A DNA stretch of 64,000 nucleotides from Ignavibacteriales bacterium (GTDB taxonomy: Bacteria > Bacteroidota > Ignavibacteria > Ignavibacteriales > Melioribacteraceae): contig JAPLFG010000003.1 in assembly GCA_026390795.1 (NCBI GenBank), positions 62,001-126,000 of the forward strand, written 5' to 3'. Each line of letters starts with the position of its first letter. The stretch's first letter is position 1. A program made the translations under genes and the position numbers. Below, in pieces: positions 1-64,000 of the stretch. The notes below the pieces were generated by a model that was not told the DNA's origin, searched no databases, and saw nothing but the letters and a program-made list of their open reading frames with translations.

Positions 1-1490
1 AGATTTCCATTTTTATGAACAAATCTTTTTTCCATGCTGTACTTGGATATTTTCCCATCGATCAAATCATTGAATTGATTCATATCTTTATTAATATCAT
101 CCAGAAACGTAAAATCTGTAAACTTCATTTTCGACAGTTCAGTACTGCTATAACCGATCATTTTGGATAAAGGTAGATTTGAAATAACCGGGTGACCTTG
201 CTTATCAAGCAGCGCAATTGCAATTGGGGCCTGGTCAAAAATGGCTCTGAAGCGCTTTTCGCTTTCTAGTACTTTATGTTCGGCTTCCTTGCGTTCTGAT
301 ATATCACGAATGATCATGCTCGTACGTTCAAAACCTTCTTGGTTTTTGAAAATAGCCGATGAAATTTCAGCTGGAAAACGTGTTCCATCTTTCCGAATCA
401 TCGTCAATTCACCATGTGCATGCCCATTTAATCTTCTTTCCATTAACAGATTAGGTAATATAGGGTCCATATTATCAACAATGCCGAATTGACCCACTTT
501 TATAAGTTCCTCTTGCGAATAACCAAATATTTTACACGAAACTGGATTGGCTGATAATATTCTTCCATCTGGAATTGTTAACATTATTGCATCCATGCTG
601 TTTTCAAAAAATGATCGGTATCTCTCTTCACTTTCCCTTAATAATCCTTCATCGAGCTTACGACTGGTAATATCTTGAGCAATAGTTGCAACAATATGTT
701 TTCCTTCCTTATCAAAAATATTTGCTGGATTCCATAAGACTGTCTTGAGAACATTCTTTTTTGTCAATATCTCTACTTCAATTAGATCCGGTCTTTCATC
801 ATTTATAAGTGTATTTTTAATTAGATCAAGTGTCAAATCAACTTTTTCTTTTGGGAAAAGAATTTCAATCTTTTTATCTCTGACCTCGGTCCAATCGTAA
901 CCGCTCAAATTTTCGAAAGCCTTATTTATATGTATTATTACCCCCGAGGAATCCCAAACAATAATAGGTGCATATGCATGATTAAACAGAATGTCCAGAT
1001 ATTCGTTTGTAACACGGCTGGTTTCACTAACCGATTCTTCAGACAGTTTTCGATCAGTAATATCCTCAATGGCTAATAAAATTATCTTCTCTTTCCCAAA
1101 TGCTCTTTCAATTTGCCGGGCATTCAAAAGCATGATTCGTTTGCCAATTGTCGAAAAATCATGCTCAACTTCATAGTTATCAAACATTGTTTTTTCGGGA
1201 AGGATAGTTTCAAGCAATTCTCTCAGTTTAGGAATATCCCATTGACGATTCCCCAAATCATAAATAAGAGATCCAATTGTAACATCGGAATTTACTTTGA
1301 AGAAATCATAGAATGAACGGCTGGCTTTAACTACTCTTAAATCTTGATCCAAAACAAGTAGAGGTTCGCGGACAGTATTGATTATGTTTTCAGCAAATTC
1401 ATTTAATTCATTTGCGGATTTCAATTTGAATTTTGGAAGACCTGGACTACTTGGAGATTTTATTTTTTTCTTCTTATCAATCATTACCAT
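1..1490 (-). CDS. Multi-PAS sensor protein, N-terminal part (gene runs off the window)
   Basis: An open minus-strand frame begins with ATG at 1490, preceded by AAAGGGTGGTGTC, and stays open to base 1, giving about 496 residues. Four consecutive PAS domains are visible, at roughly residues 30-140, 155-270, 280-395 and 405 onward. The first three end in the usual DITDRK, DITSRK and DISERK linkers. PAS domains sense ligands, redox state or light. Arrays like this usually sit in front of a histidine kinase or GGDEF output, which here would lie outside the window. No signal peptide or membrane segment is visible, so a cytoplasmic sensor is likely. The response regulator at 3188-3877 could be its partner, which is inference only. 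The PAS assignment is firm; the output domain is unknown. Confidence 0.85.
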   Translation of the reverse strand, partial: MVMIDKKKKIKSPSSPGLPKFKLKSANELNEFAENIINTVREPLLVLDQDLRVVKASRSFYDFFKVNSDVTIGSLIYDLGNRQWDIPKLRELLETILPEKTMFDNYEVEHDFSTIGKRIMLLNARQIERAFGKEKIILLAIEDITDRKLSEESVSETSRVTNEYLDILFNHAYAPIIVWDSSGVIIHINKAFENLSGYDWTEVRDKKIEILFPKEKVDLTLDLIKNTLINDERPDLIEVEILTKKNVLKTVLWNPANIFDKEGKHIVATIAQDITSRKLDEGLLRESEERYRSFFENSMDAIMLTIPDGRILSANPVSCKIFGYSQEELIKVGQFGIVDNMDPILPNLLMERRLNGHAHGELTMIRKDGTRFPAEISSAIFKNQEGFERTSMIIRDISERKEAEHKVLESEKRFRAIFDQAPIAIALLDKQGHPVISNLPLSKMIGYSSTELSKMKFTDFTFLDDINKDMNQFNDLIDGKISKYSMEKRFVHKNGN

Positions 1491-1625
1491 GACACCACCC
1501 TTTGTCTGAATCGAGATCTAACTATTTAGGATATAAAATCAATCAGTCAAAAAGGACGGGGACGGGGCTACAACTTATAATGGAATGGAGAAGAGAATTA
1601 CATAAAGATTGTTTGACTGTTTTAT

Positions 1626-2588
1626 TTAATGTCCTTTAATGAATGCATATATTTTTTCAAATGTTATTTCGGGTTTTTCTTCCTGCGGGGCATGTCCGCA
1701 AGCATCAATTATCTCCAATTTTGTATGGGGTAATTCCTTACTTAGTTTAATACCATTATTCACTGATAATACCGAATCATTATTACCCCAAAGAATTAGG
1801 CATGGTGTCGTAATGTTCTTGTAAGCACTTATTATTTTTCCGTATCCATCGGGATCAATCTGTTCGGCAGACTTAATGAAAGTATACTCAAGTCCTTCAC
1901 CGTAATAAAAAGAAGCATACCTGTCAATTAGTTTTTTATTAGCCTTACTCTTATCGTATAATATTTTATCAAGTATATATTCTGCTTTGGATTTATTTGT
2001 AAGCTGAAATGTTAATTTATTCAAAAGAGGAGTTCTCAAATAATTAATAAAAGCGGGCATTTCCTGCGTATAGGCAAGACAATCAATCAGAATCAATTTA
2101 CTAATTTTTGTTTTGCTCTTTTCATTTAGTAATGATATTTGTGTGAGCAAAGCAACAGCTCCTCCATAGGAATGACCAATTAGATACAACGAATCCGTAT
2201 TGATATCTTCTACAAATTGCTTCACAATTTTTGATTGATCTTCAATTGTATATTTATCATCCTCCGGTTTTGAAGAATTACCGAATCCTTTCAGATCAAT
2301 TAGGTAAAGCGTGAATTCATCCGGAGGAAATAATTCCTTTACATCATCCCAAGAATGTAATGAGGTGCCGAATCCATGCAGGAATACAGCTTTCTTATCT
2401 CCATATCCGAGCTTTTCATAATTGATGTGGATCTCATTAGAATAAGCATACGTTAAATCTTTGGTAGTATACATCAATGCTGGTATTGACTGACTGCAGT
2501 TTGAAAGTAAAAATAATAAACCCAATAGTGCTATGATTCTCATTTGATTAATTCTGTAACTCAAGTTCATGCTAGTTTTATTCTTCAT
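1626..2588 (-). CDS. Alpha/beta hydrolase, probable lipoprotein
   Basis: A 320-residue hydrolase with the alpha/beta fold signature. It has an HGFGTS oxyanion motif at about residue 71, the nucleophile elbow GHSYGG (Ser140), an acid in WGNNDSV and a C-terminal histidine in ACGHAPQEEKPE. The N-terminus has a hydrophobic stretch ending in LLSNC (Cys31), a lipobox, so the enzyme is probably anchored on the periplasmic face of a membrane. The ATG at 2588 was chosen because it overlaps the TGA of the upstream small gene as ATGA, a translational-coupling arrangement; longer in-frame starts would run through that gene. The substrate is unknown. Relatives include haloalkane dehalogenase-like, epoxide hydrolase-like and esterase-like enzymes, and the sequence alone does not decide. 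Confidence 0.85.
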   Translation of the reverse strand: MKNKTSMNLSYRINQMRIIALLGLLFLLSNCSQSIPALMYTTKDLTYAYSNEIHINYEKLGYGDKKAVFLHGFGTSLHSWDDVKELFPPDEFTLYLIDLKGFGNSSKPEDDKYTIEDQSKIVKQFVEDINTDSLYLIGHSYGGAVALLTQISLLNEKSKTKISKLILIDCLAYTQEMPAFINYLRTPLLNKLTFQLTNKSKAEYILDKILYDKSKANKKLIDRYASFYYGEGLEYTFIKSAEQIDPDGYGKIISAYKNITTPCLILWGNNDSVLSVNNGIKLSKELPHTKLEIIDACGHAPQEEKPEITFEKIYAFIKGH

Positions 2589-2773
2589 TTGTCTGTCCCA
2601 GATTTTTCTTTTTGCCGTGTTTTTGAAACAGCTGCCATAATTCCCAATCCGACTACGATAATGACACCTATTCCAATCCAAATTGGTGGAGCTCCTAACT
2701 TATAAGCTGCCCAGGAAAATCCGCCAGCAACAAATAAAATTCCTATTAAATAGATCGCAAAATTAGACATCAT
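2585..2773 (-). CDS. Small two-helix membrane protein
   Basis: A 62-residue protein with two hydrophobic segments, about residues 3-24 and 29-48, and a charged KTRQKEKSGTDK tail. No family was recognised. Its stop codon overlaps the start of the lipoprotein hydrolase by four bases (ATGA), so the two are almost certainly co-translated. It may assist membrane placement of the hydrolase, but that is inference. An ATG at 2770, one codon downstream, is an equally possible start. Confidence 0.65.
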   Translation of the reverse strand: MMSNFAIYLIGILFVAGGFSWAAYKLGAPPIWIGIGVIIVVGLGIMAAVSKTRQKEKSGTDK

Positions 2774-2906
2774 AATTTTCCTTTTTGTGTTTTCCCGTTT
2801 AAAGTACCGGAATATTCATGAACAAAAATTTTGCTTCAAATAAATCGTTTTCAATTTTATCTGATAGAATTATTTAGACCAACGAATTATTACAATGATG
2901 ACATTA

Positions 2907-3038
2907 TCATTTTGTCAAATTAACTGTTTTACTATTTTGCTGCTTTCCTACAGAAACTCCTCCGCTTGCACTACAGCTGTAAATAAAAAGAGATACGATA
3001 AAAATTAGAATTAAGGATATTGCGTTTAACTTTTTCAT
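2907..3038 (-). CDS. 43-residue lipoprotein
   Basis: A short frame starts with ATG at 3038, preceded by CAGGAGTATTACC, a good ribosome site. The product begins MKKLNAISLILIFIVSL and carries a lipobox at FIYSC (Cys22). A mature peptide of only about 22 residues, rich in Ser, Gly, Lys and Gln, follows. It resembles the tiny entericidin-like or small outer-membrane lipoproteins found near stress regulators, but no family was recognised. It stands alone between the response regulator and the hydrolase pair. The gene call rests on ribosome site plus signal peptide plus lipobox. Confidence 0.6.
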   Translation of the reverse strand: MKKLNAISLILIFIVSLFIYSCSASGGVSVGKQQNSKTVNLTK

Positions 3039-3187
3039 GGTAATACTCCTGATAAATTAATTTTACAAGTCATCTATCTTTTTGACCTATGCTTGCACAC
3101 ATAAAGTATAATTACGAATAGTCTAATTCTATAGAGCGAAAGGATGAAAAAAGGACTACATCTTTTAGGATAAAAGACTGAAGTAAA

Positions 3188-3877
3188 TTATTCGATTAGT
3201 GAAGTTGTCTCAATTGCAGTTTTATAAGAATCAGAAAGATGAGCGTGTTTTGCAATCTGCACACGCGTATTAAGTGCTAATTTTTCAAGAATATTATGAA
3301 CGTGACTTTTGACAGTGTAAGGTGAGAGATGGAGTTTTTGAGCAATTTCTTTATTTGAAGATCCTTCGGCAATCAATTCGATCACTTGACGTTCACGTTT
3401 TGTCATACGAACCGATTCGGTAATCGCGGTTGTTTTTGATCCATTGATTGCATGTTCAACAATTTGAGAAAAAAGTGATCCGGTTAAGTGTGACGGCAGA
3501 ACCTGCATCCCCTGGTGAACCGATCGGATAGTTTTAAAAAATTCGGTAACATTTGCGTCTTTGAGTATGAATCCTGAAACTCCTGCTTGTACAAATTCGA
3601 AAACATCTGCCTGAAGTGGTATAAGATCCATCACTATTATTTTTATTTCCGAGAATTGATGTTTAGTTAATTTTACAATCTCCAAACTGTTTTGATTTCG
3701 CAAACCGAGATCAAGCAGCACCAAGTCTGGTTTGAGATTGCCAAGCATTTTTAATATGTTTTCGCCATTACCAACTGTGGCAACAACGTGCATATCAGAC
3801 TGTTTTTTTATCATTGCAGAAATGCCGTCTCGGAGAAGTCGATTATCTTCGATTAGGAGTATCTTGATTTTTTTCAA
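3188..3877 (-). CDS. NarL/FixJ-type response regulator
   Basis: A 229-residue two-component regulator. The receiver domain (about residues 1-125) has the acidic pocket E10-D11, the phospho-acceptor Asp56 in LVLLDLGLRN and Lys106 in GFILKDANV. The DNA-binding domain (about 150-215) is a LuxR-type helix-turn-helix with the motif LTxRERQVIELIAEGSSNKEIA-like spacing and TVKSHVHNILEKL. The start is TTG at 3877: an in-frame stop lies shortly upstream with no ATG between, and homologues begin at this KKIKILLIEDN stretch. No histidine kinase is adjacent, so this is an orphan unless it pairs with the multi-PAS protein at the window edge. The C-terminal tail after the HTH is unremarkable. Confidence 0.9.
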   Translation of the reverse strand: MKKIKILLIEDNRLLRDGISAMIKKQSDMHVVATVGNGENILKMLGNLKPDLVLLDLGLRNQNSLEIVKLTKHQFSEIKIIVMDLIPLQADVFEFVQAGVSGFILKDANVTEFFKTIRSVHQGMQVLPSHLTGSLFSQIVEHAINGSKTTAITESVRMTKRERQVIELIAEGSSNKEIAQKLHLSPYTVKSHVHNILEKLALNTRVQIAKHAHLSDSYKTAIETTSLIE

Positions 3878-4307
3878 AAGAGTTTCCCGAATGTTGATTC
3901 AAATTTTTTTGAATAATTAAGAATCTTATACAGAATTATGACAAAATCTGAATTAATACACTCTAATTGACCTTGAAAAGCAGAATATTCAATATTTTTT
4001 CCATTTACTGAAAGCAAAGTAATAAATGAAGCTCTATTTGGCAATAATTAAATTACTGTAATGATGCTGTTGTGCCATATGTTACATATGAAGATGAACG
4101 CATCCAAAATTTTTTTAGACTATTTCTTATCAGAAATCTCTCGTAGTAATATTGAATGGATTTAATCTTTATTTCATAATAGTTAATTGGGTAAGACTAA
4201 TTTGTGAATTATTTGTCTGCAGTGGATTTTGGATACATATTATTTTCTCAATTGGATTAAAACGACCGATTTAGATGGTAGTTTTATATTAATCGTATTT
4301 TCTTTTT
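3878..4307. other. Non-coding gap with one copy of a dispersed 45-base repeat
   Basis: About 430 AT-rich bases between the response regulator and the broken symporter gene. The only structure recognised is the repeat at 4191-4235. The upstream part presumably contains the response regulator promoter. A 34-codon plus-strand frame near 4060-4165 was considered but has no ribosome site or recognisable product. Confidence 0.5.
4191..4235. repeat. Dispersed 45-base repeat, copy 1
   Basis: This stretch matches 39084-39128 at 39 of 45 positions without gaps. It begins GTAAGACTAATTTG and ends GGATTTTGGATA. It lies about 70 bases beyond the stop of the decayed symporter gene. The other copy lies about 35 bases beyond the stop of the Ldh2 dehydrogenase gene, in the same orientation relative to the gene. 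It may be a conserved 3' untranslated element or the remnant of a mobile or miniature repeat; no terminal inverted repeats were seen. Confidence 0.7.
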
Positions 4308-4826
4308 TTATGAAACCAGCGAATTGTTTGATAGAAACTTCTTCTGGTTTACCATTCCCATAAAGTTTATGTCGGGCAGAAGAACTGCGAATACAACACC
4401 GCCCGCGAAAACTCCAACTGCAATTTTTGTAAGGACATAAGCGATCAAAGAAATACCCGAAAGAACTGTGCGAGCGTGTGGAGAAAATCTTCTTCCCAAA
4501 AATTCAGGCATAGTAAAAACTTTTGATCTCATGTAAAACGGAACCATCACCCAGCCAAGAATAAGCAAACACCAAGCGTGAAGTTCATAATGAGCCATGG
4601 CAACACCATCAGTAGCACCGGAACCGGCTAATCCAACAAGATGTTCCTAGCCAATATTTGATGCAAAGATAAATGCGCCTACAATAAACCATCCTAAGTT
4701 TCTACCCGCTAAAAAATATTCTTTAAAAGTATTTTTTTGCCTTTTGATTATCCACTAAGCTAAGCCGAGTATGATAGTAAAATATCCAAAGATTACTACC
4801 TAATCCAGAGATTGAAGTACACCCAT
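4308..4826 (-). pseudogene. Decayed sodium/sugar symporter (vSGLT-like)
   Basis: Reading from ATG 4826, the frame encodes the N-terminal third of a solute:sodium symporter. Pieces such as FLAGRNLGW, FASNIG, EHLVGLAGSG, HAWCLLILGW, FYMRSKVFTMPEFL and YVLTKIAVGVFAGG match the galactose/glucose cotransporter family. Three in-frame TAG codons interrupt it, at 4800-4802, 4755-4757 and 4647-4649. The last comes between FASNIG and EHLVGLAG, where the family has a serine. The frame then runs into unrelated residues and ends at 4308 after about 170 codons, whereas the family is about 500-550 long. Intact galactose mutarotase lies just upstream, the usual partner of such transporters. Recoding of TAG is unlikely, because TAG ends the intact VCBS gene at 18641. 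Confidence 0.85.
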
Positions 4827-4875
4827 TACTCACACCTCATTTTTTTATTAATTGATTTGGTGTTTTATCAAAAGA

Positions 4876-6018
4876 TTACTTCGCTGAAAATTTATAAATA
4901 GTTGTTTGATGATAAACTTTATCTGGGGTTAAAACGGCACTCGGCCACTCGGGCTTGTTTGGCGAATCGGGGAAGCATTGAGCTTCCAGACATAAACCGG
5001 TTCTCTTCTGATACATGATTCCATTTTTTCCTTTAACCGAACCATCAAGAAAATTTCCGCAATAAAATTGCAGTCCGGGCTGATCAGTAAAAACTTCCAT
5101 AAATCTCCCACTCTCACGTTCATATAGATCGGCACACTTGAAAATTTTTTCTTGATGTTTGTTCAGCACCCAGTTGTGGTCATAACCTCCCCCGAATTTT
5201 AACTGCTCAAAATTAGATTCAATATCGCGACCTATTTTTTTTGCATAATGAAAATCCATTGGAGTATTAGTCACCGATTCAAATTTACCGGTTGTTATCA
5301 ATCCGGCATCGACAGGTGTAAAGTTTGCGGCGTCAATCATCAGTTCATTATCAAGTATTGTTTTATTAGGATCACCCGAAAGATTAAAATATGAATGATG
5401 TGTTGGATTTAGAATTGTAGTTTTATCAGTTGTACCGGTATAACTTATTCGCAATTCATTTTCATTCGTCAAATCATAAACAACAGTTAGTTCTACTTTA
5501 CCGGGATATCCTTCTTCCCCATCCATACTCACGTATTTTAAAGAGATCGAAGCGCCACTCGGAGTTTCATCAACACCGCTGACAGTCCATAATTTTTTGT
5601 TAAATCCTTCTACACCACCGTGAAGATGATTTTCACCGTTGTTAATCGAAAGCTGATATTCTTTACCGTCTAACTTGAATTTCCCTTTACCGATTCTATT
5701 ACCGTACCTGCCCACGATTGCACCAAAGTACGATGTGCCTTCAATATACCCTTCTAAATTATCGTACCCAAGCACAACATCTTCATACTTGCCATTTTTA
5801 TCCGGGGCGGTTAAAGAGACAACAGTAGCACCGTAAGAAATTATTTTTGCTTCCATTCCATTGACATTTCTCAGTGTATAGGAGAACACTTCCGTACCAT
5901 TGGCTAGTTTACCAAATAATTTTTTTTCAACCATTGAATGATCCTTATTGTTCGATTGACAAGAGATAAAAACTATGAAAACGGTAAGAAGAGAAAATGC
6001 TATGATTCTTTTAGTCAT
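4876..6018 (-). CDS. galM: Galactose mutarotase (aldose 1-epimerase), exported
   Basis: A 380-residue aldose 1-epimerase that interconverts the alpha and beta anomers of galactose or glucose. Family motifs are all present: VGRYGNRIGKG, NNGENHLHGG with a catalytic-region histidine, NPTHHSYFNLSG with the acid histidine, GGYDHNW and the C-terminal GLCLEAQCFPDSPN with the catalytic-base glutamate. The N-terminus has a signal sequence ending in FIVFISCQSN, a lipobox, so it is probably a periplasmic lipoprotein. The ATG at 6018 is preferred over one 36 bases upstream because AAGGAAG lies directly in front of it. This is the only intact gene in the decayed operon at 4.3-8.1 kb. Confidence 0.93.
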   Translation of the reverse strand: MTKRIIAFSLLTVFIVFISCQSNNKDHSMVEKKLFGKLANGTEVFSYTLRNVNGMEAKIISYGATVVSLTAPDKNGKYEDVVLGYDNLEGYIEGTSYFGAIVGRYGNRIGKGKFKLDGKEYQLSINNGENHLHGGVEGFNKKLWTVSGVDETPSGASISLKYVSMDGEEGYPGKVELTVVYDLTNENELRISYTGTTDKTTILNPTHHSYFNLSGDPNKTILDNELMIDAANFTPVDAGLITTGKFESVTNTPMDFHYAKKIGRDIESNFEQLKFGGGYDHNWVLNKHQEKIFKCADLYERESGRFMEVFTDQPGLQFYCGNFLDGSVKGKNGIMYQKRTGLCLEAQCFPDSPNKPEWPSAVLTPDKVYHQTTIYKFSAK

Positions 6019-6273
6019 AACTGTCTTCCTTATATGATTATTTGTGGAATGCATTATAAATGAGATGAAAAGTTATGAAATGCCTTTTCACATCTTTTAA
6101 TAACTATTTTGTGAAAACACAATACTTAATTATGAAGAAATATAATTATTATCAACACTTCACATTTAGTTTTCTGAATTTTCAAAAACCAAAATACTTT
6201 TTTCAAATAGGAAGATTCAGATCTTAAATTTTTATTTATTATTTAAGTATCATATTTGAACCATTCAAGAGCT

Positions 6274-6378
6274 TTAGAATTTCTCTTCAATAGGTTCTAA
6301 TTTTGTAGCGAGTAAGTTAAAGACAAATAAAGCAACTAAATAAGCTGAGCCGGAAAGAACAAATAAATTAAATGGCTT
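6274..6378 (-). pseudogene. C-terminal remnant of an MFS sugar or sugar-acid transporter
   Basis: In one minus-strand frame, 34 codons ending in TAA at 6274 read as the last transmembrane helix and tail of a major-facilitator transporter. They contain FVLSGSAYLVALFVF and then LLATKLEPIEEKF, like the end of hexuronate-type (ExuT/ACS) carriers. It begins within five bases of the sugar-kinase pseudogene stop, so the first roughly 1.2 kb of the transporter gene has been deleted. The family call rests on a short stretch and is tentative; that this is a coding remnant is more secure. Confidence 0.6.
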
Positions 6379-6382
6379 TCAG

Positions 6383-7850
6383 TTAACAGAATAATTTTAA
6401 TTTATTTTGCCAGCAATCATAAGTATCCAAAGTAATATCAATCTCTTTTGCCTGGGGAACTACCTCTCCTACTTTATTTAAAGAATGAAAAGTATCTTGA
6501 AAAGATTTATAATATCCGGCACCGTATGCGGCTCCTCGTGCGGCGCCCTGTGCCCCGTCTGTATTGTATAATTCTATTAATGCGCATGTAACATTCTATA
6601 AAGTTTGCCGCAAAATCGGGCTAAGAAACATATTCACATTTCCTGCGCGAATAACATTAATGTTCAACCCCATTTCTTTCATAATATCGACACCATATTT
6701 CAATGAAAATGCAATCCCTTCCTGTGCGGCTCTGAACAGATGTTCTTTTGTATGTCTATTAAAATCTATTCCAAGAATCTGCCCTTTGATGTTTTTATTC
6801 TGCAAAACACGTTCCGAGCCGTTACCGAATGGAACCACGAAAATTCCTTCCGAGCCAACCGCTATATTACTCGCTAATTTATTTATTGCATCATACGATA
6901 AATCACTGGCAAATTGTTTTCTTATCCATGAATTTTGGATGCCTGTCCCGTTTATACAGAGTAGCACTCCATAACTCGGTTGTTCAATTGTATAATTTAC
7001 ATGGGCAAATTGATTCACACGTGAAAGTTTATCGAAATTGATTTTATCAATCACACCATAGATGACGCCGAAAGTTCCAGCCGTAGCTGCAATTTCTCCG
7101 GCTTTGAGAACATTCAAAGAGAACGCGTTATTAGGTTGGTCACCCGCCCGATATGATACGACTGTTCCAACTTTTAGACCAAGTTCTTCTGCGACATGAG
7201 AATTAATTTTCCCTTGAATGGAAAATGTTGGATGAATATCCGGAAGAATATTTTCATTAACTTCCTACTGATCGAGTAATTTATTAGAGACACAATGATT
7301 TTTAAAATCTCAGAATATACCCTCACTTAGCCCGGAAATAGTTGTACTAATTTCATTGCTATAAAGTCGCCCGGAAGCATTGCTTTATGAATTTGAGAAT
7401 AAATTCCGGGTTCATTTTCCTTTACCCATCTAAGCTTCGAAGCGGTAAAATTTCCGGGAGAGTTCAATAAATTATTCAAACAATAATTACTTCCAATTAT
7501 TTCAAAAGCGTTATTGCCGATTTCAACTGCGCGACTATCGCACCAAATTATTGATGGACGCAACACATTTTGATTTTTTCTATTAATATGAGTCCATGCA
7601 TTTGATTGGAGATTCCTATCGGAACAATTTTGCTTGAATTAATATTGTTGATTCTTAACAATCGTTTTGTGAGAATCTTTACATTCTCCCATCACAAATT
7701 TGGATCTTGTTCCGCACAGCCGGGGTTGGGAGAATTAATTTTCATTTCATCAGCAGGATAAAAATCTTCAGCGATTATTTTGCCGTTATCAATTTCTAGT
7801 ATACAACACTTGATAAACGAACTTCCGATATCATAGCCGATACTAAACAT
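6383..7850 (-). pseudogene. Decayed FGGY-family sugar kinase (xylulokinase-like)
   Basis: The reading begins at ATG 7850 behind GAGGGATTT with the ATP-binding start MFSIGYDIGSSFIK and continues past GISNQMHGL. It then resumes in other frames with PSIIWCDSRAVEIG, TASKLRWVKENEP, VSYRAGDQPNNAFSL, ATAGTFGVIYG and GAARGAAYGAGYY, in the order expected for an FGGY kinase. Defects include a TGA at 7692-7694 and another at 7310-7312, both where tryptophan is expected, and at least three frame changes (near 7570, 7340 and 6600). An intact family member is about 490-510 residues, so nearly the whole length survives as debris. It formerly phosphorylated a ketose such as xylulose; the exact sugar cannot be told. 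Confidence 0.88.
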
Positions 7851-7992
7851 AAATCCCTCAACAGAAACTTAATTACCCCGATTTAAATGATGAAATTCAT
7901 TTTCGATTACTTGATGGTTTGTATTATGCATCAATATAATTAATTGCATATTTACATTTTGAAAATTGGTAATTCGACTTCGGAGGATGGTC

Positions 7993-8115
7993 TTAAACAT
8001 TGAAATTGTTCTTGGTAGTTTTTGCTTTGTAATAGAAGTATCCTTCTATTGCTCATGCACCAAAGCTAATTGATGACACCTTCCAGCCTGTCCGTCCAAG
8101 TTCACGATATTTCAT
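7993..8115 (-). pseudogene. N-terminal remnant of an aldo/keto reductase
   Basis: From ATG 8115, preceded by AAAGAGGAAGAATAAC, the frame reads MKYRELGRTGWKVSSISFG, then Ala and TGA (8053-8055) exactly where the family has Trp in FGAWAIGG. A further 19 codons of unrelated sequence reach a stop at 7993, and the remaining roughly 270 codons of the enzyme are missing. The intact ribosome site shows this was a normal gene before decay. It probably headed the lost operon reductase, kinase, MFS carrier. Confidence 0.82.
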
Positions 8116-8567
8116 GTTATTCTTCCTCTTTAAAGATAGCATTGCAAAAATTATTTTTGTATCAATCTATGAACGGATTCAAAAGTGAACTCGCAACAAA
8201 TATAATGAATTCAAAATAAAATCAATATCCTTAGTCTTTTGTAATTAACAGGAGACATTAGAAATCGCCATCACTGAATAATTTAAAAATCATTTTCTAT
8301 TCATGCAGATTTATTTTTGATAATATTAATTTGTTGAAACTGTAAAGTAAAACCAAAAACTTCAGATACCGTATTTAAGTGCGATAAGGAAGTTTCTATT
8401 TTTGTGGTCGGTGAGTCTTGGAGTCTCATCCACTTAATAAATGCTTGGAGGTTAATTCATAAATGTAAACTTTTGAAGAGTTGTAAACATTTTGTCATCA
8501 AGCCAACTCAATTACACATACTAAGCAGACAACAAAGAAAGTTTTATGAATTGGTTGAGCCTGATTG
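8116..8567. other. Non-coding gap upstream of the decayed operon
   Basis: About 450 bases. A 42-codon minus-strand frame at 8301-8429 (begins MRLQDSPTTKIETSLSHLN) is open but matches no family known to me and lacks a strong ribosome site, so it is not called as a gene. At 8461-8492 the half-sites AAATGT and ACATTT face each other across about 20 bases. Both halves also contain GTAAAC, so it could be an old operator for the lost operon, but the support is weak. Confidence 0.35.
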
Positions 8568-9917
8568 TTAATCATTTTGTCTGAAAGAAGTTTTGAATAT
8601 GGCCTTATTTTTCCGAGCAACTAATAATACTAGTCCCGCAGAAATAGTAGATGCCGTTGCGATAACCAAACCAACATACATTTGATTATGAAAATTGTCA
8701 CGTATCCAACCAACAACATATGGACTAACAAATCCGCCGAGATTGCCGACTGAATTAATCCATGCAATTCCTGCAGCAGCGGCTGTGCCGGATAATAGTG
8801 ATGTAGGCAAAGCCCAGAATGTTGAAAGGCCAGATAAGATACCCGCCGTAGCTAAAGCCAAAACAGCTACACTTACAATAACTGGTAAATTTTGAATTCC
8901 ACTTATAATTAAAAAGATCGCTGCTATTATGCTGGCTATTGCTACATGCCAACGACGTTCTCCGGTTTTATCTGAATGATGAGCCCAAACGACCATTGCT
9001 ACAGCACCAAATCCCCATGGAATAATTGATATTAATCCGATTTGCCATGGATCAGTTGTAATATTATCTTTTATCAACTGGGGCATCCAAAAACCGATAT
9101 AATAATTGCTCATCATGAAACCGAAGTAAACGAAACACAGCAACCATACTTTTGAACTTTTGAATATATCTATTAATCGATGACGATCTTTTTCTGCTTT
9201 GCTTTTATTTTTTTCATCTTTATCCAAATTATTTAAAAGTAAATTTCGCTCATCATCTTTCAGCCATTTTGCACTCTGAGGTCCATCATCAAGGAAATAT
9301 AATGCAACAATTCCAACTATTACAGATGGAATTCCCTCAATTAAAAAGAGCCATTGCCAATTAGTTAGTCCATATAATGTAGAAAATTTTGACATAATCC
9401 ATCCGGACATTGGACTTCCGAAAGCACCGGATAATGCAATCGCACTCATGAACGCCGCAACCATTTTTGCTCTATACTTATCTGTATACCAAAATGTTAG
9501 GTAAAGAACAACACCCGGGAAAAAACCAGACTCAACAATTCCGAGTAAAAACCTTAATAGATAAAAACCGAAGGGACTTTTTACTAACATCATTGAAGAA
9601 GAAACAATACCCCATATAATCATAATTGGACCGATCCAAAAACGAGCGCCAATTTTTTTTAACATTATGTTACTAGGAACTTCGAAAAAGAAATATCCGA
9701 TAAAGAATAATCCCATGCCGGCACCAAAAACTGTATCGCTCATACCTAAGTCTTGCTGCATTTGCAATCTTGCAAAGCTCACATTCACTCTATCTACATA
9801 TGCAAGAATGTAACAAAGGAAGAGAAATGGAATTAATCTTCTTGTTACTTTACTATATGTTGATTTCTCAAAGTCGTCGCGATTTTCCAAACTATTCAAG
9901 GCAGTCTCCAATATCAT
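8568..9917 (-). CDS. MFS transporter, anion:cation symporter (ACS) family
   Basis: A 449-residue inner-membrane carrier of the ACS family, which imports organic anions such as tartrate, hexuronates or aromatic acids with protons. Typical marks are the first-helix motif YVDRVNVSFA, FFFEVPSNIML between helices 2 and 3, LRFLLGIVESGFFPGV and the central hydrophilic loop around residues 205-245. The N-terminal tail (about 25 residues) is polar and there is no signal peptide. No clear ribosome site precedes the ATG at 9917; a TTG six codons downstream, behind TTGGAGACTGCC, is an alternative start. It is the last gene of the long minus-strand run and would bring the final sugar acid or keto acid into the cytoplasm. 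Substrate by inference only. Confidence 0.88.
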   Translation of the reverse strand: MILETALNSLENRDDFEKSTYSKVTRRLIPFLFLCYILAYVDRVNVSFARLQMQQDLGMSDTVFGAGMGLFFIGYFFFEVPSNIMLKKIGARFWIGPIMIIWGIVSSSMMLVKSPFGFYLLRFLLGIVESGFFPGVVLYLTFWYTDKYRAKMVAAFMSAIALSGAFGSPMSGWIMSKFSTLYGLTNWQWLFLIEGIPSVIVGIVALYFLDDGPQSAKWLKDDERNLLLNNLDKDEKNKSKAEKDRHRLIDIFKSSKVWLLCFVYFGFMMSNYYIGFWMPQLIKDNITTDPWQIGLISIIPWGFGAVAMVVWAHHSDKTGERRWHVAIASIIAAIFLIISGIQNLPVIVSVAVLALATAGILSGLSTFWALPTSLLSGTAAAAGIAWINSVGNLGGFVSPYVVGWIRDNFHNQMYVGLVIATASTISAGLVLLVARKNKAIFKTSFRQND

Positions 9918-9984
9918 GGATTGTTTAATTTACGGGCAATTATTATACTTAATTAAAACAGGAAACATTCACGCGGCATAGTCA

Positions 9985-11082
9985 TCAATTTTTTAATTTG
10001 GGCAATAATTCTTTTGCTTCGGTTAAGCTTTTTACAACCGGCTGTAAGCACAATCCGCGAACAGATAATTGATTTTTCAGTTGATCAAAATCCTCTTTAT
10101 CAAATTGACCTTTTACTATCAATGGTTTTCCTGCTTCCTGAATTTTATGTAAGGCAGGAAGAATATCTTTCAGAATAGTAGTGCCTGGGTCTTTAGTTAT
10201 TTGAAATGCTCGTATAGTGGATACCTCAAGGAAATGATCAATTAAATGAAGTGAAGATGAATGCAAGTGAATTAGAGTATAATTTGAAATACCGGCAAGC
10301 CGTATATCGAGTGGTTTAAGAAATTCATTATAAAGTTCCGGTGAGTAGAGAGTTGAGAAATCTTCTTGTATTCGAATCGCTGGTTCAGGTGCCCATATTT
10401 CATATTGACCGATAACATAACCATCATGAAATTTTGGGATTATGCCAATTTGCATTTTCAGAAAGCGCTCAAGTTGATCAGTTAGATAACCAAGTAAATT
10501 ATGCATCGCTTCCGGATTATCAAGAAGGGCAATAGCTGAATTTTCTGCACCTACTAAAGCACAGGCGAGATCAGACGGTCCTCTTAGTATCGATTGGGCA
10601 ACCGGATAATTTTTAGAAAACGCGTTTTCATAGACACGAATAAAATCAAAATATTTTTTTACCCACAGATTATCAGCATTTAATGGAACTAGTTCTAGTG
10701 AATCTATATTATCATTGATTTCTTTACTTTTCATCGATGCTTCAGTTGAAAAAATCGGACAGCCAAGAATTGCTTCCATCCAGGGAACAGATGCTAAAGG
10801 CATGGCCGATCTGCATACATCATCGTTTATTTGCTCAGATAATTCCAAATAACGAAGTTGATCTTCCACGAAATCAGCCGGATTGATATCATCGGGTTTG
10901 ATTTCACCACGGTTAAGAAGTGATTGCGCAGCTTTGTTGTACTGCCAGTAACTCCATGAATCTAAACCAGCACCAACAGTAAAAGCAATCAAAGGACTCT
11001 TAACATTCTTCAATGACCAAAACGATAAATGTCTTTCTTTAAACTCTGTAAAATCTCGCTGTTTCAAATAATACCTACACAA
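9985..11082 (-). CDS. Uroporphyrinogen decarboxylase (UroD/MtaA-like) family protein
   Basis: About 360 residues resembling the UroD superfamily, a TIM barrel shared by heme-pathway decarboxylases and methyltransferases of the MtaA/CmuA kind. Recognisable parts are the N-terminal FTEFKERHLSFW, GAENSAIALLDNPEAMHNLL in the middle, a DGYVIGQYEIW segment, and HLHSSSLHLIDHF followed by ITKDPGTTILKDILPAL near the end. Its place in a glycan or sugar-acid cluster, away from heme genes, argues against a role in heme synthesis. Such UroD-like proteins occur in sugar operons with no proven activity. No ATG is available; TTG at 11082 or a TTG at 11067 behind GTAGG are the candidate starts. Family fairly sure, reaction unknown. 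Confidence 0.65.
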   Translation of the reverse strand: MCRYYLKQRDFTEFKERHLSFWSLKNVKSPLIAFTVGAGLDSWSYWQYNKAAQSLLNRGEIKPDDINPADFVEDQLRYLELSEQINDDVCRSAMPLASVPWMEAILGCPIFSTEASMKSKEINDNIDSLELVPLNADNLWVKKYFDFIRVYENAFSKNYPVAQSILRGPSDLACALVGAENSAIALLDNPEAMHNLLGYLTDQLERFLKMQIGIIPKFHDGYVIGQYEIWAPEPAIRIQEDFSTLYSPELYNEFLKPLDIRLAGISNYTLIHLHSSSLHLIDHFLEVSTIRAFQITKDPGTTILKDILPALHKIQEAGKPLIVKGQFDKEDFDQLKNQLSVRGLCLQPVVKSLTEAKELLPKLKN

Positions 11083-11190
11083 TATTTAGAAAGTCAGATT
11101 AATTTATTTCTATTCGTCGATCGCCAAAAATTTATTTCCAATGCAAAATCGTCTTGGATTTTATTATTCTTTGCATACCGTATTAAACTA

Positions 11191-12357
11191 CTACCGCCTT
11201 TCAATTTTAAAATAGGAGCCATAAATTATTTTCTGATTACCCTCTTTCACTTCGTGATAAACCTGGATTACATTTTGTTCGGTCTCAACAATGAAATTGT
11301 AATCATCTGAAGTAGCAAATTGAAAAGCTCCTTTCCAAGTAATACCATTATCATCTGAAAAAATTAACCAGTTACCCGGCCGACTGTAAGTGCAAACAAT
11401 AATTCCATTTTCAAGAGTAACTGCATTCGGGCACACACCTCTATCTGCAATTTGAGCAGGTGGTGACCATGATTTTCCATTGTCTGTTGATCTGGAACAA
11501 TAAAGAGGTGTGGGAAACAAATTAACAGCTTTACCATTTCTTCCCCCGCTTCTCATTAGACAAAGTAAATCTCCGTTCGCCGCTCTTACAATATCAGCTT
11601 CTCTAAAACCTTCTTGAGTAATAGCCGGAACTATAGATGTAGCACTCGCATATTTACCAAGTAAGGGATGATTATCCTCTATCCCGCGTCCCAGCATTTT
11701 ATCATAAGCAACAAGAACATTATTTTCCCAACTACTGCCTTTGTCTTTTGAAAAAACAACTATCGTTCTATACTTACGCTGATTTAATTCCGGTGGATAT
11801 CCATCGCAGTAAATATTATCGCCTTCATAGTTGCCGTACATTGTACCTATTAATGTCCCATCATCAAGCTTTAAAATTCCATGATGGAATATAAACCCGT
11901 CTTTAATACTCCCGTCACCAGTTACTGTAAATGATGAATTAGGAATGTCAAGAACGGATTCTTCATTCACTACTGTTTTCCAATTATCAATAGACCTCTG
12001 CAACTTCAACGTAAATTTTCCATCCGGTCGTTTAATCGAATTCGGCTGAACACAAATTATTTCTCCATTTCCTAAATCAACTGTATTTCTTGCGTTTGGT
12101 CCCGGACCTCCTTCCACCCACGTATGGCCTTTATCAGAAGACCATTTTACATCCTTCCCAGTACCTAATACAATTCGTCCATCCTTAAACTGGAATACAG
12201 TTGCAGTTGTTGGACCAGGTATTCTAATAGATTCTCCTTTTTCTATACTAATTCCTTCAACTTTCGGTATCGAAAATTGATATTGTTGCGCCTTGGTTTC
12301 CGCAAACAATATGATAAAGAAGAATGCGGAAAGAATTAAGGATGAGATCTTATTCAT
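11191..12357 (-). CDS. Exported sialidase/BNR-repeat glycosidase-like protein
   Basis: A 388-residue protein with an N-terminal signal peptide ending at about residue 23 (ETKAQQ). Four Asp-box motifs (SxDxGxTW type) are visible: SSDKGHTWVEGG, SKDKGSSWENN, STDNGKSWSPP and SDDNGITWKGA. They mark a six-bladed sialidase-fold propeller, with an FPTPLYCSR-type segment near the third. The fold hosts exo-sialidases and also lyases and hydrolases acting on other acidic sugars, so the substrate need not be sialic acid. The DapA/NanA-like aldolase elsewhere in the run would suit a 2-keto-3-deoxy sugar acid product. Probably periplasmic, since there is no T9SS tail. Confidence 0.8.
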   Translation of the reverse strand: MNKISSLILSAFFFIILFAETKAQQYQFSIPKVEGISIEKGESIRIPGPTTATVFQFKDGRIVLGTGKDVKWSSDKGHTWVEGGPGPNARNTVDLGNGEIICVQPNSIKRPDGKFTLKLQRSIDNWKTVVNEESVLDIPNSSFTVTGDGSIKDGFIFHHGILKLDDGTLIGTMYGNYEGDNIYCDGYPPELNQRKYRTIVVFSKDKGSSWENNVLVAYDKMLGRGIEDNHPLLGKYASATSIVPAITQEGFREADIVRAANGDLLCLMRSGGRNGKAVNLFPTPLYCSRSTDNGKSWSPPAQIADRGVCPNAVTLENGIIVCTYSRPGNWLIFSDDNGITWKGAFQFATSDDYNFIVETEQNVIQVYHEVKEGNQKIIYGSYFKIERR

Positions 12358-12386
12358 AACAACTCATTATATTTTTGAATTAAATG

Positions 12387-13151
12387 TCAGACACAGGACG
12401 TCATACCACCATCAACGTAAATTAATTGACCGTTCACGTAGCTTGAGGCTTTAGAGGAAAGATAGATAAGCGCACCTACTAACTCTTCCGGATCGCCCCA
12501 TCTGTTGGCAGGTGTTCTGCCGCAAAGCCAGGCATCGAATTTTACATCTTCATAAAGTGCTTTTGTCATTTCGGTTTTAAAATAACCCGGTGATATTCCA
12601 TTGACTTGTATATCATACTTTCCCCAATCGGTTGCCATACCGCGAGTCAGATTTCTTAATCCGCCCTTCGATGCAGTATAAGGAGCTATTGAAGGCCGCG
12701 CCAGATCACTTTGTATCGAGCAAATATTAATAATTTTTCCCGATTTTTTTACAATCATTTTTTTTACTACCGCTTTACTCACAAGAAAAGCGGATGTTAA
12801 ATTTATATTTAATATTTTTTGCCAATCTGTATAATTAAAATCTTCAAGAGGACCTCTAATTTGAATGCCGGCATTATTTACTAAAATATCTACTATTCCA
12901 ATTTCTTTTTGAATTTTTTGAACATTCTGGTTTATATCGTCTTCTTTCGTAACGTCAAATACAAAACCATACGCAGAGAATCCTTCAGCCCGTAATTTTT
13001 CAACAGCCGATTTAAGTCTTTCTTCTACAATATCATTCAGTATTACTGTACATCCTGCTTTAGCTAATCCTTTAGCTAAAGTGAAACCAATTCCCTGCCC
13101 GCTTCCGGTTACCAAAGCAATTTTTCCAGATACATCAAATAGGTTATTCAT
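12387..13151 (-). CDS. idnO: Gluconate 5-dehydrogenase-like short-chain dehydrogenase
   Basis: A 254-residue classical SDR. The cofactor loop TGSGQGIG is at residues 15-22, the NNAG motif at 92-95, and the catalytic triad is Ser145, Tyr158 and Lys162 (YTASKGG). Long stretches follow the IdnO pattern: NICSIQSDLAR, VNGISPGYFKTEMTKAL, AWLCGRTPANRWGDP and NGQLIYVDGGM. IdnO reduces 5-keto-D-gluconate to D-gluconate with NADPH and also runs in reverse; KduD-like deoxy-gluconate dehydrogenases are close relatives and cannot be excluded. It is cytoplasmic. It sits 29 bases upstream of the sialidase-like gene and downstream of transketolase, so it is likely a catabolic step for the acidic sugar handled by this cluster. 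Confidence 0.85.
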   Translation of the reverse strand: MNNLFDVSGKIALVTGSGQGIGFTLAKGLAKAGCTVILNDIVEERLKSAVEKLRAEGFSAYGFVFDVTKEDDINQNVQKIQKEIGIVDILVNNAGIQIRGPLEDFNYTDWQKILNINLTSAFLVSKAVVKKMIVKKSGKIINICSIQSDLARPSIAPYTASKGGLRNLTRGMATDWGKYDIQVNGISPGYFKTEMTKALYEDVKFDAWLCGRTPANRWGDPEELVGALIYLSSKASSYVNGQLIYVDGGMTSCV

Positions 13152-13221
13152 TTTTTTCTCCGGTTCTTTTCAAAATAAATATTCATTAAATAATTTTTGA
13201 ATTTTCATTAGCTATAAGACT

Positions 13222-15252
13222 CTACGAATTATTAATAATTTTTTCTGTAACAACAGAAAGAGATCGCCTGATTCTGCTATATATTTTTTCAGCAGTAAAA
13301 CCGAAATGATCTGCTAATACAGATTCAGGAGCAGAAGCACCGAATGTTTCTTGAGAGATTATCAATCCGTTTTGACCTACAAACTTTTGCCAGCCCAATC
13401 CTACGCCAGCTTCTACGCTTACTTTTAAATTGGCTTTTCCATAAAGAATTGAATTCTTGTAATCTTCATTCTGCTTGTCAAATAATTCCCAACTTGGTAC
13501 AGAAATAACTCGAACAGAGTAACCATCTTCCTCTAACATTTTTGCTGCAACAAAAGATGGATTGATTTCTGAACCTGTCGCAAAAATTTCTATCTGAACA
13601 AGTGAATCTTTCTCGCCATATAAAATATATGCCCCGCGTTTTAAACCATTACGTGCTTTTTCTTTTGTTATTTTATTAACCGAGGAAAGTACTGGCTGAC
13701 GTGTAAAACATAATGCAACAGGACCGTCATTAAATTCAAGTGCTGTTGACCACGCTGCTTTAGATTCATTTTCATCGCCAGGTCTTATTGTTACTAAATT
13801 TGGGATAAGGCGTAAAGACATTAAATGTTCAACCGGCTGATGTGTAGGACCATCCTGGCCAATTAAGATCGAATCATGTGAATAGACATAGATTACCCTT
13901 TGTTTCATTAGTGCAGTCATTCGAATGGCATTCCTCATATAATCGGAGAACACCAAGAAAGTTCCTATCACCGGTTGAATCATACCATATAATTGCATTC
14001 CATAAGCGGCAGCGGCCATACTAAATTCACGAACACCAAATTTAATTTGCTGCCGGTCCCAATTGTTTTTATTTACAATCCTATTGCCTGGAAGCCATGT
14101 TAAATCTACGCTGGCAACATCAGCAGAGATCGAAATAAGAAATGGAAGCATTTCTGCAATTTTTGCAATGATCGTTTCATTATATTTTCGTGTCGGTAAA
14201 TCTGATTCCATTTTCAAATTCCAGATTTGTTCTCCAAAGTCATCTGGTAGTTTTTTCTCTGAAAATACTTTCCATGTTTTTGATTTAATTGGATCGTTAA
14301 GAATCAATTTCGAAAAGAGTTCATTCCATTTTTTTTCATACTCAATAAACTGCGGTAGAGAATTCAAAAAATATTCTTTGACTTCATCTGGTACGTAAAA
14401 ACGGGTATCTGGCCAGCCGATCTCTTTTTTAAATTCTTTCATCTCATCGGGATCGAGAAACTTTCCATGTATTGAATTTGTGCCTTGTCTTGAAGTAGAA
14501 TGTTTTCCAATAATAGTTTGGGCAATTATCAAACTCGGTTTTTCCTTTTCAGTTCTTACATCATTAAAGACCACTTCCATCTGATCAAAGTCATATCCGT
14601 CAATCCGGTATACATTAAAACCATATGCTTCATATCGTTTAGCTACATCTTCATTAAAACATTCAGATGTAGGACCATCCAGACACACATTGTTGGAATC
14701 ATAGATTATTACAAGGTTATTCAATCCAAGATTACCAGCAAGACTACCCGCCTCAGAACTTATTCCTTCCATCATGCAACCATCACCGGCAAGGACAAAT
14801 ATTTTTGAGTTAAATAATTCATTACCGAATCTTGCCGATAGTAATTTCTGCGCTATTGCCATTCCAGTTGCAGCACCAATTCCCTGCCCTAATGGGCCTG
14901 TAGTTGTTTCAACGCCTTGTGTAATTCCATATTCAGGATGACCAGGAGTTTTTGAATTGAGCAGACGAAAATTTTTAATATCATCCAGACTCAAATCATA
15001 ACCGCATAGATGAAGTAACGCATATTGAAGCATTGATCCATGGCCGGCTGAGAGTATAAATCTATCTCTTCCCATCCAATTAGGATTTTTAGGATTATGT
15101 TTCATCACTTTTGTAAATAGAAAAGCACCAATCTCAGCAGCTCCTAGAGGCAATCCGGGATGACCGGACTGCTGTTTTTCAATCGCATCTGCAGAAAGAG
15201 CACGTACAGTATGTGATATTTTTTGTAATATGTTTTTTTCTTCTTTTAGCAT
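13222..15252 (-). CDS. tkt: Transketolase
   Basis: A full-length 676-residue transketolase in one chain. The thiamine pyrophosphate domain has GHGSMLQYALLHL, GPLGQG and the GDG...N motif from GDGCMMEG (about residue 155) to YDSNN. The pyrimidine-binding domain has FGVREFSMAAAAYG with the catalytic glutamate and HDSILIGQDGPTHQPVEHL. The C-terminal domain has GASAP near the end. It transfers two-carbon ketol units in the pentose phosphate pathway. A dedicated copy in a glycan cluster suggests that the imported sugar enters metabolism through pentose or keto-acid intermediates. It is cytoplasmic and was probably recruited as a second copy of the housekeeping enzyme, which cannot be tested within this window. 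Confidence 0.95.
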   Translation of the reverse strand: MLKEEKNILQKISHTVRALSADAIEKQQSGHPGLPLGAAEIGAFLFTKVMKHNPKNPNWMGRDRFILSAGHGSMLQYALLHLCGYDLSLDDIKNFRLLNSKTPGHPEYGITQGVETTTGPLGQGIGAATGMAIAQKLLSARFGNELFNSKIFVLAGDGCMMEGISSEAGSLAGNLGLNNLVIIYDSNNVCLDGPTSECFNEDVAKRYEAYGFNVYRIDGYDFDQMEVVFNDVRTEKEKPSLIIAQTIIGKHSTSRQGTNSIHGKFLDPDEMKEFKKEIGWPDTRFYVPDEVKEYFLNSLPQFIEYEKKWNELFSKLILNDPIKSKTWKVFSEKKLPDDFGEQIWNLKMESDLPTRKYNETIIAKIAEMLPFLISISADVASVDLTWLPGNRIVNKNNWDRQQIKFGVREFSMAAAAYGMQLYGMIQPVIGTFLVFSDYMRNAIRMTALMKQRVIYVYSHDSILIGQDGPTHQPVEHLMSLRLIPNLVTIRPGDENESKAAWSTALEFNDGPVALCFTRQPVLSSVNKITKEKARNGLKRGAYILYGEKDSLVQIEIFATGSEINPSFVAAKMLEEDGYSVRVISVPSWELFDKQNEDYKNSILYGKANLKVSVEAGVGLGWQKFVGQNGLIISQETFGASAPESVLADHFGFTAEKIYSRIRRSLSVVTEKIINNS

Positions 15253-15294
15253 TATTTTCTCAGTAACAGATTAAGTAGTTGTTCATTTATTTTT

Positions 15295-16884
15295 TTAGAG
15301 ATTATTATTTCTCATAACATTTCGAAATGTGTAATTCAGATTTTCCTCGTTGTTTTTACCGATGAAGAAACTCAGTACAAGTCCAAGAACTAAGGTGGCG
15401 AAGAATGAAATAGCCGCAGGCCATAGGACGCCCACTGAGAATGCGTCTATTCCCCATTTTTTACCAAATACTAAAAGGGAGCCGAAAAGAAATCCAAGAA
15501 AACCTCCGATCAATGTAGCTGGTGCTGTTGCTCTTTTAGAGAACATACCTAAAATAAATACTCCAAATAACGGTCCAGTAAACATGTTTATAAGTTTTTG
15601 TGAGTAGTCGAAGATGTTACCCATTTCTCCTACAAAGCAAGCGCCGATTGTAACTATTAATCCAAGAATGAGTGACGAATATCTTGCAATTTTTAAACGA
15701 CGATCTCTCTCTTCATTTGATACTTCACCGGCATCAAGATTATATACTTTTAATTTATACCGCCCGTAAAAGTCATTTAGTATTGCAGCGATGCTTGAGT
15801 TTATTCCGGAATTTAGACTCGACATGGACGCGCCGTAAATAGCAGCAACCATTAAACCGGTAACACCAACAGGCATGACGTTTGCGATAAAGTATGGGAA
15901 GATGTTATCGATGGCCAATGTTTTAGGAAAGTTTAAATGGATCGCAACTGCATACAATCCAAATCCGATGAAAGTAACTAAAACTATATATAATAGATAA
16001 GCATAGGCATTGGTTAAAAATCCTTTTTTACTTTCCGCCAATGATTTTCCGGTTAAATAGGTTTGGACCATCGCCTGGTCCACACAGTAGTTTCCCATTT
16101 TTTGAACTGAATAAGTAATTATAAGTGAGACAATTGTAATGTCTGTTACTAAATAGAGTCTTATCTTACCAAATAGACCTGCGTCGTCGAAACCGGGAAT
16201 ATTAGCAGTTAGATTTGTCTTTCCTGCAGCGACAAGCATAGACCATACTTCAGAAATACCACCGGGTACCGCGGTAAATACTAAGATAACAGCGAGTATC
16301 ATTCCCGCAAACATTACAAACGAATGAATTACGTTGGACCACATAGTAGCTTTCATACCGCCAAGTGCTGTAGTTATAGTGGTTATGAGTCCCATAACCA
16401 GAATAGATGGGATAAGCGGAATTTTTCCGTTTGTTACAACACTTAGCACCATGGAAGGAACGTAGATAATTGCAGCCATCCATGTAAGACGCCATAAAAT
16501 AAATATAGCGCTCGCCAATGCACGGACTTCAGTATTAAATCTTCTTTCCAGATATTCATAAGCAGTTACAACTTTCAGTTTGTGATAAAAAGGAATGAAA
16601 ATCTTGACAACTACCGGATATGAAATTGGAATTGCCAGCGCCATCCATAACATTATCAGTCCATATTTGTATGAACCCGCTGGAAATGCCATGTAACCAA
16701 TCGCACTTGTTAATGTAGCCAGAAGCGACATACCAACTGGAAACCAACTCATTGTTCTTCCAGCAAGTAAAAAATCATTTGTCGATTTCTGTCGTTTATA
16801 CATATAAAGACCAAATCCGATAATCCCAAACACATAAGTAAAAGCTATAACTGCATCAATCGTTGTAAATCCGCTAGACTGCAT
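15295..16884 (-). CDS. Sodium:solute symporter (SSS family)
   Basis: A 529-residue integral membrane protein of the solute:sodium symporter family, within the usual length range. Visible motifs are the N-terminal periplasmic start and first helix, FLLAGRTMSWFPVGMSLLAT, AYEYLERRFN after helix 3, ALGGMKATMWSNVIHSFVM, and the SMSSLNSGINS segment of helix 9. It imports a sugar, sialic-acid-like compound or monocarboxylate with sodium. It lies between transketolase and the beta-helix protein with short gaps. With the MFS carrier at the end of the run, the cluster has two different uptake routes across the inner membrane, possibly for monomer and acid. Substrate not determinable. Confidence 0.9.
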   Translation of the reverse strand: MQSSGFTTIDAVIAFTYVFGIIGFGLYMYKRQKSTNDFLLAGRTMSWFPVGMSLLATLTSAIGYMAFPAGSYKYGLIMLWMALAIPISYPVVVKIFIPFYHKLKVVTAYEYLERRFNTEVRALASAIFILWRLTWMAAIIYVPSMVLSVVTNGKIPLIPSILVMGLITTITTALGGMKATMWSNVIHSFVMFAGMILAVILVFTAVPGGISEVWSMLVAAGKTNLTANIPGFDDAGLFGKIRLYLVTDITIVSLIITYSVQKMGNYCVDQAMVQTYLTGKSLAESKKGFLTNAYAYLLYIVLVTFIGFGLYAVAIHLNFPKTLAIDNIFPYFIANVMPVGVTGLMVAAIYGASMSSLNSGINSSIAAILNDFYGRYKLKVYNLDAGEVSNEERDRRLKIARYSSLILGLIVTIGACFVGEMGNIFDYSQKLINMFTGPLFGVFILGMFSKRATAPATLIGGFLGFLFGSLLVFGKKWGIDAFSVGVLWPAAISFFATLVLGLVLSFFIGKNNEENLNYTFRNVMRNNNL

Positions 16885-16936
16885 AAAATTACTCCTGTTA
16901 ATTATTTGTTTTCCAAAAATTCACTTCCCATCTCCA

Positions 16937-18604
16937 TTATTTTTGCATTTCGTAATTAGGGAGAATCTCAAAGTTAGAATTATCGGCGGTTTTTTCTGAT
17001 ACATTCCCCCATACATTAAATTTATTTTTATCAACTTTACAAACAACACTCCAGAAGTCTCCAATTCGTATTGTTCTACCTAACAAGGTCTGAGCATTTT
17101 CGATATTTTTGGTTTCAATTATTGTTTGGAAAATTTTTCCATCGAATGAATTCTTTACAATATCTCCGGTTATGCTTTTATTATTGATACCAATTTGCTT
17201 ATATGAATTGTCTTTACCGGTAACCTGTTCATTCACATTATTATTATTTACAGTAATTGTTTCATTCTTTCTTAATTCAATTCCAATCTTACCTTCATTT
17301 TCAAGAATGATATTCTTCTCTATTAAAGAAGGAACGAAATAGCTGAAATTATTTGAATACTTGATGCTGATTTTTCCTTTATTGTTCATTATAATATTAT
17401 TCTTCAGTTCCATATAAGAATCAACACATTGTATAGCTCCGCCGGATTGATTGTTCACAATGATATTATCGGAAATAAGTGCACGCCCTTCTTTACTTAA
17501 TCGAACACCACCCGCACCACCGTTCATGGTCCAGTTGCCTGCAATAAAATTGTTTGTAATAACCGCATGACTTAAATGCATTACATAAATACCGCCGGCA
17601 TCGTCATCGGAAATATTTCCTACAATCCAATTGTCGTTAATCGTCGGATAGGAAAAATCTTCAACGTAAATAGCTCCCGCGTCGCTGTTTCCTTTAGCGC
17701 GGTTTGAAACAATAATATTATTTTCAATTATTGGTCTTGATTCATTCGAGCATGATATTGCACCTCCGTTACTGGTGCGGGACTGACTAATATCATTTAC
17801 ACCTGCCGTATTTTGAATGAAGACATTATTTCTAACTACTGCTCTTCCCGATCCTTCCATAAAATTGTTTTCAATTCTTTTATCCGTTGCATGTCTTTCT
17901 CTAAGCCAGCCGAAAAATGAAAGAGCGCCACCGTCACCGATTGAAGTTCTGTTATTATAAAAAATGTTATTTCGTATTGTTGGAATTCCATTATAACGAC
18001 AAGCAATTCCTCCACCCATATTTCCTTTTTGATGAATTCTTGTGTAATTGAAATTTTCCGGTTCCATGACGTAATTATTTACTATAAAACAATTACTGAT
18101 TTCGGGAGAAGTATCATCGCATAAAATTCCACCGCCATCGGAACGAGCTATTCCTTTTATAATTGAAACTCCGTCAATACGCGCATCATCTGCACCAACA
18201 GCAACTCGCCGGCTGTAATCACCGTCAAGAATTGTGGGATTCGCATGAATGTCCCGCTCCCATGATGTATTACTGAAACCGCCGAAAATATCTACGTACG
18301 ATTTCATTTGTACTGTGCCATCCTTATAAATTCCCGCAGCGACAAGCAATGCTGTTACATTATCTTTTGAATTCTGGGTTATAATATTTAATGCGAATAG
18401 AATTGTACTCCACGGTTTAACCCGGGAGCCATTACCGTCTTTATCAGAGCCGTTAATTTGAGAGACATAAAAAACTTGTTTGTACTTTGCTAGATCCACT
18501 TTTTCAGTGGTTGGTCCAACTTTGGAAATATCTTTTGACTGACCGAATGAGTATCCGCAGATAAAATAAATTGCGAGAAAAATTATTAGAAGATTTTTTT
18601 TCAT
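16937..18604 (-). CDS. Exported right-handed parallel beta-helix protein (pectate-lyase-like fold)
   Basis: About 555 residues with a signal peptide (MKKNLLIIFLAIYFIC to GYSFGQ). An N-terminal segment FYVSQINGSDKDGNGS, typical of DUF1565/parallel beta-helix starts, is followed by many short coils of the form NNxxxxNxA/G. Examples are ISNCFIVNN, IRNNIFYNN, VRNNVFIQN, IENNIIVSN, ITNNFIAGN and ISDNIIVNN. This is the solenoid of polysaccharide lyases (PL1, PL9), GH28 and surface binding proteins. ATG 18604 is preferred over an upstream in-frame TTG directly after the stop of the preceding gene, because it begins a proper signal peptide. A small C-terminal beta domain of about 100 residues follows the helix. 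No catalytic residues can be named with confidence; a lyase or hydrolase acting on acidic polysaccharide is plausible. Confidence 0.75.
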   Translation of the reverse strand: MKKNLLIIFLAIYFICGYSFGQSKDISKVGPTTEKVDLAKYKQVFYVSQINGSDKDGNGSRVKPWSTILFALNIITQNSKDNVTALLVAAGIYKDGTVQMKSYVDIFGGFSNTSWERDIHANPTILDGDYSRRVAVGADDARIDGVSIIKGIARSDGGGILCDDTSPEISNCFIVNNYVMEPENFNYTRIHQKGNMGGGIACRYNGIPTIRNNIFYNNRTSIGDGGALSFFGWLRERHATDKRIENNFMEGSGRAVVRNNVFIQNTAGVNDISQSRTSNGGAISCSNESRPIIENNIIVSNRAKGNSDAGAIYVEDFSYPTINDNWIVGNISDDDAGGIYVMHLSHAVITNNFIAGNWTMNGGAGGVRLSKEGRALISDNIIVNNQSGGAIQCVDSYMELKNNIIMNNKGKISIKYSNNFSYFVPSLIEKNIILENEGKIGIELRKNETITVNNNNVNEQVTGKDNSYKQIGINNKSITGDIVKNSFDGKIFQTIIETKNIENAQTLLGRTIRIGDFWSVVCKVDKNKFNVWGNVSEKTADNSNFEILPNYEMQK

Positions 18605-18640
18605 ATGAATGCCACCATGTTTAATAAAAATTTTGTTCAA

Positions 18641-21463
18641 CTAGTTTTTAAATTTGATTTCTACACTTTTTAGCACCGGCGTATCTGCACCATTATCCAT
18701 ATTAAACACCGCTCTGTATTGGAGCCACTTACCGGAAATATTTTTTATTTGTTTGTTTTGCGTTGTATAGTATGAATTAATCCCAGAAGGTCCTCGCCAT
18801 TCTGCGCCTGCAAGATCCTTTTCGGAATCGGCTGAACGGAGTTGAAATTTAATTGAAGTTTTAGATGGAGTCTCTGCTTGCCAGTTAATGGAAACGGGTT
18901 TGGAATTATCTGAATTATATGTTGATGAAAAATAGCTGTACGTGTTTTTTCTATCTGAAATATTCCCAACGTCGACTCCCATGTTATAATGAGCGCCAAC
19001 ACTTGGTATCTTAAGTACGTTTTTATCTGAGAAACCATTTGGGCTTCCCCAGTATAAAAGCGAATTAGTGTGGTGATCGCTGTAATCATTTATTTCATCA
19101 TAACTTCCGTCCGCACGATGGCAATAGAAAAAAATATCGTTAAATCCGTCATGATTAAAATCGCATATCAATGCGCCGGTGCCGCCATCGGTAGGAAATT
19201 TTAAAACGTTGTTGATGCTGAACCCATTTTTACTGCCGAGCAATACAGTTGAATACCAGCTTCGCTTTCCGTTGCCGCTGTAAAATGGACACGCCAGATC
19301 GAGCCAGCCGTCATTATTTACATCGCCGATTGTCATTGTTTTTGCTTGAACCGGGATTAGAATTGGAAGACCGAATTTGTGATTTTTATCTTGGTAATAG
19401 ATGAGAACATTTTTATCGTGAGCAAAGGCAAGGTCCAATAATCCGTCTTTATTTAAGTCGGCAACACCCGCCATACCGGAGCCCTGACTGTTTTGAAGTT
19501 GTACTGAATTTTTAATGCTGTAGTTGCGTGTTCCATCTCCGTAAAAAATTGTTGCCAGTCCGCCTTTTTTCTGATTACCAAAAACAAGATCCAAAAAACT
19601 ATCATTGTTGATATCGCATACAGTTGCCGCTCTGGTTAATTCAATCGGCAAAACGGTTCTATCTTCAACAGGCCATCCTTTGTCGCTTCCCCAATAAATA
19701 AATGATCCGTCGGTTACTTTGTCCGGCATATTAACCGGTGCGCCTCCGTTTGAGACTATTATGTCTAAGTAACCATTACGATCCAGATCAGCTACCTGAA
19801 CACCAAGCCCATTGTAGCTTGGCAATCCAGACATATCCCATGTGCTGAATTTGTTTTCGTTGTTCCAATAGATATATACTTCATTTGCTACACGGTTAGT
19901 TTCTCCTCTATTTACCATTAGCACATCAACTTTTCCATCATCATTTAGATCGGCAAAAGCCTGCTCATAAGCTTCACGCCCCGGTAATTCAATTCTATGT
20001 TTTTCGTCAAAACTACCATCAGATTTTCCAAAGTATAAGTAAGAGGGATCGTAATCGCCGCGTGAATTTCCCATCATCGATGTAATTAGTATATCCGGAT
20101 ATCCGTCATTATTAAAATCGGCAATTGAATTTCCTTCAGCTCCGTGTTCATATAACGGTGTGCGTTTAGTTTCTTTAAATCCTTCCGGACCATTCCAATA
20201 AATAAAAGAAGGAACTTCATACGAATATTGTTCCTGATTATTACAGACTAAAAGATCAATCCATCCATCGTTATTTAAATCCGCGGCATTAGCTCCCCAA
20301 GCACCGATAGTTGGAATTGACTGTCTATTTTTATTACTGAATCCATTAGATGAACCGAAATAGAGATATGAATCTATTAGGCGGCTTGCAAGATTTGGAT
20401 CGCCACTTAGAGAGTATTGATGGTTAGTAAAAAAGAGATCTGTAAAACCGTCTTTGTTGAAATCCGCTGCTACTACATCCTTTGCGTCGTAAGTTTCAAA
20501 TACAATTCTTCTGTTACTATCAAACTTACCGTCTATGTTTGTATATGCATAGGAAGCAAAGCTATCCTCGCAGGCAAATACTAAATCCTGTGTTCCATTA
20601 TTATCAACATCGGCAACTTTAACCGAAGAAGCTTTATCAGTCGGTAATTCGACAAAATTGTTTTCGTTATAACCATCTTTGCCTCCATAATAGATATAGG
20701 ATGTTTTCCCTTCGCTGTTTGCAAATACAAGATCGAGCCAGCCATCATTGTTGAGGTCTGATGTAACTACATCTGTCGCACCATCTGTGGCAATGTCGGT
20801 GAAGTGTTCATTACTGTAACCATCTTTTCCGCCCCAATAAATTCTAGAGTTTGATGAACCCTTTTTATTTTTGTCACGGTATTCCCAGAATCCGCTTGAG
20901 AAAGCAAAGACGATATCCTTGTAACCGTCTTTATTAAAATCACCAACCGCAGCTTTTTGAGCAGATGAACTTTTTAATGATACTCTCTTTTTGAAAGGAT
21001 AGAACGCCCATTCTCCTTTTTTCTTTTTGTAGTTTTTATCCAGGCCGCCGTAATAAATGAATGAGTCCATATTAGTCCAGGTGCCGTTTGAATAATTCGG
21101 CACAACAAGATCCATGTTACCGTCATTATCCAAATCATTCGCGGTAGCCCACATTGGACCATTAGCAGGAATATAGCTATGATTCTGTATGCTAAAGTCT
21201 TTGCCGTTACCCCAATAAATTGACATATCCAGTTTTTCGACTAACGAATGAGAGTTTACACAAAGAATGTCTACGTTCCCATCATTGTTTACATCCCAGC
21301 GATTGATTGCCTGAATGCGGCCGTTATGAGAAACATACATATTGGCCCCGGCATCACTAAAAGTACCCTTCGAAAAATCTTTAAAGCTGTTCTGCGTCCA
21401 GACATGCTGACCCAATAAAGTGCATGTACTTATCAATAATACGGTGAAAATCTTTTTAATCAT
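18641..21463 (-). CDS. Giant VCBS/FG-GAP double-propeller secreted protein, paralogue 1
   Basis: A 940-residue exported protein (signal peptide to about residue 20). It contains exactly 14 copies of a calcium-loop motif of the form DxNxDGxxD, such as DVNNDGNVD, DLDNDGNMD, DFNKDGYKD, DLNNDGWLD and DFNHDGFND. Each is followed by a hydrophobic strand, and each sits roughly 45-70 residues from the next. Fourteen repeats fit two seven-bladed propellers of the integrin-alpha/VCBS type. The N-terminus has DAGANMYVSHNGRIQ and the C-terminus a beta domain of about 90 residues with INWQAETPSKTSIKFQLRSA. No T9SS tail or catalytic motif was seen. It is more divergent than the next two paralogues. A glycan-binding or calcium-dependent adhesive or catalytic role is inference. 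Some rhamnogalacturonan lyases (PL11) use a related calcium propeller. Confidence 0.8.
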   Translation of the reverse strand: MIKKIFTVLLISTCTLLGQHVWTQNSFKDFSKGTFSDAGANMYVSHNGRIQAINRWDVNNDGNVDILCVNSHSLVEKLDMSIYWGNGKDFSIQNHSYIPANGPMWATANDLDNDGNMDLVVPNYSNGTWTNMDSFIYYGGLDKNYKKKKGEWAFYPFKKRVSLKSSSAQKAAVGDFNKDGYKDIVFAFSSGFWEYRDKNKKGSSNSRIYWGGKDGYSNEHFTDIATDGATDVVTSDLNNDGWLDLVFANSEGKTSYIYYGGKDGYNENNFVELPTDKASSVKVADVDNNGTQDLVFACEDSFASYAYTNIDGKFDSNRRIVFETYDAKDVVAADFNKDGFTDLFFTNHQYSLSGDPNLASRLIDSYLYFGSSNGFSNKNRQSIPTIGAWGANAADLNNDGWIDLLVCNNQEQYSYEVPSFIYWNGPEGFKETKRTPLYEHGAEGNSIADFNNDGYPDILITSMMGNSRGDYDPSYLYFGKSDGSFDEKHRIELPGREAYEQAFADLNDDGKVDVLMVNRGETNRVANEVYIYWNNENKFSTWDMSGLPSYNGLGVQVADLDRNGYLDIIVSNGGAPVNMPDKVTDGSFIYWGSDKGWPVEDRTVLPIELTRAATVCDINNDSFLDLVFGNQKKGGLATIFYGDGTRNYSIKNSVQLQNSQGSGMAGVADLNKDGLLDLAFAHDKNVLIYYQDKNHKFGLPILIPVQAKTMTIGDVNNDGWLDLACPFYSGNGKRSWYSTVLLGSKNGFSINNVLKFPTDGGTGALICDFNHDGFNDIFFYCHRADGSYDEINDYSDHHTNSLLYWGSPNGFSDKNVLKIPSVGAHYNMGVDVGNISDRKNTYSYFSSTYNSDNSKPVSINWQAETPSKTSIKFQLRSADSEKDLAGAEWRGPSGINSYYTTQNKQIKNISGKWLQYRAVFNMDNGADTPVLKSVEIKFKN

Positions 21464-21493
21464 TATTAGTGTTCCAACAAATTTTAATATTTA

Positions 21494-24289
21494 TTATCTT
21501 TTTGAAAAAGCAATTTCTACAGATGTCAAATACGGTGTTGCTGCATCATTCGGTGTTATCAAACGAGCACAATACTGTATAAACTTTCCGTTCAATCCTT
21601 TAATCTCACTTCCGGTTTTTGTATACCATGAATTTGTACCAGAGGGACCTTGCCATTCTGCAGTTTGAATTTCATTCTCAGAATCTGCAACTCGAATTTG
21701 AAAATTTACAGATGTACCAAATGGTGTCTCTGCTTCCCATTTTATTGATGAAGGAATTTCATTTTTGCTTAGCTGATGAATGGAAGAAAAATAATCTTCA
21801 TATAATCCTCTATCATAACTATTACCCGGATCCCGTAAATTAAGTCCGCTTGGTCCAACCGCCATGAATTCCGATCTGTTGTTTTTTGAAAAGCCATTCG
21901 GTCCGCCCCAATATAATAATGAAGGGCAAGTATGTCTGTGAGGTTCGGGTTCAATATAAGAACCTGCTCTACGGTGATCGCATATTAAAAGATCGAGCCA
22001 GCCGTCGCCGTCGAAATCCAATGCGCACGAACCGGATGAACCGTAAGTTTCAAGTTCGGTACGGTCGGTTTTAAATCCGTCTTTACTGCCCCAATAAATT
22101 AATGATGGACGATTTCCGCTGACTTCTCCGCCATAACTAGCCAGAAAAATATCAAGCCACCCGTCATTGTTAAAATCCGCAATACTATTCTGATAAGGCA
22201 CATAAGATTTTATTTGAATCATGTTATTGTTATTATAACCATTTGGAGAACCGTAATAGATATAGGAAGTGGATTCGGTTCCATCGGGATTTCCTCTATG
22301 AGGCAAAAGCAGATCAATCCAACCGTCTTTATTAAAATCTGAACCCTGGATATACATTAGTTCATCATTACGCGGGAGTGTGAGATCAGTAAAACGGTCG
22401 TCCGAAAAACCATCCTTGCCGCCCCACCAGAATCTTACTTTACCAAATTCAAGTTGTCCCGCAATATCCAGCCAACCATCATTGTTTAAATCCATTAGAA
22501 GTGGTCCGCGCATTCTGTCTCTAGTAATATGCAATACACTTCTGTTCTTAAAACTGTAACCTTTTGCTGATCCCCAGAATATCGGGAATCCGTGTTTCTC
22601 CGGATTATTCAGATCGATACAACTTCCGCTGCCAAGAATATCCAAATAACCATCTCTATTTATATCGGCAATTCTAACACCGCCATAAGCAACTTTCATT
22701 GTTAAATTTGTCTGCTCATCGAATGTACCATCTTTGTTCCATTTTATTCCAAGTCCGCCCTGATCATGTTTTATGTTCGCAATAAATTTTTGCAAAGCCA
22801 TTATTATATCAACATTGCCGTCATCGTCTAAGTCGGCAGATCCAAATCCGAAAATCTGATGAGTATTAAATTCGGTAATTCTTTCCTTAGAGAAATTTCG
22901 AGTTCCATCGCCCCAATAGAGTGTAGAGATTGCGGCACCGTCCTTCATATATCCGCTGTCATTAAAAAATATTAGATCGGGCAATCCATCATCGTTAACA
23001 TCACCTATTGTGTTTGCTATTGATCCTTGGGTTGGTAATTGTGTGTGATTCTCAAACCGGAATGTCCCTTTGTCGTTCCAGTAAACATATGACAGCAAAT
23101 CATTTTCATTGATCACATACTGATTACTAAAAACAATTTCAGGATAACCGTCATTATTTAAATCACCACAGCTAACTCCGCTGGCTCCAAGAGTTGGAAG
23201 AGCCAGAGGTTTGCGAGTTGAAAAATCTTTTCCATCAGAATAAAAAACGTAAGAATTAGTCCAAGTTGCGCCACCTTCAGTTTCAAGGTTAGCTGCAACA
23301 ACATCATCAAATCCATCTTTATCTAAATCCAAAAGAGCAACATCGCTTGCATGACTTACCGGCAATAAAATTGAATCAGTTAATTCATAACTACCATTGC
23401 CTTTCCCCTTTAGAATCAAAACTCCATCTTTTGTACAGACTGCTATATCATATTTTCTATCTTTATTTATATCACCAATTACTACTGCCTCGCCTTTGAC
23501 TTTCAGTGAAACCGCATTATTTATATTTTTAAATGCGTCTTTCGAAGACAACAACAAATACAAATTCTCTTTAGTTAAGAAAACAAGATCATCAATTCCG
23601 TCTCCATCAAGATCCTTAGAGGCTAATGCCACTGCACCTTGACCGCTATAAGCAATATCAGTATGATTATTTGCGCTGAATCCCGACGGTGAATTCCAAT
23701 AGATAAAACTTTTACGCGGAACACTTTCATCTTCGTTATCACCATAGTACTGGCATCCGACTGCTAAATCCAACCATGAATCACCATTGAAATCTCCCGC
23801 AACTACTGCAGTACCTTCAGCTGCAGGCAATTCTGTTCTGTTACTGGGAGTAAAACCATTTTTAGTCCCGTAGTAAACCCATGTTGGAACTTTTGGAACA
23901 TGACTATCGCGGTAATTTACAACCGCGAGATCATTCAAACCGTCTTTATTAAAGTCGGCAATCAAACCATCACGCGATCCGCCGCCCGGTAAATCTATCC
24001 GGGAGCGGGCATCAATATCAGTTCCATTATTCAAATAGATATATGTATTTTCTTTCTCGGTTTGACCATGACCGGCTGGCAGAAAGAAATCCAGGTTACC
24101 ATCATTATTAAAATCCCATCTTGTAATAATCTGAATTCTTCCTTTGGCAGAGACGTAACAGTTGCTGCCGGCATCTAAAAATTGCCCCTCAGCAAAATCC
24201 ATAAAATTATTTTGCTTCCAGACATTTTGCCCCATTAACAAGCAAGAAAAAAATAAAACAAATGTGATCGCTCTAGAAATCATTACCAT
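21494..24289 (-). CDS. Giant VCBS/FG-GAP double-propeller secreted protein, paralogue 2
   Basis: About 931 residues with a signal peptide (ITFVLFFSCLLMGQ) and again 14 DxDxDG-type calcium loops, from DFNNDGNLD to DFDGDGWLD. The N-terminal DAGSNCYVSAKGRIQIITRWD and the last 150 residues (PSLLYWGGPNGFSKNN, then SIKWEAETPFGTSVNFQIR) are almost identical to paralogue 3, the 24312-27140 gene, so this pair arose by a fairly recent tandem duplication. ATG 24289, behind TTGGAATAT, is preferred; the next ATG at 24283 is also possible. Recurrent YWG, FWG and WWGG motifs place aromatic residues at the propeller tops, common in carbohydrate-binding surfaces. Function inferred only. Confidence 0.8.
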   Translation of the reverse strand: MVMISRAITFVLFFSCLLMGQNVWKQNNFMDFAEGQFLDAGSNCYVSAKGRIQIITRWDFNNDGNLDFFLPAGHGQTEKENTYIYLNNGTDIDARSRIDLPGGGSRDGLIADFNKDGLNDLAVVNYRDSHVPKVPTWVYYGTKNGFTPSNRTELPAAEGTAVVAGDFNGDSWLDLAVGCQYYGDNEDESVPRKSFIYWNSPSGFSANNHTDIAYSGQGAVALASKDLDGDGIDDLVFLTKENLYLLLSSKDAFKNINNAVSLKVKGEAVVIGDINKDRKYDIAVCTKDGVLILKGKGNGSYELTDSILLPVSHASDVALLDLDKDGFDDVVAANLETEGGATWTNSYVFYSDGKDFSTRKPLALPTLGASGVSCGDLNNDGYPEIVFSNQYVINENDLLSYVYWNDKGTFRFENHTQLPTQGSIANTIGDVNDDGLPDLIFFNDSGYMKDGAAISTLYWGDGTRNFSKERITEFNTHQIFGFGSADLDDDGNVDIIMALQKFIANIKHDQGGLGIKWNKDGTFDEQTNLTMKVAYGGVRIADINRDGYLDILGSGSCIDLNNPEKHGFPIFWGSAKGYSFKNRSVLHITRDRMRGPLLMDLNNDGWLDIAGQLEFGKVRFWWGGKDGFSDDRFTDLTLPRNDELMYIQGSDFNKDGWIDLLLPHRGNPDGTESTSYIYYGSPNGYNNNNMIQIKSYVPYQNSIADFNNDGWLDIFLASYGGEVSGNRPSLIYWGSKDGFKTDRTELETYGSSGSCALDFDGDGWLDLLICDHRRAGSYIEPEPHRHTCPSLLYWGGPNGFSKNNRSEFMAVGPSGLNLRDPGNSYDRGLYEDYFSSIHQLSKNEIPSSIKWEAETPFGTSVNFQIRVADSENEIQTAEWQGPSGTNSWYTKTGSEIKGLNGKFIQYCARLITPNDAATPYLTSVEIAFSKR

Positions 24290-24311
24290 ATATTCCAAAT
24301 AAATTTGTTCT

Positions 24312-27140
24312 TTACTTTATTTTTGAAAATGTTAATTCTACCGAAGTCAAATAAGGTGTTGCTGCATCATTCGGTGTTATCAACCGGGCACGATACTGTA
24401 TAAACTTTCCACTCAATTCTTTTATCTCACTTCCGGTTTTTGTAAACCATGAATTTGAACCAGCCGGACCCTGCCATTCTGCATTTTGAATTTCTTTTTC
24501 AGAATCTGCTGCACGGATTTGAAATTTCACAGATGTTCCAAATGGTGTTTCTGCTTCCCATTTAATTGATGAAGGAATTTCATTTTTATTTATTTGATGA
24601 ACTACAGAAATATAATCTTCGTATAAACCGCGGTCATAACTGTTACCCGGGTCCCGCAAATTAAGTCCGCTTGGTCCAACCGCCATGAATTCCGATCTGT
24701 TGTTTTTCGAGAAACCATTCGGTCCGCCCCAATACAATAGTGAGGGGCAAATATGCCTATGAGGTTCCGGTTCAATGTAAGAACCGGATTTACGATGATC
24801 GGCAAATAAAATATCAAGCCAGCCGTCTCCATCATAGTCAAGAACTTCAACACCGGAAGAACCGTAAGTTTCAAGTTCTGTTGGATTCTTTTTAAAACCA
24901 TCCTTGCTTCCCCAATAAATTAACGAAGGACGGTTACCGCTAACTTCTCCCCCATAACTTGTTAGAACTAAATCCAGCCAGCCGTCTTTATTTATATCTG
25001 CAAAACAATTTTGGTAAGGAACATAACTCGGGATTAAGATACGGTTATCATTGCTGAAACCTTTTGGAGAACCAAAATAGAGATATGAGTTATCGATATT
25101 TCCTTCTGGTGCTGCACGATGAGGACAGAACAAATCCAGCCAGCCATCATTATTTACATCTGCGGCAGTGAGATACATAAGTTCATCTTTCCTGCCTAAG
25201 TCAAGTTCGGTAATTCTTTCATCTTTAAAACCATACGGACCGCCCCACCAAAATCTTATTTTACCAAACTCAACTTGTGCAGCAATATCCAGCCATCCGT
25301 CTTTATTCAAATCCATTAATAACGGTCCGCGTATTTTGGGAATGTTAAAATGTAGAACCGTACGATTTTTAAAACTGTATCCATTTGTAGAACCCCAGAA
25401 AATCGGGAAACCATGTTTTGCTGGATCATTCAGATCAACACAATCGCCGCCGGCAAGAATATCCAAATAACCATCTCTATTAATATCAGCAATTCTCACA
25501 CCGCCATATGCAAGATTCATTGTCAAATTTGTCTGTTCATTAAACTTATCTGCCTTACTCCATTCAATTACTAAACCGGCTTGATCATGATTTACATTTT
25601 CAACGAAAGTATTTTTATATGCTTGCATTGCCATAATTATTTCAACATTACCATCATCATCTAAATCCGCATTACCAAATCCGAAAACCTGATGCGTGTT
25701 TATTTCTGTGCTTCTCTCTTTGGAATAATTGCGAGTACCATCACCCCAATAGACAGTAGAGACGGCGGCACCGTCACTAAAATATCCGGCGTTGTTAAAA
25801 AATATCACATCAGGTGAGCCATCATTGTTAACGTCACCAATTGTATTTGCCATTGACCCTTGAGTTAGTAATTGCGTATGATCTTCAAAACGAAACGTGC
25901 CTTTTTCATTCCAATAAACATAAGAGAGCAGATCATGCTCGTTTGTAGAATATTGATTGCTAAAAACTATTTCGGGATAGCCATCGTTATTTAAATCACC
26001 GCAACTAACTCCGCTTGCACCAAGTGTGGGTAGTTTCAATGGTTTTCTTTTAGTAAAATCATTTCCATCAGAATAAAACAGATATGAGTCTGTCCACGTC
26101 GCGCCGCCAGTTGTCTCAAGATTTGCAACGACTACATCATCGAATCCATCTTTATCCATATCTGCAAGGGCAACATCACTTGAATGACTTACAGGCAACA
26201 GAATAGATTCTTTCAAATCATAATTACCTTTTCCCTGGCCTTTTAAAATCAACACACCTTCTTTTGTACAAACAGCTATATCATATTTTTTATCATTATT
26301 CATATCGCCGATTGATAAAGCAGAACCTGTCAATTTAAATTTGACGGCGTTAGTTATTTCTTTAAATACGTCCTTAGTCGATAACAACAAATACAAATTT
26401 TCTTTAGTGAGAAAAAGAAGATCATCTTTACCGTCTCCGTCAATATCTTTTGAAGCTAAGGCTATAGCACCCAAACCATCAAGAGTAATAGCGAGACGAT
26501 TATTAGAATTAAATCCCTTGGGTGAGTTCCAATAAATGAAACTTTTTTTGGGTGCATTTTCATTTTCATTATCACCCCAATATTGACAGCCAACGACTAG
26601 ATCTAACCAGGAGTCTCCATTAAAATCGCCGGCAACGATAGCGGTTCCATCCGCCGCAGGTAATTCAATTCTATTATTAGGTGTAAATCCTTTATTCGTA
26701 CCATAATAAATCCATGCAGGAATTTTACGAGCGTGACTATCATTAAAGTTAACAACGGCTAAATCGTTCAATCCGTCTTTATTAAAATCGGCTACTAAAC
26801 CATCCCGGGAGCCACCTCCAGGTAATTCAATCCGAGAACGGGCATCTATATCTTTACTGTTATTTAAATAGATATATGTATTTTCTTTCTCGGTATGACC
26901 ATGACCCGAAGGTAAAAAGAAATCTAGTTTACCGTCATTATTGAAATCCCATCTTGTAATAATCTGAATTCTTCCTTTGGCAGATACGTAACAGTTGCTG
27001 CCGGCATCTAAAAACGTTCCATTTTTAAAATCATCATATGATGACTGCCGCCAAACCGATTGTGCAGAAATCTGTATAAGACTTATAAACGACATTGAAA
27101 AAAATAACAGTCGAATAAAATAATTTTTTCTTTGTATCAT
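24312..27140 (-). CDS. Giant VCBS/FG-GAP double-propeller secreted protein, paralogue 3
   Basis: A 942-residue exported protein, starting two bases after the stop of the phosphatase gene and so tightly coupled to it. The signal peptide ends near QISAQSVW. Fourteen calcium loops are present, for example DFNNDGKLD, DIDGDGKDD, DMDKDGFDD, DINRDGYLD and DYDGDGWLD. It aligns along its whole length with paralogue 2. A clear difference is an insertion of a few residues around KNTFVENVNHDQAG, where paralogue 2 has FIANIKHDQGG. Two seven-bladed propellers plus a C-terminal beta domain are predicted from the repeat count. A surface or periplasmic binding role, or a lyase, would fit; no enzymatic residues can be assigned. 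Confidence 0.8.
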   Translation of the reverse strand: MIQRKNYFIRLLFFSMSFISLIQISAQSVWRQSSYDDFKNGTFLDAGSNCYVSAKGRIQIITRWDFNNDGKLDFFLPSGHGHTEKENTYIYLNNSKDIDARSRIELPGGGSRDGLVADFNKDGLNDLAVVNFNDSHARKIPAWIYYGTNKGFTPNNRIELPAADGTAIVAGDFNGDSWLDLVVGCQYWGDNENENAPKKSFIYWNSPKGFNSNNRLAITLDGLGAIALASKDIDGDGKDDLLFLTKENLYLLLSTKDVFKEITNAVKFKLTGSALSIGDMNNDKKYDIAVCTKEGVLILKGQGKGNYDLKESILLPVSHSSDVALADMDKDGFDDVVVANLETTGGATWTDSYLFYSDGNDFTKRKPLKLPTLGASGVSCGDLNNDGYPEIVFSNQYSTNEHDLLSYVYWNEKGTFRFEDHTQLLTQGSMANTIGDVNNDGSPDVIFFNNAGYFSDGAAVSTVYWGDGTRNYSKERSTEINTHQVFGFGNADLDDDGNVEIIMAMQAYKNTFVENVNHDQAGLVIEWSKADKFNEQTNLTMNLAYGGVRIADINRDGYLDILAGGDCVDLNDPAKHGFPIFWGSTNGYSFKNRTVLHFNIPKIRGPLLMDLNKDGWLDIAAQVEFGKIRFWWGGPYGFKDERITELDLGRKDELMYLTAADVNNDGWLDLFCPHRAAPEGNIDNSYLYFGSPKGFSNDNRILIPSYVPYQNCFADINKDGWLDLVLTSYGGEVSGNRPSLIYWGSKDGFKKNPTELETYGSSGVEVLDYDGDGWLDILFADHRKSGSYIEPEPHRHICPSLLYWGGPNGFSKNNRSEFMAVGPSGLNLRDPGNSYDRGLYEDYISVVHQINKNEIPSSIKWEAETPFGTSVKFQIRAADSEKEIQNAEWQGPAGSNSWFTKTGSEIKELSGKFIQYRARLITPNDAATPYLTSVELTFSKIK

Positions 27141-27142
27141 AT

Positions 27143-28885
27143 TTATTTTTTACCGGTAAGTTCACTTAGTTTCAATGTCATTGAAAAAACTTTTTCGTTA
27201 TCAATACTATAAGCATCAAATGTAGCTGATGGATCGGGACTAGATGTATCAAACGTTAATAATCCAAAACACTGTTTATCATTGTAACCAAACATCGCAC
27301 CCGGCTCAACTGGATGAACAATTTGATTTGTCAATCGGCAGCTTTCCCAATCATACAAGGTGTAACCATTTGGTCGCTCTATTTTTCTAATATCTGTACG
27401 ATGACGGTCGCCTGAAAGTAGAATTACACCATTAATATTATTGTCTGCCAAGAAGTCAAATATTTCAGTTCTTTCTTCATGAAATCCATTCCAGGTATCT
27501 TTAACACCCGGTTTAGAATCATAAGCCCATGGGGTTCCCGATGCGATAACTTTGAACTTAGCCGTTGATTTTTTCAAAGCATTTAGCAGCCAGGCTTTTT
27601 GAGCCGGTCCTAACTGTGTTGGGTTAACATCATACGGATCTGTGCGGTAAAATCGTCCATCGAGCATAAAAAATTCTACGTCGGCAATTTTAAAATTAAA
27701 CCAGCATGCAGGCCATTCTTTACTTCCGTAAGATGGATTTATCCATTGTTCTTTGAAAATATCGAGCATGGGCATTTTCCAAACGGGTTTATCTTTGTAA
27801 GGTCCCATCCAAACATCATCAGTTGCTGCATCATGATCATCCCAAATTGCATAATTAGAAGTTGAGGAAACTAAATTTCTGAATTCCGTACGTGATTGTC
27901 TCTGATAATAACAATAACGAATATCATCCTGCTGTAACGGTGTGTTGATATAAACATTATCCCCCATCCACAAGAATGCCAATGGATCATGATCTTTGAT
28001 GACATCCCAAATTCTTTCATGCCATGGTGTATAACCTGCACAACCACCGAAGGCCACTTTAAATTTTGTGCCCAAATTGGTTTTGGGATAAGTATTGAAT
28101 GAATAAATTTTTGTTTGATCTGAGACTTTGCCGTTTACTACAACTTCATAAAAATATTGAGTAGCCGGTTTAAGATTATTCACTTTTAATATTGCAGTAT
28201 AATCTTTAGATGCATCACTCTTAATAAGATCCGATTTAATCGCATCTTTCATTGATTTGTTTTTACTTACATTCACTTGAACGTTTACTTCATCAGAAGT
28301 GCGAACCCAGAAACTAGCTCCGTGATCTGTAACCTGACCAAGCATCGGCCCGTGTATGATATTTAAGTTAAATGGAGCTGCATATTTTTTAAATGCTTCT
28401 GATTCTACAAGAGGCTTTAACAGATCGCGCGGTCCTGCAAAAAAACGCCCAAGCGGTAATCCCATATCCACAGCTTTTTTAACCGTTTGAACCGCTTCAT
28501 CAATTTTGTTTTGTTGTGTTAATGCAACAACCAGATTAAAGTATGCTTCCAAATCCTCGCTATCACCTTTTAATGATTCACGGCAAAAATTTTCTGCTTC
28601 CTGTGATTTTCCCGCAATTGTCAAAAGTAAAGCTCTTTGACCACGCCTTTTATATTCTCGCTTGTAATCACGTGCAAAAAATCTACTGCCTAATGCATCA
28701 CCTTCAACATCCCATGAATTTTCAGCACCGTAATATGGATGTTTACTTCCATTCAAGAATGCATCGGGAGGAGCAAATTCACCTAATTCACCATTTTGGC
28801 CGGTTGTTCCTTGTTGGGCTTTAAGTGTGCCCACAGAGTTAATAATTATGATTAGTGTAAAAAGAAAAAAAGATTTTCTAAACAT
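27143..28885 (-). CDS. PhoD-like metallophosphatase with N-terminal TPR region
   Basis: A 580-residue exported protein. After a signal peptide (to about residue 23), residues 70-155 form a TPR-like helical region (QRALLLTIAGKSQEAENFC, LEAYFNLVVALTQQNKIDEA). About residues 180-270 are the Fn3-like N-terminal domain of the PhoD family (GPMLGQVTDHGASFWVRTS). Residues 280-560 are the metallophosphatase with FGGCAGY, MGDNVYINT, WDDHDAATDDVW and LSGDRHRTDIRK, the metal-binding motifs. PhoD enzymes cleave phosphodiesters and monoesters using iron and calcium. A TPR front end on PhoD is unusual. Its coupling to the VCBS genes suggests removal of phosphate or sulfate-like substituents from a glycan, or phosphate scavenging from a phosphorylated polymer; this is inference. 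Confidence 0.85.
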   Translation of the reverse strand: MFRKSFFLFTLIIIINSVGTLKAQQGTTGQNGELGEFAPPDAFLNGSKHPYYGAENSWDVEGDALGSRFFARDYKREYKRRGQRALLLTIAGKSQEAENFCRESLKGDSEDLEAYFNLVVALTQQNKIDEAVQTVKKAVDMGLPLGRFFAGPRDLLKPLVESEAFKKYAAPFNLNIIHGPMLGQVTDHGASFWVRTSDEVNVQVNVSKNKSMKDAIKSDLIKSDASKDYTAILKVNNLKPATQYFYEVVVNGKVSDQTKIYSFNTYPKTNLGTKFKVAFGGCAGYTPWHERIWDVIKDHDPLAFLWMGDNVYINTPLQQDDIRYCYYQRQSRTEFRNLVSSTSNYAIWDDHDAATDDVWMGPYKDKPVWKMPMLDIFKEQWINPSYGSKEWPACWFNFKIADVEFFMLDGRFYRTDPYDVNPTQLGPAQKAWLLNALKKSTAKFKVIASGTPWAYDSKPGVKDTWNGFHEERTEIFDFLADNNINGVILLSGDRHRTDIRKIERPNGYTLYDWESCRLTNQIVHPVEPGAMFGYNDKQCFGLLTFDTSSPDPSATFDAYSIDNEKVFSMTLKLSELTGKK

Positions 28886-28985
28886 TTTTTCACCTTTTGA
28901 TTCAGTTGAATAATTTCGTACTAATATTTAGCCGTACGATCACTACTTCAAAATTTCAAGAGTATCTGGTCAATTGGATTCTGAT

Positions 28986-30725
28986 TCAACGATATTTCCT
29001 TCCGCCAAACGGATAGGGTTCTTTAATAACTTCCTGTTTGTACTTTACGGTCATTTCTTTTGGCAAACGTGAAGAATAGATTAAATCATCAAAGAAAACA
29101 TCTACATATTTCCCGCCTTTTCTTGGACTTAGTAAACCGAACCGGTTAAATTTTGATCCGGTCTTTCGCTGCTCTGCTGTTAAATCATATGAAAACTTAT
29201 CATTACCCAGTGTTACAGTTATTCTTCCGGATTTGCCGGAACTAGGGTCGTAATCAAATGTGAATTGACGTGAGATGCGATCTGGAATTATGATTGGACC
29301 GCGTAATTCTTCTGAGATATTTTGCTTTGGCGAGCAGACAGCAGTAAAACTATAACCCAGCGCAGTTTGGTCCATTACCTCAAGACCTAAATACTGATTC
29401 GGAGGATTACCTTTATACTCACCTTGAACAGGAGCCATTTTTTCTTCTTTATTGAAATATCCAATCAGCATTCTTCCGTCAACGGCTCCCTCGGTAAAAG
29501 TGATTTTACCGGAAAATTTTATTGGGTCTTCGAGAGTCATTTCACCAATATCGGCTGCGTAAAATCCTTGGAGAGGGTCTTTAACTTCAGTGCCCCAGAA
29601 TCTTCCACCAATCTCGCCTGGTTTTTCACCGGCCCAGTTTGTTTGAGCATAACCGTAATTATGCCGTGAATGAAAATCGGTTTCCGTAAATGTTACTTTG
29701 TTATTTAAACCTTGCCAGTGCGGATCTTGGGACAGATCAATCTTCTTACCATTTACAATTAGATCACCAACATAAAATTCTAAACTGCCGGTATAAATCT
29801 GCACGTTATAAATACCAAAGCGGTTCATAATTGTTGGCAAATCTTGGTGACCCGGAATTACATAATAGCTTACCGACTGACCATCAAATGTGAATGTGAT
29901 TTTTCCTTTAATTTTTTCCGGATTTTTTTCCAGAGTCCATAAATGATAGGTATCCTTTCTATACCAATCATCCACCAAGCCGGCATCGCGAGCTTTTAAA
30001 AGTAAATCCAACAATTTTTCTTTTGTCATCGAAGGATCATCTTTTTGAATTGCGACCAAAAGAGTATCCGTATGAACACTTCCGATTCTTCCTTCAAAAT
30101 ATTTGGGTAATCTTTCATCCGGCCATTTTTCTTGTGCAACACTCATATTAGGATCGTACTTCAACTCCCATGTATGAACCGATCCGTTACCCTGAATTTC
30201 CAAATCGGGAAATAAGTTTGCACCATTTGCTGTCCCTGTTTTGTAATCAATAAAAAAACGAGTTTTACCGCCTATCATATCTCCCATTCGAAATCCGCAT
30301 GACGACCATACACGCCATCCTTGCCGTTCAGCATTGAAAAATCCAATGTAAAATCCTACGCCGCCTTCAGGCGGAACTATAACCGCAATTTTTCCCGATG
30401 CGGAAAATGGATCTTTAAATGAAAGCGGTTTATTTATTGGCATGGCATAAAAAGCGGGTGTGGTAGATCTCCAGATTACTCCGCCAATTTCTCCAGGACC
30501 AAATCCGGTTTTATTGGTCGCTGCCCATCCAAAGTTTTGTGTAATAGTGGGGCAATCAATACCCTCAACTCTATTGTTTACTCCTTCCCACTTAGGATCG
30601 TTATCAAAATTTTCGGTGATGCTAATAATTTTTGAATTGGTCTGTGCTAATAACGTGACTGGTAATAAACAAATTACATAAATCAATAAATTTTTAATGG
30701 ATCTCGCTTTCAAGATATACCTCAT
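28986..30725 (-). CDS. Secreted protein with an internally duplicated beta-rich domain, family not recognised
   Basis: A 579-residue exported protein; the signal peptide ends at VTLLAQT. The two halves are copies of one module. The first has DPKWEGVNNRV, FGWAATNK, PGEIGGVIWRS and FYIGFFNAE. The second has DPHWQGLNNKV, YGYAQTNW, PGEIGGRFWGT and MLIGYFNKE in the same order. Each half then has a VTLGNDKFSYDL/FTFDGQSVSYYV strand pattern and a FNRFGL/MNRFGIYN motif, typical of concanavalin-like jelly rolls. The arrangement suggests a glycan-binding or family-unassigned lyase/hydrolase with tandem beta-sandwiches. It is conserved in order with the phosphatase and the GH43-like propeller. I do not recognise a named family. 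Confidence 0.6.
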   Translation of the reverse strand: MRYILKARSIKNLLIYVICLLPVTLLAQTNSKIISITENFDNDPKWEGVNNRVEGIDCPTITQNFGWAATNKTGFGPGEIGGVIWRSTTPAFYAMPINKPLSFKDPFSASGKIAVIVPPEGGVGFYIGFFNAERQGWRVWSSCGFRMGDMIGGKTRFFIDYKTGTANGANLFPDLEIQGNGSVHTWELKYDPNMSVAQEKWPDERLPKYFEGRIGSVHTDTLLVAIQKDDPSMTKEKLLDLLLKARDAGLVDDWYRKDTYHLWTLEKNPEKIKGKITFTFDGQSVSYYVIPGHQDLPTIMNRFGIYNVQIYTGSLEFYVGDLIVNGKKIDLSQDPHWQGLNNKVTFTETDFHSRHNYGYAQTNWAGEKPGEIGGRFWGTEVKDPLQGFYAADIGEMTLEDPIKFSGKITFTEGAVDGRMLIGYFNKEEKMAPVQGEYKGNPPNQYLGLEVMDQTALGYSFTAVCSPKQNISEELRGPIIIPDRISRQFTFDYDPSSGKSGRITVTLGNDKFSYDLTAEQRKTGSKFNRFGLLSPRKGGKYVDVFFDDLIYSSRLPKEMTVKYKQEVIKEPYPFGGRKYR

Positions 30726-30749
30726 AATTCATTTTTGTAATTAATTCTG

Positions 30750-32180
30750 TTAGTGCAAATAGAAACCGAATAACTGTGCGTTCTTAAGTTGAAACTCGAT
30801 GCAAACTGGTGTACCGGCAAGTGAGTCTATTTTTTTTGCCCATTCTACTTTATGTTCAACCGAATCTCCTTTTAACTCTACCCAATCAAAACCTTTTATA
30901 GGCTCACGATTTATATCGAGCAACCGGAGACGAAATTCCCCTTTTACCTTAGCATTGACAGTAAGAGATTCGGCATTGATGATTAACGGTTTTGTAATCA
31001 ATGTTCCTGTATTCAAGTCTGCATCTCTGCTCACATATCTATCTATTAGCATTTTAGCAAAACCGATATGTCTTTCATTAAAACGATTTACTTTATGCCC
31101 GCTTTCATATCCTCCGTAATAAACATATGTCTCATCACCAACGATTATTTGTTCATCACCCCATGCCATAGCATGGTCGAATGTTCCAGGTATGGGATTA
31201 TTTGGTATGAAAGGTTCATAATCTCTTTCCCATGTTCGTCCGTCTCTACTCCAGGCTAAAACTGTATAGCCGATTCCAGCAGCTTTTCTGTCCTTATCAC
31301 CCATCTCTTTTGCACTTTTACCGTAAGTTGCATTCAAGTCATCTCGCAAAACTTTTACTAGTCCGATTAATAAATCACCACGCTCAATAATACCAGACAT
31401 AGAATAAAACTGAGTTTCTCCAACTTCGAGTGGTACACCAATCTTAGGTGTAATGATCGGCCATATTGTTTCCCAATTAATCAAATCCTTACTAACTGTT
31501 TCATGCGGTATTCTTCTTATATCATCAACCTTAGGAAGAGATGGATCACCAAATCCTCTCTGTCGATGTGAAACAGTCGCTAAAAATTGTTTTCTAATTG
31601 GGTCCCAGAACAATGATGTGATATCATGGTTATGTAAAAAAACAGGCTTATCAGAAATGGGTGTCCAACTATAACCATCAGGAGATGTAGAAACTCGATA
31701 ACCAGGTTTAAGATATGTTGCTAGTACAAAACGTTTTTCTTTGTCAGAATAATTTTTTCCCAAATCTAAAACTTTAACACCAAATTGAATTTCATGCGGA
31801 TCTTTCAATATGCGAGGCGGACGAATCCAATTAATTCCATCTTTCGATTCCATATAACCTATGTGGCATCGTGAGACTTCAGATGTATCCACCGGTGTGT
31901 TGTACCAAAGACGAAACATACCGGAATCTGGATCGCGAAGAACACTAAGATATGGCTGCCACACTAAATCATTTTTCAGTCCACCCACTAATATTGGATT
32001 GGAAAGTTTTTGAGGATTATTTACTGTCCTAAGTAAAAATGATTGGTCGGCAATCAAATAATCATCTATAAATAATTGAGGGCCTTTATTAAGTTTAATC
32101 GGTTCACCGCATTTTTGTCCTTTTATTCCGATAGCAAACAAAATCATTAATGAAAAAAACAATCCAAATGATCGCCACAT
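30750..32180 (-). CDS. Exported GH43/GH32-like five-bladed propeller protein
   Basis: A 476-residue protein with a signal peptide (LMILFAIGIKG) and the start QLFIDDYLIADQSFLLRTVNNP, common in uncharacterised propeller glycosidases of Bacteroidota and Planctomycetota. Blade-like repeats are visible as VLRDPDSGMFRLWYNT, YMESKDGINWIRP, VSTSPDGYSWTP, AWSRDGRTWERDY and DETYVYYGGYESGHK. Acidic residues in these motifs are where GH43/GH32 enzymes keep their catalytic acids, but no triad could be fixed. A C-terminal beta domain of about 90 residues follows. Likely a periplasmic exo-glycosidase acting in the same pathway as the sialidase-like protein. Family level moderate. Confidence 0.65.
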   Translation of the reverse strand: MWRSFGLFFSLMILFAIGIKGQKCGEPIKLNKGPQLFIDDYLIADQSFLLRTVNNPQKLSNPILVGGLKNDLVWQPYLSVLRDPDSGMFRLWYNTPVDTSEVSRCHIGYMESKDGINWIRPPRILKDPHEIQFGVKVLDLGKNYSDKEKRFVLATYLKPGYRVSTSPDGYSWTPISDKPVFLHNHDITSLFWDPIRKQFLATVSHRQRGFGDPSLPKVDDIRRIPHETVSKDLINWETIWPIITPKIGVPLEVGETQFYSMSGIIERGDLLIGLVKVLRDDLNATYGKSAKEMGDKDRKAAGIGYTVLAWSRDGRTWERDYEPFIPNNPIPGTFDHAMAWGDEQIIVGDETYVYYGGYESGHKVNRFNERHIGFAKMLIDRYVSRDADLNTGTLITKPLIINAESLTVNAKVKGEFRLRLLDINREPIKGFDWVELKGDSVEHKVEWAKKIDSLAGTPVCIEFQLKNAQLFGFYLH

Positions 32181-32194
32181 TCTTCCTCCAGTAA

Positions 32195-33097
32195 TTACAA
32201 ACCCAGATTTTTATAATTTTTAATTAGTTCTTTATTTTCATTTTCAGTTAGATGAACCAAAGGCGGTAATACATAGGGAGTACATATGCCTAAGTGATTC
32301 ATTATTGCCTTTAATTCTGGAATAGTTCTTACCATAGTTTTATTGTTCTGCACAAGTTTGGAAAGTCCTTCCGCTTTATCTTGAAATTTCATCGCCTCTT
32401 GCTCGTCACCTTTAAATGCGGATTCATAAAGTGATTGAAATAATGCAGGAGTTACATTTGAAGTGTTTGGAATTATTCCATCAAAACCGAGCAACAATGC
32501 CTGGCTTGATTTGTTAGTCCAACCAATAAATAATGAAAAATCTTCTCTGTCCTTAAACAGTTTTGCTAATTTTTCCACACGGTCGTAATCACGTTCAGAA
32601 TCCTTCAACCCAACGATGTTAGGATGTGTACTAAGTTTTTCAATTACATCGATTGGTATCGACATATGTGTAATAGACGTTATATTATAGATAACAATCG
32701 GTAATGGAGAATTCTCTGCTATCGTTTCATAATACTTTAACATCAAGTCGCTTGTCAATGGAAAGAAATAAGGGAGATGAACGACAAATGCATTAGCGCC
32801 AAAATCTGCATATTTATTTGCAGTATTTATTGTATTGGCAATGCAATTATCTGTGATGCCGGCATATAATATTTTTCTTCCATTTACAAATTTTGCAGTT
32901 AGCTTTACAAGTTCATCTCGGTTGGCAAGCGAGTTTGATGCTATTTCACCCGTTGTACCAAGAATGAATGGAAAATTTCCTGCTTGAATTACATAGTCAA
33001 CTAGTTTTTCTACCGAACCAGCATGTATCTCTCCGGTCTCTGTTACAGGCGTTACCATCGGGGCTATTACACCATGATATAATTTTTGTTTTCTCAT
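32195..33097 (-). CDS. DapA/NanA-like class I aldolase (N-acetylneuraminate lyase family)
   Basis: A 300-residue TIM-barrel aldolase of the dihydrodipicolinate synthase family. The Schiff-base lysine is Lys165 in IVGLKDSERD, the assisting tyrosine is Tyr137 in PIVIYNIT, and the carboxylate-binding loop is LGTTGEIAS. Family members cleave or make 2-keto acids: dihydrodipicolinate synthase, N-acetylneuraminate lyase, 2-keto-3-deoxygluconate aldolase and 5-keto-4-deoxyglucarate dehydratase. The position 84 bases downstream of a TonB receptor and among glycosidases makes a sugar-acid aldolase much more likely than lysine biosynthesis. The product, pyruvate plus an aldehyde or aldose, would fit the transketolase and IdnO-like gene of the same run. 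Confidence 0.85.
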   Translation of the reverse strand: MRKQKLYHGVIAPMVTPVTETGEIHAGSVEKLVDYVIQAGNFPFILGTTGEIASNSLANRDELVKLTAKFVNGRKILYAGITDNCIANTINTANKYADFGANAFVVHLPYFFPLTSDLMLKYYETIAENSPLPIVIYNITSITHMSIPIDVIEKLSTHPNIVGLKDSERDYDRVEKLAKLFKDREDFSLFIGWTNKSSQALLLGFDGIIPNTSNVTPALFQSLYESAFKGDEQEAMKFQDKAEGLSKLVQNNKTMVRTIPELKAIMNHLGICTPYVLPPLVHLTENENKELIKNYKNLGL

Positions 33098-33181
33098 CTT
33101 ATCGACCTATCAGCTCTTTTATTTGAAATGGTTGATTAAAGTGGGCAACAGAAATATGTTGCCCACAATTATTATTATGAA

Positions 33182-35974
33182 TTAATCTAGACTATACTTG
33201 ATACCGGCACGAGAGTACCATGAAAACATTTGTATATTGGTTGGACGACTAGGATCTCCCATATATACTTGATCAAGGGCATTGTTGATGTTGGTTACAT
33301 CCATAAACAAGTCAAATCCTTTAAATAATTTCTGAGAGGCTGTGAAATCAACTCCACCATGTGAGGCAACGTAATAATCAAAGTTTTCATTGATACCAAC
33401 TGCGGTAATAAATTTTCCTTGATACTGATAACTTACTCTGGCTTTGAATCCGCCATTTTCATAAGCTAAAGCAACGTTAGTAATATCGCCGGCTTGACCG
33501 GGTAAAAATCCCTCACGACCGACTAAATTTGCTTTTGCCCAGGTATGACAGTAATTAGCATAAATTCCAAAGCCTGAAAAGAAATCTGACAAGAATGTTA
33601 ATTCTTGCTGCCAGTTTAGTTCTACACCGTATAAGTCAGAACTTCCACCATTCACTGTTGTTTGTAGAGAATAACCTGCATAAGTTCCGCTTTGAAGTAA
33701 CGTTGTGCTTTGATAAGAAATATCCTTTAGCGATTTATAGAATAGACCAACAGATGCAATACCAATTCCACTGAAATAGTGTTCAGCACTAAAATCAAAG
33801 TTATAGGAATAGGTTGGTTTAAGATTGGAATTTCCAGCTCTTATGCTAAGACCTTTATCCTGTATATAAAAATATGGTACTAAATCCCAATAATTAGGAC
33901 GGGATGTAGTTCTGGTTACTGCAAACCGAGCCTTTGTCATTTCACTAATATTATAGTTGAAATGGATCATTGGGAAAAGATCACTATAGTTTAAAGTGGA
34001 GCTTATAGGAGAAATGCTAGAAAAATTTCCTTTGCTATCAAAAACTAACTTATAGCCATCCTGGCTGTCACTAATGAATTCATGTCGGAATCCTGCGAGT
34101 ACTGAAAGATCGCCGAATTTAACATCAGTCATTAAGTAATATGCCATAACATTTTCTCTAACTTGATATGTCTGTCCTAATGCGTCCCAAACATTTTCTG
34201 TTGCTGGGAAAATTGCACTATTATATAAATTTTGATTCACGAAATCCTTGACTGCAGGGTAGTCAGCTTCTGGACCGAAAACATAATTTCCCGCTAGAAA
34301 ATCATTTGGATTTCGACTTGAAAGGAAATTGGCCATCGTGAGAGGGGTAGTTCCTTTCCAGGAGTAACTAAAATGTGTGTCGCCATTATCTTTATATGAA
34401 TGAGTATACTTCATTCCCGCTTTTACAGTCGCGAAAAAGCCAAAGAAATCATAGGGTAATGAGGCGTTCAACCCGCCAACTGTATATGAATTGGAAGCAT
34501 TGAAATCGCGATAGTCAAAACTCGGTGACCCATATTTTGTAGGATCATTTTGAACTGATTGGTCTAGATTTGTTACATTCCATTTTGGATAAAGTGTATT
34601 TGATAAATCAAGAGCCAGATTGAATTTAGATGAATGAGTCCAGGTTGACACAACATCTGGAAACGTATTTGTACGTCCAATACTGTAAGCTAGGTTATAG
34701 TCCAAGGCTAGGTCACCAAAATGATTCTCACCGCCTAAACTCAAATTATTTTGAAGTTGCTTTTCAATATGCGATTTACTTTCTCGCACAATTTGTGCAT
34801 TTTGGATAAGCGTACCATCTTGGTTTAAGTAAGTTCCTCTATCAACGCGAAGACGTGTACGGCTTCTGTTGTACCCGTCGTCGAACTCACTCCACAATAG
34901 CTTTGCATAAATTTTATTGTAATTATCAAAGCGATACTCGATACTTCCGCCGATACCATATCTATTACGCAAAAGCTGTACATCTTCAAGATTCACTTCT
35001 GTTAATGCATAAGGAATAATGTTTTTATTTACATCTGTTTTAGGACCCCAAGCGGATTCAATTTGATTTACGCCACGATTTTTTTGATCCCAATTTACAT
35101 TCAACGCTATACCAATATTATTATCTTCACCTAATCGTGTACTATAATTTACACTACCTCCCCATAAAGGGGTTCTGTCTAAATTAGCATATCCGCTATT
35201 AGCACCAACTTTTAAACTTGTACCCGGATAATCGAATGCACTACGTGAAATAATATTAACTGAACCTCCGATGGAATTAGCATCCATATCAGGCGTCATA
35301 GTTTTATTAACTTCTAAATATGCTATCTGACTTGACCCTATGATATCCATTTGAGAATATCTTTGTTGATTACGATTTGTCGCTAAAGGATCACCATTTA
35401 CAGTAACACTACTTAAACGTGGATCCGTACCGCGTATTAATACAAAACGACCATCTCCGCCGGATCTTGATATATAAACTCCCGGCACTCTCTGTAATAC
35501 TTCAGCAGCATTTTGATCAGGGTAATTTTCAATTTGTTCTTTAGATAGAACGTTTTTAATATTATCGGACTCACGTTGAACACTAAGAGCTTTTGTTGCA
35601 CCCTGCCTTAATCCAGAAACAACCACATCATTCATCTTGACATAGCTAACTTTAAGCTTAACATTAAGATTCGTGATTGACTCGGCCTTTACAACTGCTT
35701 CGGTTGAGAAAGATTCGTAACCCATATATTTTATTTGTACAGTATGCTTGCCGATGGGGATATTGGCAATTCTGAAAAGACCTTGAAGATCAGTCGCAGT
35801 TCCAATATTTGTTCCCTGAAGTATCACACTGGCCCCAGGCAGATATTCGCCTGTTTCTGAATCTACAACACGGCCGGAAATTAAACCGGTAGATTGCGCA
35901 TAGTAAGATGTGTTGAAAAACAATAGCAGCAATACGACCGAGAAACTTGAAATAGGTTTAAATATTTTTGACAT
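33182..35974 (-). CDS. TonB-dependent outer-membrane receptor
   Basis: A 930-residue receptor. After the signal peptide (to about residue 27), residues 32-115 form a carboxypeptidase-regulatory-like domain (ISGRVVDSETGEYLPGASV). The plug domain at about 130-240 has ENYPDQNAAEVLQRVPGV, RSGGDGRFVLIRG and MTPDMDANSIGGSVNI. The remaining 680 residues form the barrel. It imports a large substrate, probably an oligosaccharide, across the outer membrane using TonB energy. In Bacteroidota such receptors are usually paired with a SusD lipoprotein; no SusD-like gene is present in this window. The receptor's upstream neighbour is instead a T9SS propeller protein, which may take that role. The barrel end IKYSLD lacks the usual terminal aromatic residue. 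Confidence 0.92.
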   Translation of the reverse strand: MSKIFKPISSFSVVLLLLFFNTSYYAQSTGLISGRVVDSETGEYLPGASVILQGTNIGTATDLQGLFRIANIPIGKHTVQIKYMGYESFSTEAVVKAESITNLNVKLKVSYVKMNDVVVSGLRQGATKALSVQRESDNIKNVLSKEQIENYPDQNAAEVLQRVPGVYISRSGGDGRFVLIRGTDPRLSSVTVNGDPLATNRNQQRYSQMDIIGSSQIAYLEVNKTMTPDMDANSIGGSVNIISRSAFDYPGTSLKVGANSGYANLDRTPLWGGSVNYSTRLGEDNNIGIALNVNWDQKNRGVNQIESAWGPKTDVNKNIIPYALTEVNLEDVQLLRNRYGIGGSIEYRFDNYNKIYAKLLWSEFDDGYNRSRTRLRVDRGTYLNQDGTLIQNAQIVRESKSHIEKQLQNNLSLGGENHFGDLALDYNLAYSIGRTNTFPDVVSTWTHSSKFNLALDLSNTLYPKWNVTNLDQSVQNDPTKYGSPSFDYRDFNASNSYTVGGLNASLPYDFFGFFATVKAGMKYTHSYKDNGDTHFSYSWKGTTPLTMANFLSSRNPNDFLAGNYVFGPEADYPAVKDFVNQNLYNSAIFPATENVWDALGQTYQVRENVMAYYLMTDVKFGDLSVLAGFRHEFISDSQDGYKLVFDSKGNFSSISPISSTLNYSDLFPMIHFNYNISEMTKARFAVTRTTSRPNYWDLVPYFYIQDKGLSIRAGNSNLKPTYSYNFDFSAEHYFSGIGIASVGLFYKSLKDISYQSTTLLQSGTYAGYSLQTTVNGGSSDLYGVELNWQQELTFLSDFFSGFGIYANYCHTWAKANLVGREGFLPGQAGDITNVALAYENGGFKARVSYQYQGKFITAVGINENFDYYVASHGGVDFTASQKLFKGFDLFMDVTNINNALDQVYMGDPSRPTNIQMFSWYSRAGIKYSLD

Positions 35975-36063
35975 TTTCGCTCCTCTTTTGGATTTGTAAT
36001 TTTAATTACAGAAAACATGTACATATTTTGTTCATTTTACCTCTTTAAATATTTTTTAACTTG

Positions 36064-37872
36064 TTATTTGAGTAATACCATCTTTTGAGTTTTAATTCCA
36101 AATCTTGTTTTTAATTGATAGAAATAAACACCACTAGTAAATTCAGCTGCATTAAATCCAATACTATATTTGCCTGCAGGTTTTACACCATTAATAAGAG
36201 TTGTTATTTTCTGTCCAACAATATTGTAAACACTAAGCTCAACAGAACTTTGTTCAGGTATTTGAAATGAAATTAGTGTCTGATTATTAAAAGGATTTGG
36301 GTAATTTGTAAATAATTGAAAATCTGACGGCAAGTTTTGACCAAGTTCTTCTTTTATACTTGTAATTTGTCCTTGAGGATTTATATTCAAGAAATAATTT
36401 CCGGAGTAACTGCTGGTTGAACCTGCAATAACAAAATTACCATCCGTATTTTTGATCATGTCGGAGAAACCTTCGTCTTGAAATCCCCCAAATTGAGATT
36501 GCCAGACTAAGTTTCCATTCAAATCTGTTTTAATTACTAGAAGATCAATATTACTATTTGTATTTGTGGTATTATTTTTTATACTAATTGTTTTGGTGCC
36601 GCCCATAACTATACCATCAGAAGTAGTTACTACTTTCAAAGCATTATCTTGGTATATTCCGCCGAATGCTTTATGCCATTGTTCAACACCACTTGCATCT
36701 GTTTTAACCAAGAACATATCTCTTGCACCTGCACCAAAACCAATTGCAAAACCGGCAATTGCAAGACTTCCATCTGAAAGTTCGGCAACACTATTGCCTT
36801 CATCCCAATCGCTGCCACCGTAAAGTTTATCCCAAATTTTATTTCCGCTACCGTCAATTTTGAGCAAGTAAATATCAAAAGCACCGTGCGCTCCAAAACT
36901 TGAAGTTGTTCCAACAATAGCAAAGTTTCCATCTTGAGTCGAAATGATTTGAGAGCCTGTATCACCGCCCGAGCCGCCGTAATTATGATGCCAAATTTCA
37001 TTTCCGGAATTATCAACTTTAATAACATATATGTCCGAACTTCCATCTCCATAGCTCATTGTCGATCCGGCGATCATATAACCATCAGAAATAGTTATTA
37101 TAGATGCAGCATTATCATCAAAATTTCCGCCATATGTTTTTTCCCATATAATATTCCCGCTTGAATCTAATTTTGATAAATAAACATCTACTCCTGTTGA
37201 ACCCGAACTGCTAGTTTTTCCTAAAAGTATATATCCACCACCAGATATTTGTAAAATTTGGACAACACTATTATTTCCATTAAAGCTGCCGTATGAATAT
37301 GATTTCGACCATAAAAATTCACCGAGACTATTAGTCTTTACTAGGTAAAAACTAGAATAAAATTCACTTGGTGATTGAGCCGAACCACCCATTATATATC
37401 CGCCATCACTTGTCGGGGCTATAGAACTTATTCCTCCATATAGATCTGTAAAGATTCTCTCAAACGTAGTCTTTGAACTTTGCATACCTACACCCTTCAA
37501 CAACACATTGGATTGGCCAGATTTTGCATTGCTTATAATTGAAAGTAGAGACTCAAAGTGTCCGCTACTAGCTGGAGAAAATTCGACATCCAAAATGAAA
37601 TTATCTAAAAATTTTAAAGTTTTTGTCCCGGGATTGTTAAGAAGACGAAAACCATTTGTATTTGAAAAATTAATAGCGCTAATTGTAAGATCATGAGAAT
37701 CAATATTCGTTATAGTTAGTTGTCTCACTGCCTTGCTATTAACTGGAATTTGGCCCACATATAATGAATCGGGAGATAATAATATTGATTGCGCATTATG
37801 GATATTGTAAACTGGGAATAAAAATATGATTGTGATGAGAGTGGAAAAAACTCTTTTTAATTTTTGTGACAT
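36064..37872 (-). CDS. T9SS-exported repeat protein with choice-of-anchor N-domain
   Basis: A 602-residue cell-surface protein. Residues 35-130 form an Ig-like ASPM/Hydin-type domain (LYVGQIPVNSKAVRQLTI). Residues 140-500 contain seven or so repeats built on ISTSDGGYIxGGSTxS...YLVKTDxSGNxxWxKxYGG, the pattern of bacterial PQQ/SBBP-like propellers. The end from about residue 515 is a type IX sorting domain: NYPNPFNNQTLISF, LSVYNIVGQKITTL, SGVYFYQLKT and the final QKMVLLK. The protein would be exported by T9SS and anchored or released at the surface. It sits 89 bases upstream of the TonB receptor and could capture ligand for it, by position only. It follows the IclR gene by 108 bases. Confidence 0.85.
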   Translation of the reverse strand: MSQKLKRVFSTLITIIFLFPVYNIHNAQSILLSPDSLYVGQIPVNSKAVRQLTITNIDSHDLTISAINFSNTNGFRLLNNPGTKTLKFLDNFILDVEFSPASSGHFESLLSIISNAKSGQSNVLLKGVGMQSSKTTFERIFTDLYGGISSIAPTSDGGYIMGGSAQSPSEFYSSFYLVKTNSLGEFLWSKSYSYGSFNGNNSVVQILQISGGGYILLGKTSSSGSTGVDVYLSKLDSSGNIIWEKTYGGNFDDNAASIITISDGYMIAGSTMSYGDGSSDIYVIKVDNSGNEIWHHNYGGSGGDTGSQIISTQDGNFAIVGTTSSFGAHGAFDIYLLKIDGSGNKIWDKLYGGSDWDEGNSVAELSDGSLAIAGFAIGFGAGARDMFLVKTDASGVEQWHKAFGGIYQDNALKVVTTSDGIVMGGTKTISIKNNTTNTNSNIDLLVIKTDLNGNLVWQSQFGGFQDEGFSDMIKNTDGNFVIAGSTSSYSGNYFLNINPQGQITSIKEELGQNLPSDFQLFTNYPNPFNNQTLISFQIPEQSSVELSVYNIVGQKITTLINGVKPAGKYSIGFNAAEFTSGVYFYQLKTRFGIKTQKMVLLK

Positions 37873-37980
37873 TTATCCTCCTTATCTTTAATAATCTTAC
37901 TTGTTATTTATTTTGATTGAGGATCACCATAAAATCATTATATGCATAACCGCAACCGAAATTGTTATTTACTCTTCAAA

Positions 37981-38778
37981 TTATTTTGGGACGGATTTTA
38001 TTAGCCCATATCCAAAACTTTTCGATATACTAAGTGCATGTTTTTTTACTTCTTCGCCAATCTTATCAAAATCAGTTGAACTTATTCTTCTTGAAGGACC
38101 GGTAATCCATATGGCTGCAATCGGAAATCCTTTTCTGTTAAAGATTGGTGCCGATATACAATGCATACCTTCTATTTCTTCAGCATAATCAATTGCATAA
38201 CCACAGTTTCGTACTTTTTCTAAACAAACCTTGTAATCTTTTAGATTTGTAATAGTTCGATCCGTAAATTTTTCAAAATTAATTTTAGATGTTTTTGATT
38301 CCAGATCGGAATTTGGAAGAAAAGCTAATATCGCCTTTGCCGGAGCTGCAGTATGCAGATTAAATTTTTTCCCGGGTTCTAATACGAATCTAAAAGAATG
38401 CGCACCAGGCACCTCCTCTATCACAATGCCTTCATCCCCATGTAAAATACCTAGCGGAACAGTTTCTCCAATTTTGTCTCGTAATTCTCTCATAATTGGT
38501 AAGGCCTTTTCAATAAGTGTCTCATCACCAATTGCCGCATAACCCATATTTAAAAGTTTAAGTGTGAGTTGAAATTCCTTTGTTTCTTCATTACGTATTA
38601 GATATTCATTGTTTTGTAGTGTTGAGGTAATTCTGAAGACACTATTACGAGGGTATTTTAATTTTTCACAAATTTGAGCTGTTGTCAATCCTGCGGAGTA
38701 CTTCGAAAGTAATTCTAAAATCTTAAGAGCTCTTTCAAGGTTAGGGACACTATACTTGGCATTTTTAGCTTTTGGCAT
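37981..38778 (-). CDS. IclR-family transcriptional regulator
   Basis: A 265-residue regulator with the N-terminal winged helix-turn-helix (residues 10-75: NLERALKILELL, LTTAQICEKLKYPRNSVFRI) and the IclR effector domain (85-258), including TVPLGILHGDEGIVIEEVPG, AAPAKAILAFLP and YAIDYAEEIEGMHCISAPIF. Members usually repress catabolic operons for sugar acids or aromatic acids and respond to a small acid such as 2-keto-3-deoxygluconate. It heads the long minus-strand run. A palindrome overlapping its own promoter, together with a matching site in front of the Ldh2 gene, suggests autoregulation and control of that gene. The effector is unknown. Confidence 0.93.
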   Translation of the reverse strand: MPKAKNAKYSVPNLERALKILELLSKYSAGLTTAQICEKLKYPRNSVFRITSTLQNNEYLIRNEETKEFQLTLKLLNMGYAAIGDETLIEKALPIMRELRDKIGETVPLGILHGDEGIVIEEVPGAHSFRFVLEPGKKFNLHTAAPAKAILAFLPNSDLESKTSKINFEKFTDRTITNLKDYKVCLEKVRNCGYAIDYAEEIEGMHCISAPIFNRKGFPIAAIWITGPSRRISSTDFDKIGEEVKKHALSISKSFGYGLIKSVPK

Positions 38779-38821
38779 TTTTGCAGCCCGTCATTTTAAG
38801 AATTAAAAAATGTTTGACATA

Positions 38822-38865
38822 TAGACACCGTGTCTAAACTTAAAACACGTATTCTTAAATGTCAA
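38822..38865 (-). promoter_or_regulatory. Promoter with candidate IclR operator in front of the iclR-type gene
   Basis: On the minus strand a perfect TTGACA (38860-38865) is followed after 17 bases by TAAGTT (38837-38842). Directly downstream lies the palindrome TAGACAC-G-GTGTCTA at 38822-38836 (as read on the minus strand), with seven-base arms around one central base. The operator would cover the transcription start. Its half TTTAGACACGGTG recurs before the Ldh2 gene at 40261-40274. Whether this lineage uses TTGACA promoters is not shown by the sequence. Confidence 0.6.
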
Positions 38866-39162
38866 GAAATATTTTTAGAATGTTCCGACAGCTAAAATAG
38901 AATTAGAGTTTTAAAATGAACTTATAAAGGAGTATTTATTGCTGATGGTGTGTTAAAAAAAACTTGATTACGATTTATAATCAATCTTTTATTGCTACCC
39001 CGTCAGAGGTCAAAAATGAAGTTTAGACATCCGGAGAAAGATTAGGTTATTTTTTGTAATTCCATATAATAACCGGTCAAGGTGTAAGACTAATTTGCGA
39101 ATTATTTTTTTGCGCCGGATTTTGGATATGGTACTTTCAGAATTATTTAGCAACCTATCTAA
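38866..39162. other. Gap between the IclR gene and the Ldh2 gene, with repeat copy 2
   Basis: About 300 bases upstream of the IclR promoter and downstream of the dehydrogenase gene. It contains the repeat at 39084-39128. A plus-strand AAAGGAG near 38930 is followed by no usable start codon. No gene is supported. Confidence 0.4.
39084..39128. repeat. Dispersed 45-base repeat, copy 2
   Basis: Matches 4191-4235 at 39 of 45 positions with no gap; the differences cluster in the middle (GTCTGCAGTGG versus TTTTGCGCCGG). It lies 35 bases downstream of the Ldh2 gene stop, in the same relative orientation as copy 1 has to the symporter remnant. No further copy was found by eye elsewhere in the window. 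Confidence 0.7.
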
Positions 39163-40194
39163 TTAGAGCGTCAGAATCTTATCCCAGATAATTCTATTGA
39201 CTGGAATACCATTCAATAAATTTTCATTACGAGTTTTAAGCACGCGCTCTCCGGGATAGAGAATTGCTAATGATTCAGAATCGCGGGTGGAGTTGTGGTA
39301 ATCATCTATTATTTGATCGATAGTATTTGTAATAGCCGAATTGACACCAAGCTTTGAGAGATCTATTGTAATAAAGACCTGAGAGATGCCATGTTCATAT
39401 TTGTGTTTGCTAATTTCATGAGTTGAATATCCTCCCGATAAAACTGTTGCCAGTAAATCTAGCAGTAATGATAATCCTGCGCCTTTCCAATATCCGATCG
39501 GCAGCGGGCGTTTTGATTCAAGAATTTCATCGGCATTCATTGTGAGTATTCCATCTTTGTTATAACCGCCTGGTACACCGAGAGGTTCTCCTTTCATTTT
39601 TGCAATTTCTAATTTACCATAAGAGAATTGCGATAAAGCCATATCGATAACAATAGCTTCATTGTTGAACGGTACACCAAAGACAATAGGATTGTTTCCT
39701 AATCGGGAATCGACAGCACCCCAGGCGGGCATAATACCAGTTGTATTTGTCCAACCGATAAAAACAAATCCTGCCTTGGCCGCTCGCCATCCGTAAGTGC
39801 CGCCACGCATCCAATGATTTGTGTTAGATAAAGCAACGCAACCGATTCCAAATTCCTTTGCGAGTTCCATCGATCGGTCTGTGCATTTCAATGCATTAAG
39901 AGGACCGGGACCTAGATTTCCATTAAACTGCTCCACAGCGCCAATGCTATTTATTTTTTCAGGCTCTGCATGAACGAAAATACATTTTTGATTAACGAAT
40001 ATTATAAACTCGTAAAATCTGTTTACCCCATGAGTATAAATTCCATCTAAACTACTCTCTGTAAAAATTCTTGCTAAAATTTTTGATTTCTCTTCTGTGA
40101 AATAATATTTACGAAGGATGCGTTCGAATTCCTTCATCATTTGCTCAAAAGGAATTCTTATTATTTCAATAGAATTTTGTTTTTTAGGTTCCAT
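39163..40194 (-). CDS. Ldh2/YiaK-family NAD(P)-dependent dehydrogenase
   Basis: A 343-residue enzyme of the malate/L-lactate dehydrogenase type 2 family, which includes 2,3-diketo-L-gulonate reductase (YiaK) and ureidoglycolate dehydrogenase. Motifs include DGIYTHGVNRF with the catalytic histidine, NTNHWMRGGTYGWRAA, GIMPAWGAVDSRLGNNP, DMALSQFSYGK and GYWKGAGLSLLLDLLA. The wording HWMRGGTYGWRAA matches the diketogulonate reductase branch well. It would reduce a 2-keto sugar acid with NADH in the cytoplasm. A copy of the candidate IclR operator lies about 65 bases upstream. It begins with ATG at 40194 and forms its own short transcription unit. Confidence 0.87.
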   Translation of the reverse strand: MEPKKQNSIEIIRIPFEQMMKEFERILRKYYFTEEKSKILARIFTESSLDGIYTHGVNRFYEFIIFVNQKCIFVHAEPEKINSIGAVEQFNGNLGPGPLNALKCTDRSMELAKEFGIGCVALSNTNHWMRGGTYGWRAAKAGFVFIGWTNTTGIMPAWGAVDSRLGNNPIVFGVPFNNEAIVIDMALSQFSYGKLEIAKMKGEPLGVPGGYNKDGILTMNADEILESKRPLPIGYWKGAGLSLLLDLLATVLSGGYSTHEISKHKYEHGISQVFITIDLSKLGVNSAITNTIDQIIDDYHNSTRDSESLAILYPGERVLKTRNENLLNGIPVNRIIWDKILTL

Positions 40195-40260
40195 CTATTT
40201 TCATTTTATGAGTTGTGACTTTCAGAATATTTACAATTTTAAAATTTGTTTAAATAAAAG

Positions 40261-40274
40261 CACCGTGTCTAAAC
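40261..40274 (-). promoter_or_regulatory. Candidate IclR operator half-site upstream of the Ldh2 gene
   Basis: The 14 bases CACCGTGTCTAAAC (plus strand) are identical to 38826-38839 in the iclR promoter and have the same orientation relative to the downstream gene. Here only one arm (GTGTCTA) is intact and the other arm is degraded beyond CAC. The site lies 67 bases upstream of the ATG. Confidence 0.5.
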
Positions 40275-40758
40275 CTAATAAATGAATTTACATAAACTTA
40301 TTAACTTTAATGAGTTTCTCAAAATATCTAACTGGTAATTTTAGACATTGCCCAATTAATTGTTGTGACCAATTGAGAAATAAAAACAAAAAAAATATTT
40401 TCAAATTAAAAAAGTTAGTCAAAATATTTACTCAATAAAGCCAGGAATATTCTGGCAATACAAGCATTCGATTGATCGCGGAATGGTTTTCCAGTGTGGA
40501 CATCTAAGTTTTCTACGATTCCGTTTTATATATATTAAATTTTTGGAATGAGCTCTTCTTACAAGATGTAATTAATCCACAATTTATACTAACCATTTCA
40601 TTTTTCCGATTTACAAATATTTCGGGATTCCTTATGTGGCACTATACTGCATTTTTTCATCTTTCATTCGTTCTAACTTTGCTAATTCTACAACATTATC
40701 AACAAAATAATTATAAAGTCCGACTTACATCCTAGTAATATATAGCGGAATACATTAT
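40275..40758. other. Gap between the Ldh2 gene and the metal-efflux operon
   Basis: About 480 bases. A minus-strand open stretch at 40632-40724 (ending VVELAKLERMKDEKMQYSAT) and another near 40430-40580 with CPHWKTIPRSIECLYCQN look protein-like but have no start or recognised family, so they may be debris of lost genes. An imperfect inverted repeat GCCAG/CTGGC at about 40440-40456 has no following T-run and is not called a terminator. Confidence 0.35.
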
Positions 40759-43700
40759 TTACACTTCCGCTTCAACTTTTCTCTTTTCGAACCAACTATA
40801 AATTGATGGAATGATTAACATTGTTAGAAAGGTTGAAGTGATCAAGCCGCCGATAACCACGGTTGCAAGCGGTTTCTGGATTTCCGATCCGGTTCCGCTG
40901 GCAAACAACATAGGCATCAAACTAAAAATTGCTATTGAGGCAGTCATTAAAACCGGGCGTAATCTGTTAAGACTTCCTATTCTGATTGCCTCGCGTAATT
41001 CAATTCCTTCATCTCTCAGTTGAGAAATTCTCGAGACTAAAACAACTCCATTTAATACGGCAACACCGAACAAAACTATAAATCCAACCGAAGCCGGAAC
41101 AGATAAATATAATCCGGAGATGTAGAGCGAAAAGACTCCGCCAATTAATGCAAATGGAAGATTGGATATTACTAACACAGACAAGCGGACAGATCTGAAC
41201 GTAATGAATAAGAGTAGCAGTATTAAACCTATTGCAATTGGTCCAATGATCATTAGTTTATTCATTGCTCTTTGCTGATTCTCAAATTGTCCGCCCCATG
41301 TTAAATAATAACCCGCCGGGAGTTGTACGTTCTCTTTTATTTTCTGTTTTGCCTCAGCAACAAAACCGCCTATGTCTCTCCCGCTAACATTCATTTCAAT
41401 GCCTATTCTTCTAATTCCATCTTGACGGCTAATCTGAACGGGTCCTTCGATCATAGATATATCTGCTAATTGTGCTAGCGGAATATTCATTCCCGATTTT
41501 GCCGGGACTAATATATTCTCAATCGCTTCAATAGAGTTTCTTTTTTCTTCAGGCAGACGAACAGTTATATCAAAATTCCTATTCTCTTCATAAAATTTAG
41601 AAGCAGATTTTCCGGCAACAGCTATTTCAATTACATTCTGAACATCGCTTATGTTTAACCCATACCGCGCAATTTTATTTCTATCTATGTTCACAGTTAA
41701 GTATGGTTGCCCGGAAACCTTTTCTGTCATCAAATCAGTTCCACCTTTAACGGAAGAAAGAATTTTTGCAATTTCATCCGATTTGTTTTTTAGCAAGTCT
41801 ATATCATCACCAAAAAGTTTTAGAATCAATTGCGCTTTTGTTCCGGCAATAAGTTCATCAATTCTGCATTGTATCGGCTGGCTAAATCCAAATCCAATTC
41901 CCGGTATCTCTTCCAGCGAAGCACGCATTTCATTAGTCAATTCTTCTTTTGAAATATTTCGCTTCCAATCACTTTTTGGTTTTAATATTCCTGTGTAACC
42001 GGTTTTATCCGCTCCTCTTGTATCCATTGCAATACCGGTTTGACCGGTTTTTGATACAACTACATCGAGTTCGTCAAACTCTTTCATCTTTTGCGCGGCA
42101 AGTTGATTTACTTCCATAGCCTTTGAAAGTGAAACTCCTGGAAGCAAGGCAACATCCATATCGAACGCGCCTTCATCCATAATCGGTATAAATTCAGTCC
42201 CCAATTTTGTGAAAAGAAACAAAGCAGCAATCAAGAAAAATCCGGCTATACTCAACAATTCTATTTTCTTCTTCATCACATATTCTAAAAGCGGTAAATA
42301 AATTTTCGTTGCATACTTCATAATTACACTTTCTTTTTCCGGCTGTGACTTCAAGAACACCGAACAAAGAACCGGAATAACAAAAATTGAAAGAAACATT
42401 GACGAAAGAAGCGCGATGGCAACAGTCTTGGCAAGCGGACCAAACATCTTCCCTTCAATTCCTTGCAGCGAAAGAATCGGTATAAATGTTATTGCAATGA
42501 TTAATTCACCGAAGATACTTGGTTTTCTAACTTCAAGAACTGCTTTAAGAACCGTTAATAACTTAGGATGATCATTTTCTCCTTCGCCTAAATGCCTCTG
42601 TACATTTTCTACTTGAATAATTGTAGCGTCTATTATCATCCCAATTGAAATCGCAAGTCCGCCGAGCGACATTAAATTCGCACTAAGTCCTACAAGTTTC
42701 ATCACAATAAATGTAGATAGTAACGAAAGAGGTAAAGCAAGAAGCACAACAAAACTGCCTCTGAAACTTCTCAAGAAAAAATACAATACTATTAGAACAA
42801 GTATTGCACCTTCAATCAAAGCTTTATTCATTGTATTGACACTTGCGTTTATAATTTCGCTTCTATCGTAATAAGGGATTATTTTAATACCATCCGGAAG
42901 GATATTATTCTCATTTATTTCTCTAACTTTTTCTTCCACACGTTTGACAACCTCACGGCTATTTTCGCCACGCAGCATCATTGCAATTCCGCCAACGGCT
43001 TCATTTTTGCCGTTTATCATTGCGGCTCCCATTCTCACAGCTTCACCAATCTTTACCTGGGCAACATCTTTTATATAAGTCGGTGTTCCTTCGTGTGATT
43101 TCAGCACAATATTTTCTATATCGTTGATGGTTTTAATCAAACCAACTCCGCGAACTATGTATTGATCGGAATTTCTTTCAAGAATGTTTCCACCAACATT
43201 TTGATTGTTGTTCTCAATTGCTCTATAAACATCATCTGCTGTTATGGAATACTTCAAAAGTTTTTCCGGCGATACAATCACTTGATACTCTTTAAAGTAA
43301 CCGCCGAAAGAATTTATTTCATTTACTCCGGCAACACTTTTTAGTTGAGGTGTTACAATCCACTCTTGAATTGTTCTCAAGTTTGTTAAGTAGGAAATCT
43401 TTGCCAGCGAATCGCTCGGCATCTTCCCTTCAAGAGTATATTGATATATCTCTCCCATCGCGGTTGCGATTGGTCCCATAGAAACTTCAACACCTTTAGG
43501 AACACTTTCCTTTGCCTCGCCCAACCGCTCAAATACAAGTTGACGTGCAAAATAAATATCAACATCATCTTTAAATACTATTGTTACTATTGAAAGCCCG
43601 AACTTTGTAACCGAACGCATTTGTTCTACATCCGGCAAACCGCGCATTGCCATCTCAATTGGGTAAGTTACATTCCGCTCAATCTCAATTGCGGAAAGTC

Positions 43701-43863
43701 CATCCGCATGACTAACTACTTCCACTTGTATATTTGTTACATCCGGGAAAGCATCAATCGGCAATGTCAAATATGAATACAATCCGAAAGCAACGATCAG
43801 CAGCGAAAGAAATATTACCATACCTTTTTGATTCAGTGTTAATGAAATTATTTTTTCTAACAT
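40759..43863 (-). CDS. Heavy-metal efflux RND pump (CusA/CzcA family)
   Basis: A 1034-residue inner-membrane proton-driven pump that expels monovalent or divalent metal ions through a tripartite complex. Present are the N-terminal LPIDAFPDVTNIQVEVVS, the heavy-metal RND stretch IEIERNVTYPIEMAMRGLP and FGLSIVTIVFKDD, the helix-4 segment GGLAISIGMIIDATIIQVEN with its acidic pair, and LPAGYYLTWGGQFENQ. There are two sets of six transmembrane helices, at residues about 335-520 and 865-1020. ATG 43863 was chosen, since a longer in-frame start would overlap the adaptor gene by 20 bases. Whether it carries Cu/Ag (CusA) or Co/Zn/Cd (CzcA) cannot be decided here. It is the third gene of a four-gene unit after adaptor and outer-membrane factor. 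Confidence 0.93.
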   Translation of the reverse strand: MLEKIISLTLNQKGMVIFLSLLIVAFGLYSYLTLPIDAFPDVTNIQVEVVSHADGLSAIEIERNVTYPIEMAMRGLPDVEQMRSVTKFGLSIVTIVFKDDVDIYFARQLVFERLGEAKESVPKGVEVSMGPIATAMGEIYQYTLEGKMPSDSLAKISYLTNLRTIQEWIVTPQLKSVAGVNEINSFGGYFKEYQVIVSPEKLLKYSITADDVYRAIENNNQNVGGNILERNSDQYIVRGVGLIKTINDIENIVLKSHEGTPTYIKDVAQVKIGEAVRMGAAMINGKNEAVGGIAMMLRGENSREVVKRVEEKVREINENNILPDGIKIIPYYDRSEIINASVNTMNKALIEGAILVLIVLYFFLRSFRGSFVVLLALPLSLLSTFIVMKLVGLSANLMSLGGLAISIGMIIDATIIQVENVQRHLGEGENDHPKLLTVLKAVLEVRKPSIFGELIIAITFIPILSLQGIEGKMFGPLAKTVAIALLSSMFLSIFVIPVLCSVFLKSQPEKESVIMKYATKIYLPLLEYVMKKKIELLSIAGFFLIAALFLFTKLGTEFIPIMDEGAFDMDVALLPGVSLSKAMEVNQLAAQKMKEFDELDVVVSKTGQTGIAMDTRGADKTGYTGILKPKSDWKRNISKEELTNEMRASLEEIPGIGFGFSQPIQCRIDELIAGTKAQLILKLFGDDIDLLKNKSDEIAKILSSVKGGTDLMTEKVSGQPYLTVNIDRNKIARYGLNISDVQNVIEIAVAGKSASKFYEENRNFDITVRLPEEKRNSIEAIENILVPAKSGMNIPLAQLADISMIEGPVQISRQDGIRRIGIEMNVSGRDIGGFVAEAKQKIKENVQLPAGYYLTWGGQFENQQRAMNKLMIIGPIAIGLILLLLFITFRSVRLSVLVISNLPFALIGGVFSLYISGLYLSVPASVGFIVLFGVAVLNGVVLVSRISQLRDEGIELREAIRIGSLNRLRPVLMTASIAIFSLMPMLFASGTGSEIQKPLATVVIGGLITSTFLTMLIIPSIYSWFEKRKVEAEV

Positions 43864-43867
43864 AAGT

Positions 43868-45055
43868 TTAGTCTCCCGCCAATTCATCTTTTTTCAATTC
43901 GCTCTTTAGATAGAACACACCTTTGGACACAACTTTTTCTCCTTCTTTCAATCCTTCCTTGATTTCAATCCGGCTGCCAACGGATGTTCCGGTAATTACT
44001 TTTCTTTGTCCGAATGCTTGCCCGCCGCTAGGTGTGGTTGTATCGCTTGTTTGAACAAAAACAAATTCTTGCCCGGCTTCTTTAATAACTGCTTCTTCAG
44101 GAATCATAATTGCTTTTGCATTTGCACTCACCGGAATTTTTAATTCACCAAACATCTGCGGTTTCAATTTGTTATTCGCATTATCAAACTCACCGCGCAC
44201 AGTAATTGTTCTGGACTGTTCATCCACAGTTTGACCGATATATATAATTCTTCCGTTAAATTTTTCGTTCTGATAAGTTGCCGATGTAAATAATGCATTT
44301 GTTTTCTGATTTATCTTTGTTAAATCCATTTCATAAATCTGTCCGTCAACCCAAACCGTACTTGTATTAATTACTTTGAAGGCATTTGTTGTTGCGTCAA
44401 CATACTGCCCCATAACAACATTTCTTTCAACCACGATACCATTGATTGACGATTTAATCGGCAGTGTGCCGGATGTATGTTCTTCACTCAGATTCGCTTC
44501 GGTTACATCTTCATCGCTCAATCCAATTGAATGTATTTTTTTATCCTCTGCTTGAAACTCAGCTTTGGCTTTTTTGTATTCCGCCTCAGCTTCATAATAA
44601 GATTGTTTGGATCCTATATTTTGTTCCATAAGTAATTTATGACGATCAAGATCAGCTTTTGTAAAATCATAATTAGCTTTTGCTTTAAGATAACCGGATT
44701 TCACAACTCCTATCTCTAACCCCTCCACATACATTAATATTTGTCCGGCTTTTACATAGTCGCCTATTTTTACTAAAACATCATGCACTCTTCCCTGGAC
44801 AAGCGAACCAATCTGCGCTTCGTTATCCTGGACTGTAATTACTTTTGCCGGAATTGTCAGATATCCGGTGAACGTCTGAAGTGAAACCGTTTCGGTTTCC
44901 AATTTTATTTGTTTAATCGATTCGGCTGAAAGTTTAACAACTTCGTTCTGCTCATTATGACTTTCTTCTTTTTTAGTTTCTTCTTTAGCGCCGCATCCCC
45001 AAAGGACAAAGACTAAAACATTTACGGCAATAAACAATTTGATATTTGTTTTCAT
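43868..45055 (-). CDS. RND efflux periplasmic adaptor (CusB/CzcB family), lipoprotein
   Basis: A 395-residue membrane-fusion protein that joins the inner-membrane pump to the outer-membrane channel. It has a lipobox at LWGCGAK (about residue 22) and a charged linker. The barrel-sandwich hybrid (QIGSLVQGRVHDVLVKIGDYVKAGQILMYV-type) is split by a helical hairpin (residues 120-180). A beta-barrel domain with YIGQTVDEQSRTITVRGEF and a C-terminal domain with IMIPEEAVIKEAG follow. It begins directly after the TAA of the outer-membrane factor gene, with TTGGAGAAATAA in front of ATG, and ends four bases before the pump start. No long His/Met metal tail was seen. Confidence 0.92.
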   Translation of the reverse strand: MKTNIKLFIAVNVLVFVLWGCGAKEETKKEESHNEQNEVVKLSAESIKQIKLETETVSLQTFTGYLTIPAKVITVQDNEAQIGSLVQGRVHDVLVKIGDYVKAGQILMYVEGLEIGVVKSGYLKAKANYDFTKADLDRHKLLMEQNIGSKQSYYEAEAEYKKAKAEFQAEDKKIHSIGLSDEDVTEANLSEEHTSGTLPIKSSINGIVVERNVVMGQYVDATTNAFKVINTSTVWVDGQIYEMDLTKINQKTNALFTSATYQNEKFNGRIIYIGQTVDEQSRTITVRGEFDNANNKLKPQMFGELKIPVSANAKAIMIPEEAVIKEAGQEFVFVQTSDTTTPSGGQAFGQRKVITGTSVGSRIEIKEGLKEGEKVVSKGVFYLKSELKKDELAGD

Positions 45056-46354
45056 TTATTTCTCCAATTCAGATTTTTCAATAATATTTTGCCCGACTAT
45101 TTCTTCAATCCGGAATACCGATTGATAATAATTGAACAAAGCATTTATATAATTATTCCGCGAGCTTAATAACGTTTGTTTCGCTTGCAGATATTCAAGG
45201 TAAGTCAGTTCCCCCGCATCATAACTTTTTATTGCTGTTCTATAAATTTCCTCAGCTTGCGGAAGAATTTCATATACATATAGTTTTACTTGCATCAGAT
45301 TATTTTCGTGATCCATGAAAATGCTTTTTAATTTTAGAGCGATCTCGTTTTTTGTCAATTGCAGTTCGGATTCGGAGATGGATTGATTAGCGACCGCTTC
45401 TTGAATTTTTCCTCTTTGATCGAACATGAACCAGAGCGGGACTGATATTCCAAAAGATGCGCCGTAAAAACCGTTATTGCCGTCTCGAGTTTGTTTGAAA
45501 TATGCAAGATTGAAATTCGGAAGAAGTGATGACCAAGCAAGTCCCTTTTCTACAGATGCTATACCATAATTTAATTCCGCAATTTTTATCTGCGGATTTG
45601 TTTCTTCAAATGATTTATAAATCTGTTCTGAATTTATTTTATGATCAGTGAAAACCAGTGAGTCTGTTAGACTAAAAATCGAATCATAACTTTGTTTTCC
45701 AAATCCAACTGCGTAATTAAGTTCGGCAAATGCAGTTGTAAAATCATTTTTTACAACTTCCAGATTGTTTCTCGCCTCGGCGTATTGAACCTTTGCGGTC
45801 AATCTTTCAAGATTAGTTCCTTCGCCAACATTTTGCCTAATCTCCGCCTTCTTAAAAAAATCTTCCGAGATTGCAAGATTATCCTCTGCAGATTTCACCT
45901 GGTATTGTTTCGCCAATATTTTGTAGTAAGCTGTCTTTACCCGGTTAATTACGCTCCGTTCAACCAAATTTAATTTGTAAACTGCAATCTCTTTTTCTTT
46001 GCTGAATTTGCTTCCTTTCAAAAAATAATTTGAGGGAAACTCAAAGGATTGCTGAACTTCAATAGTTCGTTCACTAGAATTACTTAAACTGCTTTTTACC
46101 GGTGCGTATTCATAACTAACACCAACTTCCGGCTGCGGCAATGATATTCCACTCCAAAATCTTCCTTTAGAAGCTGAAATATTTTCTATAGCGCTTTTTA
46201 TTTCCGGATTATTTTTCAATCCTATTTCAATGGCTTCATTCAAACTGAGTTTTTTAATTTCAGCTTGCCCGTAAAGGCAAACTGGCAGAAGCACGACAGC
46301 GACCAAAATAAAAATTTTATTTCCCGCTAAGAGGGATTTCGCATTACTAAACAT
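45056..46354 (-). CDS. Outer-membrane efflux factor (TolC/CzcC family)
   Basis: A 432-residue TolC-like protein. After the signal peptide (ending VCLYGQAE) come two homologous halves of long helices. Typical pieces are LSLNEAIEIGLKNNPEIK near the start, NVGEGTNLERLTAKVQYAEA in the first half and YDAGELTYLEYLQAKQTLL in the second. It forms the channel through the outer membrane for the metal pump. ATG 46354 is preferred because TTGGAGAGAAA lies directly before it; a start 36 bases upstream lacks this. It is the first large gene of the efflux operon and is preceded 91 bases upstream by the small Cys/His protein. Confidence 0.92.
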   Translation of the reverse strand: MFSNAKSLLAGNKIFILVAVVLLPVCLYGQAEIKKLSLNEAIEIGLKNNPEIKSAIENISASKGRFWSGISLPQPEVGVSYEYAPVKSSLSNSSERTIEVQQSFEFPSNYFLKGSKFSKEKEIAVYKLNLVERSVINRVKTAYYKILAKQYQVKSAEDNLAISEDFFKKAEIRQNVGEGTNLERLTAKVQYAEARNNLEVVKNDFTTAFAELNYAVGFGKQSYDSIFSLTDSLVFTDHKINSEQIYKSFEETNPQIKIAELNYGIASVEKGLAWSSLLPNFNLAYFKQTRDGNNGFYGASFGISVPLWFMFDQRGKIQEAVANQSISESELQLTKNEIALKLKSIFMDHENNLMQVKLYVYEILPQAEEIYRTAIKSYDAGELTYLEYLQAKQTLLSSRNNYINALFNYYQSVFRIEEIVGQNIIEKSELEK

Positions 46355-46445
46355 TTTCTCTCCAAAATTTATAATTGTTTGGTTGTACACTTAAGGCGGA
46401 ATACACTTATCCCGCAAAGAGATTAACGAAGTAAAAAAAGATTGG

Positions 46446-46787
46446 TTAAATCAGAAAGGAGCTGTTAAAAAGGTATAGATCGGCAAATGTTTTGGCTTTT
46501 AGATGATGATCCGTTGTTCCAAAATAAGTTTGTGTTGTTTGCGCTTCAATTTCTTCAAAGCAATGAAAGCAGAGATCTTTATTAAGCTCAAGTTTGGGTA
46601 GTTCTTCCCGTAATATTTTTGAATGTGCATTAGTATTCTTAACAATCTGGCAATAGTCATGTGTCCCGTGGTTATCACCGTCAAAATCAAGAAATCCTAA
46701 TTCCGAATGCAAAAACGAAAAAACAAAAAACCCAAGGAGTATAAGAGCTATTGTTTTTTTTGTATTATTTCTAAATATATTTTTCAT
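46446..46787 (-). CDS. Small Cys/His-rich exported protein heading the metal-efflux operon
   Basis: A 113-residue protein with an N-terminal membrane or signal segment (IALILLGFFVFSFLHS) and a periplasmic part rich in possible metal ligands: DGDNHGTHDYC, CFHCFEE and TTDHHLK. No named family was recognised. Small proteins of this type often open heavy-metal efflux operons and may bind the metal and hand it over, or sense it; that is inference. ATG 46787 is used rather than an upstream TTG. It precedes the outer-membrane factor by 91 bases on the same strand. Confidence 0.7.
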   Translation of the reverse strand: MKNIFRNNTKKTIALILLGFFVFSFLHSELGFLDFDGDNHGTHDYCQIVKNTNAHSKILREELPKLELNKDLCFHCFEEIEAQTTQTYFGTTDHHLKAKTFADLYLFNSSFLI

Positions 46788-46880
46788 CCGGGACAAATTT
46801 AGTCCTTTCCAAATCTTAAAACAATTAACAATACTTTTAATGGTAGATAATCTTCGAGTTTGGACCCAACATTCATATTA

Positions 46881-46901
46881 AAAGTCGTCAGAAATGACTT
46901 T
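46881..46901. terminator. Possible hairpin after the GH144 gene
   Basis: AAAGTC (46881-46886) and GACTTT (46896-46901) can pair across nine bases, about 130 bases beyond the stop of the GH144 gene at 47029. On the minus strand the stem is followed by a short TTTTAA. The stem is only six pairs and AT-rich, so this is a weak call. It could equally be an operator for the efflux operon. Confidence 0.25.
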
Positions 46902-47028
46902 ATGCCACCAAGATTTTCTGTAAGACTATAAAAACTCTAGGTATTTCAGGTAATAGTAAATTTGATTTAATTATGGAAGAAGTGATTAAATCCCAGGTAG
47001 AACCTCCAATTTGTTGAGTTTGTTCATA

Positions 47029-48954
47029 TCATTTTTGCAGAACCATTTTCCCTGTTGCTGAATATTTACCGGCTCGTATTCTATAAAAATAAATCCCAGA
47101 TGTTAACTGGTTTACTCTGGATATTTTTGCAGTATCAAATGTAATGTTGTGTTCACCGGCTAGTTGCTCTTCATTTACTAGTGTTGCAACTTCTCTTCCA
47201 AGAGTATCATACACCTTCAACTGTATATAACTGAGAGAAGATAACTGATAGCGGATAATAGTCGTTGGATTAAATGGGTTTGGAAAATTTCCTTCGAGCT
47301 TGAATTCAGTTGGTATTTTTTTTTTATCTCCCACATCAGAAGGATCAACTGAAGGAAAGAATGGATCATTTTTTGAAATTACTGCTTTCACATCTTCATC
47401 AGCCATAAAGAGTTTCCACAATAACTGAGAGCGGTAATTTTCTATCATACAGATTATTGGTCCCTGATCTATTGCAAGATAATCTGTGTCAAACCATAAC
47501 TTGCTGACATTGAACGCATCCTTAAAACCAAAATCTCCCCAAAGTGTGTTACCATAAACTCTGTAAAAATGTTTAATTGCATTCAGAGCCAAATTTTCTT
47601 TTTCATAAAGAAAATACGGCATCGAACTTATTGCAGCAGTTGGTGCAATCGTTCCATTATCGTTTGAACCGGGTTCATGTGCCAAATAACCCACACCCGG
47701 AATGCTATTACTGGCAGTTAATCCCCAGCAATTTTCATTATAACCTGCAAAGTGTCCCGGATTTTCGATGCAGTAAGAACGGTTAATCATTGTCTGATTG
47801 AAATTATTCACAAAATAATTTGCATAGAGATCTCGTCTACCCCGAGGATCAAAACCAAGATATGAATAGTGAGTCCAGAAAAGTGGACCGCCATAATTTG
47901 TTCCGACTTGAAGTAGATAACCGTATTTAGGTTGACCAGTATACTTAATACCTCCATCTGTTCCCCATCCACTTTTATAAAAGTCTTTCAAGATTGGATG
48001 AGTTGGTGAAGCAACCGCAAGAAAATAAGTGATCATAGTTTCGCTCCAACCATGAAAACGGAAAGATCCTCCTTCCGGAATATTAAACTGATAAGTCGGA
48101 GACCAATTCCAGTATAAACCAGTTGAACCGTTTCTATAAAAATCCCAATTAATTCCTTCCCAAATTTGTTTAATTAAATTTCTGATTTCATCTTCGTTGC
48201 CATTTTGCAAGTTGAAGTATTGCCTTGCAGCAAGCAGACCTTGGATCATGAATGAAGTCTCAACAATATCCCCACCATCTTGATAATTCCCAAACTTTAC
48301 AACTTTTCCGGTGGTTCCGTTGAACCAATGAGGGAAAGCACCGTGAAATTTTTCAATGTTATTGGCAAGGAAATTCACAATCTTTTTCAACCTTTCAACA
48401 CCTTGATCTCGAGTGATGAATCCTCGTTCGATACCGACTATAATTGCCATGACTCCAAACCCGCCGCCGCCGATTGTGTTTGTCACATCTATTTCATTTG
48501 GTTGCCATCTCTCACGCGCTATTCCTGAATTCGGATCACCCCAATCCCAGAAGTATCTAAATGTTGCACGTTGAGTCATATCAAGAAATTCAGTATCGGT
48601 CATTTGATGAGTGAGAGTCGTAACTTCAGAACTCATAGGTGATTCATTACCGGATAGATCGTATGCACTTATTTTATATTTTCCGGCAATAGATGTAGCT
48701 CCGATCCATTCCCAATAAAATGACCGATATTTTTTTACGTTAGAGAGCAACTGAAATGTGGCACCATCCCAATTGTATATTTTATATCCGGCAAGATCAG
48801 TCTCTGTATTAGGCCGCCAAATCAGATCAATGTGCAATTCATATGAAATTGATTGAAAGTTTTGTGGAGTGTATGGAGGCGTAATATCTTGTGCATAAAT
48901 AAGACTTGTTAGCAGTAATGCTGTTGAGCAATTCAAAACTATTTTTTTAATCAT
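47029..48954 (-). CDS. GH144-like glucanase with Fn3 domain and T9SS tail
   Basis: A 641-residue secreted protein. The signal peptide runs to about residue 21 and is followed by a fibronectin-type domain (about 25-115: PYTPQNFQSISYELHIDLIW). The glycoamylase-like domain spans about 120-520, with FRYFWDWGDPNSGIARERW, VMAIIVGIERGFITRDQG, YFLAVASPTHP, LFWTHYSYLGFDPRG, ENCWGLTAS and GTIAPTAAISS. The T9SS sorting domain is at about 555-641, with NFPNPFNPTTIIRY. This alpha6/alpha6 family, GH144 (IPR019282), is known for endo-beta-1,2-glucanases such as the Chitinophaga enzyme and Bacteroides BT_3566. The T9SS tail places it at the cell surface, for first cuts of the polymer. Substrate inferred from the family. 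Confidence 0.88.
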   Translation of the reverse strand: MIKKIVLNCSTALLLTSLIYAQDITPPYTPQNFQSISYELHIDLIWRPNTETDLAGYKIYNWDGATFQLLSNVKKYRSFYWEWIGATSIAGKYKISAYDLSGNESPMSSEVTTLTHQMTDTEFLDMTQRATFRYFWDWGDPNSGIARERWQPNEIDVTNTIGGGGFGVMAIIVGIERGFITRDQGVERLKKIVNFLANNIEKFHGAFPHWFNGTTGKVVKFGNYQDGGDIVETSFMIQGLLAARQYFNLQNGNEDEIRNLIKQIWEGINWDFYRNGSTGLYWNWSPTYQFNIPEGGSFRFHGWSETMITYFLAVASPTHPILKDFYKSGWGTDGGIKYTGQPKYGYLLQVGTNYGGPLFWTHYSYLGFDPRGRRDLYANYFVNNFNQTMINRSYCIENPGHFAGYNENCWGLTASNSIPGVGYLAHEPGSNDNGTIAPTAAISSMPYFLYEKENLALNAIKHFYRVYGNTLWGDFGFKDAFNVSKLWFDTDYLAIDQGPIICMIENYRSQLLWKLFMADEDVKAVISKNDPFFPSVDPSDVGDKKKIPTEFKLEGNFPNPFNPTTIIRYQLSSLSYIQLKVYDTLGREVATLVNEEQLAGEHNITFDTAKISRVNQLTSGIYFYRIRAGKYSATGKMVLQK

Positions 48955-49004
48955 TTCAATGACCTCTCGATTTCGATTACAATATCATTGACAACTTTTA
49001 ATCG

Positions 49005-49304
49005 TTAATTAGTTATCAGAGCTATTTTTATTTTATGCTTTTGGGTTTTCATCTTCAACAGTAACTTGATATTAATTGATTCATAAACAATAAAGCTAAT
49101 TAATTCCGGTTCGACTATAAGAATGCATTTCCTTTTATATCCAATGGTATTAGAGTTATTTATTTCAATACAATCCGGTTTATTAATTTCCTCCATATTT
49201 GTATTTTTAATTTCATCAATAAGATTGGATTAACCGAATACCTGAACTGCAAGTGAAAGTAGAACAAGGATAAGTATCAGATAATTTTTGATATACACTC
49301 TCAT
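49005..49304 (-). pseudogene. Small secreted-protein gene interrupted after its signal peptide
   Basis: From ATG 49304 the frame encodes a clean signal peptide, MRVYIKNYLILILVLLSLA then VQVFG, followed at once by TAA (49230-49232). Beyond the stop the same frame stays open for 74 codons to 49005. Signal peptides of this kind normally continue VFGQ, so CAA to TAA is the simplest explanation. The downstream product (SNLIDEIKNTN, IGYKRKCILIVEPELI) has no recognised family. It could be a recently broken gene, or the sequence could contain an error. It lies between the two GH144 genes. Confidence 0.55.
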
Positions 49305-49419
49305 ATTTTAGACTGTTCTAATTTGTACATGAATTTATTAATTACTGTTCTCCATTGAAAGAAATTCTAAAACTATTGAGCTCCTTAAAAGATTTGGAAA
49401 AGAGGAATGTCATTATATT

Positions 49420-50805
49420 CTACTCATTATTTTTGAAACCGAGTCGCGTTAATCCTTTCTGTACTACCGGATCTTTCATAAAATATTTCCAGACAAATCC
49501 ATTTTCGTAATTCTCAATCATTATTACTATAGGGCCCTGATCAAGTCCAAGATAATCTTTGTCGTACCATTTCAACGTTGGATTGAAAGCATCAAGAAAT
49601 CCATATCTGCCCCAAAGTCCTTGTGAGCCGTATTTATCATACATGTTCATTAATGTAGGAATAGCAATTTCAGGAGCGAATGGGATTGAACCGCCAGCAG
49701 CCGTGGGTGCAATTGTTCCATCGTCGAATGTTGAATCAGGCCCTGAAGTTCCGCGCGCTGAATAAGTCCAGAATTCCTTTCCGCCGAAATTATATTTCTC
49801 TCCCGGTCCGTCGCACGCGGTCAATCCCCATGTCAACGAATCATATCCTACCCATTTATTGATATTTCTTATTGCATATTCACGCTGAACGTATGTCGCA
49901 CGACGGGAGTTTTCAAAATAATCAATTCCTTTCCTGCGCATGTACTTATCTGTCAATCCTTTCCCGTCAAGCCAGAGAAATGAGAACTGATGAATGAACA
50001 AAGAAGGAAATACGATGTGACCAAGCTTTTGATCATACGGCTCTCTCCATTGATAAGTTTTTAACCAGGTATCATAACCTTTTTCTGCACCCGGCATATC
50101 CATTCCGGCTGCAATAACATATAAGAACAAAGCTTCAGTATAACCCCACCATCCAAGTTTATTGAATCCCTCTTTTTTATCCCAGCCGAGTGAAATTGTA
50201 TTGGCATATTTACCTGTATCAGGCATAGTAAAAAATTTCCAATCGACTCGGTTTAATAATTTTGTTGATAATTCTCTGATCTGTTTTTCTTTTTCATCGG
50301 CTCCATTGTAATACTGTCTTGCAAAAATAATTCCGCAATAAAGAAGCCCGGAATCGATTGATGAAAGTTCGCAATTCCAAAACCGCTTTCCAGTTTTCAT
50401 GTCAAGAAAATGATAATAAAAGCCCATATAACCAGTGGCGAATGGTTCGGTACTCTGTTCCGAAATTAATAATAAATTGAGCATTGTAAGAGTGAATTGA
50501 ATCGACTTATCTCGAGTAATCCATCCCTTCTCTGAACCGATTGCCCAGATCGGAATCGCGAAACCTAAAGCAGCAATAGTTGCAGGTGAACCATCTTGTG
50601 AGCGGTCCTTTACCATTCCATTCTCCGGATTCATTTCATGAATGAAGTAAAGAAATGATTTGTATTGTAGAGTACTTAGGAATGCCTGTTCTTTTTGAGT
50701 GATCTTAAAATCAGTTTTATCATAAGGTAAATATTTAACATCCCGGGACTGACAACCTGAGTTCATTATGAATCCTAAAAGGAATAAAGTGATCAACATT
50801 TTCAT
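49420..50805 (-). CDS. GH144-like glucanase, lipoprotein
   Basis: A 461-residue lipoprotein; the lipobox is MNSGC (Cys18) after a short hydrophobic signal, and AAAGG precedes ATG. The whole remainder is a glycoamylase-like domain with KSFLYFIHEMNPENGMVKDRS, FAIPIWAIGSEKGWITRD, GYMGFYYHFLDMKTG, GWWGYTEALFLYVIAAG and FLDAFNPTLKWYDKDYLGLDQGP. It resembles the predicted endo-beta-1,2-glucanase at 47029-48954 but lacks the Fn3 and T9SS parts, so it should act in the periplasm or on the membrane on shorter fragments. Bacteroides BT_3566, a GH144 enzyme, is the closest known role model. It is divergent from the GH3 gene at 51210 across a shared regulatory gap. Confidence 0.88.
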   Translation of the reverse strand: MKMLITLFLLGFIMNSGCQSRDVKYLPYDKTDFKITQKEQAFLSTLQYKSFLYFIHEMNPENGMVKDRSQDGSPATIAALGFAIPIWAIGSEKGWITRDKSIQFTLTMLNLLLISEQSTEPFATGYMGFYYHFLDMKTGKRFWNCELSSIDSGLLYCGIIFARQYYNGADEKEKQIRELSTKLLNRVDWKFFTMPDTGKYANTISLGWDKKEGFNKLGWWGYTEALFLYVIAAGMDMPGAEKGYDTWLKTYQWREPYDQKLGHIVFPSLFIHQFSFLWLDGKGLTDKYMRRKGIDYFENSRRATYVQREYAIRNINKWVGYDSLTWGLTACDGPGEKYNFGGKEFWTYSARGTSGPDSTFDDGTIAPTAAGGSIPFAPEIAIPTLMNMYDKYGSQGLWGRYGFLDAFNPTLKWYDKDYLGLDQGPIVIMIENYENGFVWKYFMKDPVVQKGLTRLGFKNNE

Positions 50806-51209
50806 AATATACCTTTCAGATTTTAAATAAATACTTCAACTAATTATGGATTTTTCAGCCTGTCCGATAAAATTTTACTATTGAATAGCAATTAATACAT
50901 TTATCCTTTTTATAATCTGATTTACACTCGTTGGCATTAAAATCTTTTTGGGGGAATGATTATCAAATGTAACCATTTACATTACATTTTTATATTAAGA
51001 ATGCTGATTCTAATTGTCAAGTACAATTTTAATGAATTAAGTATTTTAGGACTGCCTGGTGTTTACTCGAAGCAATGGCATTATTTATCAAGAATGAACC
51101 GATTAAAATCACTAATAAAGATCTATCTAAACGCAAATTATAACCGAAGAATATTGTAAATTTGCTTGTAAACTAACTTGATAAGCAAAATATTACTGGA
51201 TACCTAGAC
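50806..51209. other. Divergent regulatory region between a GH144 and a GH3 gene
   Basis: About 400 bases with promoters expected in both directions. It holds the inverted repeat at 50966-50983. A plus-strand frame of 67 codons at 50956-51159 has no ribosome site or recognised family and is not called. No strong Shine-Dalgarno precedes the GH3 ATG. Confidence 0.5.
50966..50983. promoter_or_regulatory. Inverted repeat, candidate operator
   Basis: AATGTAA and TTACATT face each other across CCAT, an 18-base near-palindrome. Its form is like operators of LacI-type regulators, though the central CG typical of those is missing. It lies between the divergent GH144 and GH3 genes, the right place to control both. 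No regulator gene for it was found nearby. Confidence 0.4.
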
Positions 51210-54200
51210 ATGGTAATAATTAATAAATTGTATGGGTTTACTTTTAAAATAATATTATTAATTCTCTTTCTACTCCACACAACTATTTGTTCACAAACTC
51301 TTGAAGAACGAATAACAGACCTCATTTTAAAAATGACTCTTGAGGAAAAAGTCCTGCAGCTTCACAAAGAAGGAGGAATGAATACCGCTGATAACACACG
51401 TTTAAACATTCCCGGGTTCATCATGTCGGATGGACCTCACGGTGTACGAAACGGTTTGGCAACTTCGTTCCCGGTAGGAATCGGATTGGCTGCAACATGG
51501 GATGTTGATCTGGTTTATAAAGTAGGTGAAGCAATGGGAAAAGAATTTCGCGGAAAAGGAATTCAACAGATGCTCGGACCATGTCTGGATCTGTGTCTCG
51601 ATCCGCGGAACGGCAGGTCTCCTGAAACGGGCGGCGAAGATCCATATCTCAATGCCAAGATAAATACCTCGATCGTTCAAGGTGTGCAATCAACTCCAAC
51701 CATTGCAACTATAAAACATTTTTATACAGAATACAGGCAAGACGGAAGGACAAGCAACAATTATATACTCAGCAATCGCATGATGTTGGAACATCACGGT
51801 TTGCAATTTCGTGAGGCGATCCAAAATGGCGGTGCTTTGAGTATTATGAATTCTTATAATCAATTACAGTTAACAGGACAAATTAGTGGGCAAAAAGCAG
51901 CAGAAAATCCAACTCTCCTTGGCACTATTCTAAGAACCAAATGGGGTTTTCCATATTACGTTGTATCTGATTGGGGCTCATTATGGAGTGCCGAAAATGC
52001 AATTAAAGCCGGATGCGATATTGAAATGGGTTCCGATCTTTATTCAAACGAATCGAATGGTCTTTTGGCTCTTGTCAACAGCGGAAAAGTGACTGAAACA
52101 AATATTAATGATGCTGTTCGAAGGGTGTTGCGTACAAAAATTTTATCTGGAATAATGGATTACTACCCAGAAGGTGATCCGAGTGATGTGAACAGTCCGG
52201 CACATCAAGCCCTTTGTCTTGAAGCTGGCAAAAAAGGAATTGTACTTTTAAAAAATCAAGACAACATTTTACCATTGGATAAAAACAAAATAAAAACTAT
52301 TGCTGTACTTGGCCCTAATGCAAATGAAATGAGAACAGATGCATCCGGCAGCAGTTGGGTCGATCCGTTTTACAAAGTTTCTCCAAGACAAGGAATTGAA
52401 AATTATATTGGTACAAGTAAAGTTTTATATGCTCAAGGATGTACGATTGCAGGTGAGTATGCAAGTGACTTCTCAGATGCCCTTCAAAAAGCAGCTCAAG
52501 CAGAAGTTGTTATTTATTTCGGAGGATTAGACCCAACCCAAGAAGGAGAAGGCTCAGACCGTGCAAATGGTTCAATTGAATTACCCGGAAAGCAAAAAGA
52601 TTTTATTCAATGGGTTAAAACAGCAAATCCAAACGTAATTGTTGTTTTGATAAGCGGAGGAATATGCACTGCGACTCCTTTCATCAATCATATCAAAGGG
52701 TTGCTGTATGCATTTTACCCCGGGCAAGAAGGTGGTAACGCAATTGCCCAAGTGTTATTCGGTGATTATAACCCCAGCGGTAAACTCCCGGTTACAATGC
52801 CAATGAATGACTCGCAGCTTTCTGACCGAATGTTGAATAATTTGGATGATAATAAAGGGGGCGGCTACCGCTGGTTTGATTATAATAAATATACACCTCA
52901 GTTTGCCTTTGGTTACGGTTTAAGCTACACAACTTTTGCGTACAGCAATTTAAAATTTTCTCAAGAGAATTATATTTTCACAGATCAAGAATTGACGGTG
53001 TCGGTAGATGTAAAAAACACAGGTGCACGTGCAGGTGAGGAAGTAGTGCAATTATATCTTTCCGAACCTGTATCTTTTGTAACAAAGTTTGTCAAAGATC
53101 TTAAAGGATTTAAAAAGATATTTCTTGAACCGGGTGAAACTAAAACAGTAGAATTTACACTCGGTCCGAACGAATTTTATATCTACAGCGAAAAATCCAG
53201 AAGTTACGAGATTGATCCGGGAACATATTATATGAAAGTCGGAGGTTCTTCTGATAATCTAAGTCTCAGCAAATCACTTGATATCAGACCTCATCCGCCA
53301 AAACCTGATCTGCAAGTTGCGAACATAATGACAGTTCCCCGCTTTCCTCTTGAAGGAGATAAGGTAATTTTTCTCGCAACAATCGTTAATCGAGGAACCG
53401 GTCCTTCTCCCAAGTCAGTGTTTCATGAAGTGAGTTTCAGCGTTGACGGAAAATTTGTGAGCCGTTCTGTTGCATTACAAGATTCAATCTCCAAAGGTGG
53501 AATGTCGCTTGTTTGCGGAAATGTCGGTGACAATAACATCAATTATTGGATTGCAGGCAAACCTGGTACCAATACAATCGAAGCATATGTAGATGATAAA
53601 AATGCAATCAATGAAATGATAGAAACGAATAATAAAAAAAGTGTTTCATTTAAAATTTATAATGCACCGCCTGTAAATCTCGCTTTGAATAAAACAGTTA
53701 CAGTTTCATCTATCGAAGGAACAGGATTAGAAGGAAGTAAAGCGGTTGATGGGAATCTCAGCACTCGTTGGTCTTCGCAACCCACAGACCAGCAATGGAT
53801 AACCATAGATTTCGGAATTCCAGTTCAATTTAATGAGATACAGTTAATCTGGGAAACTGCATATGGAAAAGAATACTTGGTTCAGACTTCCAATACAAAT
53901 AACAATTCTGATTGGAAAACAATTTTTGCTCAAACAAACGGAAACGGCGGATTTGAAAAGATGAGCAGCCTTCAAGGTGATGCACGTTACCTGCGCATCC
54001 TTGGTATTAAGCGTGATACACAATGGGGCTATTCCCTATTTGAAATTGAAGTATTCAATAATATTACCTCTGCAGTAAATGATAAAGAGGAAAACCTTCC
54101 ATTTAATTTCAGTTTGAGCAACAACTATCCGAATCCTTTCAATCCTTCTACAAAGATTGAATACACTTTGCCAAAGTCAAGCAACGTTAAAATTGAGATT

Positions 54201-54380
54201 TACAATTCCCTAGGACAGTTAGTAAACATTCTAGAGAACTCTTTCCGGAATGCTGGTAAGTACAATTTGGTTTGGAATGGCAACAATTCAAGTGGTAGTC
54301 CGGTTAGCAGCGGAATTTATTTCTACCGTATGAGCGCCGAAGGATTTACTTTGGTAAAAAAGATGGTCTTAGTCAGATAA
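51210..54380 (+). CDS. GH3 beta-glucosidase with CARDB, F5/8C-type and T9SS domains
   Basis: A 1056-residue secreted enzyme; the signal peptide ends at HTTICSQT. The GH3 catalytic barrel occupies about residues 30-340 with GPHGVRNG, GRSPETGGEDPYL, the KHF motif (169-171) and nucleophile Asp254 in VVSDWGS. The second GH3 domain (about 350-570) carries the acid/base region EGEGSDR. A fibronectin-like domain is at about 595-665, a CARDB-like domain at about 690-815 (VIFLATIVNRGTG), an F5/8C (discoidin-like) module at about 820-950 (GSKAVDGNLSTRWSSQP), and a T9SS sorting domain at 965-1056 (NNYPNPFNPSTKIEY). It would remove glucose from oligosaccharides at the cell surface. It is the only plus-strand large gene here and the only GH3 with a T9SS tail. 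Confidence 0.93.
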   Translation: MVIINKLYGFTFKIILLILFLLHTTICSQTLEERITDLILKMTLEEKVLQLHKEGGMNTADNTRLNIPGFIMSDGPHGVRNGLATSFPVGIGLAATWDVDLVYKVGEAMGKEFRGKGIQQMLGPCLDLCLDPRNGRSPETGGEDPYLNAKINTSIVQGVQSTPTIATIKHFYTEYRQDGRTSNNYILSNRMMLEHHGLQFREAIQNGGALSIMNSYNQLQLTGQISGQKAAENPTLLGTILRTKWGFPYYVVSDWGSLWSAENAIKAGCDIEMGSDLYSNESNGLLALVNSGKVTETNINDAVRRVLRTKILSGIMDYYPEGDPSDVNSPAHQALCLEAGKKGIVLLKNQDNILPLDKNKIKTIAVLGPNANEMRTDASGSSWVDPFYKVSPRQGIENYIGTSKVLYAQGCTIAGEYASDFSDALQKAAQAEVVIYFGGLDPTQEGEGSDRANGSIELPGKQKDFIQWVKTANPNVIVVLISGGICTATPFINHIKGLLYAFYPGQEGGNAIAQVLFGDYNPSGKLPVTMPMNDSQLSDRMLNNLDDNKGGGYRWFDYNKYTPQFAFGYGLSYTTFAYSNLKFSQENYIFTDQELTVSVDVKNTGARAGEEVVQLYLSEPVSFVTKFVKDLKGFKKIFLEPGETKTVEFTLGPNEFYIYSEKSRSYEIDPGTYYMKVGGSSDNLSLSKSLDIRPHPPKPDLQVANIMTVPRFPLEGDKVIFLATIVNRGTGPSPKSVFHEVSFSVDGKFVSRSVALQDSISKGGMSLVCGNVGDNNINYWIAGKPGTNTIEAYVDDKNAINEMIETNNKKSVSFKIYNAPPVNLALNKTVTVSSIEGTGLEGSKAVDGNLSTRWSSQPTDQQWITIDFGIPVQFNEIQLIWETAYGKEYLVQTSNTNNNSDWKTIFAQTNGNGGFEKMSSLQGDARYLRILGIKRDTQWGYSLFEIEVFNNITSAVNDKEENLPFNFSLSNNYPNPFNPSTKIEYTLPKSSNVKIEIYNSLGQLVNILENSFRNAGKYNLVWNGNNSSGSPVSSGIYFYRMSAEGFTLVKKMVLVR

Positions 54381-54427
54381 TTTATTTTTAAGGATGTTGT
54401 TCTGAGAGCACCATTCCTAATCTTGAA

Positions 54428-56353
54428 TCACTTCACTAATATCATCTTTTTCGATTGAGAAAATTTCCCCGTATTTAATTTGTAATAATACACACCGCTT
54501 GGCAGATTACTTTCTCGACTTGAAAATTGGATATTATGCAAACCGGCCGATTGAAGTTCATTCACAAGTGTTACAACATCACGACCAAGCAGATCGTAAA
54601 CTTTTAGAATAACCAGCGTTGTAACCGGCAGTTGATAACTTATAACCGTTTCAGGATTAAACGGATTTGGATAATTCTGGAATAATTTGAAGCATTCCGG
54701 AATTTCCCAGTTCATATCATCTACCGAAGTTGGCGTAACTTCTATTTTGTAATCGGGAGAAATAGAAACAATATCGAATGCTTGCATACCAACACCTTTC
54801 ATTAAATAGCTGCCCGCCTTCAAAACTGTAATGGAAAGAGTATCACCCTTTACTTCCGGTCTGCAATTTATATCAAGCGTTTGAAAATTGATTGAGGTAA
54901 CATTCATCTTACTTTTAATAAAGCTGGAGAGAGGAATTTTTATCATTTTACCGATTTCAAAATTCACTTTTGAAAGATCCGTTGCAAGCCATTCAACATC
55001 GGAATAATTTGCTGAGATATTATTGTTGAGCCAGGTTGTACGCTCACTTATCCAGCTCTTTAAGTAAGCGACTTCATCTTCGTAGTTAGTAAAATGATTC
55101 TGATTCGGCCAAGTATAAACTGCCGGATTAAAAAGATCTTTCCATTTCGAAAAATTCCGTGTGCGGGCTTCCACTGTTAGTACAACATTTTCTTCTATAA
55201 AATTAGTGAGCGAACTGATGCTGAAAGTTTTATACTTAACTTCATTCCACCTTTTTGCAAGTTTGTTTTTAAATACCGGATCGATCATCAAGTTTGTTGT
55301 CCAAAAAGGACTGCTCCAGAGACCATCGTAATGTTTATAAGCTTGCCAACCAGCAGGATTAAAACCGTCATCATAATCAGCTAATCCAAATGAAATATCA
55401 TAATCCCAAATTGGACCCATAACTAACTTGCCTCCTTCGCTATCCCGGTTTTTATATAGAAAGGCACTGAGCCGATATGCATCTGTATTTTTAGAGAACT
55501 CATTAATCAAATAGAAATCCACGAAAGAATCTATATCAACAAGATTATAATAGCCTGCAAATGGATCCCTGTAACCGCCCGAATACATAATCGTCTCAAA
55601 TCTATTTATATAATCCTTAATATAATTTTGTTGAGCCGGTACTATATCGTCAGCCTTTGGATATTCATGAATATAAGTGACGGGAGATTTTGTGCTTCCA
55701 TAAATTGATGGGTATGCAGAGGTCCAATATTTATCTCCCGGATCAACTCGATCTATCTTGACTATATAACCGCCCGTAACAGCATCGCCGGTTATATCTG
55801 TGTTACTCATTTTTTTTATATTAACACGATTCTTATCACGCTTGATTTTTTCCTGAAGTATATAGATGCCAATATATACTCCATTTAGAACAACCTCGCA
55901 AAAATGAGTACGTGAAGCATATCTGCCGAGATCGTTCGAGAGTTTGTATGCAATGACATTACGCAGAAAAGTTTTATCCGTATAAGATGCATTCAACACA
56001 AAATCGCTCTCTTCGGGAAATCCAAGAAGTGATGCTTTTATATCGTTATCTGAATTATCTCGCAATTCAATTCCGTATTGTTTCTTGGGAAACATTTGTG
56101 AACTGTGACCTCGAATCTCAATTCCTATTTTTCCATTGTAAACGTTGAAAGGATCGGTGATATTATTTCTTAATCCAGGTCCGTTATCAATAATACCCAT
56201 ATCTGCAGTTATCTTTGGGTCATCAGGAATATCTTGACCGTGAGTATTTATTACTACAATCGGGAGGTTAGATGATGTGAATGTTACTTGACTAAAATCT
56301 TTCTTGGGATTAAAAACAAACAATAATATGATGAAAAAAATTTTGTATGACAT
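54428..56353 (-). CDS. CotH-family kinase with T9SS tail
   Basis: A 641-residue exported protein (signal peptide MSYKIFFIILLFVFNPKKDFSQ). The CotH domain (about 50-410) shows RGHSSQMFPKKQYGIELRD, FVLNASYTDKTFLRN, YIGIYILQEKIKRDKNRVNI and the metal/catalytic motif GPIWDYDISFG. CotH proteins are atypical kinases first known from spore coats. The C-terminal region (about 440-555) is of unknown fold, and the end is a T9SS sorting domain with NYPNPFNPETVISYQL. It is the last gene of the minus-strand glucan operon, 11 bases after a GH3 gene, and faces the plus-strand GH3 gene. Why a kinase sits in a glucan locus is unclear; it might phosphorylate a secreted glycan or protein. Confidence 0.87.
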   Translation of the reverse strand: MSYKIFFIILLFVFNPKKDFSQVTFTSSNLPIVVINTHGQDIPDDPKITADMGIIDNGPGLRNNITDPFNVYNGKIGIEIRGHSSQMFPKKQYGIELRDNSDNDIKASLLGFPEESDFVLNASYTDKTFLRNVIAYKLSNDLGRYASRTHFCEVVLNGVYIGIYILQEKIKRDKNRVNIKKMSNTDITGDAVTGGYIVKIDRVDPGDKYWTSAYPSIYGSTKSPVTYIHEYPKADDIVPAQQNYIKDYINRFETIMYSGGYRDPFAGYYNLVDIDSFVDFYLINEFSKNTDAYRLSAFLYKNRDSEGGKLVMGPIWDYDISFGLADYDDGFNPAGWQAYKHYDGLWSSPFWTTNLMIDPVFKNKLAKRWNEVKYKTFSISSLTNFIEENVVLTVEARTRNFSKWKDLFNPAVYTWPNQNHFTNYEDEVAYLKSWISERTTWLNNNISANYSDVEWLATDLSKVNFEIGKMIKIPLSSFIKSKMNVTSINFQTLDINCRPEVKGDTLSITVLKAGSYLMKGVGMQAFDIVSISPDYKIEVTPTSVDDMNWEIPECFKLFQNYPNPFNPETVISYQLPVTTLVILKVYDLLGRDVVTLVNELQSAGLHNIQFSSRESNLPSGVYYYKLNTGKFSQSKKMILVK

Positions 56354-56364
56354 ACATTCACTAC

Positions 56365-58854
56365 TTAATTAATAACAACTTCCGTTTTTAATCTTATATC
56401 TCTTGAGGAACCGCCAATAAGAAACTGATAACTACCAGATTCAACTTGCCATGATTGCATTTGTCCATCAAAATAAGCTAATGCATTTTTTGAAACAGAT
56501 AGAGTTATTTTTTTCAACTCGCCTGGATTTAATTTTACTTTTGTAAATGCCTTCAGCTCTTTTAGAGGACGGTCAACCTTTGGTTCTTTCTCTTCAATAT
56601 ACAACTGTGCTACCTCAGCACCGGCAATAGTCCCGGTGTTCTTCAAGTCGAATGAAATGGTAAAATCATTTCCGTCCGATGTTACATTAATATTTGAATA
56701 TTCAAAAGTTGTGTAGGATAATCCATACCCAAACGGAAATAGCGGTTCAAGATTATTTTTATCAAAATGACGGTACCCTACATAAATATCATCTGCATAA
56801 TATGTACGTGCTGGAAATGCTTTGTAAGTTCCGAATGCCGAACAATCTTCCCAACGCTTAGGAAATGTTACCGGCAATTTTCCTGATGGGTTATAGTTAC
56901 CAAGAACAACTTCTGCAATTGCGTTTCCGCCTTCACTTCCGCCAAACCACATTTCTAAAACGCCGTTCACTTTGTTAATCCATTTATCCATTAATACTGG
57001 TGCACCGGTAGTTAAAACAACAACAACATTTTTATTTACTTCTGCAACTTTGGAGATCAGTTCATCTTGTTCACCGGGAAGAAATAAATTATCTCTGTCC
57101 TTTCCTTCGGTTTCAATTTGGTACGATGTACCGACAAATAAAAGAACTTGATCTGCTTTCCTTGCAGCTTCGATGGCCGCATTCAGCAATTCATTACCCT
57201 GTGTTGTCCAACCTAATACTGCAATAGCTCCGCCGCCTCTTTCATAATATTCCATCTTGATTTTGTAAAGCTTTCCTTCTTCTAAATGAGTTGTATAAGC
57301 TCTAGTTTCAACCGAATGATCATTCCAATCGTTTATAACAAGTTTGTCTTCAAAGTATAGACGCGCACCATCATCTGTTGAAGTACTAAGAACAAAATCA
57401 CCTGTCTTTGGGGCTTTAATATAACCGGTCCATCTCACCGAAAAATTATCTTCCCCGATATTTTCTGCCGGACTTTTTTCATCCCACTGGAAATTAATTC
57501 TTTGATCAATCCTTTTTAGAATAGGAGTTCCGCTTAAATCAATATTGGAGAAGTATTCGCCGTTCAATCCGTTTTGCTTTTGAGATTGATCTGTAAATAA
57601 ATATTTTGTTTCAATTCCATCGGTATCACCTTCAAGATTCACTCCCTGCGCAAATTCAATTTTAATTTTGTCGGAAAGTTTTTTCTTCAAAGCATCAAGC
57701 GGGGAAACGGGATCGATAGGAGTCACATATGCGCTTCCGCCTCCGCCAGTTCTTGGAATTTGCGCCCCCGGTCCAATTACGGCAATTGTATTAATTTCAT
57801 CTTGTTGAAGAGGTAAAATGTTTTGATCGTTCTTGAGTAGAACGATTGATGCAAGAGAAGTTTCATATGCGGCTTTCCGGTTTTCTGAACTGTTTACAAG
57901 AGAAGGATTTTCTTTCCATTCCGGATTATCGAACAAACCAAGTTTATAAATTACACCCAGAATTCTTTTCACTTTATCGTCAATTGCAGAGAGGGAAATA
58001 TTTCCACTCTTAATTTCATTAAGCAATGTTTTCTGATTCAGGAATTCTCCGGTAGGCATTTCAAGATCAAGTCCTCCCTTCGCTGTTGGAATTGATGAAT
58101 GAACCGCACCCCAATCGCTCATCACTAATCCTTTAAATCCCCATTCTTTTTTCAATTTGTCGATAAGCAGATAATCATTTTCGCTTGCATAATGCATATT
58201 AACTTTATTGTATGAACTCATTACGCAGAGAACGTCTGCTTCAGTAACCGCAGCTTTAAATGAAGGAAGATAAATTTCATTTAGTGCGCGTTCGCTTACA
58301 AGTACATCTATCCATCCTCTTTCATGTTCTTGATTGTTAACAGCAAAGTGTTTAATTGTTGCCGCAACATTTTCTTTCTGTACACCTTTGATATAAGAAA
58401 CTGCCATACGTGATGTTAAGAAAGGATCTTCGCCAAAGCTTTCAAAATTTCTTCCGCCCATTGGTAAGCGAGCAATGTTTACACACGGTCCAAGAATTAC
58501 GTGCCGCCCCTTACCTCGGGTTTCGCGTCCAATTGAACTTCCGATTTCATTAACTAAATCCGGATCCCATGTAGCCGCCATGGCAACTGAAGCAGGGAAA
58601 GCAGTTGACGGATTCCATCGAACTCCGACCGGACCATCAGACATTCTAAGTTCCGGAATGCCAAGACGTTCGTTAGGCTTAGTGGCAAATCCGGTTCCGC
58701 CGAGGAGATCGATTTTTTCTTCCAGCGTCATTCTCTGCAGTAAATCATCCACCCGTACTTCAAGATTCAATTTTGGATTTTTATATGGAATATTCTCCTG
58801 CGCAGACACAATGGACGCGAATAGTATAATCAATGATAACAAAGATATTTTCAT
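56365..58854 (-). CDS. GH3 beta-glucosidase with inserted PA14 domain
   Basis: An 829-residue exported GH3 enzyme. The signal peptide is MKISLLSLIILFASIVSA. The catalytic barrel has GPCVNIARLPMGGRNFESF, KHFAVNNQEHERG and nucleophile Asp247 in GLVMSDWGAVHS. The second domain is interrupted at about residues 405-550 by a PA14 module (NGLNGEYFSN, STDDGARLYFEDKLVIND) that usually shapes substrate specificity. The acid/base glutamate is probably in IETEGKDRDNLF, and a fibronectin-like domain ends the protein. ATG 58854 has AAAGGAGAAGTT in front of it; a longer in-frame start would run into the GH5 gene. It cleaves terminal glucose or other beta-linked residues and is likely periplasmic. Confidence 0.93.
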   Translation of the reverse strand: MKISLLSLIILFASIVSAQENIPYKNPKLNLEVRVDDLLQRMTLEEKIDLLGGTGFATKPNERLGIPELRMSDGPVGVRWNPSTAFPASVAMAATWDPDLVNEIGSSIGRETRGKGRHVILGPCVNIARLPMGGRNFESFGEDPFLTSRMAVSYIKGVQKENVAATIKHFAVNNQEHERGWIDVLVSERALNEIYLPSFKAAVTEADVLCVMSSYNKVNMHYASENDYLLIDKLKKEWGFKGLVMSDWGAVHSSIPTAKGGLDLEMPTGEFLNQKTLLNEIKSGNISLSAIDDKVKRILGVIYKLGLFDNPEWKENPSLVNSSENRKAAYETSLASIVLLKNDQNILPLQQDEINTIAVIGPGAQIPRTGGGGSAYVTPIDPVSPLDALKKKLSDKIKIEFAQGVNLEGDTDGIETKYLFTDQSQKQNGLNGEYFSNIDLSGTPILKRIDQRINFQWDEKSPAENIGEDNFSVRWTGYIKAPKTGDFVLSTSTDDGARLYFEDKLVINDWNDHSVETRAYTTHLEEGKLYKIKMEYYERGGGAIAVLGWTTQGNELLNAAIEAARKADQVLLFVGTSYQIETEGKDRDNLFLPGEQDELISKVAEVNKNVVVVLTTGAPVLMDKWINKVNGVLEMWFGGSEGGNAIAEVVLGNYNPSGKLPVTFPKRWEDCSAFGTYKAFPARTYYADDIYVGYRHFDKNNLEPLFPFGYGLSYTTFEYSNINVTSDGNDFTISFDLKNTGTIAGAEVAQLYIEEKEPKVDRPLKELKAFTKVKLNPGELKKITLSVSKNALAYFDGQMQSWQVESGSYQFLIGGSSRDIRLKTEVVIN

Positions 58855-58886
58855 AACTTCTCCTTTTGCTTTGCTAAGATTTTGAT

Positions 58887-60107
58887 TTAACGATTCATTC
58901 CTAATGCGCTTAGATATCCCGAATTGATAGAACAATTTTTGAATTTGATATTTTCCAGCAAATCACTAAATGCTTTTTTTACAACTTCGCGCGAAGGTTT
59001 TGCCTTGCGGACTTCCTCAAAATTTTTCTTAGGGGCTTCAGCATATTTGACTATCTGTTTCCATTCTTCTGTTTGCATGAAGGATGATATTCCGCGCGTT
59101 GAATCCATCTTTTTATAGGGCCAGAAGCACCAGCCTATTTCATTCTTTTCTAAAAGTTTTCTAAATGAATCAATCCAGGCATCTTCATTCTCACCGGATT
59201 CACCCAGATACGTTGGGACATTGTATTTATTACTGTAATCAACATACTCCTGAATTTCCTTCTGCTCGGTTGGCATCCAGTATTTGTGAAATGTATAAGC
59301 TAGATTTTTATCAAAAGGAACTCCGAATACTTTGAAATTAGTATTCCATTGCGAGCCGCCGAGAAAGATTATATGATTTTTATCTACACTTCGAATTGCA
59401 GCTGTTAGTTTTTTATAAAACGGTTCAAGCAATTTGTTTAATTCCTCTTTGTTCTCGTAGAAATGAGGAATCGGCTCATTCAATAAATCATAACCTAAAA
59501 TTATTTTTTCACTCTTGTATCTCGAGGCAAGTTTTTTCCAGAGAGCAATAGTTGTCTGCTGCGCTTCTCCACTTTCAAAAAGGAATGGATAACTCCAGCT
59601 ATCATCAATATTATCACCTGTCTGTCCACCCGGCGCTGCATGCAGATCTACTAGAACATACAGATTCTCTTCTCGGCACCATTTAATTACATCATCCAGG
59701 CGTTTGAATCCCTCTTCTAGAAAAATTTCGGGATGATCTTCTACAAGAAATAATTTGAAATTGAACGGAACGCGTATGTGATTCAATCCGGTACTTTTTA
59801 TAAAATGAATATCCTCCCTCGTTATGTAATTATCACGAAAAGTTTTCCAGAATTTTCTTGTTTCATCAGCACCGAGAAGTTCTTTGAATGTATTATCGAT
59901 CAACCGGAAAGAGCTCACATTTTCGAACCGAAACATATACCCTTCCGGATTGAGCCAGTTGCCGAGGTTTATCCCCTTCGGTAAAAAGATTTTCCCGCCT
60001 GCATCAACAAAATTTTTGCCTTCGCATTTAATAAATCGCTTTGGCTGGGCAAATAAACTCACTCCGATAATTATTGATAGAGATAGGAATACAAAAATCT
60101 TTTTCAC
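58887..60107 (-). CDS. GH5 endo/exo-glucanase
   Basis: A 406-residue exported cellulase-family enzyme. The signal peptide is followed by the barrel start FLPKGINLGNWL. Catalytic residues are the acid/base Glu211 in DLLNEPIPHFY and the nucleophile Glu303 in YLGESGENEDAW. Other landmarks are NHIRVPFNFKL, VLVDLHAAPGGQTG and YTFHKYWMPTE. These resemble exo-beta-1,3-glucanase-like and related GH5 members that bind glucose oligomers, but the subfamily is not decided. The start is GTG at 60107 with AAGGAGAG upstream; a further-upstream ATG would overlap the esterase gene by 58 bases. It belongs to the minus-strand glucan operon and sits 20 bases after the esterase stop. Confidence 0.9.
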   Translation of the reverse strand: MKKIFVFLSLSIIIGVSLFAQPKRFIKCEGKNFVDAGGKIFLPKGINLGNWLNPEGYMFRFENVSSFRLIDNTFKELLGADETRKFWKTFRDNYITREDIHFIKSTGLNHIRVPFNFKLFLVEDHPEIFLEEGFKRLDDVIKWCREENLYVLVDLHAAPGGQTGDNIDDSWSYPFLFESGEAQQTTIALWKKLASRYKSEKIILGYDLLNEPIPHFYENKEELNKLLEPFYKKLTAAIRSVDKNHIIFLGGSQWNTNFKVFGVPFDKNLAYTFHKYWMPTEQKEIQEYVDYSNKYNVPTYLGESGENEDAWIDSFRKLLEKNEIGWCFWPYKKMDSTRGISSFMQTEEWKQIVKYAEAPKKNFEEVRKAKPSREVVKKAFSDLLENIKFKNCSINSGYLSALGMNR

Positions 60108-60127
60108 CGGTCTCTCCTTAACTATTA

Positions 60128-60889
60128 TTAGAACCAATTCGAGTTCAATCTTTTTCTTTGATCTTTCGTTTGTTTCAACAGCCATTCATAAACTTCAGGA
60201 TTATCATATGTTTGAGTCCAAGAGTCGTGATAAGCTTCCGGATAGATTGTTAGTTTTGCATTACCCTTACATGCTTTAAGTGCATCGACAAGTTCCTGAT
60301 CCCTCTGCACCGGCACAACATTGTCTTTTGCACCATGGAATGCCCAGACAGGAAGATCACCAATCTCACAAATCGTCCATGAATCGCCCCAGCCACAGAT
60401 GGGCATTATAGCGGCAAGTCGCTCAGGAATTTCATTTGCCAATTTCCACGTTCCGTATCCTCCCATACTCAAACCGGTAATGTAAATTCTGTTTTCATCA
60501 ATGTTATAGTTCTTAATAATTTCATCGAGCAGAGCGACTAGAGTATTTGTTTTCCAGCGGACTCCCTCGGGGCATTGCGGCGATATGATTATAAACGGAA
60601 AATCTTTTCCCTGCTCTATAAGTTTGGGCGGTCCATTTTTTTTAACTAGTTCAAGATTTTTACCTCGCTCGCCGCTTCCGTGCAAGAACATCATCAATGG
60701 AAATTTGTCTTTTCCGTTATAATCTTTCGGCAGATAAAGGAGGTAATTGATACTTACCTGCTGTTCAAAATTTGTATTCAAACTTTTTTCTTCCTGCTTT
60801 TTAACGCCACTCTCTTTAACTATATCGAGTGAACAACCGACAAGCAGCATCAAATAACCCGTAAGGAATAAAAATACTCTCGCTTTCAT
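60128..60889 (-). CDS. Exported esterase/dienelactone hydrolase-like lipoprotein
   Basis: A 253-residue alpha/beta hydrolase with lipobox LLVGC (Cys19). The catalytic triad is Ser141 in GLSMGGYGTW, Asp189 in HGAKDNVVPV and His221 in AYHDSWTQ. The sequence FLHGSGERGKNLELVKKNGPP is typical of the CE1-like/prolyl-oligopeptidase-type esterases found next to GH3 genes in glycan loci. It likely removes acyl or feruloyl-type substituents from the glucan or a mixed polymer in the periplasm. It lies between GH3 (60901) and GH5 (58887) in one operon, with gaps of 11 and 20 bases. Confidence 0.85.
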   Translation of the reverse strand: MKARVFLFLTGYLMLLVGCSLDIVKESGVKKQEEKSLNTNFEQQVSINYLLYLPKDYNGKDKFPLMMFLHGSGERGKNLELVKKNGPPKLIEQGKDFPFIIISPQCPEGVRWKTNTLVALLDEIIKNYNIDENRIYITGLSMGGYGTWKLANEIPERLAAIMPICGWGDSWTICEIGDLPVWAFHGAKDNVVPVQRDQELVDALKACKGNAKLTIYPEAYHDSWTQTYDNPEVYEWLLKQTKDQRKRLNSNWF

Positions 60890-60900
60890 TTTTTCATCTC

Positions 60901-63108
60901 CTATTGAATAACCGAGAAGGAAGCTTCTTTTACATCATCCGAGTTGGTGCCAACAAATACTTTGAAATCTCCCGGCTCAACAACAAAATTCATATTGATA
61001 TCATAGAATTTCAGTTTCTCAGGAGTAAGTGTGAATTCAACTTTTTTCGACTCACCGGCTCTCAAGAATATTTTTGTGAAATCTTTTAACTCTTTAACAG
61101 GGCGGGTTACACTTCCCACCAAATCACGAATATAAAGTTGAACAACTTCTTCACCATCTCTTGTACCGCTGTTTCTAATGTTGACTGACACCGTGATCGA
61201 TTCGCTTTTCTTAATTTTGTTTTTACTCAAAGTAATATCGGAATAAGCAAATGTAGTGTAACTTAAACCGAAACCGAATGGATAAAGAGGAGTGTTTTCC
61301 AAATCCATATAGTATGATGTGAAGTGATTCTTCGGATCGTACGGACGGCCTGTATTTTTGTGGTTATAGTAAATTGGAATCTGACCTACATAACGCGGGA
61401 ATGTTACAGGAAGTTTTCCGCTCGGATTGTAATCACCGAAGAGCACATCTGCAATTGCATTACCCGCCTGGATTCCAAGATACCAAGATTCAACTACTGC
61501 AGAAATATTTTGCTGAATCCAGGTAATCGTCAATGGTCTTCCATTCATAAGCACGACAACGATCGGTTTGCCGGTTTTTTGAATTTCTTCAACGAAACTC
61601 TGCTGAACACCAGGCAGATCCAATTTAGCGCGAGAACTTGCTTCGGCTGTCATGTTTCTACTTTCACCGATAACTACAATTGCTACATCGGACGATTTAA
61701 CCAGATCGACAGCTTTGCTGAAACCGCCTTTCTCTTTTCCTTCAATTGTACATCCCTCTTCAAAACTGATCTCTGCAACATTTCCTAATTTATTTTTGAT
61801 CCCTTCCAAAACCGTAACAACATTATTTGTATTTCCCTGCTGATCCCATCCGCCGAGCGGATCATCTTTTGAATTTGCAAGAGGACCTACAACTGCAATT
61901 TTCTTCAAATCTTTTCTAAGAGGAAGAAGATTATTTTCATTTTTAAGAAGCACTATCGATTCACGTGCTGATTCCAAAGTTGCCTGAACAATTTCTTTGC
62001 TCATTATCGATTTTTTTTCACGTTCTACATCACAATATTTGTATGGATCGTCGAATAAACCGAGACGGAATTTAATTCTTAGTACTCTTCGTACACTTTC
62101 ATCTAAAACTTTCTTTGAGACTTTACCTTCTTTGACTAAATCGGCAAGATTGGTGTAATAAGAATTTGATTCCATATCCATATCAAGACCGGCATTTATT
62201 GCAAGTTCCCCGGCTTGTTTTAAATCTCGAGCAACTCCGTGTGGGATCAATTCTCCAATCGAATTCCAATCACTTACAACAAAGCCGTCAAATTTCCATT
62301 CGTTCCGTAAAATTTTTGTAAGAAGAAATTTATTAGAGGATGAAGGGACACCTCCGATTTCATTGAACGAAGCCATCAATGTAGCAGCACCTGCTTCAAC
62401 TGCCGCTTTAAATGGACGCAAATAAATTTCTCTGAAAGTTCTTTCTGAAAAATCAACGGTATTGTAATCGCGTCCGCCTTCTGCTCCTCCGTAACCGGCA
62501 AAATGTTTAATGCATGCTGCGATAGTATTAGCATCCGAAAGATCTTTTCCCTGGTATCCTTTCACACGTGCAACAGCCATCATTGAACCAAGGTATGGAT
62601 CCTCACCGCTTCCTTCCATAATTCTTCCCCACCGCGGATCGCGCGCGATATCAACCATCGGGTTGAATGTCCAATGAACTCCTGCCGATGATGCTTCAAT
62701 TGCTTGCCAGCGAGCAGATTTCTCAACAAGCACAGGATTCCAACTGCTTGCTTCTGCAAGAGGAACTGGAAATGTTGTTCGAAATCCATGTATTACGTCA
62801 AGACCGAAAATCAAAGGGATTTTTAAACGTGATTGTTCAACAGCAATCTTCTGCATTTTCTTCGTTGCTTCTGCACCGAAAATATTAAGAAATGAACCGA
62901 CTTTGCCTTTAAGAATTAATGCATCGCTTCCTTCGGATGGTTTTTCGGTCTGTGTTCCGGTTGCCCAGCCACCACTATACTGAACAAGCTGACCAACTTT
63001 TTCATCAAGAGTCATTAACGTAAGAACCGAATCAATGCGCTGTTCGATCGTTTTTTTCTGTGCAAATGAAATTGTGCATATCAAAAAGAAAATGATAATA
63101 TTCTTCAT
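60901..63108 (-). CDS. bglX: GH3 beta-glucosidase, BglX-like
   Basis: A 735-residue exported GH3 enzyme with a short signal peptide (MKNIIIFFLICTISFAQ). It follows the BglX layout: FGLDVIHGFRTTFPVPLAEASSW, WTFNPMVDIARDPRWGRIMEGSGEDPYLG-type motif, KHFAGYGGAEGGRDYN and nucleophile Asp280 in FVVSDWNS. The second domain has VVIGESRNMTAEASSRAKLDLPG with a candidate acid/base, and a fibronectin-like domain closes the chain. It releases glucose from beta-linked oligosaccharides, with no T9SS tail, so probably periplasmic. It is the second gene of the visible part of the operon, after a partial GH3 gene. Confidence 0.93.
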   Translation of the reverse strand: MKNIIIFFLICTISFAQKKTIEQRIDSVLTLMTLDEKVGQLVQYSGGWATGTQTEKPSEGSDALILKGKVGSFLNIFGAEATKKMQKIAVEQSRLKIPLIFGLDVIHGFRTTFPVPLAEASSWNPVLVEKSARWQAIEASSAGVHWTFNPMVDIARDPRWGRIMEGSGEDPYLGSMMAVARVKGYQGKDLSDANTIAACIKHFAGYGGAEGGRDYNTVDFSERTFREIYLRPFKAAVEAGAATLMASFNEIGGVPSSSNKFLLTKILRNEWKFDGFVVSDWNSIGELIPHGVARDLKQAGELAINAGLDMDMESNSYYTNLADLVKEGKVSKKVLDESVRRVLRIKFRLGLFDDPYKYCDVEREKKSIMSKEIVQATLESARESIVLLKNENNLLPLRKDLKKIAVVGPLANSKDDPLGGWDQQGNTNNVVTVLEGIKNKLGNVAEISFEEGCTIEGKEKGGFSKAVDLVKSSDVAIVVIGESRNMTAEASSRAKLDLPGVQQSFVEEIQKTGKPIVVVLMNGRPLTITWIQQNISAVVESWYLGIQAGNAIADVLFGDYNPSGKLPVTFPRYVGQIPIYYNHKNTGRPYDPKNHFTSYYMDLENTPLYPFGFGLSYTTFAYSDITLSKNKIKKSESITVSVNIRNSGTRDGEEVVQLYIRDLVGSVTRPVKELKDFTKIFLRAGESKKVEFTLTPEKLKFYDINMNFVVEPGDFKVFVGTNSDDVKEASFSVIQ

Positions 63109-63186
63109 GTTAGTCCTCGGTGTTTTGCTAAAATATTTCTGAATTTATTTTGCCGTCTGATTTAATTTTTTTCAAAACGTTTATTA

Positions 63187-64000
63187 CTAATATGTTAATC
63201 CAAATCCATAAGCGAACAACGGATCGTAATTTGCATCACCAACATTTATTGGAATCTGTTTCATGTTTTTGGGCCATGAGTGAGGCAATTTTCCTACCGG
63301 TTTAAAATCACCAAAGAGAATATCTGCTAAACCCTGACCTTCTGTTCCCGGCAGCCATGCGGCTATAAACGCTTTACTTTTATTTAATGCCGATTCAATC
63401 AGCATCGGTCTTCCTGAAAGAAGAATTACAACTACCGGGACTCCCGATGCTTTTGCTTTTTCGATTGTATCAACATCTTCTTTAGCAAGACTTAAATCCT
63501 CACGGTCGCCTAACATTTCAGCATAAGGAGTTTCTCCAATAACTACAATACAAACATCAGCATATTCTGCACCGGAGCCATCAGTAGATGTTGTGACTTT
63601 TGTGCTGCTAGAGACTGTATTTTTAATTGCCTGCAAAATTGTTGTACCGCCGGATATAATATTTCCGCTCTTGCTTTGCCAAATGATAGTCCAGCCGCCG
63701 CATTGATTGCCAATATCGTCGGCGCTCTTTCCTGTTACGTGGATGTGTTTCAAATCTTTTGAGAGCGGGAGAATATTATTTTCGTTCTTTAGTAGTACAA
63801 GAGACTTTCGAACCGCATCACGTGCAACTTCTCTATGTTCCTTTGAACCAACTAACGCAGTAAGATTTTTATCCGTGAATGCGTTTTCAAAAAGCCCCAG
63901 TTCAAATTTTACTTTTAATATTCTTTTAACGGCGTCATCAATTCTGCTAATTGGTACTTTGTTTTCATTTACAAGTTCTTTCAAGAATGTAATGAATTCA
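63187..64000 (-). CDS. GH3 enzyme, C-terminal part (gene runs off the window)
   Basis: The frame is open up to base 64000 and ends at 63187, giving about 271 residues of the second half of a GH3 enzyme. Pieces are [29 protein letters not shown], the acid/base region [14 protein letters not shown] and [17 protein letters not shown]. The CGGWTI and GDREDL motifs resemble plant-type beta-glucan exohydrolases (ExoP), a different GH3 branch from the other three here. The N-terminal catalytic barrel with the nucleophile lies beyond the window. The product ends with FAYGFGLTY and lacks the fibronectin-like domain. Confidence 0.9.

Follow-up and report, generated by a model that had tools for sequence, protein, structure and literature searches.

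Tandem FG-GAP/VCBS double-propeller proteins of an Ignavibacteriales bacterium, with a predicted active site in the second propeller: perhaps lyases

Environmental bacteria often carry FG-GAP/VCBS proteins, which are usually annotated as unknown. Three of them, denoted here A, B and C and encoded side by side in an Ignavibacteriales bacterium, are by Pfam score, calcium loops and fold members of the VCBS/FG-GAP beta-propeller supercluster, with which they have in common the blade repeat, the Dx[DN]xDG loop, a signal-like N-terminus and an extra beta domain, and from which they differ in an apparently nested 14-blade form, a conserved N-terminus of their own, and a patch in blades 13, 14 and 1. 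The propeller fold also links them to families PL42, PL24, PL25, PL22 (a beta-propeller polysaccharide lyase) and PL11, but PL24, PL25 and PL42 are single seven-bladed and PL11 eight-bladed propellers by description, whereas A, B and C are double. PL42 FoRham1 is reported to use His residues that share a face of its seven-bladed propeller, and some relatives of BT3686 are noted to have Gln in place of a His (PMC8377490); PL11 is described as carrying calcium blades (PMC3123361). The A family has a conserved His pair, which may lie on a propeller face like the catalytic pair of propeller lyases. The PL11 Pfam model found no match in A, B or C at E 0.001, and PL22, PL24, PL25 and PL42 have no row among the best 50 structure matches listed, an absence that is evidence neither way.

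Other propellers resemble A, B and C in part. Aldos-2-ulose dehydratase (4a7y), a VCBS-type seven-bladed enzyme that converts sugars, aligns with propeller 1 of C (Z 28.9, 342 residues aligned, 3.4 Å) and with residues 465-808 of A (Z 23.1), a comparison of fold only at 10-12% identity to A and C, and its sequence was not among the sequence matches in PDB searches. The integrin alpha head and LGI1 EPTP have a seven-bladed fold like that of propeller 1, at 10-17% identity and in a different context. Chains of DDB1, whose propeller is closed by distant chain parts, head the Foldseek whole-chain lists with low TM-scores (0.11-0.36 among the matches listed), and the blade family of DDB1 and multi-propeller WD40 proteins is unrelated to that of A, B and C. 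Finally, sugar pockets repeat between successive blades of PVL-type and tachylectin lectins; the conserved polar residues of the A family lie in few blades.

In the window, the whole 64,000-nucleotide stretch of DNA analysed, the three genes are consecutive minus-strand ORFs transcribed in the order C-B-A: C (24312..27140; 942 aa, an FG-GAP/VCBS double propeller), B (21494..24298; 934 aa as listed, a recent duplicate of C) and A (18641..21463; 940 aa, an old paralog of C). The listed start of B is a TTG with in-frame ATG codons directly downstream, which makes its true start uncertain. At these sizes "giant", the label given by the first-pass annotation, is generous, but the three tandem VCBS proteins with 14 calcium loops each that it described are confirmed: the motif D-x-[DN]-x-[DNS]-[GKRSN]-x-x-[DE] occurs exactly 14 times in each of A, B and C, against about 0.2 loops (means of 0.16-0.22, maxima of 2-3) in 2000 residue-shuffled copies per protein. 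Stricter patterns give counts of 10, 8 and 8 (DxNxDG) and of 13, 12 and 12 (Dx[DN]x[DN]G) in the three proteins. All three match PF13517 (FG-GAP_3; 214.8-227.5 bits, cut-off 26.9) and PF01839 (FG-GAP; 104.5-131.9 bits, cut-off 22.1), beside which Pfam lists a weak FAM234 propeller match only, and their N-termini look signal-like by eye.

B and C are 76% identical as proteins and 75.7% as DNA over 2793 positions, too little for the "near-identical" of the earlier description, while A, at 33-36% protein identity to B and C, is diverged as described. A-type and C-type orthologs each occur in metagenome-assembled genomes (MAGs) of Ignavibacteriota, KSB1, Calditrichota, Omnitrophota and Planctomycetota, and since both types are present in the same several phyla, the A/C split is ancient. 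The stepwise duplication proposed earlier therefore holds for B and C as a recent event and fails for A, a long-separated paralog; a recent stepwise triplication is ruled out by the tree. The B/C pair and the two C-type copies in homolog locus L031 seem to have arisen by independent duplication, the support being modest (87/87 and 93/92), and gene conversion may have played a part. The family extends beyond Planctomycetota and Ignavibacteriota to Verrucomicrobiota and several candidate phyla. Searching 56 relatives with C gave partial weak matches in 17 or 18 (19 of 57 counting its own genome; some homolog-search hit counts include this centre genome), the best match outside that genome having E 2e-16, and among the 395 genomes of the phylum search its own genome alone passes E 1e-60. 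Fourteen loops are no functional signature or family hallmark, as 28 further homologs have 6-14 each (one homolog truncated), with losses mostly in blades 2-8. The 20-row tree and the 48-row alignment, whose homologs are 22-70% identical to A, exclude partial sequences; L109 was too short, L116, L117 and L120 were duplicates, and L113, truncated, was kept. The A copy of L034, which has a frameshift and stretches of X, did not enter the structure alignments or trees, although it is present in alignments that were put to no further use.

The predicted models of C and A are moderate (pLDDT 79.5 and 74.8, pTM 0.61 and 0.60). Propeller 1 of C (blades 2-8, residues 107-469; 25734..26822, minus strand, as are the parts below) is a complete seven-bladed propeller, which superposes, as model residues 107-468, on residues 232-552 of LGI1 EPTP chain 5y2z_H (rmsd 2.4 Å, 302 aligned, Z 29.8) and aligns with integrin alpha-IIb at Z 30.3. 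The N-terminal blade 1 (residues 51-104; 26829..26990) holds H80 and E84 (H72 and E76 in A) and is thought, from the models, to close propeller 2, to which blades 9-14 belong (residues 478-830, assigned partly by homology with A; 24651..25709), blade 14 holding H782 and H796 (H782 and H797 in A). A C-terminal beta domain follows (residues 845-942; 24315..24608), with conserved R876, W889, Q915 and Y916 and with PDB sequence matches no stronger than E 0.7. Structure prediction, which the first-pass annotation had suggested as a check on its two seven-bladed propellers, thus gives 14 blades in one complete propeller and a second, more weakly supported, that is consistent with seven. A sequential order is improbable: the models indicate that the propellers are probably nested, with blades 2-8 inserted between blade 1 and blades 9-14, and not head-to-tail. 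Eight cytochrome cd1 rows for the A model, spanning 58/59..833/837 with 356-365 residues aligned, fit an alignment that passes from blade 1 directly to blades 9-14; a counter-row, 3jct_x (54..479), would group blade 1 with propeller 1.

The conservation that sets this family apart involves few residues (A numbering). Of the 48 homologs, 47 keep H782 and 46 keep H797 (a truncated row has neither); E76 is found in 43, with Q replacing it in 4 and Y in 1, a His at position 72 or 74 in 45, R838 in 46 and N41 in all 48. When polar positions outside the loops were filtered for conservation in 85% of the 48 rows, 11 passed in the N-terminal segment and blades 1, 13 and 14 (N41, Y43, S45, Q51, E76, Y728, R734, H782, H797, S801 and H825), as did position 741 (Y in 43/48; L in A), and S365, T385 and Y477 alone passed in blades 2-8. 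R55, invariant in 20 rows, was discarded as a patch member at 25/48 in the wider set. A has the majority residue at every family-conserved polar non-loop position bar 741; in B and C, G stands in place of R734 and S in place of H825. The link and C-terminal domain are also conserved (R838, S846, R876, W889, Q915, Y916), residues that may be structural. Canonical loops are found in 43-48 of 48 rows in blades 1 and 9-14 and in 19-41 in blades 2-8. From the models, the patch would span blades 13-14-1 on propeller 2, with its His residues predicted to lie close in space. Among the non-calcium loops of the A orthologs, invariant polar residues are densest in BC (24/141 positions, against 7/112 in DA and 7/146 in CD+D), the calcium loop (46/126) and strand C (21/84) being denser than the BC loops; in C-type orthologs BC-loop invariants are few (7/142), which weighs against the preferred reading given below. 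The relation of conservation to ring distance from the junction, tested post hoc by a design made after the conservation pattern had been seen, is uneven, with rho of -0.97 for propeller 2 and -0.13 for propeller 1 of A, and of -0.83 for propeller 1 and -0.31 for propeller 2 of C.

The aromatic motifs YWG/FWG/WWGG, by eye, fall in loop CD and where strand C ends, in most of the blades. They do recur between the loops, as noted earlier, but their reading as glycan-binding platforms loses ground, since Pereira & Lupas describe conserved G and W of loop CD as common to the VCBS supercluster in general (PMC8023676), which leaves their place as weak evidence; the same paper has a GW in the next loop, DA', contributing to the sugar pocket in PVL and tachylectin-2 (PMC8023676). 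The motifs look like scaffold, and some of the aromatics may by analogy contact sugar.

The reading we prefer, at a probability of roughly 0.45, takes A, B and C for secreted double propellers, stabilised by calcium, in which the patch forms the active site of an enzyme that acts on carbohydrate in glycan uptake and breakdown. Near-invariant His, Glu and Arg across 22-70% identity and several phyla are judged typical of catalysis or metal binding, more than of lectin pockets. A lyase is the most plausible kind of enzyme, the candidate activity being suggested by the conserved patch; the best reading is a predicted active site in the second propeller, perhaps of lyases. The lyase or glycosidase floated in the first-pass annotation is possible, the pointer being the His/Glu patch, a feature absent from it. 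The proteins would act outside the inner membrane in glycan uptake and breakdown, the insertion of propeller 1 in propeller 2 bringing the N-terminal blade beside blade 14 and so assembling the patch, where the chemistry could be beta-elimination with His as base/acid or could use a metal held by His and Glu. Products would pass via the outer-membrane receptor and/or symporter and then enter catabolism of a sugar-acid type through a DHDPS-family enzyme, reductases and transketolase. Propeller 1, which is variable, may determine binding and specificity. The patch is retained in A, and B and C, without two of its residues, may have altered specificity or become binding partners. More tentatively, the proteins may represent a new carbohydrate-active family, in which one complete seven-bladed propeller interrupts the first blade of a second, outer propeller, whose first and last blades together make up the active site. 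No description of the A/B/C family was found in open-licence PubMed Central papers, so that within the VCBS/FG-GAP supercluster it is apparently undescribed there, its nested 14-blade form and patch apparently family-specific.

The gene neighbourhood, all on the minus strand, is of carbohydrate type. A right-handed beta-helix protein (16937..18640) adjoins A both here and in L031, L032, L034, L037 and L079. On the C side lie a TPR protein with a PhoD-like phosphatase domain (27143..28885; homologs beside propellers in L034 and L038), a 579-aa protein with no Pfam match (28986..30725; homologs in L033, L034, L036 and L038), a 476-aa protein with no Pfam match, GH32-like by eye only (30750..32180; a strong homolog in L079, at 42%, and a weak one in L052), a DHDPS-family protein that reaches no function-specific NCBIfam cut-off (32195..33097), a TonB-dependent outer-membrane receptor (33182..35974), a protein with a type IX secretion sorting tail (36064..37872), an IclR regulator (37981..38778) and a YiaK-type 3-dehydro-L-gulonate 2-dehydrogenase over its NCBIfam cut-off (39163..40194). 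Beyond the beta-helix gene are a sodium:solute symporter (15295..16884), transketolase (13222..15252), short-chain dehydrogenase (12387..13151), BNR/sialidase-like protein (11191..12357), URO-D family protein (9985..11082) and MFS transporter (8568..9917). Of 18 wider regions, hand-picked from homolog loci (in L132 the overlap filter masked the family member itself), 5 have a symporter adjoining the gene, 5 contain a GHL10-type cluster gene and 4 contain a DHDPS-family gene; Pfam confirms GHL10 for L123, L124 and L127, the L082 cluster member has no Pfam match, and those of L122 and L132 were assigned by cluster, not by Pfam scan. GH2, GH38, a GDSL esterase and a sulfatase occur once each near homologs. 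Unsaturated-uronyl hydrolases (PF07470), expected with a uronate lyase, occur in 9 of 18 family-bearing genomes (7 over cut-off), and the own genome has four matches, none within the window, which counts against the lyase reading; one match (G891:C9:4908-5834) is close to a family member. At 9/18 genomes only, GH88/GH105 was rejected as a lyase-pathway marker, and the transketolase, sulfatase and URO-D neighbours offered no consistent marker for pectin, ulvan, or an apiose-containing or methylated glycan as substrate.

It is possible, if less probable, that the proteins are non-catalytic, lectin-like and hold polymer for neighbouring enzymes (beta-helix, PhoD-like), in a role comparable to that of the surface glycan-binding proteins of utilisation loci. 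VCBS-like propellers are typically tied to carbohydrate recognition in the portions of two papers that deal with them (PMC9218822, PMC8023676), a set of two or three adjacent copies would fit a binding array, the enzyme could be the co-conserved beta-helix protein, and B and C lack two family-conserved residues. Against glycan capture stand the near-invariant His, Glu and Arg, and conserved polar residues that lie mainly in few blades and not as one pocket per blade. A metal-dependent dehydratase/isomerase or hydrolase acting on small sugars, like aldos-2-ulose dehydratase and not a polymer lyase, is unlikely: the His/His/His-or-Gln/Glu composition of the patch fits a metal site, which might by analogy be predicted here, and the neighbouring oxidoreductases suggest oxidised sugars, but the match of that VCBS member is to propeller 1 of C and not to the patch, is one of common fold at 10% identity, and is equalled by integrins. 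Integrin-like structural or adhesion proteins at the cell surface, the patch serving folding or docking of the C-terminal domain, are very improbable given the repeated carbohydrate-gene setting in several phyla and the His-rich patch, even though the best PDB sequence matches are integrins and cartilage acidic protein 1 and R838, R876, Q915 and Y916 in the link and C-terminal domain may be structural.

Should the patch of our preferred reading prove catalytic, a whole class of FG-GAP/VCBS proteins would gain an enzyme role in glycan turnover, with H782, H797, E76, H72/74 and R838 (A numbering) as active-site candidates, and the nested closure, if true, would give a propeller enzyme of unusual construction. 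Were the proteins only to bind, the family would still mark a recurring glycan-utilisation module, usable for annotation.

Three consecutive minus-strand genes, transcribed in the order C (24312-27140, 942 aa), B (21494-24298, 934 aa) and A (18641-21463, 940 aa), encode proteins that all match the Pfam families FG-GAP_3 and FG-GAP and that, with N-termini signal-like by eye, are probably exported. Gaps of 0-30 bases separate them from one another, from the preceding TPR/PhoD-like gene and from the following beta-helix gene. The first-pass annotation's count of 14 calcium-type loops per protein is borne out: each has 14 D-x-[DN]-x-[DNS] loops at a spacing of about 45-65 residues, against a mean of 0.16-0.22 (maximum 3) in shuffled copies, the strict DxNxDG count being 10, 8 and 8 in the three proteins. 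Calcium at sites of this type is believed either to stabilise propellers or to regulate them (PMC3123361).

The same annotation proposed two seven-bladed propellers, of which the first stands. In the C model (pLDDT 79.5, pTM 0.61), residues 107-468 align in VIA-align to the entire seven-bladed EPTP domain of LGI1 (Z 29.8, 302 residues aligned, 2.4 Å) and to aldos-2-ulose dehydratase (Z 28.9), and residues 85/107-469 to integrin heads (Z about 30); since the stretch 107-468 contains loops 2-8, propeller 1 is complete without loop 1. The second is less settled; residues 494-823 of the A model (pLDDT 74.8, pTM 0.60) align to LGI1 chain residues 232-521, about six of the seven blades. Among the matches listed, eight rows pair A from 58/59 to 833/837 with cytochrome cd1 (Z 23.3-23.6); they span about 780 residues with 356-365 aligned, so the middle of A is skipped, which fits a propeller built from blade 1 and blades 9-14. 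From these models we infer that propeller 1 is inserted in propeller 2, with one counter-example (the 3jct_x row, 54..479) placing blade 1 with propeller 1. Because cytochrome cd1 is itself eight-bladed, these alignments do not fix the number of blades in propeller 2; the loop count gives seven.

Conservation bears on this arrangement. Across 20 homologs of full length, R55, H72 and H782 (A numbering) are invariant and H797 is kept in 19, and a larger set of 48 (22-70% identical to A, median 26%) retains N41 in 48, Y43 in 46, E76 in 43 (Q in 4, Y in 1), H782 in 47, H797 in 46, S801 in 45 and R838 in 46. R55, kept in 25/48, is not conserved in this set; 23 rows have H at position 72 and 25 have Q, 22 of the latter with H at 74, so that 45/48 have His at one or the other. 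H825 is His in 42/48 and R734 Arg in 44/48, B and C having S and G, respectively. Outside the loops, positions with a polar majority residue in at least 85% of the 48 rows are N41; Y43, S45, Q51 and E76 in blade 1; S365, T385 and Y477 in blades 6, 7 and 8; Y728, R734 and position 741 (Y in 43/48, L in A) in blade 13; H782, H797, S801 and H825 in blade 14; R838 and S846 in the link; and R876, W889, Q915 and Y916 in the C-terminal domain, with none in blades 2-5 and 9-12. Canonical loops are kept in 43-48 of the 48 for blades 1 and 9-14, versus 19-41 for blades 2-8. Were blade 1 to close propeller 2, blades 13, 14 and 1 would be ring neighbours and the patch a single surface; this match between conservation and proposed closure argues for each of them more strongly than anything else, though neither had been established on separate grounds.

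B and C, described initially as near-identical over much of their length, share 76% protein and 75.7% DNA identity, and A has 36% identity to B and 34-35% to C. In a 20-row tree A falls among the A-type proteins from other phyla, and B and C fall among the C-type ones (both clades 100/100); the Ignavibacteriales C-type protein branches outside the B/C pair (99/99). Hence the A/C split is old and the B/C duplication later, so that the stepwise duplication first proposed holds for B and C, A being no recent copy. C-type genes are doubled both here (21494-27140) and in a homologous locus, L031 (3-3767), and in a short-fragment tree copies pair within each genome (93/92 for L031, 87/87 for B/C), hinting at independent, parallel duplications or gene conversion.

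The genome itself has no match beyond A, B and C at E 0.001. C is matched in 19 of 57 genomes including its own, the other 18 matches being partial and weak (best E 2e-16), and E 1e-60 is passed by its own genome alone among 395 of the phylum. A scan of genome contigs yielded ten loci in MAGs labelled Ignavibacteriales, KSB1, Calditrichota, Chlorobiota, Omnitrophota, Opitutales and Planctomycetota, and all nine genomes holding them matched again on re-search. Around three centre genomes, themselves counted, members occur at the cut-off applied in 6/297 genomes (class of G426), 20/337 (phylum of G431) and 4/343 (phylum of G430). This patchy spread suggests horizontal transfer of the family.

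The genes lie in a minus-strand run (8568-40194) comprising MFS, URO-D, BNR, SDR, transketolase, sodium symporter and beta-helix genes, then A, B, C, TPR-PhoD and two proteins without Pfam match, and lastly a DHDPS-family protein, a TonB-dependent receptor, a type IX sorting-tail protein, IclR and a 3-dehydro-L-gulonate 2-dehydrogenase (above its NCBIfam cut-off). The beta-helix gene adjoins A here and likewise in L031, L032, L034, L037 and L079; L034 and L038 also have a 579-aa protein and PhoD, L031 and L034 the symporter and transketolases, and other loci sulfatase, PfkB kinase, aldo/keto reductase, GH38, URO-D with B12-binding protein, GFO/IDH oxidoreductase and DHDPS. Among 18 wider regions, a same-cluster symporter directly adjoins a family member in five, a GHL10-type cluster gene occurs in five (Pfam-confirmed in three) and DHDPS in four. 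The neighbourhood points to glycan or sugar-acid utilisation without singling out one substrate.

The 579-aa family without Pfam match (28986-30725) recurs beside the propellers and is present three times in the planctomycete locus L033 (12999-14846, 16551-18032, 21590-22861), and the gene at 27143-28885, a TPR segment followed by a PhoD-like phosphatase domain, is kept beside them in L034 and L038. In L033 (4524-6468) a URO-D protein adjoins a B12-binding protein, a pairing that resembles corrinoid methyltransfer systems, and a URO-D protein is present in the cluster here too (9985-11082). A second carbohydrate cluster (47029-63108) has two putative glucoamylases, three GH3, one GH5 and a CotH kinase, with type IX sorting tails on three of its proteins, and an RND efflux pump, membrane fusion protein and outer-membrane channel are consecutive at 40759-46390.

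Earlier work has established the VCBS propeller supercluster, calcium blades and propeller lyases, and a search of open-licence PubMed Central papers turned up no account of the present double-propeller family. In the working we propose, the outer propeller would present a His/His/His/Glu/Arg patch, most likely a catalytic or metal-catalytic site for carbohydrate, and propeller 1 would add binding. A lyase is the favoured kind of enzyme because a propeller lyase is known that uses His residues lying on a single face (PMC8377490) and the neighbourhood suggests sugar acids; this reading is weakened by the patchy occurrence of unsaturated-uronyl hydrolases (9/18 genomes). A is the best enzyme candidate of the three, and B and C, without two of these residues, may bind, or may act on, another target.
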